Origin: Candidatus Coproplasma avistercoris
GTDB lineage: Bacteria; Bacillota; Clostridia; Christensenellales; Borkfalkiaceae
NCBI GenBank assembly: GCA_018711385.1
Contig: DVIK01000073.1
Span: 1 to 32,798, forward strand
Direction: 5' to 3'
DNA: 32,798 bases
Shown here: in pieces, positions 1 through 32,798 of the stretch
Numbering within the stretch: the first letter of the stretch is position 1
Layout: each line of letters starts with the position of its first letter
The notes under the pieces: generated by a model
What the model was told of the DNA's origin: nothing
What the model saw: the letters and a program-made list of their open reading frames with translations, nothing else
Databases searched by the model: none
Made by a program: the position numbers and the translations under genes

Positions 1-106
1 GTTCAAGGGGTTTAACGCAGCAGGTGCCGTGATATTCACGCTTCAAATCGTGTTCGTATTAGTCTCTTACAGTATAATGTATGCAACAAGATGTAAGGAG
101 GTAGCT

Positions 107-559
107 ATGTTACAGGAAGGTATGCAGGCTCCCGCGTTTACCCTTTCGGACAAGGACGGGAAGCAGGTCTCGCTTTCGGATTTTATCGGCAAAAAAGTGG
201 TGGTATACTTTTACCCCAAGGACAACACCCCCGGCTGCACGCGTCAGGCGTGTGCCTTTGCAGAGGACTTTGCCGAGTTCGGCAACAAGAACGCGGTGGT
301 GATAGGCATCAGCAAGGACAGCGTTCAGTCGCACGCAAGGTTTGCCGAAAAGTATAACCTGCCGTTCATTCTGCTCTCCGATCCAGAGCTGAAAGCCATA
401 CAGGCTTACGGGGTGTGGCAGGAGAAAAAGCTCTACGGCAAGACGAGCATGGGCGTCGTGCGCACAACGTTCATCATCGACGAGGAGGGCAAGATCGCAA
501 AGGTGATGGATAAGGTAAAGCCCGACACGAACGCGCGGCAGGTGCTCAGACTGCTGTGA
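107..559 (+). CDS. bcp: Thioredoxin-dependent thiol peroxidase (Bcp/PrxQ-type peroxiredoxin)
   Basis: A 150-residue cytoplasmic peroxiredoxin that reduces hydrogen peroxide and organic hydroperoxides with electrons from thioredoxin. The motif YPKDNTPGCT is clear: Cys44 is the peroxidatic cysteine and Cys49, five residues on, is the usual Bcp resolving cysteine. A conserved Arg (VVRTTFIIDEEGKI) and the length fit the family. The ATG at 107 is chosen because AAGGAGG lies at 95-101, five bases upstream, while the in-frame start at 29 would add a hydrophobic extension that Bcp proteins lack and lies upstream of a TATAAT at 73-78. The gene stands alone and is closed by a strong terminator. It appears to be housekeeping oxidative defence, unrelated to the glycan genes downstream. 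Confidence 0.95.
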   Translation: MLQEGMQAPAFTLSDKDGKQVSLSDFIGKKVVVYFYPKDNTPGCTRQACAFAEDFAEFGNKNAVVIGISKDSVQSHARFAEKYNLPFILLSDPELKAIQAYGVWQEKKLYGKTSMGVVRTTFIIDEEGKIAKVMDKVKPDTNARQVLRLL

Positions 560-578
560 CAAAAAATTTACACGTCAA

Positions 579-610
579 GCCCCGCGGCTTCTGCCGCGGG
601 GCCTTTTTTT
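579..610 (+). terminator. Rho-independent terminator of the bcp gene
   Basis: A perfect 10-bp GC stem (579-588 with 593-602, loop TTCT) is followed by a run of seven T residues. It lies 20 bases after the bcp stop codon. Confidence 0.93.
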
Positions 611-654
611 ATGCCCGGAAACGGCGGAAAATTTTCACAAATCTATCACAATGT

Positions 655-686
655 GTTATGTATTATATAAGTTATGTATTATATAA
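655..686. repeat. Tandem direct repeat, two copies of an AT-rich 16-mer
   Basis: GTTATGTATTATATAA occurs twice with no gap, at 655-670 and 671-686. It sits in the 385-base stretch between bcp and the first lipoprotein gene, which contains no believable ORF. Role unknown; it could be a binding site or simply AT-rich upstream DNA. Confidence 0.85.
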
Positions 687-697
687 TATAAACATTT

Positions 698-733
698 AAT
701 TCATGCGCGCCGCTTCTGCGGCGCGCATGAATT
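698..733. repeat. Perfect 16-bp inverted repeat with TTCT loop
   Basis: Arms 698-713 and 718-733 are exact reverse complements around a four-base loop. There is no T tract on the plus side, so it is not a standard terminator for that strand. It could be an RNA hairpin, an operator or a back-up transcription barrier. Confidence 0.8.
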
Positions 734-862
734 GTTTATGAACAAAACGAATCGTTTGCGGCAGTTGCGTCAATTTGACGCGTGTTGCAGGTTTACATAA
801 TATGAAAATTATTACCGTAATCGTTTAGCGTTTAATTTTATACCAATTGAAAAAAGTGTCCA

Positions 863-891
863 TTGTGCTTGCGGCCGCCATGAGTTAAAAT
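863..891 (+). promoter_or_regulatory. Candidate promoter of the 945 lipoprotein gene
   Basis: TTGTGC at 863-868, a 17-base spacer and TAAAAT at 886-891. The match is moderate. It would give a leader of about 45 bases ending in AAAGGAGG before the ATG at 945. Confidence 0.45.
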
Positions 892-944
892 AAATATGTA
901 CGAAGTACAAAAGCGTACTTGGAACAAATATAAAGGAGGATCAT

Positions 945-3188
945 ATGGCAAAGAAAAAATTGTTATGGATAATTGTCCTTGCCGTCATAACGGTGTTTGC
1001 CGTCTGCCTTGCAGCCTGCGGCGACAAAGCGACAAGATATTCCATAAAGTGGGAAGTGAGCGAAAACGCCACTGTCACCGTTGAGGACAGCGACGAACTT
1101 CCCTCCGAGGCAAAGGAAGGCAGCACCGTCAGCTTCACCGTAGAGGCCGACAAGGGCTACGAGGTATCCGCTGTACGCGTGAACGACAGGACTGTTTCGG
1201 CGGACAGCAGCGGCAAGTACAACGTAATAATAAGGAGCGATACGACCATAAAGGTCGAAACGGAAGACACCGTTGAATCGGTAACCGTCTCTACCAATCC
1301 CGCTACGATGACCTATTATGAAGGTCAGACGCTCGATCCCGAGGGCATGGTGGTAAGCGTTAAATACGCGGGCTCCGGCAAAACGGAAGCCGTTACGAAC
1401 TATACGGTAGTGTACCAGAACGGCAACGCGTTTGCGCTCGGCGACACTTTCTTCTCGGTAAAGTATCTCGGCGTTGAATCGGCTCCCGTGCAGCTGACCA
1501 AGGCGGTAGAGGTGCTCATCACCATCGATCCCGCAGGCGGCACGCTCGACACGGATTATCTTGAAGGTCTTAAAACGAATACCGAACTGCACGACGTTGC
1601 TCAGGATGCGGAAGGCGTTATAACCTTCTCTTATTCCGCAATCACGTCTCCTGTGGAGCTTCCTTTATTCACTATGTGGAATAAGGGTGAACAGACCGGC
1701 GACTTCATATTCCTTAACTGGAATGTAAGCCTCAGAACGGGTGAAGAAAACATAAGCGATACTGAAATAGCGGCAACAAATCTTGTGAGCCGCACATATA
1801 CAGCAAATTATATTGCAAACCTTGTTGATGTAACTTCTGTTTCTTATGTGCTGGAAGAGAATGTTCCTTACCTTGTAATAGAAGGTACATATAAAGCAGC
1901 CACTCAGCTGACGCTGTTCTTCCACGAGGGCAACAAGAACATCACTCTTGAAGGTGATTCCTTCGGCGGCGCCGAAGCGAAGAGGGGCGAGGCGTTCAAA
2001 CTCAAGTTTGACATGCGCAAACTTGCAGAGCAGAAGGACGAGGACGGCAATCCCATCGACTACCTCGGTTCGTGGCTTGATATCAAGCTCGTTGCAGTTA
2101 TGGATGGGATCGAAGAATCGCAGGATATCAGTTCTAACGGCGTCGATCTCAACCAGAACATCAACGACGGTAGCTACGTATATAAGTTTGCCGACTATAA
2201 CGGCGCACTTAAAGCTGTTGTTACGGTGTACTTCCAGCATGAATTTACATTCAGTGCAGAAGTCAATAAAGACGGTGACCTCGTGGTTACGTTTACGGGT
2301 ACGGTGAATAAAGAATTTGCGGGTAATGCAGTGCAGATCGACACATGGTCAAACGACTCTGACGTGGCCGTCGGCGAGATCGACGCGGAGGGCAACTACA
2401 CCGTAGAACTCACCATAGCCGATACTCCTCTCGATACTGACGGTTACTTCCATCTCAAGATAGTTGAGTCGGTAGATAACTCGACTGAAGTTGCTAAGCC
2501 CAACAACGAAGCCAATCTGCCCAATAACGATTGCGTGAACGATAATCTTGAAATTGTTAATTTCGGCCTTATTGAGAACAATTACGGCCTCAAGGCTTCC
2601 AATGAAACAGGTACAAGGGTATACTATGTCGGTTTCGGCAAGTGGGGCGGCTTTGTATTCCGCGGCTTGAATGAAGCGGTTGAAAAAGCCGAAATAGAGA
2701 TCACCGGCGTAACGCTTGAAACGGCAAACGAAAAGCCTTATCTTGTAGTAAGCGGCACATATCTTGATACGCTTTCCAACGAAGATATCACTACAATAAT
2801 GACCACCGACCTGTTTGCTGAATTGCTTAACAACGGTGATGAATCTTCCGGTTCGGTAAGTACCGACTGGATGGGCACGCAGCTCACTTATGTCGGCACG
2901 GAAGACGCTCCTGCGACCGTACTCCTTGAAGTATCCGAAGGCACATGGAAGATGAGCCTTGACCTCTCCGCAAGGAACAATACGATAGGCGAAGTTCTGT
3001 TCTCGCATCTGAGCTTCACGGGTAGCAAAGGCACCAACCTCGAGAGCACCAATATAGATACCGAGACAAAGATAACCTTCACCGAAACCGACGGCGACAA
3101 GATAGAATTCAGCCTTGGCGAATTCACGACATGGGGCGGACACGTTGTTTCCATCTATGTGAAGGCGGCGCCCGAAGCAGCTGCATAA
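945..3188 (+). CDS. Surface lipoprotein with B-repeat-like and Ig-like (Big_3-type) domains
   Basis: A 747-residue lipoprotein of unknown function. The signal peptide MAKKKLLWIIVLAVITVF ends in the lipobox LAAC, so Cys25 would be lipidated and the protein held on the outer face of the membrane. Residues about 31-105 look like an InlB-type B-repeat. Residues about 109-180 resemble a group 3 bacterial Ig-like domain (EGQTLDPEGMVVSVKY). From about 300 there is a loosely duplicated module whose copies open with related strings (PYLVIEGTYKAA near 315 and PYLVVSGTYLDT near 595). No catalytic motif is visible. The start is fixed by AAAGGAGG just upstream. The region from about 1650 to 1900 is more AT-rich than its flanks. 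Likely a glycan-binding or scaffold protein acting with the next two lipoproteins, by context only. Confidence 0.85.
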   Translation: MAKKKLLWIIVLAVITVFAVCLAACGDKATRYSIKWEVSENATVTVEDSDELPSEAKEGSTVSFTVEADKGYEVSAVRVNDRTVSADSSGKYNVIIRSDTTIKVETEDTVESVTVSTNPATMTYYEGQTLDPEGMVVSVKYAGSGKTEAVTNYTVVYQNGNAFALGDTFFSVKYLGVESAPVQLTKAVEVLITIDPAGGTLDTDYLEGLKTNTELHDVAQDAEGVITFSYSAITSPVELPLFTMWNKGEQTGDFIFLNWNVSLRTGEENISDTEIAATNLVSRTYTANYIANLVDVTSVSYVLEENVPYLVIEGTYKAATQLTLFFHEGNKNITLEGDSFGGAEAKRGEAFKLKFDMRKLAEQKDEDGNPIDYLGSWLDIKLVAVMDGIEESQDISSNGVDLNQNINDGSYVYKFADYNGALKAVVTVYFQHEFTFSAEVNKDGDLVVTFTGTVNKEFAGNAVQIDTWSNDSDVAVGEIDAEGNYTVELTIADTPLDTDGYFHLKIVESVDNSTEVAKPNNEANLPNNDCVNDNLEIVNFGLIENNYGLKASNETGTRVYYVGFGKWGGFVFRGLNEAVEKAEIEITGVTLETANEKPYLVVSGTYLDTLSNEDITTIMTTDLFAELLNNGDESSGSVSTDWMGTQLTYVGTEDAPATVLLEVSEGTWKMSLDLSARNNTIGEVLFSHLSFTGSKGTNLESTNIDTETKITFTETDGDKIEFSLGEFTTWGGHVVSIYVKAAPEAAA

Positions 3189-3218
3189 CAGCTCTGCAAC
3201 AACACAATGCACAATATT

Positions 3219-3244
3219 CAGCCGCGGCGGCTCTGCCGCGGCTG
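3219..3244 (+). terminator. GC-rich hairpin between two lipoprotein genes
   Basis: A perfect 10-bp stem (3219-3228 with 3235-3244) lies 30 bases after the stop of the upstream gene. Only TTAT follows, so it is at best a weak or partial terminator. It may lower expression of the downstream genes or protect the upstream mRNA end. Confidence 0.55.
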
Positions 3245-3265
3245 TTATCGTATAAGGAGAATTTT

Positions 3266-5281
3266 ATGAAAAAACTTATTGTTGCCGTCCTTGCCGCGGT
3301 CTCCGTTGCCTGCTCCGCTGCCGCGGTTCTTGCCGCGTGTGCGGACGCCGGCGGGATAACCGATGTCACCGCCCGCTTTGCGGAAGGCGAAGTAGTGCTC
3401 GAATGGAAGGGCGGCGCCGCGGAGGTGTGGCGTTCGGACGAAAAGGACGGCACATATACCATGGTAGCCGAGGCCGACGGCAGCTATTCTTCGGAAGATT
3501 ATTCGGCATACTACGTATTGAAGCAGACGAGGGGCGGGGAGGTCGTCTCGCAGACCGAGCCTTACTGCTATTACGACATATTCGGCGAAAACGTGCGGGT
3601 ATATGACGAAAACGACGGCGAAGAGGAGATACAGAGCGAGATAGACGAGGTGTATTCGCGCCTCGTGAGCAGCGAATTCAGCCTCGAGCGCAGCGCGTTC
3701 ATATTCATGCCCGGCGAATACCCGCAGGTCACGGCCAAGATAGGCTACTATACAAGTTTTTATGGCGCGGGCTACTCCCCCGAAGATGTCACGCTGGGCG
3801 GCTTTTACGTGCCCCAACGCCCCGACATGAACAACTGCCTCACCAACTTCTGGCGTTCGGCGGAAAACTTTTCGGTGGCGTCCGACGCGCAGTGGAGCGT
3901 ATCCCAGGCGACCAGCCTGCGCCGCATGAACATCGCGGGCGACCTTTCGCTGGACAGCGGCGGCTATTCCTCCGGCGGATTCCTCGCCGACAGCGCCGTG
4001 GCGGGCGACATAAACAACAGCACCCAGCAGCAGTGGTTCACGCGCAACAGCAGCTTTACCGAATGGACAAAGACGGACATAAACATGGTGTTTTCGGGCG
4101 TGGAGGGGGAGATCCGCGGCGAATGGCCCTCGACGCGCAACACCGTGCTCGAAACGACGGGCAGTCTGCGCGAAAAGCCGTATATAATGTTCGATGAACG
4201 GCAGGGCTTCGGCGTGTTTGTGCCCGCCCTGCGCGAAGATACAAAGGGCGTGAGCTGGAAGGGCGGCACTCCCGGCGAATTTATACCGCTCACCGATTTT
4301 TACATAGCCGACGCGGACAGAGACACGGCCGACAGCCTGAACGCCGCGCTCGCGCAGGGCATGCACCTGCTGCTCACCCCGGGCATATATGTGCTGGATG
4401 AGCCCCTGTATATCGGGCTGGGCGAAACGGTGGTGCTCGGCATGGGGCTTGCCACGCTGCAGACCGCGCCCTCCAACACCCTGGGATGCGTGCAGATAGC
4501 CGACGTGCCCGGCGTGTGCTTCGGCGGGGTGCTGCTCGACGCGGGCTCGGAATGCGAAATGCTCATGCGCGTGGGCGAAACGGTGCACGCCAACGCGGGC
4601 GGCGAGCCGGTATCGCTGAGCGACGTGTTCTTCCGCATAGGCGGCGGAAGATTCCCCGACGGCAAGGACGGCACCCTTAGTCCGCGCACCGTAAGCGTGG
4701 ATACCGCGCTGGAGATAAATTCCGACAACGTAATAGGCGACAACTTCTGGGTATGGCGCGCTGACCACACGTTCGGCGTGGGCTGGCAGGGGGAGGAGAT
4801 ATCCAACTACGCAAAGCACGGCGTGGTCGTCAACGGCGATGACGTGCGCTGCTACGGGCTGATGGTGGAACACTTCGGCGAGTATCAGACATTGTGGAAC
4901 GGCGAAAACGGTTTCGTGTGCTTCTACCAGTCGGAGACCCCCTACGACGCCACCGATCAGTCGGCGTGGATGAACGGGGTAAGCCGCGGCTTTGCAAGCT
5001 ACAAGGTGGCGGACGGCGTGCAGACCCACACCGCCTACGGCATAGGCGTATATTTCGTATGTTACAGCCACAACGTGCAGCTCGACACTGCCATAGAGGC
5101 GCCTTCGAACGCAGGCATATCCATAATACACATGGCGATCGCCAACTTCCAGCCCAGCGAGGACGATTCGGGCAGGTCGCTCGGCATAAACAGCGTAATA
5201 AACGGGCACGGCAAAAGCGTGCTCACGGGCGGCGCCAAGCAGCCGTTCACCTCGTTCATAGCGGGAAACTATACAGAATGA
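3266..5281 (+). CDS. Right-handed beta-helix surface lipoprotein, probable glycan-active enzyme
   Basis: A 671-residue lipoprotein (lipobox LAAC, Cys25). Residues about 30-100 look like a fibronectin-type fold. From about residue 140 the protein strongly recalls a family found widely in actinomycetes and often mislabelled 'adenylyl cyclase' or 'coagulation factor 5/8 type domain protein'. The shared landmarks I recognise are FWRSAEN, RRMNIAGDL, QQQWFTRNS, NMVFSGVEG, LLLTPGIYVL, VVNGDDV and AWMNG. The fold expected is a pectate-lyase/GH55-like beta-helix, suggesting hydrolysis or lysis of a polysaccharide, but the substrate is unknown to me. The ATG at 3266 is preceded by AAGGAG and starts a proper signal peptide; the longer frame from 3131 runs through the hairpin and is rejected. 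The next gene follows after 19 bases, so the two are probably co-transcribed. Confidence 0.85.
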   Translation: MKKLIVAVLAAVSVACSAAAVLAACADAGGITDVTARFAEGEVVLEWKGGAAEVWRSDEKDGTYTMVAEADGSYSSEDYSAYYVLKQTRGGEVVSQTEPYCYYDIFGENVRVYDENDGEEEIQSEIDEVYSRLVSSEFSLERSAFIFMPGEYPQVTAKIGYYTSFYGAGYSPEDVTLGGFYVPQRPDMNNCLTNFWRSAENFSVASDAQWSVSQATSLRRMNIAGDLSLDSGGYSSGGFLADSAVAGDINNSTQQQWFTRNSSFTEWTKTDINMVFSGVEGEIRGEWPSTRNTVLETTGSLREKPYIMFDERQGFGVFVPALREDTKGVSWKGGTPGEFIPLTDFYIADADRDTADSLNAALAQGMHLLLTPGIYVLDEPLYIGLGETVVLGMGLATLQTAPSNTLGCVQIADVPGVCFGGVLLDAGSECEMLMRVGETVHANAGGEPVSLSDVFFRIGGGRFPDGKDGTLSPRTVSVDTALEINSDNVIGDNFWVWRADHTFGVGWQGEEISNYAKHGVVVNGDDVRCYGLMVEHFGEYQTLWNGENGFVCFYQSETPYDATDQSAWMNGVSRGFASYKVADGVQTHTAYGIGVYFVCYSHNVQLDTAIEAPSNAGISIIHMAIANFQPSEDDSGRSLGINSVINGHGKSVLTGGAKQPFTSFIAGNYTE

Positions 5282-5300
5282 TTGCGTTTACGGAAAGATA

Positions 5301-7523
5301 ATGAAGTTGAAATTTTTAACGTGCCTCGTCCTTGCGGCGGCGGTGGCGCTCTCTGTGACCGCGCTGCCGGCATGCGGCAGCCGCGGTTCGCAGTGCGTGC
5401 TCGAGGCGGAAAACGCCGTGCTTGAACCGGAATACGACGAGGATATAGCCGAAGTGACCCGCGCCAACAGCCGCAGCGAATACATAACGGGCGGCGGGAA
5501 GTTCGCGGGCAAGATGTATGCGGGCAGCACCGCCACGTGGTTCTTTACCGCAGACCGGCAGACGGAGTGCCGCATACGCGCGGCCGTCGCCAACGCCGAC
5601 CCTTTGGGCTATGCCTTTACCGCGGGCGAGGGCAGGGTGTTCACCGTTTCGCTCAACGGCGACGCCGTGGATATCCCCGAATTCGTCATAGACGAGGGCA
5701 CGCAGTACTGCGACAACTGGCAGATACTCGATCTCGGCACGTTCACCGCAAAGGCGGGCGTGAATACGCTGGTGTATACCGCCCTCTCCGACGGGGAGCG
5801 GCTGAATATTGACTATGTCGCCGTCACTCCGGAGCGCGGGCAGGTAAAGGAGCACAGCCATTTCTGGAAGAACTCGGTATATCCCGCCACATGCACGGAC
5901 GAGGGATATTCGCGCAGATACTGCGACGACTGCGGGTATTCCTATGTGAGCGACCTCATCTCTCCTCTCGGGCACATATACGGCAACTTCCATTACAGCG
6001 ACGAGCTGCTCATGATGGTCTCGCAGTGCGAAAGGTGCGGCGACGCCATCACGGCTAACGCACCCGATTCGGATTACTTCGGCGAAGTCTTTTACGACGA
6101 GGACGAATTCAGCGTCCGCCCCGACGAGCTGGTGTTCGAGGCCGAGGAGGCCTACGTCTGCACGGCCGGAGGGCTGAACAACGGCGACACCTACATCAAG
6201 GAGGACGACGGCAGCTGCAACAGCCCCAGCGGCGGCAAACTGGTGGAAAACATATCAAAGGCGGGCAACTATATACTGTTCAACATCGAGGCGGAGCGCC
6301 CCTGCACCGCCGACCTCGTGTTCAGGATGTCGAACACGCTCTATTCCGCGGACGGCATCGCCGGGCTCGACCCGATGGGCGACTATGTATATTGCACGGT
6401 GAACGGCGTGCAGGTGGATTTCACCTTCGTTTCCTTCCCGGGGTTCGACGAGCACAGCTATTTCGAGTGGAGATACGTCGTAATAAAGAACGTGCGGCTG
6501 CAGGAGAGCAACCGCATAGAGATAGGACCCAAAGACGGCGGACGGGGCATCACCATGCCCAACGCCGACGTGCTCAAAGTGTATACCGACGGGGTGGAGC
6601 TGCGTGCCGTAAAGCACTACGACATAAACGGCGTCACCTGCGGAGAATATAGCGGAAGGTATTCCGAATACCTCGACTTCGAAAGTTCCGACGGCTTTGT
6701 GCTGTATGCCGGCGTGCCCGTAAACAGCGCCGACTATGTGCTCACCGTGCAGGCGGAGGAAGATATTCCCGTCGCCGCCGGCGAGCTTGCGCTCGATGTG
6801 AACGGCAGCACCGTCAACCTCGAGGGGATATCCCTGAAGCGGGGCGTCAACATCGTCGTGCTCGAAGGAGTGCCCGTGGAGCTGCTGGAAAACGTGGTCG
6901 CGGCGGAGTGTTCGCAAAAGGTAAAGGTGCTGTCTGTGCGCGTATACACCGGGCAGCCGCTGCCGCCGGCCTGCGAAAGCGCAATAGTGCCGTCCAACGA
7001 CTATCTCGGCGGCGGGGGCAGGCAGCCGTCCCTCATCTACGAGGCGGAAGACGCCGACCTCGGCGACAGCGTGTCTTCGCGCGAAGGCGTGGAGCTCATC
7101 GAACGGTACATATACGAAAACACCGGCGCCTCCGCAAGCGGAAACGGCGCGATAGGCAACTTCGCAGTTGCAGGCAACACCATAACCTGGAGATTTTCCA
7201 GTTCCGGCGCGGCCGAGGCCGACATAACGGTAATGCTGGCGAGCGCCTACTTCGACGCCGACGTCAACGGCAACGTCGCCACGCACGACCTGCAGGACAA
7301 GATAATTTTAAGAATAAACGGCGTGGCGGCCGACCTCGGCGGCATCGTGCTCGAAGTCGACTCGGTGGCAAACTATTATTGCTGGCAGGCGGTCACCGTA
7401 AGCGGGATAACGCTGAAAGAGGGAATAAACACCGTCACGATAGAAGCGCTTGCCTACGGCGCGCCCAACATGGATGTGCTTTACGTCTATTCGCGGGACG
7501 CGTTGCTCGCCGCGGCGGCATAA
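5301..7523 (+). CDS. Surface lipoprotein with several CBM6/35-like domains and a CxxC segment
   Basis: A 740-residue lipoprotein (lipobox LPAC, Cys25). At least three beta-sandwich segments begin with the acidic strand typical of CBM6/CBM35-like modules: VLEAENA near 33, VFEAEEAYV near 278 and IYEAEDADLGDSV near 577; each ends in a strand such as LNIDYVAV or MDVLYVYS. Between the first two, residues about 185-255 hold two CxxC pairs (CDDC and CERC) plus a further Cys and several His, like the short Cys/His repeats seen in secreted Clostridia proteins. No catalytic domain is seen, so the role is probably binding glycans for the preceding beta-helix protein. The start has GGAAAG upstream. The gene ends the lipoprotein run and is closed by a strong terminator. 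Confidence 0.85.
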   Translation: MKLKFLTCLVLAAAVALSVTALPACGSRGSQCVLEAENAVLEPEYDEDIAEVTRANSRSEYITGGGKFAGKMYAGSTATWFFTADRQTECRIRAAVANADPLGYAFTAGEGRVFTVSLNGDAVDIPEFVIDEGTQYCDNWQILDLGTFTAKAGVNTLVYTALSDGERLNIDYVAVTPERGQVKEHSHFWKNSVYPATCTDEGYSRRYCDDCGYSYVSDLISPLGHIYGNFHYSDELLMMVSQCERCGDAITANAPDSDYFGEVFYDEDEFSVRPDELVFEAEEAYVCTAGGLNNGDTYIKEDDGSCNSPSGGKLVENISKAGNYILFNIEAERPCTADLVFRMSNTLYSADGIAGLDPMGDYVYCTVNGVQVDFTFVSFPGFDEHSYFEWRYVVIKNVRLQESNRIEIGPKDGGRGITMPNADVLKVYTDGVELRAVKHYDINGVTCGEYSGRYSEYLDFESSDGFVLYAGVPVNSADYVLTVQAEEDIPVAAGELALDVNGSTVNLEGISLKRGVNIVVLEGVPVELLENVVAAECSQKVKVLSVRVYTGQPLPPACESAIVPSNDYLGGGGRQPSLIYEAEDADLGDSVSSREGVELIERYIYENTGASASGNGAIGNFAVAGNTITWRFSSSGAAEADITVMLASAYFDADVNGNVATHDLQDKIILRINGVAADLGGIVLEVDSVANYYCWQAVTVSGITLKEGINTVTIEALAYGAPNMDVLYVYSRDALLAAAA

Positions 7524-7528
7524 ATAGT

Positions 7529-7570
7529 GCAAAAAAACAGACCGAAATGTGTTTTCGGTCTGTTTTTTGC
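7529..7570 (+). terminator. Rho-independent terminator after the CBM lipoprotein
   Basis: AAAAAACAGACCGAAA pairs with its complement across a short loop, and the descending arm supplies a T6 run. The A/T symmetry would also let it work on the opposite strand. Confidence 0.9.
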
Positions 7571-7669
7571 ATGTGGCGCGGATATGGTATAAAAAGCATA
7601 AACACCGCAAAAACAGTGCGGTAAATCTGCAATTATTGTATAAAAGTCTGCAGACATGCGCCGCGGCTA

Positions 7670-7698
7670 TGGACAAATCGTCCGCCGTACGCTACAAT
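7670..7698 (+). promoter_or_regulatory. Promoter of the TetR-type regulator
   Basis: TGGACA at 7670-7675, a 17-base spacer and TACAAT at 7693-7698, each one mismatch from consensus. The start of transcription would be near 7705. Confidence 0.75.
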
Positions 7699-7711
7699 AC
7701 AGGCGTGATAC

Positions 7712-7734
7712 AAACAAACGGAAAATGTTTGTTT
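7712..7734. promoter_or_regulatory. Inverted repeat in the leader, candidate TetR operator
   Basis: AAACAAAC at 7712-7719 and GTTTGTTT at 7727-7734 are exact reverse complements separated by seven bases, just downstream of the predicted transcription start. TetR family proteins often block their own genes from such sites. An RNA hairpin upstream of the SD sequence is the alternative. Confidence 0.5.
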
Positions 7735-7759
7735 TTGTCTGCAAGGAGAAAATAAAGTC

Positions 7760-8296
7760 ATGAATATGAAGAAGTATTTCGAGCAGGGGATGCTCGTTCT
7801 TCTCGAGGAAAAAAACATCGACAACATCACCGTAGGCGAAATAATCGAGGAGGTGGGGTCGTGCAAGGGCACGTTCTACAAGCATTACCTCGACAAGTAC
7901 TCGCTGTGCTGCGCCTGCCTGCAGAACCGCATTTACTGCGAGGTGTCTCAGGATGCGGAGAGCTGGGAGCAGTTCATGAAGCAGTGTCTGTCCGTGTTCG
8001 AAAAGCACGCCAGGGTAGTCCTGCATGCGTTCGATTCCTCCGACGTGAACTCGGCGCGCCACTACCATGAAAACCTTACATACAAATACCTCATAAAAAA
8101 GTACGCCGAAAACGGCGGGGACATGTCCTCCGCGCTCAACCTGCTCGCCTTAAAACTGTATTGTTCGGCGATAACTGATCTCATCATGAACTGGCTTTCT
8201 GACGGTTGCAAGGAGAGCAAGGAGAGTATCTACAGCCTCATATGCGCCGTCATGCCGCAGACCGTGTTCAGGGAGCTGAGCGCAAAGTCGGCCTGA
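7760..8296 (+). CDS. TetR/AcrR-family transcriptional regulator
   Basis: A 178-residue DNA-binding protein. Residues about 5-50 form the TetR N-terminal helices and helix-turn-helix, with the hallmark ITVGEIIEEVGSCKGTFYKHY ending in the YxHYxxK element. The C-terminal part is helical and resembles the regulatory domain of the Firmicutes group that includes DhaS-like proteins; the ligand is unknown. GCAAGGAG at 7741-7748 precedes the ATG. The gene has its own promoter, a candidate operator in its leader and its own terminator, so it is a single-gene unit that may be self-regulated. It lies between the lipoprotein cluster and the YesN/YesM locus, either of which could be a target. Confidence 0.9.
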   Translation: MNMKKYFEQGMLVLLEEKNIDNITVGEIIEEVGSCKGTFYKHYLDKYSLCCACLQNRIYCEVSQDAESWEQFMKQCLSVFEKHARVVLHAFDSSDVNSARHYHENLTYKYLIKKYAENGGDMSSALNLLALKLYCSAITDLIMNWLSDGCKESKESIYSLICAVMPQTVFRELSAKSA

Positions 8297-8310
8297 AGTG
8301 CGCCATATTA

Positions 8311-8340
8311 AAGGCACGGAATGCATTCCGTGCCTTTTTG
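8311..8340 (+). terminator. Rho-independent terminator of the TetR gene
   Basis: The 22-base palindrome at 8313-8334 (arms GGCACGGAATG and its complement) is followed by T5. It separates the TetR gene from the two-component promoter at 8375. Confidence 0.9.
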
Positions 8341-8374
8341 CATGTAAAAAACGCCCCGAAAATCAAATTGCCAC

Positions 8375-8404
8375 TTGAAAAAATTTGTATCCCTGTGCTA
8401 TAAT
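8375..8404 (+). promoter_or_regulatory. Promoter of the YesN/YesM-type operon
   Basis: TTGAAA at 8375-8380, an 18-base spacer and a perfect TATAAT at 8399-8404 preceded by TGC (extended -10). Transcription would begin near 8411. Confidence 0.85.
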
Positions 8405-8425
8405 ATAAGCAAAGGTTTACGTATC

Positions 8426-9640
8426 ATGGCAAGGACATACAAACTTATTATAGTCGACAACGAATATCTGGTGAGGAAGGGCATCGAAAAGACGGTGGAC
8501 TGGGCCTCGCTGGGCATAGAGGTCGTCGCCGAGTGCGACAACGGCAAACAGGCCCTCGAAGCCGTAAAAAAGTACGCCCCCGACCTCATAATATCCGACG
8601 TCCGCATGCCGGTGATGGACGGGCTGGAGCTTGCCGAAAGGCTGGCCGAGGCCGACTTCGACGGCGCCATAATTTTTTACAGCGGATACAACGACTTCGA
8701 ATATGTAAGGAAGGCGCTCGAATACGGCGTGTCCGGTTATCTGCTAAAGCCCGAGGGCAACGAACAGCTCACGAAGAAGGTGCTCGACACGCTCGCCGCG
8801 CTCGAGGAACGCCGCAAAAAGCGCAACGCGCTCGAAAGCCTCGCCTCTGGCGCCGAAAATATCAAGGCGATGTATTTCAGCCGCCTGGAAGACGGCGTCG
8901 ACGACGCCAACCTCCGCGGCCAGCTCTCCGTGCTCAATATCGAGTTTCCCTCATCGGGCATCGTGGTGTGCGGCCGCTCGCTGCGCGTGAACGACGGGGC
9001 CTTCGGAGAATTTTACGGCAAGTTTGCAGAGGCGCTCGAAAACTTCGGGTCGATAGGTCGCATGGGAGGGGGTAAGTTTATTTTAGTTACCGCCCTCACC
9101 GACGTCGAGGCGCTGCGCGAGTGTGCCGGAAGACTGCTCGACGAATGCTATGCGGGCACCGTGTATGCCGCCGTGGGCATAAGCGAACCGTTCGGTATCG
9201 GGCTGACCATGTGCGAAGCCGCCGCGCGCGCAAGGCGGGCGGCTACGCCCGTGCTCGAAGTTGGCGGCGTATACAGCGGCGTGGAACAGTCCTCGGGCGG
9301 AAGGGAAAAGCCCAAGGCGCTCGTCGAGGCGGCGCTTGCCCTCATATACGAACACTACGCCGAAAAGGTGACGGTGAAGTGGGCGGCCGAAAAGCTGTTC
9401 GTCTCGGAGAGCCACCTGATGCACGAGTTCAAGGTGGAGACGGGCAAAACTTTCAACGACTGCCTCAAATATTATCGCATAGCCAAGGCCAAAGAGCTGC
9501 TCAAACAGGGCACCATGCGCGTCAACGAGATAGCCTCCGCCGTGGGGTTTTCCGACGGCCGCTATTTCGGGCAGGTATTCAGGGAACAGGTGGGCGTGAC
9601 GCCCAGCGAATATGCCGAATCCGTCCATGAAGAAGAGTAA
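8426..9640 (+). CDS. YesN-type response regulator (receiver + AraC-type HTH)
   Basis: A 404-residue cytoplasmic transcription factor. The receiver domain (1-125) has the acidic pocket at Asp11, the phosphate-accepting Asp58 in ISDVRMPVMDG, Ser86 and Lys108 (LLKP). A middle region of about 150 residues has no family I recognise. The C-terminal 100 residues are an AraC-type double helix-turn-helix ending in FSDGRYFGQVFREQVGVTPSEY. Such regulators activate sugar-use genes. The start at 8426 is preferred because the upstream in-frame TTG at 8375 lies inside the promoter and would not be transcribed; AAAGG at 8411-8415 is a modest SD. Its 3' end overlaps the kinase gene, so the two are coupled. 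Confidence 0.93.
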   Translation: MARTYKLIIVDNEYLVRKGIEKTVDWASLGIEVVAECDNGKQALEAVKKYAPDLIISDVRMPVMDGLELAERLAEADFDGAIIFYSGYNDFEYVRKALEYGVSGYLLKPEGNEQLTKKVLDTLAALEERRKKRNALESLASGAENIKAMYFSRLEDGVDDANLRGQLSVLNIEFPSSGIVVCGRSLRVNDGAFGEFYGKFAEALENFGSIGRMGGGKFILVTALTDVEALRECAGRLLDECYAGTVYAAVGISEPFGIGLTMCEAAARARRAATPVLEVGGVYSGVEQSSGGREKPKALVEAALALIYEHYAEKVTVKWAAEKLFVSESHLMHEFKVETGKTFNDCLKYYRIAKAKELLKQGTMRVNEIASAVGFSDGRYFGQVFREQVGVTPSEYAESVHEEE

Positions 9641-11306
9641 GCTCAGCACCAAATTCATCCTGCTGTTCACCGCGGTGCTCACGGGCATATTTGCCGTGAT
9701 GCTTGCGGCCGTATATATCTCCGTATCGGTATCGCTGCACGGCTATGTGTACGACAGCGTGCTCTCCTACCACGACGACGTGGACGACAGCGTGGTCGCC
9801 GTAATAGACGAAGTGGCCTACGCCTATGCGCGCATGACCGACGAGGACAACGCCGGAACGCTCGACGACCTCAGGAGCGGCAACAGCTATGCCGTCAGGA
9901 CGGAGGCGTTGCGCACCCTTGCGGCGCTCGCCCAGACCGATACCTTCGCCGACATCGGCTGGCGGGACGAAGGCGGGTATATCTCGGTGAACGGCTATAT
10001 CGCCCCTTCGGAAGAGGCGTTTGCCGCCGCGCAGGAAAACAGTAACCGCGTCACTCTTGGCGAATACAGGGACGGCTGCCATGCCCTGATAATATACATG
10101 GACAACGGCATCACCCTCTCAAAGGGATGTTTCGTGTTCTTTCTGCCCGAAACGGCGATATCCTACTGCCTTTCCAGCATGGACTCCGGCTCAGGCTATT
10201 CGTATATAATCGGCACCGACGGGTATATCTTTTCGCACGGCGACAAGGACTATGTGGGCAGGCTGTATTACTACGGCAACCTCTACGACCTCGACGGCGG
10301 CGCCGACATGCGCGTCACAGATATGGACGGGGAGAGGAAGATAATCGTCGTAAGCCCCATGCAGACCGCGCAGGAGCGTTACGGTTTCGACTTCTTCCTC
10401 GTCAGCATACTCGATTACGACTATTACTATGGCACGTTCACCGTCCTTTCGTGGGTACTCACGGGCATAATGATCGCGATTTTCGTTGCGGGCGTGGTGG
10501 TCGCCATAGTCAGGGCCAAGAAGATATCCCGGCCCATCGCCGAACTGCATGCCGATGTGGAGCGCACCATAAGGACCGGCAGGAAGGGCGATCTGAAATT
10601 CAGCGGCAACGACGAGCTGTTCCGGCTGGAAGAGAAGTACGACGAGATGATAACGCACATCTTCGAGCTGATGCAGAAGAGCCGCGAGGACGCCGAAACG
10701 CAGCGCAAGCTGGAGCTGGACGCCCTGCAGATGCAGATAAACCCGCACTTTTTATACAATACCCTCGACGCCGTGTCCTGGATGGCAAAGCTGAAGGGCG
10801 AGCCCGAGATAGAAAATCTTACCCTGAATCTTGCAAAGTTCTTCCGGCTCTCCCTGCACAAGGGCGATAAATTCATAACGGTGGGGGAGGAGCTCGAACT
10901 GACGTGGCACTATCTCGAGATAGACAAGGTGCGTTTCCCCGACAAGGTGAAGGTGCATTTCGAAACGGACGAGAGCCTCGTAAATTACAAGGTGCTCAAG
11001 CTCATCTTGCAGCCCGTGGCCGAAAACGCCGTCAAATACGCCTTTGAGGAAAAGAGCGGCAACCTCGTCATACGCACCATGCTGTCCGGCGGCGACATCG
11101 TGTTCGAGGTCGAGGACGACGGCTGCGGCTTCGATATGTCCGGCGGTATAGTCTCTTCAAAGAAAAAGTCCGACCTCGGCGGGTTCGGACTCAAAAACGT
11201 GGACGAGCGCATAAAGCTCGAATACGGCGAGGATTACGGGCTGAGCGTGCGCTCCGCGCCGGGGCAGGGCACGAAGGTCACCATACGCATCCAGAAACGA
11301 ATATGA
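9612..11306 (+). CDS. YesM-type membrane sensor histidine kinase
   Basis: A 564-residue kinase, partner of the preceding regulator. A first membrane helix (about 12-34) and a second (about 277-301) flank an extracellular sensor domain of about 240 residues, probably Cache-like. A linker leads to the His_kinase domain with QINPHFLYNTLD (His379 is the phosphorylation site) and a C-terminal ATPase domain with N box PVAENAVKY and glycine box GFGLKNVDERI. The start overlaps the regulator gene by 29 bases; an ATG at 9627 (MKKSKLSTKF) is equally possible, and neither has a good SD, which suggests translational coupling. The stop codon abuts that of the convergent gene: the six bases TGATCA hold both. 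Confidence 0.93.
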   Translation: MPNPSMKKSKLSTKFILLFTAVLTGIFAVMLAAVYISVSVSLHGYVYDSVLSYHDDVDDSVVAVIDEVAYAYARMTDEDNAGTLDDLRSGNSYAVRTEALRTLAALAQTDTFADIGWRDEGGYISVNGYIAPSEEAFAAAQENSNRVTLGEYRDGCHALIIYMDNGITLSKGCFVFFLPETAISYCLSSMDSGSGYSYIIGTDGYIFSHGDKDYVGRLYYYGNLYDLDGGADMRVTDMDGERKIIVVSPMQTAQERYGFDFFLVSILDYDYYYGTFTVLSWVLTGIMIAIFVAGVVVAIVRAKKISRPIAELHADVERTIRTGRKGDLKFSGNDELFRLEEKYDEMITHIFELMQKSREDAETQRKLELDALQMQINPHFLYNTLDAVSWMAKLKGEPEIENLTLNLAKFFRLSLHKGDKFITVGEELELTWHYLEIDKVRFPDKVKVHFETDESLVNYKVLKLILQPVAENAVKYAFEEKSGNLVIRTMLSGGDIVFEVEDDGCGFDMSGGIVSSKKKSDLGGFGLKNVDERIKLEYGEDYGLSVRSAPGQGTKVTIRIQKRI

Positions 11307-12266
11307 TCAGCTGAACCGCTGCGTCGAGGCGGTCATCTTTGAAAGCAGGGCGTTCAGCCTGTCGTCCGTGGCGTCCGCCGCCCTGCGCGCGATAAAGTGC
11401 GTGGCGACTATCAGCGCCGCGCTGCATGCGACCGTAACGCCCGCTATAAGCGCCACGTCGCTGTACAGCGGCAACAGCGGCACGGCTATGCGCACGGTCG
11501 CGCCGTAAAAATTGCGCATGCTCGATACAACGAGCCTGCCGTTCACCACGGTGTCGGGCGCGGCGAGGATATATCCTGAGGCGTCCGCCGTGCCGGAGAA
11601 GAGGTACCCGTCGCCGAACGCTATCGTCACAAGGCTGCCTTTCAGCCGTCTGTCGCCTTCGAACGAGAAATATCCGTAGATGTTTTCGGGGAATATGTCG
11701 GAGAATATGCAGCCGATGACCTCGCCTTCATCGGAATATACCTTGCTGCAGCAGCTTATCATGCCGGCGCTCTCGTCATAGGGGGTGCCGTCATAGGCTT
11801 TTATTATGTCGGAATTGCGCAGCGAAACGTACTCCGAAGAGTCGGCGTCGTCAAAAAATTCGGCAATGTCGGCATGGCGGCGCAGCTGCTCCGTCGTCGG
11901 CGGATCGGTCAGTCCTGATGAGGTGTATATGCTCCCGTCCGTTCCGTATACGGTTATCCCGTTTATATACAGCGAATAGCTGCGCGCGGCGTCGAGAGCG
12001 GACGTGAGCGTGCCCGTGCCCGAACCTTCGAGCGCCTCTTTTATTTCGCGGTTGAGCGCAAGCGTATGCGTTGTGGACATTATGGAATCTATGTAAAGGC
12101 GGCCTGCCGAAATGCTGCGGTCGAGCTTGTCCTTTGCCATCGATACGCATATGTTGCCGAACATTCCCGAAAATACGGCAATGCTCGTCGCCGCGATCAG
12201 CACTATAAGGAGCACTGCTATCGTCATCAGCGTTCCGTATATCCTTTTTCTGGTCTTATTGAACAT
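11307..12266 (-). CDS. Two-helix membrane sensor-like protein lacking a kinase domain
   Basis: A protein of about 319 residues that looks like the front half of a YesM-type kinase. A basic start (MFNKTRKRIYG) leads into membrane helix 1 (about 12-32), then an extracellular domain of about 235 residues with Cache-like features (YSLYINGITVYGTDGSIYTS), then helix 2 (about 270-290). Only about 27 residues follow before the stop; there is no HisKA, ATPase, GGDEF or methyl-accepting domain. The extracellular part is not a copy of the neighbouring kinase sensor. It converges on the kinase gene and diverges from the solute-binding protein, so it may be an accessory sensor or the remnant of a second kinase. 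The ATG at 12266 is chosen because that at 12278 overlaps the -10 box. Confidence 0.75.
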   Translation of the reverse strand: MFNKTRKRIYGTLMTIAVLLIVLIAATSIAVFSGMFGNICVSMAKDKLDRSISAGRLYIDSIMSTTHTLALNREIKEALEGSGTGTLTSALDAARSYSLYINGITVYGTDGSIYTSSGLTDPPTTEQLRRHADIAEFFDDADSSEYVSLRNSDIIKAYDGTPYDESAGMISCCSKVYSDEGEVIGCIFSDIFPENIYGYFSFEGDRRLKGSLVTIAFGDGYLFSGTADASGYILAAPDTVVNGRLVVSSMRNFYGATVRIAVPLLPLYSDVALIAGVTVACSAALIVATHFIARRAADATDDRLNALLSKMTASTQRFS

Positions 12267-12276
12267 ATCTGTATTC

Positions 12277-12305
12277 ATTATAGCATACCCAGGGGGTAAT
12301 TTCAA
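12277..12305 (-). promoter_or_regulatory. Promoter of the kinase-less sensor gene
   Basis: Read on the minus strand: TTGAAA (12305-12300), a 17-base spacer and TATAAT (12282-12277) with TGC directly before it. The elements are near-perfect. The predicted RNA start is only a few bases before the ATG at 12266, implying a leaderless or nearly leaderless mRNA. On the plus strand a weaker TTGAAC (12259-12264) / TAGCAT (12281-12286) pair overlaps it and may serve the solute-binding protein gene. Confidence 0.7.
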
Positions 12306-12307
12306 GC

Positions 12308-13714
12308 ATGTCTGCAAATAAATGTATACGGGCGGCAGTTTTGTTGCTATGTGCGGCAATGCTGTTTTCAGTGCCTTCGGCATGCGGCCCGGGCAGCGAA
12401 AAAATCAAGATCTCGGTGGGCTTCCGTTACGGCGCGTCCGAGCAGGAACGGCAGTATTACTCCGAATGCAAGGCGGAGTTCGAGCGCAGGTATCCGCAGT
12501 ATGAACTTGTCTCTTCGCCCTATGTATACGACAGCCGCACCATAGTTTCGAAATATGCCTCGGGGCAGCTGCCCGTATTGTTCGAGGCGGACGCCGCCGA
12601 GGCCTTGCGCGCTCTTGCAAACGGATACGTCAGAGACGTTTCCGGCTACATGGACGGCTTCGGCTGGACGGAAAAGGCGGACGGGTTTTTCCTTTCGGAA
12701 ATAACGTCGGCATACGGCGTGTGCGGGGTGCCGGCGCAGCAGTATGCTGCGGGGATGGTGCTCAATCTCCCGCTGCTCGCCCGTGCGGGAGTCATAGAGG
12801 AGGAGGCCGGCGGATACGTTCTTTACGATGACGACGGCGTGCCGCTCTGGCCGGATACCTTCGACGAGGTAGAGGCTGCCGCCGCAAAGGTGGCCGAAAC
12901 GTGCGGCGAGGGCGTGTCCGGCGTCCTGCTGCCCTCGGGCGACGGCGAGTGCGGAGGGCTGTACCTCGACATGGCGTACAACTTCGGCTGCGGTGCGCTT
13001 GAAAGGCAACAGGACGGCGTTTACCGGCTGGATCTCGGTTCCGAGGGCTTCGGCGACGCCATGCGCTGGGTGCGGCGGCTCGCGCAGGAGCGCTACACCG
13101 ACGATTCAAAGAGCTACGGCGCCGAGGAATGGGCGGCAGAGATGGCTGCTGGCAGGGCGGCAGTCACGTTCTGCAACAGCGACGACCTTGCCGCGGCGCT
13201 GGCGGCGGAACCTTCGCTGCGGGGCAGCCTTGCGTTTGTGCCCATGCCTTCGTCGGACGAAAGCTGTTCGGCGTGGCGCGGCACCGTGTATGCGGTCAGC
13301 GCCCTTGCCGGCGACGCCCAGGCCGAGGGCGCGTTCAGGTTTTTGCAGTTCATCGGCTGCGGCCCCGACTCCGACGACGCCGCCCTTTCGGCGACCGAGC
13401 GCAGATTGCAGGCATATATCTCCCAGGGAATGCCCCTGCTGCCCTGCCTGCCGGTATGGGAGGATGAGGATTACCTGGCGGGGATCTCCGGGCTGTATGA
13501 AAGGTACTCCGACGGCGGCGCGCTGTATTGCGACGCCTTTTACCGTGGCTTTGCGCAGCGCAGGCGGCACGGCGAACCGTTTGCCCGCAGGGAGCTGTGC
13601 GAGCTCATGGACGAGCTGTTTTCCAGAATGATCTTCGACGCCACCACGAGCAATATAGTCACGCTGCTCGAAGAGAGCGAGACTGCTTTTACAGAAAAAT
13701 ATCTCAACAGATGA
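12308..13714 (+). CDS. Extracellular solute-binding lipoprotein (family 1, sugar type)
   Basis: A 468-residue lipoprotein; the signal peptide ends in the lipobox PSAC with Cys26. After the anchor the protein follows the pattern of carbohydrate ABC-transporter binding proteins: an opening strand (KIKISVGFRYGASEQ), a helix that includes ERRYPQYEL, a region like KYASGQLPVLFEADAAEAL, and later stretches such as GRAAVTFCNSDDLAAAL and LAFVPMPSSD typical of SBP family 1. The ligand is unknown. No ABC permease or ATPase gene lies in the window, so it may supply a distant transporter or present sugar to the sensor proteins next door, as in the AraP-AraS-AraT system of Geobacillus. AGGGGG at 12291-12296 is a distant SD. 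Confidence 0.85.
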   Translation: MSANKCIRAAVLLLCAAMLFSVPSACGPGSEKIKISVGFRYGASEQERQYYSECKAEFERRYPQYELVSSPYVYDSRTIVSKYASGQLPVLFEADAAEALRALANGYVRDVSGYMDGFGWTEKADGFFLSEITSAYGVCGVPAQQYAAGMVLNLPLLARAGVIEEEAGGYVLYDDDGVPLWPDTFDEVEAAAAKVAETCGEGVSGVLLPSGDGECGGLYLDMAYNFGCGALERQQDGVYRLDLGSEGFGDAMRWVRRLAQERYTDDSKSYGAEEWAAEMAAGRAAVTFCNSDDLAAALAAEPSLRGSLAFVPMPSSDESCSAWRGTVYAVSALAGDAQAEGAFRFLQFIGCGPDSDDAALSATERRLQAYISQGMPLLPCLPVWEDEDYLAGISGLYERYSDGGALYCDAFYRGFAQRRRHGEPFARRELCELMDELFSRMIFDATTSNIVTLLEESETAFTEKYLNR

Positions 13715-13718
13715 CATA

Positions 13719-13743
13719 AGGCCGCGGAATAATTCCGCGGCCT
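13719..13743 (+). terminator. Hairpin after the solute-binding protein gene
   Basis: A 12-bp perfect stem with a one-base centre (13719-13743) immediately follows the stop codon. The T tract is poor (CCTGTAAAATT). It probably ends the plus-strand transcript together with the next hairpin. Confidence 0.65.
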
Positions 13744-13753
13744 GTAAAATTCA

Positions 13754-13779
13754 AGCGGCGCCTTTTGCAAGGCGCCGCT
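13754..13779 (-). terminator. Hairpin after the minus-strand GH3 gene
   Basis: Arms of 11 bp (13754-13764 and 13769-13779, loop TTGC). Read on the minus strand it follows the GH3 stop by about 19 bases and is trailed by TTGAATTTTA, a broken U tract. Together with the previous hairpin it insulates two convergent genes. Confidence 0.65.
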
Positions 13780-13797
13780 CATGTTTATGCGGTCATT

Positions 13798-16700
13798 TTA
13801 CTGCTGTGTTTCCTGCTGCGTCTCCTGCTGAGCGGGGGCCTTCTTCTTTCTGAATGCGAAGAACAGCCATGTGCCGCAACCGCCCACGGCGAGCACGTCA
13901 ACTACCACGAGCACGGGTATGTACCAGCGGAAGTTGAGTTCGGGACTGGTGGGAATGGTTACATCGTCGTCTATCTCGCCGCTCTCGATCTTGGCGTTGT
14001 AGTCGGCGTTGGTGGCAAGTGAATTCAGCCACATGTAAACTACGTCCTTGGTGGAGTCGCGCAGCGCATTGTTGAATGCGTCGGACGAGGTCTCGTAATC
14101 GAAGCTGCCGCCGCCCACGCGCATGAACAGGTCGCCGCCCGCACGGATCATTGCGTCGGGATCCATGAAGTTAGTGTGGTCGGAGTAGTCGGTCAGGAAG
14201 GCTCCGCGGAAGCCCCATTCGCCTTCAACAACGTCTTCAAGCAGCGTCTTGCTTCCGCCAGTCCAAACGGCGCCTATCCTGCCGTAGGAGGTCATCATCG
14301 CGTTGGAGCCGCCGTCGGTGACTGCCATTTCAAAGGGCTTTAAGTAGAGCTCGCGCAGCGCCTGCTCTGTGAGCCAGGTGTACATGCCGTCGCGGCCGCT
14401 CTCGGTCTCGTACAGGCACAGGTGTTTGAGGTATGCGAACACGCCCTTGTTCTTTGCGGCCTTTACCACATTTGCAGCCATCGAGCCGGAGATGAGAGTA
14501 TCTTCGGAATAATACTCATAGTTTCTGCCGCCGAAGGGGCTGCGGTGCAGGTTGAGGCCGGGGCCGTACCAGCCCTGTATGCCGTAAGATATGCATTCGG
14601 TGCCGAACGCAAGACCCATGCTGTATGCCAGCTGAACGTTCCACGTCTGGGCAAGTACTATCGAGCTGAAGCCCGTGGCCTCTACGGATACCGTGCCGGC
14701 AAAGCTGCCCGCCTGGTTGGGGCCGTCGAAGTCTACGGTCGCAGGCTTGCCTATCGAATTTATTGCTCTCGTTTCAGTGTAGGCGTTGAGCACGAGTCCG
14801 GTCATCTCGCTCTTGCTGATGCGGTCGAGCAGGTCGTCCCATGCTGGATCGTCGTAATCCATGCCCAGTTGCATGCCGAGTTCGTTTATCTTGCCGTCTT
14901 CGTAAACGACGCCGCTCTTGGAGGTATCGCCGAAGGTAACGGGCAGCGCGTCCGAATGCTCGTCCGCCCACGTCTCCGCCTGATCTTCCGTGAACAGGTT
15001 ATATTGCATTATCCTTTCGTCCATCGCGCGGTTTTCCGCCTGCTTTGCGGGGAAGGTGCCTTTGAAGTTGGCCCTGGAGAGATAGGTGATCTGTGCCGTG
15101 CCGTCGCTGTTGCCGTCTATCGCAACGCCGTCGCCGGCGTCTTCGCCTGTGAAGCGGTTGTGAACGGTATCTTCAAGATAGAACTGATCTTTGCTTACCG
15201 TGTAAGTGAGCGTTGCGTTTGCGTGTACGTTATTGTCGCCGCGCACAACTTTGTCGTTTGCCACGGTGTGCGCGTCCGACCTCAGCGTAAGGGTATAGGT
15301 GCCCGCTTCAAGCACATAGCCGCCGCCGGGTACTTTGACGCTCAGATAATCGTAAGAGCACATATCGGAAACGTCCATCACAAGTTCAACGTATTCCGAT
15401 TCGCCGGGGTCAAGCACCTGCTGCGTCTTGCCGTATGCTCCTAAAACTACCGAAGACTTCTCTATCTGGTCGTAGGGCGCAGAATAGTAGAGTTCAACGA
15501 CGTCCTGTCCGGGCACGTTGCCGGTGTTGGTTACGGTAACGCCCACCTTTATCACGCTGTTGTCCTCGCCGTCGAGGCTTATTGCGGAGTTGTTGGGTAT
15601 CTCAAGGTAGGTTATGTTCCATTCAAACTCGGTGTAGGAAAGGCCGTAGCCGAAGGGGTACTGCACCACGTCGTCGTAGCCGTTCTCTATTCCCCACTTG
15701 TTTTCCGCGTAGGAGTCGTCCCAGAAGCCCATCGTGTCGGCGGTTTCGTACCACCTGTAGCCCATATACACGCTCTCGCGGTAGTCGGTGTAGGCCACGC
15801 CCTGGTATTTAACGGTGGAGCTGCCGTTGGTATGGTCTTCGCCTGTAGGGTACAGGCCGTCGCTGTTGGTGTAGAAGTTGGTGGTGTCGTTGCCTGAACC
15901 GGTATCCACATAGGTGGAGGAGGTGGAGAGGTCATAGGCATAGGTGTCGGCAAGTTTGCCCGAAGGGTTGATATCGCCGTAGAGTATGCCGGGTATCGCC
16001 TTGGCGCCCGCCGAGCCGGTGGTGGCAACCACAAGGCAGCTGTCCAGGCCGGGGATCGTCTCCATGAATCCGAGCTCCATGACGTTGGTCGAGTTGATGA
16101 GCACGATTACGTTTTCGTAGGTCTCGCCCACATATTCAAGCAGCGCCTCTTCCTCGGTGGAGATCTCAAGGTAGGTGCGGGTCTTGTCTATATGGTCTTC
16201 GGCGGGCATGCCGGTTTTCTTTCCGGTACCGGGGTCGCCCTTATACTGCACCTTGGGGCTGTCGTTGCTCTCGCCCGAAACGCGCCCTATGACCACTATC
16301 GCAGTATCGGAATAGGCTTCGGCGTTTGTAAGCATGGAATCGGTATAGTACGAAGTATCGTCTATGCTCGGTTCGTAAAGGCGGCTGAACTCATAGTTGA
16401 AACTGTGCAGCGAGCCGCTGCCGCCGGGGTTGGCTTCCGTGGCGCTGCCCGCATGGCTGCCGTTTATGCTGAACTCGCGGTTGGGGCGGTAGCGCTCGTA
16501 CATATCGGTGATCTCGGTGTTATAGTCGATGCCGTACTCGGTGAGCGCTTCAAGGAAGTCGGTGGAAGCACCGCGCTTAACCTGGCCGGAGCCCGAGCCG
16601 CTTATAACCCAGTCGGTAACCGCCCAGCCGAACACGTTCACCTGTGGCGTAGCAGTCTTGCTCAGGGGCAGCACGTCGTCGTTGTTCTGCACGAGCACCG

Positions 16701-16908
16701 TGCCTTCCTCCTGTATCTGCTCTGCAAGCGCCGCACCCTCTGCACGTGCCGCGCTCGAGTTCGAGCCGTCTTTATAGCCTATGACAAACTTGTCGATCAG
16801 GCCGGAAAAAATCCCGACGGCGATGTTGACCGCAAGCACGACTACGAGTATGAACGCGCATACCGAAACGGCTACGATCCTGAAAGTCTTTTTGCTCATT
16901 TTACTCAT
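13798..16908 (-). CDS. Membrane-anchored glycoside hydrolase family 3, swapped domain order
   Basis: A 1036-residue enzyme, probably a beta-glucosidase or related exo-glycosidase acting outside the cell. A membrane helix near 10-36 and another near 995-1020 (before the basic stop KKK) bracket the extracellular part. The GH3 C-terminal domain comes first (about 50-430, ending at YPFGYGLSYTEF), then a fibronectin-like domain (about 460-560), then the TIM-barrel GH3 N-terminal domain. In the barrel, Lys828-His829 form the substrate-binding KH motif and Asp907 in GFRGAFLTDYSD is the expected nucleophile; Tyr follows where most GH3 have Trp. This order is known from Ruminococcus albus and Butyrivibrio beta-glucosidases. 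AAGGAGG at 16917-16923 sets the start at 16908; the longer frame to 16938 includes the SD. The C-terminus is Gln/Glu/Thr-rich (ETQQETQQ). Confidence 0.92.
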   Translation of the reverse strand: MSKMSKKTFRIVAVSVCAFILVVVLAVNIAVGIFSGLIDKFVIGYKDGSNSSAARAEGAALAEQIQEEGTVLVQNNDDVLPLSKTATPQVNVFGWAVTDWVISGSGSGQVKRGASTDFLEALTEYGIDYNTEITDMYERYRPNREFSINGSHAGSATEANPGGSGSLHSFNYEFSRLYEPSIDDTSYYTDSMLTNAEAYSDTAIVVIGRVSGESNDSPKVQYKGDPGTGKKTGMPAEDHIDKTRTYLEISTEEEALLEYVGETYENVIVLINSTNVMELGFMETIPGLDSCLVVATTGSAGAKAIPGILYGDINPSGKLADTYAYDLSTSSTYVDTGSGNDTTNFYTNSDGLYPTGEDHTNGSSTVKYQGVAYTDYRESVYMGYRWYETADTMGFWDDSYAENKWGIENGYDDVVQYPFGYGLSYTEFEWNITYLEIPNNSAISLDGEDNSVIKVGVTVTNTGNVPGQDVVELYYSAPYDQIEKSSVVLGAYGKTQQVLDPGESEYVELVMDVSDMCSYDYLSVKVPGGGYVLEAGTYTLTLRSDAHTVANDKVVRGDNNVHANATLTYTVSKDQFYLEDTVHNRFTGEDAGDGVAIDGNSDGTAQITYLSRANFKGTFPAKQAENRAMDERIMQYNLFTEDQAETWADEHSDALPVTFGDTSKSGVVYEDGKINELGMQLGMDYDDPAWDDLLDRISKSEMTGLVLNAYTETRAINSIGKPATVDFDGPNQAGSFAGTVSVEATGFSSIVLAQTWNVQLAYSMGLAFGTECISYGIQGWYGPGLNLHRSPFGGRNYEYYSEDTLISGSMAANVVKAAKNKGVFAYLKHLCLYETESGRDGMYTWLTEQALRELYLKPFEMAVTDGGSNAMMTSYGRIGAVWTGGSKTLLEDVVEGEWGFRGAFLTDYSDHTNFMDPDAMIRAGGDLFMRVGGGSFDYETSSDAFNNALRDSTKDVVYMWLNSLATNADYNAKIESGEIDDDVTIPTSPELNFRWYIPVLVVVDVLAVGGCGTWLFFAFRKKKAPAQQETQQETQQ

Positions 16909-16931
16909 TAAGTAAACCTCCTTATAATAGT

Positions 16932-16990
16932 TAAGCAAAACGTGATCGTGTCACTGCTTATATAATAGTGTAAAATTCTCCCACTGTCAA
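16932..16990 (-). promoter_or_regulatory. Promoter and possible operator of the minus-strand GH3 gene
   Basis: On the minus strand: perfect TTGACA (16990-16985), a 17-base spacer and TATTAT (16967-16962). Right after the -10 lies nested dyad symmetry: TGCTTA/TAAGCA (16955-16960 and 16932-16937) around TCAC/GTGA. Such a position would suit a repressor. Confidence 0.75.
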
Positions 16991-17011
16991 GATACATTTT
17001 GTCATAAAAAC

Positions 17012-17020
17012 TGCTATATT
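17012..17020 (+). promoter_or_regulatory. Candidate extended -10 of the GH5 gene
   Basis: TGCTATATT, with no good -35; the expected -35 position (about 16991-16996, GATACA) sits directly against the -35 of the divergent GH3 promoter. The same 11 bases TGCTATATTCG recur at 20986-20996 before the second GH3 gene. The rest of 17021-17123 is AT-rich with no ORF. Confidence 0.4.
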
Positions 17021-17123
17021 CGGTCAACGCGGCAAAATTGTATATAAATGAACGGTTTTACGATTTTGTATAATTCCATTGCGCGCGCCTTTGGGTTAGT
17101 ATTATCGTAGATGAGGTGAATAC

Positions 17124-18428
17124 ATGAAAAATATCTTTATAAAGGCCGTCGCCGCCATCCTTGCGTGCGCGGCGGTAGCCGCGTGCGGCTGCGCGGACAA
17201 GGGCGGCACGGGAAATACCGGCAACACAGGCGGCACCGGCGGGGAAAAAGACCTGCCCATGGTCACGACGGACGGCGAAAAACTTGTGGACGAACATGGC
17301 GACGAGGTAATTCTGCGCGGCGTAAATGCCGGCGGACTGTTCGTCACCGAACACTGGATGACGGGATTTAATAAGAGCAATCCCAAGAACGACTACCTCT
17401 CGCTCAGCCGCACATTCATTTCAAGGTTCGGCGAAGAGGACACAAAGCAGCTGTGGGAGGAATACAGAAGCAACTGGTGGACGGAGGAGGACTTCGAAAA
17501 CTGTGCAGAGATGGGCATAAACGTCATCAGGCTGCCGTTTACCTACATGAACGTCGATTTTGCGGCGATAACCGACCTTGAAGACGCCGGGCAGAACTAT
17601 GATTTCTCCGCCCTCGACGAGTTCGTGGAGGCGGCGGCAGAGCACGGCATCTACACCATACTCGACCTGCACGGCGCCTACGGCTCGCAGAACGGGCAGG
17701 ACCACAGCGGCCAGATATTCGACACGGCCGAAGAGGTCACGTTCTATGAAAACGAGCAGCTCATAAGTCTTACGGTAAAGCTGTGGGGTGCGCTTGCTGA
17801 TCATTTCAGGACCAACTCCAACGTGATAGGCTACGACATTCTCAACGAGCCGGGCGAAAAGGCCGGGCTGACCGAAAAGAGGCACTGGGACTGCTTCGAC
17901 AGGATATACGACGCCATCCGCGCCACCGGCGACAGGCACATAGTAATATTCGAATCGTGCTGGGACGGCGCCAACCTGCCGCAGCCCTCGGAATACGGCT
18001 GGGAGACGTGCATCTATTCCTTCCATCACTATTCGGGCGACAATATAAGCTACGAACAGTTCTGCGAAAGCTGGGACAGCAAGATCGCCGAGATAGAATC
18101 GTGGGACTTCGGCGTGCCGCTGTATATGGGCGAATTTACCGCCTACGGCAAGGAGGCGCGTTGGTGGGACTACGCCCTCTCGCTGCTCAACGAACACGGC
18201 TGGCACTGGACCAGCTGGACTTACAAGGTGTGGGGCGGCATGGCGTGGGGAGTTGTCAACGTGCCTAACGACGGCGCGTATAAGGTCAATCCGGACGACG
18301 ACGGATACGAAGACATACTGGCAAAATTCGAACATCTTGATACTTCGGGCTGCGTGCGCTATACCTTCTCCGACGGGCGCACTCTCTTCGACATAATAAG
18401 TACTTATTCTGACGGCACAACGGCATAA
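17124..18428 (+). CDS. Glycoside hydrolase family 5 lipoprotein (endo- or exo-beta-glucanase)
   Basis: A 434-residue surface enzyme. The lipobox VAAC gives lipidated Cys21, followed by a short Gly/Thr/Asn linker (GTGNTGNTGGTGG) and a catalytic TIM barrel from about residue 45. GH5 landmarks are ILRGVNAGG, GINVIRLPF, ILDLHGAYGSQNG, the acid/base Glu242 in DILNEPGE, the HHY element near 301 and the nucleophile Glu337 in LYMGEFTA. The opening (LRGVNAGGLFVTEHWMT) recalls bacterial enzymes labelled endoglucanase or glucan 1,3-beta-glucosidase, so the substrate is a beta-glucan of uncertain linkage. GAGGTG precedes the ATG. The gene is divergent from a GH3 gene with which it would act: GH5 shortens the polymer and GH3 releases glucose. 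Confidence 0.93.
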   Translation: MKNIFIKAVAAILACAAVAACGCADKGGTGNTGNTGGTGGEKDLPMVTTDGEKLVDEHGDEVILRGVNAGGLFVTEHWMTGFNKSNPKNDYLSLSRTFISRFGEEDTKQLWEEYRSNWWTEEDFENCAEMGINVIRLPFTYMNVDFAAITDLEDAGQNYDFSALDEFVEAAAEHGIYTILDLHGAYGSQNGQDHSGQIFDTAEEVTFYENEQLISLTVKLWGALADHFRTNSNVIGYDILNEPGEKAGLTEKRHWDCFDRIYDAIRATGDRHIVIFESCWDGANLPQPSEYGWETCIYSFHHYSGDNISYEQFCESWDSKIAEIESWDFGVPLYMGEFTAYGKEARWWDYALSLLNEHGWHWTSWTYKVWGGMAWGVVNVPNDGAYKVNPDDDGYEDILAKFEHLDTSGCVRYTFSDGRTLFDIISTYSDGTTA

Positions 18429-18440
18429 CGGCGGCGGACA

Positions 18441-18470
18441 AAAGGCGGAGCTGAGGCTCCGCCTTTTTTT
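18441..18470 (+). terminator. Rho-independent terminator of the GH5 gene
   Basis: An 11-bp stem (18441-18451 with 18456-18466) ends in T7, 12 bases after the stop. From here to 18660 I see no gene or other signal. Confidence 0.93.
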
Positions 18471-18664
18471 ACGGGCCCGCATTTCGCATGGCGGAAGGGC
18501 GAGGCCGTCGGCACGCCCGCGGCGCACGGGGCTTACATTGCGGGCGGGAACGTCTGAACGGAAGATGTGTGCAGGCATAACTGAATGAAAAATACAGGAG
18601 CTGCCGGCCGTGTAAAAGTCGGAACGTATCTGCATGGCTCCGCGGTATTTTTGCCGCTATACTG

Positions 18665-18724
18665 TTGAAAAAACGGGAAAAGGTGTTATAATAGCTTTTG
18701 TAAAGGCAGACGCCCTTCGGGGCG
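18665..18724 (+). promoter_or_regulatory. Promoter and leader hairpin of the LytTR two-component operon
   Basis: TTGAAA at 18665-18670, a 16-base spacer and TATAAT at 18687-18692 preceded by TGT (extended -10). The leader then carries CGCCC-TTCG-GGGCG at 18711-18724, a 5-bp stem with a UUCG tetraloop, before a purine-rich SD region. Confidence 0.75.
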
Positions 18725-18788
18725 CGCCGCCTTGTCGCAGCTTTATTATAATTCCCGGCGCGGGAAGGAGCGGCGGGGAGGGGAGTGT

Positions 18789-19502
18789 ATGATAAAAATA
18801 GCCATAATAGAGGACGACGCCGCTCAGGAGGCCGAGCTCCGCGCATATCTCACAAAATATTTTTCCGAACTCGGCCGACGGATTTCGATAACGTCCTATG
18901 CCGCCGCCGATGCTTTTCTGGCGGTATTTGAAAGGCATAAGTTCAATATGATCTTCATGGACATAGAAATGCCGGGGACAAACGGAATGGAGGCTTCCCG
19001 CCTTCTGCGGCGGAAGGATGAGGACGTGCTGCTCTTTTTTGTGACGAATCTTGCCCAATATGCCTTGGAAAGTTACGAAGTTTCCGCCTTCGACTATGTG
19101 GTGAAGCCGGTAAACTACTATAATCTTGCGCTGAAAATGAAGCGCGCCCTCCGCATGCTGCGCAACACCGAAGAGCACGCCATGGTCATAAACGCCGCCG
19201 ACGGGCAGCACGTTATACAGGTTTCCGATATACGATATGTTGAGGTGATGGGCCACAATGTAACTTACCATACCGTAAACGGCGATTATTTTGTGGGATA
19301 CGGGTCGCTCAAAGCGATACGCGCCGAGCTCGAGCCGCATGATTTTGTCCTTTGCGACCGTTCGTTCCTGGTAAACCTTAAATACGTTACGGGCGTAAAT
19401 AAGTCCGACCTGTATGTCGGCAACGACGTGCTCAAGATAGCCAAGTCGAGGCGTTCGGCATTCATGCTCGCGCTGACTAAATATTTTTCCTGCGAGGAGT
19501 GA
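18789..19502 (+). CDS. LytTR-family response regulator (AgrA/LytR-like)
   Basis: A 237-residue cytoplasmic regulator. The receiver domain (1-120) has Asp9/Asp10, the phosphate-accepting Asp58 in FMDIEMPGTNGME, Thr86 and Lys106 (VVKP). The C-terminal LytTR DNA-binding domain (about 135-233) contains DIRYVEVMGHNVTYHT and CDRSFLVNLKYV. LytTR proteins bind pairs of short direct repeats about 21 bp apart. GGGAGGGGAG lies just before the ATG at 18789; the longer frame from 18732 starts at a non-ATG codon and has no signal. The stop overlaps the SD and start region of the kinase gene, so the two are coupled. The nearest downstream target is the GH3/repeat-protein operon. Confidence 0.94.
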   Translation: MIKIAIIEDDAAQEAELRAYLTKYFSELGRRISITSYAAADAFLAVFERHKFNMIFMDIEMPGTNGMEASRLLRRKDEDVLLFFVTNLAQYALESYEVSAFDYVVKPVNYYNLALKMKRALRMLRNTEEHAMVINAADGQHVIQVSDIRYVEVMGHNVTYHTVNGDYFVGYGSLKAIRAELEPHDFVLCDRSFLVNLKYVTGVNKSDLYVGNDVLKIAKSRRSAFMLALTKYFSCEE

Positions 19503-19504
19503 GC

Positions 19505-20854
19505 ATGAGCTATCTTTTCTGGTATAAGGTACTGTTTATCACCGAGCTTATCGTGGCGGAAGGAATGCTTGCCTATGCGGTTCCGCGCAGGCCAAAGTTT
19601 GCGCTCAGGCTCATCGGCGCCCTGCTCATCTGCTACGCCGCAGCCTTCCTGTATCCGCTCTTCGGCATAAATTATACATGGTACGGCTCTTCGATAATGT
19701 TTTTCGTGCTGTTCTGCGTCACCGTTGCGGGGCTTTGGTTTTGCTTTCGGGTGCGTTTTTCGAACGTGCTGTTCTGCGCGGTCACGGCCTATGCCGTCCA
19801 GCACATTGCATATGAAATCTTTTCGTTCATAAACATATTGCTGTTTGATTCCGACGTGTTTACAGATGTCGCGTACGGCAGCGATACTTTTCTGCCAAGC
19901 GCCATAGCCGGTGTCGGGCCGGTGGAGTATATAATATACCTGTTTGTATATACCTGCATATACCTTGTTTCGTACACGGTGCTTCACAGGCGCACGGCGC
20001 TCGGAATGACGCTCAGGTTCAATAACCTGTCCATTATCGGGTTTACCTCGCTGGTGCTTCTAACCGATATAGTGCTGTCCGCCGTTTCCCAATACGCATT
20101 GCCTGCAAGCGACAGGAGCTGGCAGCTGCTCGTGTGCATATACAATATACTCTGTTGCATCATAATTTTTTATATACATATGAGCATGGTCAAAAAACAG
20201 AACGCCGAATACGAAAAGGAGGTCATCAGCGAACTCTTCCGCCAATATCAGAAGAACTACCGCGTGCAGGAGGAGAGCATTCAGCTCATAAACCGCAAAT
20301 GCCACGACTTCAAACACCGCATACGCATGTTTGCAAGCGGCCAGGGCATTGCGGATAAAGAGGCGGTGGAAGAGCTTTCCGATCTCATCTCCATATACGA
20401 TACGTCCATACGCACCGGCAACGATGCGCTCGACATAATCCTGACGGAAAAGAGCCTTCTGTGCCGCGAAAAGGGGATAACGCTTACCTGCCTGGCAGAC
20501 GGCAAGAGCATATCGTTCATGAAGAGCGGCGAGGTATATGCGCTGTTCGGCAACATTCTCGACAACGCCATCGAGGCCGTAATGAATGTGGACGACCGCG
20601 ACAAGCGCTGCATAAACCTGCACGTCACGCGCAAAAGCGGAATAATCGCCATAAGTTCGGATAACTATTTTCAGGGCGAACTTGCTTTCACTGCGGACGG
20701 GCTTCCTAAAACCACCAAGGCGGCGGACGGCAACCACGGCTTCGGAATGAAGAGCATACGCGCGCTTGCCGAATCTTACGGCGGAATGCTGTATGTCACC
20801 GCAGACGACCATATATTCAGGATGAGCATAGTCATTCCGGACAATTTCAGCTAA
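19505..20854 (+). CDS. GHKL-type membrane sensor histidine kinase (AgrC-like)
   Basis: A 449-residue partner of the LytTR regulator. The first 220 residues hold about six membrane helices with very short outer loops, so it senses either a membrane-permeating or peptide-like signal or something presented at the membrane, not a soluble sugar through a large outer domain. A coiled segment follows, then the phosphorylation motif CHDFKH with His267, and a GHKL ATPase domain with N box FGNILDNAIEAV and glycine box NHGFGMKSIRALAESYGG. GAGGAG at 19494-19499 is five bases before the ATG at 19505; the GTG at 19499 overlaps that SD and is rejected. No pheromone precursor or AgrB-like protease is visible nearby. 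Confidence 0.92.
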   Translation: MSYLFWYKVLFITELIVAEGMLAYAVPRRPKFALRLIGALLICYAAAFLYPLFGINYTWYGSSIMFFVLFCVTVAGLWFCFRVRFSNVLFCAVTAYAVQHIAYEIFSFINILLFDSDVFTDVAYGSDTFLPSAIAGVGPVEYIIYLFVYTCIYLVSYTVLHRRTALGMTLRFNNLSIIGFTSLVLLTDIVLSAVSQYALPASDRSWQLLVCIYNILCCIIIFYIHMSMVKKQNAEYEKEVISELFRQYQKNYRVQEESIQLINRKCHDFKHRIRMFASGQGIADKEAVEELSDLISIYDTSIRTGNDALDIILTEKSLLCREKGITLTCLADGKSISFMKSGEVYALFGNILDNAIEAVMNVDDRDKRCINLHVTRKSGIIAISSDNYFQGELAFTADGLPKTTKAADGNHGFGMKSIRALAESYGGMLYVTADDHIFRMSIVIPDNFS

Positions 20855-20866
20855 TGGAACATTTTC

Positions 20867-20899
20867 AACGGGCCGGCCGCAAGCCGGCCCGTTTTTTTT
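20867..20899 (+). terminator. Rho-independent terminator of the LytTR operon
   Basis: Arms of 11 bp (20867-20877 and 20883-20893) with a T8 run. It ends the kinase transcript and separates it from the GH3 promoter. Confidence 0.94.
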
Positions 20900-20930
20900 C
20901 TTTACGGCTGTCCGCCGCAAAAGTGAAAAA

Positions 20931-20994
20931 TCGTGCAGTTTTTCGTTCGTTTCGTGCAAACGGTATTGTAATTATGAAAGTTTCGTGCTATATT
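20931..20994 (+). promoter_or_regulatory. Promoter of the GH3/repeat-protein operon with direct repeats
   Basis: TTGTAA at 20966-20971, a 17-base spacer and TATATT at 20989-20994 preceded by TGC. TCGTGC occurs three times: 20931-20936, 20952-20957 and 20983-20988. The first two are exactly 21 bp apart and lie just upstream of the -35, the arrangement expected for a LytTR activator; the third touches the -10. Confidence 0.55.
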
Positions 20995-21007
20995 CGAGGC
21001 GTCGGCA

Positions 21008-21024
21008 GGGAGGGCGGCCCTCCC
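21008..21024 (+). ncRNA. Leader hairpin before the second GH3 gene
   Basis: GGGAGGG pairs with CCCTCCC across a three-base loop, about 7 bases after the predicted transcription start. No T tract follows at once, so it is more likely a 5' stabilising hairpin than a terminator. Confidence 0.5.
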
Positions 21025-21065
21025 TTAAACCCGATAATATCTGATCGGAGGAAATTGAAGAGTAA

Positions 21066-24000
21066 ATGGCAAAGAAAGTGAAAGCCGGAAAGGTTAAACG
21101 CGGACTTGTTCCGCTGATCGTAAGCTGCGTGATTATAGCAATTCTTATAGTTGCGCTCTCAATAGGCAATACGATTGCCTTCAAGTACGCCACCGTTATA
21201 GACAGCGTGCTCTCGCAGCCCATAGTGGACGAGGAGGAGCGCGAGGCCGCCACTGCTTCCGGCCAGGAGCTGGCGCAGCGCATCGTTGAAGAGGGCGCGA
21301 TCCTGCTGAAAAACGATAACGACACCCTGCCGCTAAACACTGCGGAAAACGGCAGCGTCAACGTGTTCGGCTGGCATTCGATAGACTGGCTGTACGGCAC
21401 GGGCGGCGGCAACGTATCTTCGGGCGGCGTTCTGCCCGAGGATGACGACATAAGCAAGAATGTCGACCTCTACAAGGCGCTCAACGCATACGGCATCCGC
21501 TATAACAAGGACTTGTACGATATGTACTATAAGTACAAAAAGCCCTATCAGCTCGCGCGCGGATGGAAGGTGGACGAAATTCAGAACGCTATGCCGCTTG
21601 TGGAACCCTCCATAAGCGATAAGTCCTGGTACTCGGACAGCCTGCTGAACGGCGCCAAGGAATTTTCCGATACCGCCATCGTGGTGATTTCCCGCCTTGT
21701 GGGCGAGGGCGCGGACTGCTCCAAAGACCAGCAGCAAAAGGACGGCCCCAACGGAAAGTATTACGACAGGGAGAGGCACTTCCTTGAAATTTCCTCCGAG
21801 GAAGAGGAGCTGCTTACATATGTCGGCGCCAACTTTGAAAACGTAATAGTGCTCATAAACACCTGCAACCAGTTCGAGCTCGGTTTCCTCGATACCATAG
21901 AGGGGCTCGACAGCTGCCTGTATGTGGGTTATACGGGCACGCGCGCGGCAACCGCGCTTCCCGGCATTCTTTACGGTGAAGTTTCGCCCTCGGGCCATAC
22001 CCCCGACATATTCGCCTACGATCTGTTCACCAACCCCTCGGCAATATGGGGCACAAAGACGTATGCCGAAGGCGGCAGCTACCTCGACAAGGTCGCCGGC
22101 ATATATGTAGGCTACAAGTGGTACGAAACCGCCGACCACGAGGGCGTCTGGACTGCCGAAAACGGTTATCCCGGCGGCTACGACAGCGTCGTTCAGTTTC
22201 CCTTCGGCTTCGGCCTTTCCTATACGACTTTCGACTGGACTGTGGACGACATAAAGATCGACGGCGAGTCTGCCGAAGAGGGCGCTCAGTTAAAGGCGGA
22301 CAGCAAGGTGGAATTCACCGTAACGGTGACCAACACGGGCGAAAGGGCGGGGCGCGACGTCGTTGAGATCTACAATACGGCGCCCTATACGAAAGGGCAG
22401 ATAGAAAAATCGTTTGTAAACCTCGTAGGCTACGGTAAGACCAACGGAATTGAGCCGGACGCAAGCGAGACGATAACCGTTACCGTGGATATGTACGACT
22501 GCGCCTCTTACGACTGCTACGACCTCAACAAAAACGGCAACGCCGGCTACGAGCTGGATGCGGGCGACTATCTGTTCAAACTGCAGACGGACAGCCACAA
22601 CGTAAAGCAGGTTTCTTACGGCGGCGAAACGCGCGACGGCAGCTTTACGTTCAACATAGCCGAAACGCTGCTCATAAAGAACGATCCCGTGACGGGCGAA
22701 GAGGTAAAGAACCTGTTTACCGGCGAAGATGCGACAGACACCGTGCCCATAGACGGCATAACGGAAAATTTCACGCCGGAAATACCGTGGATATCGCGCG
22801 CGGATATGCCCACCCCTGCAACCGTGCAGGAACAGTTCAGCGCGGCGGGCAGGGCCAGAAACCCCGAACTTGCAGGCTTCGATAACATGGATATGACCCG
22901 CTGGAAGGAGTGGGACGCGCAGACGGGGCTTGACGCCTTCGGCAACGAAATAGATACTTCCCCCGTAACCTGGGGTGCGGACAGCGGGCTGCTGCTTGCG
23001 GATAGCAATGGCAATATAACCGAACTCGGGCAGGCGCTCGGCGCCGACTTCGACGATCCCCGCTGGGAAGAGGTGCTCGACCAGGTGACTTTTGACGAGG
23101 CGCTCGGCGTCATGAACCAGTACTACGGCTCCGCGGCGATAGCTTCCGTGGGCAAACCCCGCCTTACCGACCTGGACGGCCCCACGCAGATAAAGGGCTA
23201 CAACACCGCGCCGCGCGGCACGGGGTATCCCTCTATGGTAATAATAGCTGCAACGTGGGATCCCCGCATTGCATATGAATTCGGCAAATCCTACGGCGAC
23301 GATATGTCCGCGCTCGGCATAAGCGGCGTATGGGGATTTGCAAACGACCAGCACGTAAACCCGTTCTTCGGCCGCAACAACGAATCTCCTTCGGAAGATC
23401 CCTTCCTTGCGGGCACGACAATGTCAAACGCAGTGCGCGGCCTCAATACCCGCGGCAAGTATTCGTTTATAAAGCACTTTGCAACTTATGAATCGAGCGT
23501 TGAAAATACGTGGATGAGCGAACAGACTTTGCGCGAAACGGTGCTCAAAGCTCACCGCAAGGCGTTTGTGGAAGGCGGTTCGCTGGGCGCTATGACGAGC
23601 TACCAGAGCGTGGGCGCAGAAAAGTCCTCCAATTCAGAGGCGCTTTTGACGGGCGTTCTGCGCGGCGAATGGGGCTTCCGCGGTGCGATTACTTCCGACG
23701 CAATGGGCGGTGCGCACCAGTGGATGGAGGCGCTTATCCGCTGCGGCGGCAACTACGGGATGAACATAGAGCTGGGCGCGATGGGAATAAATTATTCCAC
23801 AACAGCTACAACAAACAGAATGCAGCACAGGATGCGCGATTCCGTTCACGAAATTTTGTATCAGTGGCTGCATGCGGACTATAACGCCCGTCAGTATGCC
23901 GCCAATCCCGACGCGGACGATAAATACAGCGCGTCGTCCTCGATAAATTCGTGGGTATGGTGGAGGCCGCTCATATACACCATAGATGTCGTCATGGGTT

Positions 24001-24104
24001 GCGTATTTGCCTTCTGGCTGTTCTGCGTGGCGGGCAATTATATAGCCGGCCTTAAGGCAGACGACAAACTGAAAGTCCCGACTGAAGGGGAGGAGGTTTC
24101 ATAA
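21066..24104 (+). CDS. Membrane-anchored glycoside hydrolase family 3, swapped domain order
   Basis: A 1012-residue enzyme, same architecture as the minus-strand GH3 but well diverged. Membrane helices lie near 14-38 and 960-990. The GH3 C-terminal domain comes first (about 70-390, ending FPFGFGLSYTTF), then a fibronectin-like domain (about 405-535), then the catalytic barrel (about 640-905). Lys803-His804 form the KH motif and Asp878 in GFRGAITSDAMGG is the expected nucleophile; Ala follows where Trp is usual, which may alter the subsite. Probable exo-acting beta-glycosidase. GGAGGA is 13 bases before the ATG, a long spacing. The stop TAA shares its last base with the next ATG (TAATG), so the next protein is made in step with the enzyme. 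Confidence 0.92.
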   Translation: MAKKVKAGKVKRGLVPLIVSCVIIAILIVALSIGNTIAFKYATVIDSVLSQPIVDEEEREAATASGQELAQRIVEEGAILLKNDNDTLPLNTAENGSVNVFGWHSIDWLYGTGGGNVSSGGVLPEDDDISKNVDLYKALNAYGIRYNKDLYDMYYKYKKPYQLARGWKVDEIQNAMPLVEPSISDKSWYSDSLLNGAKEFSDTAIVVISRLVGEGADCSKDQQQKDGPNGKYYDRERHFLEISSEEEELLTYVGANFENVIVLINTCNQFELGFLDTIEGLDSCLYVGYTGTRAATALPGILYGEVSPSGHTPDIFAYDLFTNPSAIWGTKTYAEGGSYLDKVAGIYVGYKWYETADHEGVWTAENGYPGGYDSVVQFPFGFGLSYTTFDWTVDDIKIDGESAEEGAQLKADSKVEFTVTVTNTGERAGRDVVEIYNTAPYTKGQIEKSFVNLVGYGKTNGIEPDASETITVTVDMYDCASYDCYDLNKNGNAGYELDAGDYLFKLQTDSHNVKQVSYGGETRDGSFTFNIAETLLIKNDPVTGEEVKNLFTGEDATDTVPIDGITENFTPEIPWISRADMPTPATVQEQFSAAGRARNPELAGFDNMDMTRWKEWDAQTGLDAFGNEIDTSPVTWGADSGLLLADSNGNITELGQALGADFDDPRWEEVLDQVTFDEALGVMNQYYGSAAIASVGKPRLTDLDGPTQIKGYNTAPRGTGYPSMVIIAATWDPRIAYEFGKSYGDDMSALGISGVWGFANDQHVNPFFGRNNESPSEDPFLAGTTMSNAVRGLNTRGKYSFIKHFATYESSVENTWMSEQTLRETVLKAHRKAFVEGGSLGAMTSYQSVGAEKSSNSEALLTGVLRGEWGFRGAITSDAMGGAHQWMEALIRCGGNYGMNIELGAMGINYSTTATTNRMQHRMRDSVHEILYQWLHADYNARQYAANPDADDKYSASSSINSWVWWRPLIYTIDVVMGCVFAFWLFCVAGNYIAGLKADDKLKVPTEGEEVS

Positions 24105-27100
24105 TGAATAATCCCGGAACGGAAAAGCCCGGATTCAGCTGGAAAAGGTTAAGGCTTGCGGTAGGCGTATTCCTGGCGGTGGTCGCGGCCGTTACGGCCG
24201 CGGCGCTGATCGCCGGCTCATATAAGGAGTGGAAAGATTATTACGACGAAGCGCTGGCGGAAAAGGAATACAACAAGTATATCCAAAGCCTGCCTCTTGA
24301 GCTCGTGTCGATAAGCGCCGCGCTTGCCGACGACGTCGTGTATTACGATAACGATACCGCCGAACCCGAAGTTTACGACTTCGTCGTTATGGCGAACTTT
24401 ACGGAAAAGGGCAGGGATTTTTCCCGCGAACTTTCGGCCACGGACTTCACCATACAGGTGCCCGATAATTTTGCAAGGGACGGCGGCACGATAGTGTTCA
24501 CCTATGTATGGACGCCGGAAGCCACCGGCGACGAGCCGCCCGTACCCGTAGAAAAGCAGACGGAGCTGAACATAACGCTCGTTCAGCCGGACGAAACGGT
24601 GTTCAAACTCATCGAGGCGCCCACCTACACGCAGGAGGGCTATGCCGAAAATATCAACGGCGAAAGGAAGATCCTGCCCGTTCTGAACGACGTGAATTAC
24701 GACTATACCGAATCCGATTCGGACGGCATTGCAAGGTTCCGCTATGAAGAGCTCAACATAACAATAAAAAAGCCTTTAATGTCGGAAATTTCTTTTAAGC
24801 TTACAAGTTCTTCGCGTACGGAGGAATACAACAACGTAAACTATAATTTCCTGGCGAATATCCCCGACGCAACACTTGCGTTCGATGAAGAGGCGCAGTC
24901 ATTCGTGATATCTGCGGAGGCGGGCAGAACGGTAACGCTCAACATGCTCAAAGCCGAAAACGGCAGCATAACCATTGCGGGAGAAGGCTCCGTATCCGTA
25001 GCCACCACGCTCACCGCCGCCAACCTTACGGTAAAATCCGGCGCAACGCTGCTCGTGAACACCGAAGGCGTTGGCATAAGTGCCGATTCGCTCAACTTCG
25101 AACGCGGCTCCACCGTAAACGTAAGCACATCGGGCGACGGCATAAGCCTCTACGGCTCCGCAGAGCTGTACGGCACGCTCAATGTAACTTACGCTCCCGG
25201 CACAAAGGCAAATACGGGCATATGCGCGCAGACCGAGGACGTAGTTATAGAAATAGGTTTCACGGCGGATATAACAATAAAAGATTACGAATGGGGCATA
25301 GCCAAGTTCAGCGGCGATGGCGACGGCAAGGTTCTGTTCCCTTTCGGTTATTCGGGCAGAAAGACGGGCACTCTTGAAGACGGCGAAACCCCCATAGTAT
25401 ATTATTCGGTTACCGACGGCTCGGGCGAACGCAACATCCTTTCCATGATAAACGTTACCACTACATGGTTGAACAGGCTTACAGAAGCAACTATAAGCCC
25501 GGACAGCGACTATACCGTTACAATGCAGCCTACGCTTGAAAGTACGGGACTTGCCAAGGCGGAGGGCAAGGATGATATAATCCTTCCCGCGCTAAACGGA
25601 ATGGACTATGCCTTCAGCGACGACGGAGAAACGACTACTTTCGTCCATTACGAAACGGGCATCAGCTTCGCGGTATCCGTTCCCGGCGAGCGCCTGACGC
25701 TGGGCGGCAATACCTATAACAGTCTCACCGCGCAGATGTACCTTTCTTCGGAAGATATGCAGGTAACCTATGCGGACGGTGCGTTCACGCTCACGGTGGC
25801 CGCCGGCAAAACGGTGGAATATCAGTCCGGCATTACCGCCACAAAAGATCTGATAATTGCGGGCAAAGGCGAGCTTTTGCTCAACGGACAGCTCAACCTG
25901 TCCGACGGCATGCTGACTGTAAAATCGGGCGCAGACCTTACGGTTATAAACGGCGACTTGCCTGTATTTGTTTCCGCATGCTGCTTCGAAGAAGGTTCAA
26001 CCGTAAACGTAACCACGACCTCCGGCGACGGGATTGAACTCAACGTAAACGGCAAAGACCGCGTATCCGTATTCGGTGGCACGCTGAACATTACAAGGGA
26101 GGCGTATGGCAATACCACGGGCATAGTAATACGCAACACCGGCATAGAAATCACCCTGAGTTCCGCCAGCCGCATTACGGTAACGAACTTCCAGTATCTG
26201 ATCGGCAGATGGAATATCGAAGGCGCAAACAACAAGCTGAATTTGCCCTTCGGCACGCAGGCAACCGCTGCGGGCGAACTTGCAGAGGGTGAAATATGCA
26301 GTTGGTATATAGTGGACGGCGACGGCAGGCAAAAGATACTTGTTGTCAACAATAGCGACGGCACCGCAACGGGCGGAGGTGTAATTTATTGCGTAGATGT
26401 CGTAATCGCACAGATGGAAAGCGGATATGCCGTAACGAAGGCGCCCACGCTCACCGAAACGGGCGAAGCCACGTTGGACGGGCACGGAACCATCGTGCTC
26501 CCCGCACTCAACAGAAAGGAATATTCCTTTGCGGGCGACGACGGAACAAAGGTTACCTTCACGCACTACGCAACGGGGCTTACTTTCGATGTGGCCGTAG
26601 AAGGCGAACGTCTGGCTTTGGGCGGCGTAACGTACAACAGCCTCACGGCGCAAATGTATCTTTCGGGCGACATTGCCGCATCGTATAAAGACGGCGTGTA
26701 CACGCTTACCGTTGCCAAGGGTAAAACTGCGGAATACCAGTCCGGGCTTACGGCGGCGGACATTGTAATCGCGGGTGAAGGCACGCTTTCATTGCACGGC
26801 CGGATCACCGCAAGCGGCTCGCTCACCGTAAAGTCGGGCGCAAGCCTCACGATCGAAGGCGGCACGGTAATATCTGCGGGCGAAATTGTGTTCGAGGCAG
26901 GTTCCTATGTGTACTGCTCCATAACGGAGGACGGCATAATCATAACGGGCGACGCCAAACTGCTCGGCACGCTGTATGTGGCGGCTGCGCCGAACAGCGG
27001 AAAAACCGGCCTTGTGTCGTCGGGCACAAATCATATAGATATAGAGCTCGGCTATTCCAGCGATCTCACGTTTGAAAACCTTTCATTCGCAATGGGAATG

Positions 27101-28153
27101 TTTGCCAATCAGAGCAGAGGAACCACTATATTCTATCCCTACGGTTTTTCCAAGGTAAGCGATTCGCCGGCAGGTACGTCTTACATTACCGTAACCGACG
27201 GCTCGGGGACGCGCAATATTTTAACGGTCATAAGTGTTGAAAACGGTTTAAGTTTTTGCGCATTTACCGAAAAAACCAAAGATTACGGGGGCTTTACCGT
27301 TACAACGCAGCCCGGACTCGGCACAACGGGCGTTGCAGAGTCGGCGGACGGCGCAAAGATAACGCTCCCCGCACTCAACCGCACGGACTATTCCTACGCG
27401 GAAAGCGGCAATGAAGTAACCTTCACCCATTACGAAACGGGCCTTGCCTTTACCGTAACGGTAGATGAAAGCCTGCCCAAAATCACAATAAACGGCACGG
27501 CTTATAACTGGCTTGTAGCCTCTGTATATCTTTCAACGGAAGATATGCGGATAAGTTTTGCGGACGGAGTGTACACGATTACCGTTGCTGCGGACAAGAC
27601 GGCGGAATTCACATCGCTTTCGGCCGACAGCCTTGTAATCGCGGGCGAAGGCACGGTTGCGTCAGGCGGCACGCTCAACGCAAAGGTAATGCTCACGGTA
27701 AAGTCGGGCGCAAGCCTTACCGTAAGCGGCGTTGCCACTGCGTTAGACGTGGGCGGAATACTGTTTGAAGAAGGTTCGTACGTGCACCTGCTCACCAACT
27801 CCGCAAGCGCAAACAGCGTTTACCTGCGCGGTAACGGAAAGTTGCTCGGTACGTTGATTATCAAAAACGAGGAAAACAAAGGCACGACAGCTTTTGAAGT
27901 GCTTGGTGACAGTTTAGAAGTCGAACTGTCTGAAACCAGCCGTATAGTGTTTGAAAACTTTACTTTCGGTTTCGGCAGCTTCTCCAATGCTGTTCATCCC
28001 AGGCTTGTTAAACCTGCAACGACAACGAGCGCGACTTCGTCAGAGCTTCAAGAGGGCGAAACGGCTGTGTGGTTTATGCTCGACGGCAACGGTAACAGGC
28101 AAAAACTGATAATATGGGTAAATTGTAGTTCGCAGAACTGCAATATGCAGTAA
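24104..28153 (+). CDS. Giant membrane-anchored protein with four ~300-residue repeats
   Basis: A 1349-residue protein of unknown function. A basic start (SWKRLRLAV) and one membrane helix (about 17-38) anchor a large extracellular part. After a first unique region, four repeats begin near residues 173, 475, 780 and 1069. Each has a front half with a motif like ILPALN-x-x-(D/E)Y and FTHYETGL, and a back half of short beta strands with LTVKSGASLTV and EGSYV-like turns, suggestive of a beta-solenoid. The back half recalls the acidic-sugar-binding beta-helix protein Cthe_2159 of Clostridium thermocellum, but this is a weak resemblance. No catalytic motif. Translational coupling with the GH3 gene argues that it partners that enzyme, perhaps by binding its substrate. 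Confidence 0.85.
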   Translation: MNNPGTEKPGFSWKRLRLAVGVFLAVVAAVTAAALIAGSYKEWKDYYDEALAEKEYNKYIQSLPLELVSISAALADDVVYYDNDTAEPEVYDFVVMANFTEKGRDFSRELSATDFTIQVPDNFARDGGTIVFTYVWTPEATGDEPPVPVEKQTELNITLVQPDETVFKLIEAPTYTQEGYAENINGERKILPVLNDVNYDYTESDSDGIARFRYEELNITIKKPLMSEISFKLTSSSRTEEYNNVNYNFLANIPDATLAFDEEAQSFVISAEAGRTVTLNMLKAENGSITIAGEGSVSVATTLTAANLTVKSGATLLVNTEGVGISADSLNFERGSTVNVSTSGDGISLYGSAELYGTLNVTYAPGTKANTGICAQTEDVVIEIGFTADITIKDYEWGIAKFSGDGDGKVLFPFGYSGRKTGTLEDGETPIVYYSVTDGSGERNILSMINVTTTWLNRLTEATISPDSDYTVTMQPTLESTGLAKAEGKDDIILPALNGMDYAFSDDGETTTFVHYETGISFAVSVPGERLTLGGNTYNSLTAQMYLSSEDMQVTYADGAFTLTVAAGKTVEYQSGITATKDLIIAGKGELLLNGQLNLSDGMLTVKSGADLTVINGDLPVFVSACCFEEGSTVNVTTTSGDGIELNVNGKDRVSVFGGTLNITREAYGNTTGIVIRNTGIEITLSSASRITVTNFQYLIGRWNIEGANNKLNLPFGTQATAAGELAEGEICSWYIVDGDGRQKILVVNNSDGTATGGGVIYCVDVVIAQMESGYAVTKAPTLTETGEATLDGHGTIVLPALNRKEYSFAGDDGTKVTFTHYATGLTFDVAVEGERLALGGVTYNSLTAQMYLSGDIAASYKDGVYTLTVAKGKTAEYQSGLTAADIVIAGEGTLSLHGRITASGSLTVKSGASLTIEGGTVISAGEIVFEAGSYVYCSITEDGIIITGDAKLLGTLYVAAAPNSGKTGLVSSGTNHIDIELGYSSDLTFENLSFAMGMFANQSRGTTIFYPYGFSKVSDSPAGTSYITVTDGSGTRNILTVISVENGLSFCAFTEKTKDYGGFTVTTQPGLGTTGVAESADGAKITLPALNRTDYSYAESGNEVTFTHYETGLAFTVTVDESLPKITINGTAYNWLVASVYLSTEDMRISFADGVYTITVAADKTAEFTSLSADSLVIAGEGTVASGGTLNAKVMLTVKSGASLTVSGVATALDVGGILFEEGSYVHLLTNSASANSVYLRGNGKLLGTLIIKNEENKGTTAFEVLGDSLEVELSETSRIVFENFTFGFGSFSNAVHPRLVKPATTTSATSSELQEGETAVWFMLDGNGNRQKLIIWVNCSSQNCNMQ
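24618..28100 (+). repeat. Four tandem intragenic repeats of about 0.9 kb
   Basis: Repeat units start near 24618, 25525, 26440 and 27307, recognised by the recurring ILPALN, FTHYETGL and LTVKSGA protein motifs. DNA copies are diverged but still alignable by eye between units 2 and 3 (around 25720 and 26638). Confidence 0.8.
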
Positions 28154-28230
28154 TAACGGTCTGAAGCCTCAGCAACTTAACATAAGCGTGTGTTAAGCAA
28201 AACAAAAAAGCATAAAAGCTCAAGCGCAAA

Positions 28231-28265
28231 AGCCCGCCGCGGAAAAATCCGCGGCGGGCTTCTTT
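28231..28265. terminator. Bidirectional terminator between the repeat protein and the small gene pair
   Basis: A perfect 13-bp stem (28231-28243 with 28248-28260, loop AAAA). TCTTT follows on the plus side; on the minus strand TTTTGCGCTTGAGCTTTT follows. It can end both converging transcripts. Confidence 0.85.
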
Positions 28266-28312
28266 GTGCCCGCTTGCGCCCGAACGCTTGTTTCGGTTTG
28301 CAGAGCGTCGCT

Positions 28313-28528
28313 CTATTTTATGTTGAAGCGTTTTTCTATGTCGTAATCAAGTCCGGCGGAGCGGAAGGCGGGGAACAGCTGCAGCACTTCCGGGCATTCG
28401 GCAAAGGCGTACAGCTGCCCCCTGCGGAAGTCGTTTTCGCCGTACAGCCGCACCGCTTCGGCAAGTTCCGTTAAGTCGGTATGAATTATGTCTATCAGGA
28501 ATTTTACAGCACGTAATTCGTCGTTCAT
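28313..28528 (-). CDS. Small unknown acidic protein, second gene of a coupled pair
   Basis: A 71-residue protein beginning MNDELRAVKFLIDIIHTDL, predicted mostly helical, with no Cys pair, no signal peptide and no membrane helix. I do not recognise the family. The start is set by the ATGA overlap with the stop of the upstream gene; the longer frame to 28813 runs antiparallel through that gene and is a shadow. The small size and coupling fit a partner protein, for example an adaptor, immunity protein or antitoxin-like protein, but nothing in the sequence proves this. Confidence 0.65.
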   Translation of the reverse strand: MNDELRAVKFLIDIIHTDLTELAEAVRLYGENDFRRGQLYAFAECPEVLQLFPAFRSAGLDYDIEKRFNIK

Positions 28529-29022
28529 ATTGCGACCTGTGAGGTATTGCCGTAAAAATAGTTGCAGAATATAATAGCGATCTCTTTTGCCTCGTTGCGG
28601 CAGGGATATGCCCTTATCATTGCGGATAAATCGTTGTAAGTCAGTACCCTTAAAGCGGGGATATCGGCATTTATGACGGGGTCGGATTTGTATTCTATGA
28701 GCCTTGCAACGAGCAGCGGCAACGGAAGCCCGTTCATGCGCCCGCATTCTTTGAGGAAGATGTCTGCATATTTTTTGCAGTGCAGGAGGACGGACTTTTC
28801 GTTGTAGTGGCATATGGCCGGCAGTTGTTCGTACGAGAGAGAAAAGTTGGAAGGGCGACAGATTATCCGGACGAAATCGCGGTACAGGCTGTGGTTTGCG
28901 TGAGTAAGCAGGAAGTTTAACGAGGCGGCTAAGGCAAGCAGGGAGGGAAGGTCGGAAGGCTCCGGTTTGCAGGCAGCAATTTTACGCATATCTCCGATGA
29001 CTTTATCTTTGGATCCGGACAT
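28525..29022 (-). CDS. Unknown helical protein, first gene of a coupled pair
   Basis: A 165-residue protein (MSGSKDKVIGDMRKIAACK) with no signal peptide or clear membrane helix, several Cys residues, and long amphipathic helices. Its last four bases (ATGA) overlap the start of the 71-residue gene. I do not recognise it. The ATG at 29022 lacks a clear SD, while a TATAAT read on the minus strand (29062-29057) lies about 35 bases upstream. The pair is oriented against its neighbours and ends at a shared terminator, so it is its own transcription unit. Confidence in coding comes from the open length, the coupled overlap and the terminator. Confidence 0.65.
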   Translation of the reverse strand: MSGSKDKVIGDMRKIAACKPEPSDLPSLLALAASLNFLLTHANHSLYRDFVRIICRPSNFSLSYEQLPAICHYNEKSVLLHCKKYADIFLKECGRMNGLPLPLLVARLIEYKSDPVINADIPALRVLTYNDLSAMIRAYPCRNEAKEIAIIFCNYFYGNTSQVAI

Positions 29023-29083
29023 GGCAAAAACTCATAAAACTACAAATTTTGCCATAATTATACAAGATTGAAGATTTTATATA

Positions 29084-29100
29084 CGGTAAAAATTTTACCG
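29084..29100. repeat. Inverted repeat between the small gene pair and the large lipoprotein gene
   Basis: CGGTAAAA and TTTTACCG (29084-29091, 29093-29100) flank one base. It lies just upstream of the minus-strand TATAAT, in the 375-base non-coding stretch 29023-29397. Candidate operator for either direction. Confidence 0.55.
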
Positions 29101-29317
29101 TTTCGAAAAATTACAGAAAATTTTATAATAACGGCAGAGCTCGCCGCTCATTTATCGGTTTGCAAAAGTCTGTTGCGTGATTTTGGACGCCTGCCGCCTG
29201 TATCAGCCCTGAAAATTGTAATTTTGCATCGTTATGCTGCGGAAGGCGCGGGTAACTGTTTTGCAATTAAGCAGTTTGTGCAATCATAGCGGCAGGTATG
29301 TATATTTACTTTTTTAC

Positions 29318-29359
29318 TGTCAGCCATTACACTTTATGGTGTATGTGGCTGGCATTTTT
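29318..29359 (+). terminator. Terminator-like hairpin in the leader of the large lipoprotein gene
   Basis: CAGCCA (29321-29326) pairs with TGGCTG (29346-29351), with an inner ACAC/GTGT pairing (29329-29332 with 29339-29342), and T6 follows at 29355-29360. It lies about 40 bases before the start codon at 29398. Either it ends a short upstream transcript or it is a leader attenuator. No known riboswitch core was recognised upstream. Confidence 0.55.
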
Positions 29360-29397
29360 TGTTAGCTGCGGACAAATTTTTATATCGGAGGAAAATA

Positions 29398-32300
29398 ATG
29401 AAGAAAAGAAACGGTATACTTGCCTCATTTGCCGTGATTTCGCTCACGCTCGCTGTTGCGGCGGTGGCGGGTTGCGCAAAGCCCACTTACGAAATTTCGG
29501 TAACGGGCGGCAAGGCAAGTGTAACTGAAGCGGCAGAGGGAACGGAAGTGACTCTTACCCCTGACGCGGCGGCTGTAGGACAGGAATTTGTCGGCTGGAC
29601 GGTAAACGGCGAATCCATTGAAGGGAACACTTTCGAAATGCCCGCCGAAGACGTAACGGTAGAGGCCGTTTTCGAAGCTATCGATTACACTCTCACCATA
29701 ACCGGCGGTTCTGCGATGATAGGCGACGAGGTGGTTACCACCGCAAATTATCAGGACGAAGTAACGCTCGGCGTAGACCTTGAAGCTGTCCCTGCGGATA
29801 AGGGCTTCTCGCATTGGAATGTTACGGCAGGCGATGTCGATATCACCGATGGTTCTTTCACGATGCCCGCCGAAAACGTTGCGATAGAGGCGGTATATGC
29901 CCAGCTTTACGACGTAACTGTTGAAGGCGGCACTGCTGACGTACAGTCTGCAATAGCCGGCACAACGATAACGCTGACGGCGCAGCCCCCCAAGGGCATG
30001 GAGCTCACGCAGTGGCTGGTCGACGGCGAACCCATCGAAGGCAGCACGTTCGTGCTTCCCGAAAAGGACGTAGAAGTAGAGGCCGAGTTCGATTGGATAG
30101 ATTACAATATTACCGTTACCGGCGGTTCGGCAACGATAGGCGGCGAAGCTGCGGCAACCGGCAATTACGAACAGGAAGTTACGCTTACGGTCGATGAAGA
30201 GGCCATTCCCGAAAAGAAGGGCTTCGATTATTGGACGGTGAACGGCGAAAAGATAGAGGGCAACACCTTTAAGATGCCCGATGCCGATGTTGTCGTAGAA
30301 GCTGTTTATTTTAATTATTACAGTGTGAACATCACCGACGGAAAGACTGATAAAGAGCTCTATAAGGAAGGCGAAACTGTAACGCTTACCGCCGACACAA
30401 AAGAAAATTACACCTTTTGGTATTGGGAAGTGAACGGCGTAAGGACAGAAGGAAACACTTTCCTGTCGCCTGCGTACGATTCCACTGTAAAAGCTGTATA
30501 TGTTCAGACGACGCGCCAGCTTGCCGCGCCCGATAACAGCACGAACCTGCTGCTGTATAGGAAGAACAATACTATCGAGATCGATCGTGCTGAGACTTCG
30601 ATGTTTACCGAAGGCCTCACTGATCATATACGCATAGATATATATGATTCTGTTGAGGGCAATGAAAAACTTGGTAGCCTCAATCTGTATGTGACAGGTT
30701 TTGGTTCTGCCACCGAAACCAAGCTCACCACGTCCGACGGAACGCAGAGCCTTACCGTGCTCGGCAATGCCGGAAACCTCTATCTTATGGGCGACGGCTT
30801 TACGAATTTCTTTGAACTGCTTGCCGCCGAGATAGGCGAAAATTACAGCGACACTACGTCTTATTATATCAGCCTTACCGCAGTCGCGATAACCGATACC
30901 GTAAAGGACGAAGCCAGCGGGTTTGATATAACTTATAAGGACAGCGAGGCATCCGTGATAGGCACCGCCGCACTCGTAAGGTTCGGCCCTGTTACCGTTA
31001 CCGTTATCGGCGGCTATGCAGACGGCGAGGAGAGCAAGACCGTGCACGAGGGCGAGTCCGTAACGCTCACCACCACTGTGCCGGAAAATAAGGTGTTCAC
31101 TGGTTGGTATGAAGTGAATGCCGATGGCACGCTTGCCGAAACTCCCGTTTCCACCAGCCTTTCCTGCGAATATGTGGTCGATGCAGATGCTACCGTCCAG
31201 GCGGTGTTTGTAGATAAGGATCAGGCTCAGATGATACAGCTCGTCGTTCCCGATAACAGCCAGGGCGCGTTGCTCAGGCGTAACGGCACTGGCGGCGCTA
31301 TCGAGGCGAACAGGGCGACCGATTCTACCGGAGCAAAAGTTTCCATGTTTGGCACCGGCGTGGATCATGCGCTCGTCTATGTTTACACCTCTGCCGATGG
31401 CGGCGAATCCGTAGGTCAGTTCAAGATGTTCGTCAACTCCGCAGGCCGTGTGATAGCTCAGTCACTCGACGGCAGGTTCAGCGTTGAAATGGGTTCCGCC
31501 GGCGACAGCTACACTACCGATTACGACGGCTTCTTTGCGGTTCTTGCAAAGGCAGTCGGCAACAGCTACAGCGATGCCACTACATATTACTTTGCTGTCC
31601 AGCTCAAGGGCGCGGTTGGTTCCGTTTATGAAGACAGCGAACTTTCTGCAATAGGCCCCAACGGTTTTGCCCGCGACCTGAATGCGTCCAAGGATACTTA
31701 CACCGTTACGATAACCGGCGGTAAGGCGGAAGGCGACCTTACTGCGGTAGAAGGCGTAAATCACGGCGCTATCGTTGTGATCACCGCAGACGAAGCGGAG
31801 GTCGGCAAGGTATTTGCATACTGGGCACTCTACGAAAATAATGAAGAAGACAGCATACTGACAGTGGAAAAAGAGCTCGTTTACAGAGTGACCGGCAATG
31901 CTGATATCCGCGCCGTATTCCTCAATGAAGGCGAAAAGCTGCAGGTTGCCACGCCGAACAACTCCAACAACGAAATGATCAAATTCAGCGCCGGCAATCC
32001 AGGCGAAAGCATGAGCACGATAGAATTTGACCGCGGACAGGCGGGCGGAACGGCATTCCAAAACGGCGTAAGCGAAGTCGTTTACTACATCTATACCTCC
32101 AACGAGGAAGACGCCGAACCCGTAGCTCAGTTCAGCATCAGGTACGACGGCACCAACTTTAAGCTCGTCGACAGCGAAGGAACGGTGTTCGCGCACAACA
32201 TCATAGGCGGCGCAGGCAACCTTTATCTTAGCGGCAGTAACGGTTCGGAGGCCGTAGCGTTCATAAAGGCGGCATACGAAAAGGATGCAGGCGTAGCCTG

Positions 32301-32430
32301 GGACGATACGGGCGCAACTTCGTATTACTTCGCGTGCCAGGCGATATCCGGCATGCCCGAACTTTTCGAGGACAGCGAAATAAGCAGTAAGGGCACAGCT
32401 TGGGGTTCGCTTATCAATCCCGCGGCATAA
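29398..32430 (+). CDS. Large surface lipoprotein of InlB-like B-repeats and a repeated unknown module
   Basis: A 1010-residue lipoprotein; the lipobox VAGC places the lipid on Cys26. Five B-repeats in a row (starting near residues 29, 97, 174, 236 and 309; motif TGG-K/S-A...GFxxWxVNGExIEGNTFxMP) resemble the divergent InlB B-repeat family used as spacers on Gram-positive surfaces. Then an unrecognised module of about 150 residues appears three times (near 375, 615 and 850), with B-repeats near 534 and 768 between the copies. Each module opens with P(D/N)NS and closes with T(S/T)YYx... and DSExSxxG. GGAGG at 29387-29391 sets the start; the frame from 29359 only adds leader sequence. Probably binds a surface or dietary polymer. 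It ends in Asn-Pro-Ala-Ala. Confidence 0.87.
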   Translation: MKKRNGILASFAVISLTLAVAAVAGCAKPTYEISVTGGKASVTEAAEGTEVTLTPDAAAVGQEFVGWTVNGESIEGNTFEMPAEDVTVEAVFEAIDYTLTITGGSAMIGDEVVTTANYQDEVTLGVDLEAVPADKGFSHWNVTAGDVDITDGSFTMPAENVAIEAVYAQLYDVTVEGGTADVQSAIAGTTITLTAQPPKGMELTQWLVDGEPIEGSTFVLPEKDVEVEAEFDWIDYNITVTGGSATIGGEAAATGNYEQEVTLTVDEEAIPEKKGFDYWTVNGEKIEGNTFKMPDADVVVEAVYFNYYSVNITDGKTDKELYKEGETVTLTADTKENYTFWYWEVNGVRTEGNTFLSPAYDSTVKAVYVQTTRQLAAPDNSTNLLLYRKNNTIEIDRAETSMFTEGLTDHIRIDIYDSVEGNEKLGSLNLYVTGFGSATETKLTTSDGTQSLTVLGNAGNLYLMGDGFTNFFELLAAEIGENYSDTTSYYISLTAVAITDTVKDEASGFDITYKDSEASVIGTAALVRFGPVTVTVIGGYADGEESKTVHEGESVTLTTTVPENKVFTGWYEVNADGTLAETPVSTSLSCEYVVDADATVQAVFVDKDQAQMIQLVVPDNSQGALLRRNGTGGAIEANRATDSTGAKVSMFGTGVDHALVYVYTSADGGESVGQFKMFVNSAGRVIAQSLDGRFSVEMGSAGDSYTTDYDGFFAVLAKAVGNSYSDATTYYFAVQLKGAVGSVYEDSELSAIGPNGFARDLNASKDTYTVTITGGKAEGDLTAVEGVNHGAIVVITADEAEVGKVFAYWALYENNEEDSILTVEKELVYRVTGNADIRAVFLNEGEKLQVATPNNSNNEMIKFSAGNPGESMSTIEFDRGQAGGTAFQNGVSEVVYYIYTSNEEDAEPVAQFSIRYDGTNFKLVDSEGTVFAHNIIGGAGNLYLSGSNGSEAVAFIKAAYEKDAGVAWDDTGATSYYFACQAISGMPELFEDSEISSKGTAWGSLINPAA

Positions 32431-32504
32431 GGCACTTCTTAAAGTAGTGCGGCATATTTCAACAACATAAGCGCGGCGTGACCTCCTTTGCGCCGCACAA
32501 AAAG

Positions 32505-32541
32505 GGGCGCCCCGCAAACAGCGGGGCGCCCTGAGTTTTTT
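32505..32541 (+). terminator. Rho-independent terminator after the large lipoprotein gene
   Basis: GGGCGCCCCGC (32505-32515) pairs with 32521-32531, then TGAG and T6. A second, weaker hairpin (32473-32478 with 32491-32496) precedes it. Confidence 0.9.
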
Positions 32542-32569
32542 AGATTCTTCACCTTAATCTTGCCTCCCC

Positions 32570-32798
32570 TGCCGAGTCTCACGCAGGGAAGCGGCAACAT
32601 GGGGGGAATTAAAGGGGGGATATCCCTACACCTTGCCCCCTGCCATAAGGGGGGACGGCGAGCTTGCGAGCCGAGGGGGGATACGAGGTGTTGAAATAAA
32701 ATAAAATGTTGCATAAAAACATTTGGCGTCGTGTATTCATATCCCTCAGTCTTGCCCTCATTACGTTCGTGCAAGCCAGCTCCCTTTAGGCAAGGGAG
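32570..32798. repeat. Intergenic repeat region, cut off by the window edge
   Basis: No gene. Two related copies in opposite orientation can be seen: one at about 32631-32684 and one at about 32741-32798. Read the same way they share TATCCC(CC)CTC near the start and a C-run/G-run hairpin at the end (in the second, CTCCCTT at 32780-32786 with AAGGGAG at 32792-32798). They resemble the intergenic repeats scattered through many Clostridia genomes. A small hairpin (AAATGTT/AACATTT, 32704-32724) lies between. Confidence 0.6.

Follow-up and report, generated by a model that had tools for sequence, protein, structure and literature searches.

A permuted, membrane-anchored GH3 enzyme and its co-inherited membrane partner with a variable outer part in Candidatus Coproplasma avistercoris and relatives

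A GH3 enzyme and the N-terminal module of the membrane protein encoded directly behind it are, judged by sequence and tree comparison, inherited as a pair, and the outer part of the membrane protein varies between species. The pair examined lies in a 32,798-nucleotide stretch of Candidatus Coproplasma avistercoris (GCA_018711385.1, contig DVIK01000073.1, positions 1-32,798, forward strand), which is called the window below. The enzyme is P0002 and its partner is P0001 (Table 1). Permuted GH3 enzymes are known, and the fusion of carbohydrate-binding modules to enzymes is well documented. What appears to be new here is a putative accessory glycan-handling module supplied in trans to a GH3, on a co-inherited membrane protein. 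No description of a co-inherited membrane partner of GH3 was found in the open-access full-text literature searched, and it has no Pfam or NCBIfam name.

The first-pass annotation of this DNA described a one-base overlap of the two genes, membrane segments in both proteins, and four nameless repeats of about 300 residues in the partner. All three features were found again. The GH3 stop codon (TAA, 24102-24104) and the partner start codon (ATG, from 24104) have one base in common (TAATG), and AGGAGG at 24091-24096 leaves a gap of 7 bases to the partner ATG. Hydropathy gave a single membrane segment in P0001 (residues 15-41) and two in P0002 (8-45 and 968-996). Both proteins are predicted to face outward on the basis of the charges flanking these segments, as judged by inspection rather than by a topology program.

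Table 1. Coordinates of the features of the pair and its surroundings in the window
Feature	Position	Strand	Basis or remark
Second permuted GH3 of the stretch, partner-less; control	13798..16938	-	Pfam, context, tree
LytTR response regulator, upstream neighbour	18732..19502	+	not pair-specific
GHKL sensor kinase, upstream neighbour	19499..20854	+	not pair-specific
Terminator-like hairpin and T run, between upstream LytTR/GHKL genes and GH3	20867..20893	+	11 pairs
Promoter-like site 5' of GH3	20966..20994	+	weak, 9/12, consensus match only
GH3 gene P0002	21066..24104	+	1012 aa; permuted, membrane-anchored
Glu214 codon, aligned with acid/base Glu143 of GlyA1	21705..21707	+	alignment, residue counted by hand
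Asp878 codon, aligned with nucleophile Asp709 of GlyA1	23697..23699	+	alignment
P0002 C-terminal membrane segment (968-996)	23967..24053	+	hydropathy
Shine-Dalgarno AGGAGG and stop/start overlap TAATG	24091..24106	+	read from sequence
Partner gene P0001	24104..28153	+	ORF, 1349 aa
P0001 N-terminal module: membrane helix, stalk, beta module	24140..24622	+	conserved, GH3-linked
Repeat 1	24590..25504	+	profile match
Repeat 2 (modelled)	25505..26410	+	profile match
Repeat 3	26414..27277	+	profile match
Repeat 4	27281..28141	+	profile match
G+C-rich hairpin 3' of partner, possible terminator	28232..28259	+	by eye; absent from terminator scan list

The permuted GH3 enzyme

Pfam placed GH3_C at residues 79-386 of P0002, an Fn3-like domain at 432-484 and GH3_N at 709-880. 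Since GH3_C stands ahead of GH3_N, the domain order is permuted, running from the (alpha/beta)6 domain through the FnIII-like domain to the (alpha/beta)8 barrel as in GlyA1. The Fn3-like match fell below the cut-off in P0002, unlike that of the second GH3 of the window, which was above the curated cut-off. The catalytic Glu and Asp are kept in the alignment of 34/34 GH3s of the clade described below, and P0002 is annotated from its sequence as a permuted GH3 of the GlyA1 type with both catalytic residues present, a putative beta-glycosidase. Directly after the nucleophile, 23/34 clade members have Tyr, and P0002 and two others have Ala, so the specificity of P0002 may differ from that of the Tyr-bearing members. 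Trp963, Trp965 and Trp966 lie just N-terminal of the last membrane segment; the first of these positions holds Trp in 31/34 clade members, and among the remaining 61 rows the six commonest letters there do not include it. After this segment P0002 has 16 residues and no extra C-terminal CBM6/35-like domain, which is not a requirement for the permuted GH3 family.

GlyA1 (PDB 5K6L) is a permuted GH3 from the rumen and, going by the available portions of its description, resembles P0002 in domain order and catalytic residues (PMC5104943). It has an extra C-terminal CBM6/35-like domain fused to the enzyme, and the same portions report that removal of this domain cut activity 2- to 18.4-fold, that the domain bound neither xylan nor cellulose nor barley glucan, and that its authors did not regard it as an obvious binding domain (PMC5104943). 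P0002 ends in a membrane segment where GlyA1 has the extra domain; relatives of P0001 carry that kind of domain as a separate protein, and the accessory part here is a second membrane protein. The main text of the GlyA1 paper does not contain the word 'transmembrane'. The GH3 of Paenibacillus barengoltzii (5WUG), the best PDB match to P0002 (E 4.6e-52), is also permuted but, as far as its available description goes, carries the extra CBM6/35-like domain at the C-terminus of the enzyme chain itself. BrGH3A is permuted like P0002 and is described, in the available part of its report, as having neither a signal peptide nor the extra domain at the C-terminus (PMC11233000). In these accounts 5WUG and BrGH3A are single proteins, whereas P0002 is paired with a separate partner.

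Linkage of the N-terminal module to GH3 genes

A search of the source genome with the whole of P0001 returned one more match, covering residues 21-173. It lies on a different contig, in a 1071-residue frame whose start likewise falls inside the 3' end of a gene for a permuted GH3. In a sample of 201 family genomes three more genomes were found, matched over the N-terminal part (best 15-160), and all three relatives sit behind a permuted GH3. Because the matches to P0001 are confined to its N-terminal part, the conserved portion is this N-module and not the repeats. By sequence comparison, the GH3-paired element is the first ~170 residues of P0001, which comprise a membrane helix, a stalk and a beta module and directly follow a permuted GH3.

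A profile of the N-module (A1, later A4) was searched with E < 1e-10 taken as a strong match, which generated 7 matches in 350 family genomes and, in a second family that belongs to the same order, 20 in 74 genomes. When 248 genomes sampled across the order were searched, strong matches occurred only in the source genome and two genomes of the second family. All of the strong matches from the two family-wide searches (27/27) are in an operon with a GH3; 7/27 are themselves rows of profile A4, and the family had first been found with the partner sequence alone. The gene starts at most 170 bases past the stop of a same-strand GH3 in 24/27 cases. At locus L059 it lies 318 bases behind the GH3 frame, and at L051 and L086/L065 one gene further along in the GH3 operon. 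Weak matches (E 1e-3 to 1e-5) numbered 2 in the 350 genomes, 10 in the order-wide sample and 2 in the second family. These look like general Ig-type domains from their sequences, and no GH3 was near them in the two of the fourteen contexts that were fetched (L030 and L031).

Joint inheritance of enzyme and partner

GH3 alignment A5 was scanned against one genome per species (350 relatives) and the best 80 were kept. Combined with the GH3s of the loci already described, they made up 95 distinct GH3 rows, which comprised 25 with an N-module behind them, 14 with another transmembrane protein, 51 with none and 5 at a contig edge. Eighty-two of the 95 rows went into the tree, 13 being left out by length and score. 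The partnered GH3s form one group of 34 rows (SH-aLRT 100), and as the root was placed at the midpoint, 'clade' is used here for the rows that lie to one side of a branch. The clade contains the 25 GH3s with an N-module, 6 Bacilli GH3s with a short membrane protein, 2 at contig ends and 1 partner-less GH3 (L074), whose 1224 residues include a long tail past the last membrane segment. Among the other 48 rows 42 have no partner, 2 are at contig ends and 4 are followed by other membrane proteins. The transmembrane proteins behind the non-clade GH3s L051, L116, L111 and L113 were not counted as members of the N-module family; those behind L111 and L113 look unrelated to it. The short transmembrane proteins of the Bacilli were tried as N-module proteins and rejected for lack of sequence support (best E 2e-3, for one of them), and were classed separately, as a second type of partner.

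On the GH3 tree, 3 changes account for the distribution of the N-module label. GH3 and N-module distances were correlated (r 0.86, 25 pairs; 0/2000 permutations as high), which indicates joint inheritance and is not proof of contact. Partner starts lay -14 to +58 bases from the GH3 stop in 31 pairs (25 + 6), with 25/31 at -14 to +4 and 16/31 overlapping; the choice of start codons gave preference to ATG preceded by a Shine-Dalgarno sequence, so agreement on that point is inflated. The source genome has 14 GH3 open frames, and the two best-scoring are the two with a partner. The second GH3 of the window is permuted, lacks such a partner and falls among the partner-less rows. Since 42/48 of the rows outside the clade, permuted GH3s with both membrane segments, have no partner, the partner is not needed for fold or anchoring. 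As a dedicated neighbour of domain-swapped GH3s, the partner protein stood up for its N-module, through the 27/27 linkage and the tree, and not for its repeats.

The outer part of the partner in relatives

Across the 27 partners the outer part is highly variable in length and composition. Pfam matched Big_3 in 11, a CBM-like family (PF14683) in 3 and Kelch_6 in 2. Cohesin and dockerin mark cellulosome scaffolds and SusD marks SusD-type binding proteins; all three were absent from the nine Pfam families matched by the 27 partners and from the Pfam matches of P0001 to E 1.

One relative, the partner at L075, was modelled (471 residues, 19 aligned rows, pLDDT 88.6, pTM 0.64). The model has a helix followed by beta domains at 31-123, 130-209, 219-300 and 311-452. 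At E 0.001 or better Foldseek listed 94 PDB entries, with multidomain proteins (7nit) ranking best by E. The last domain matched the CBM35 entry 2w1w (E 3e-5, TM 0.63 by target), the CBM6 entry 2cdo (TM 0.60) and the CBM36 entry 7ay3 (TM 0.67), so that a CBM6/CBM35 beta-sandwich is present in the L075 model and the outer part of relatives is predicted to include a CBM6/35-like fold. All 18 relatives in alignment A9, which were chosen by hand, span this CBM-like region. This region also aligns, at an hhalign probability of 84%, with the six short partners from Bacilli (part of A8), which have hardly more than a membrane helix, a stalk and one beta domain. Many partners continue with repeats that look propeller-like by eye, with weak Pfam support (Kelch_6 in 2/27).

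The repeats of P0001

In P0001 four repeats take the place of the CBM-like and further modules of relatives. Motifs of the ILPALN type stand at residues 191, 494, 799 and 1088 and LTVKSGA at 308, 604, 907 and 1197, and a profile built from the repeats matches residues 163-467, 468-768, 771-1058 and 1060-1346. Identity to repeat 2 is 30, 42 and 40% for the other three. P0001 has no Pfam domain above the cut-off, no NCBIfam match and no sequence relative in the PDB at E up to 1, and the repeat itself has no Pfam match to E 1.

Structure prediction, which had been proposed along with the repeats, returned an all-beta model of repeat 2 (four rows, pLDDT 77, pTM 0.79, poor in the tail beyond about residue 230) but no PDB fold by Foldseek at E 0.001, the best match being fusolisin (E 0.034). 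The CBM6/CBM35/CBM36 fold of the last L075 domain is absent from P0001, with no Pfam match to a CBM6/CBM35 beta-sandwich, no Foldseek match for the repeat 2 model, and a value of 3.8% when the profile of the half-repeat was compared with the partner profile. Cthe_2159-type binding proteins are an example of the right-handed beta-helix. The beta-helix entries 7jvi and 3pet appear in the Foldseek list at E 0.83 and 0.87; at such values, and with no PDB fold at E 0.001, a beta-helix in the second half of the repeat would be a guess from the model.

The first-pass annotation asked whether the repeat family always follows domain-swapped GH3 genes. The profile search found full-length repeats in 1/350 family genomes, that is in P0001 only, in 0/74 genomes of the family of G470 (one partial match, E 8.2e-8, the G597 protein described below), and in the order-wide sample of 248 genomes only in the source genome. 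At the locus of the GH3 nearest to P0002 (L050/L071, 76% identity) the contig stops 112 residues into the partner, and this partner could bear repeats as well. A related-locus search with P0001 found nothing and phage records gave no match. Five partial matches in the 350-genome search (E 1.6e-4 to 8.8e-4, first ~60 positions) were in genomes G165 and G195, in proteins that bear 'PTL..GGKA..IPAL' repeats, and by eye the first part of the P0001 repeat may derive from that common motif.

The second half-repeat has one full-width match, in G597 (E 8.2e-8), which was missed with default HMMER filters and recovered with the filters off. The matched protein is a beta-helix lipoprotein (L160, 5736-8231, minus strand) that resembles repeat positions 72-239. 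Its gene ends 12 bases ahead of a GH3 gene, the reverse of the P0002-P0001 order, and it has one such unit and no N-module where P0001 has four repeats and an N-module. Profile A10, which includes this match, found six more half-repeat loci at E < 1e-5. Among the seven loci a GH3 frame is next in 2 (12 and 58 bases away) and about 4 kb off in 1, and the other 4 have no GH3 in the stretch fetched. From this sequence survey the half-repeat is a general surface module, tied to GH3 loosely at most. The repeat family was therefore rejected as a GH3-linked unit, its full-length copies being found in P0001 only and its half-repeats mostly without an adjoining GH3.

Possible roles of the partner

Co-inheritance of the GH3 with the base of the partner, together with a changing outer part, points to a dedicated helper, probably a substrate-catching one. 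We lean slightly, at a little over even confidence, towards a two-subunit, membrane-anchored exo-glycosidase in which the partner combines a conserved base for docking with an exchangeable arm that holds glycan. The GH3, with both catalytic residues kept, would be tethered to the outer face through its two terminal membrane segments, and the partner through its single N-terminal one. The stalk and first beta module of the partner would form the docking base beside the enzyme. The arm, made of CBM6/35-like and further modules in relatives and of four tandem repeats in P0001, would concentrate or orient a glycan, or a glycan-rich surface, for the GH3. Outward topology, physical contact, glycan holding and fixed stoichiometry of the two proteins are what we infer in this scheme. 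The substrate-holding role suggested in the first-pass annotation gains from the CBM6/CBM35-like region modelled in relatives and loses from its absence in P0001 and from the comparable GlyA1 domain, which in the available text of that study bound none of the polysaccharides tried (xylan, cellulose and barley glucan; PMC5104943). The partner-less L074 also counts against two subunits.

An unlikely alternative, although the strongest of them, casts the partner as a spacer or wall anchor that sets the height of the GH3 in the cell wall or on the surface and holds no substrate. Long ectodomains of stacked beta domains, the wide differences in length and make-up among the outer parts of the 27 partners and the lack of a recognised binding domain in P0001 would suit a spacer. 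The six short Bacilli partners, with their one beta domain, do not, and the recurring domain resembles CBM6/35.

Slightly less probable still is a structural or allosteric role, in which the partner would stabilise or tune the GH3 as the C-terminal domain of GlyA1 does. That domain's contribution to activity without polysaccharide binding, as given in the available text (PMC5104943), keeps tuning or spacing as a rival. The conserved portion of the partner adjoins the membrane where the GH3 ends, and Trp963, ahead of the last membrane segment of the enzyme, is common in the clade and uncommon elsewhere. The Trp963 pattern may reflect shared ancestry only, and tuning leaves the large exchangeable outer parts unexplained. 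An operon shared because both proteins serve the same food source, with no contact between them, is improbable: co-expression alone could account for the tight spacing, and 4/7 half-repeat loci lack a GH3, but linkage of 27/27 over two families, group-wise inheritance and the restriction to 2/14 GH3 frames of the genome exceed what a shared regulon needs.

The two-subunit reading can be extended, more tentatively and at less than even confidence, to a modular surface glycosidase. A universal membrane docking adaptor would serve a clade of permuted, doubly anchored GH3s, and the outer arm (CBM6/35-like, propeller-like or beta-helix-like repeats) would be swapped to re-aim the enzyme at new glycans. 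If true, what GlyA1 has as a fused accessory domain would exist here in a split, membrane-held form. If the complex forms, it would offer a means of testing how feeding works at the cell surface of uncultured gut Clostridia and Bacilli, and an annotation route for large secreted proteins that are nameless in family libraries.

Elements flanking the pair

With a hairpin on either side, the GH3 and partner genes look like a transcription unit of their own; terminator-like sites as such are not enriched here, the scan having found 10 where 11.3 were expected. The upstream two-component genes were considered as a component of the system and rejected. A response regulator plus kinase was present in 9/25 clade loci and 7/39 others, counting loci with at least 2.5 kb of upstream sequence.

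Lipoproteins beside GH3 genes

The lipoprotein encoded at 3131-5281 (+) in the window shares 41% identity over 687 columns with a protein from a relative's genome (locus L127, 15507-17540 (-)), which adjoins a GH3 fragment. The window lipoprotein and its look-alikes are possibly a second unnamed GH3-linked family. By eye, GH3 frames at three other loci (L107, L120 and L149) were also seen to be followed by proteins resembling the window lipoprotein.

A relative of the half-repeat, one half of the ~300-residue repeat in the window's partner protein, is carried by a lipoprotein in the stretch 2358-8231 (-) of locus L160, with 12 bases between the end of the lipoprotein gene and a GH3 gene. The gene order is reversed with respect to the window, the lipoprotein preceding the GH3 in L160.

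GH3 number and exceptional members

Candidatus Coproplasma avistercoris shows a strong GH3 expansion, with 14 GH3 open frames by our count in its 1.38 Mb, 85% complete assembly. The L074 GH3 (7929-11603) falls in the partnered group yet lacks a partner; a long tail extends beyond its last membrane segment, and a LytTR regulator comes after the GH3. The L087 partner (11128-19072) exceeds 2600 residues and is truncated where its stretch stops. Among the 27 partners, one matched Exo_endo_phos in Pfam (PF03372, E 3.3e-12).

Other genes in the window

The GH5 gene lies directly 5' of the two-component genes. The CBM_35 match of the CxxC protein in Pfam was weak (E 0.051).

Further window genes and their domain matches
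Feature	Position	Strand	Match
CxxC protein (motif type 'PTC..G...C..CG...PLGH') with CBM-like stretches	5301-7523	+	
GH5 (cellulase family)	17124-18428	+	Pfam, E 3.8e-27
Protein with six InlB B-repeat stretches, 1023 residues	29359-32430	+	PF18998, E 3.6e-35
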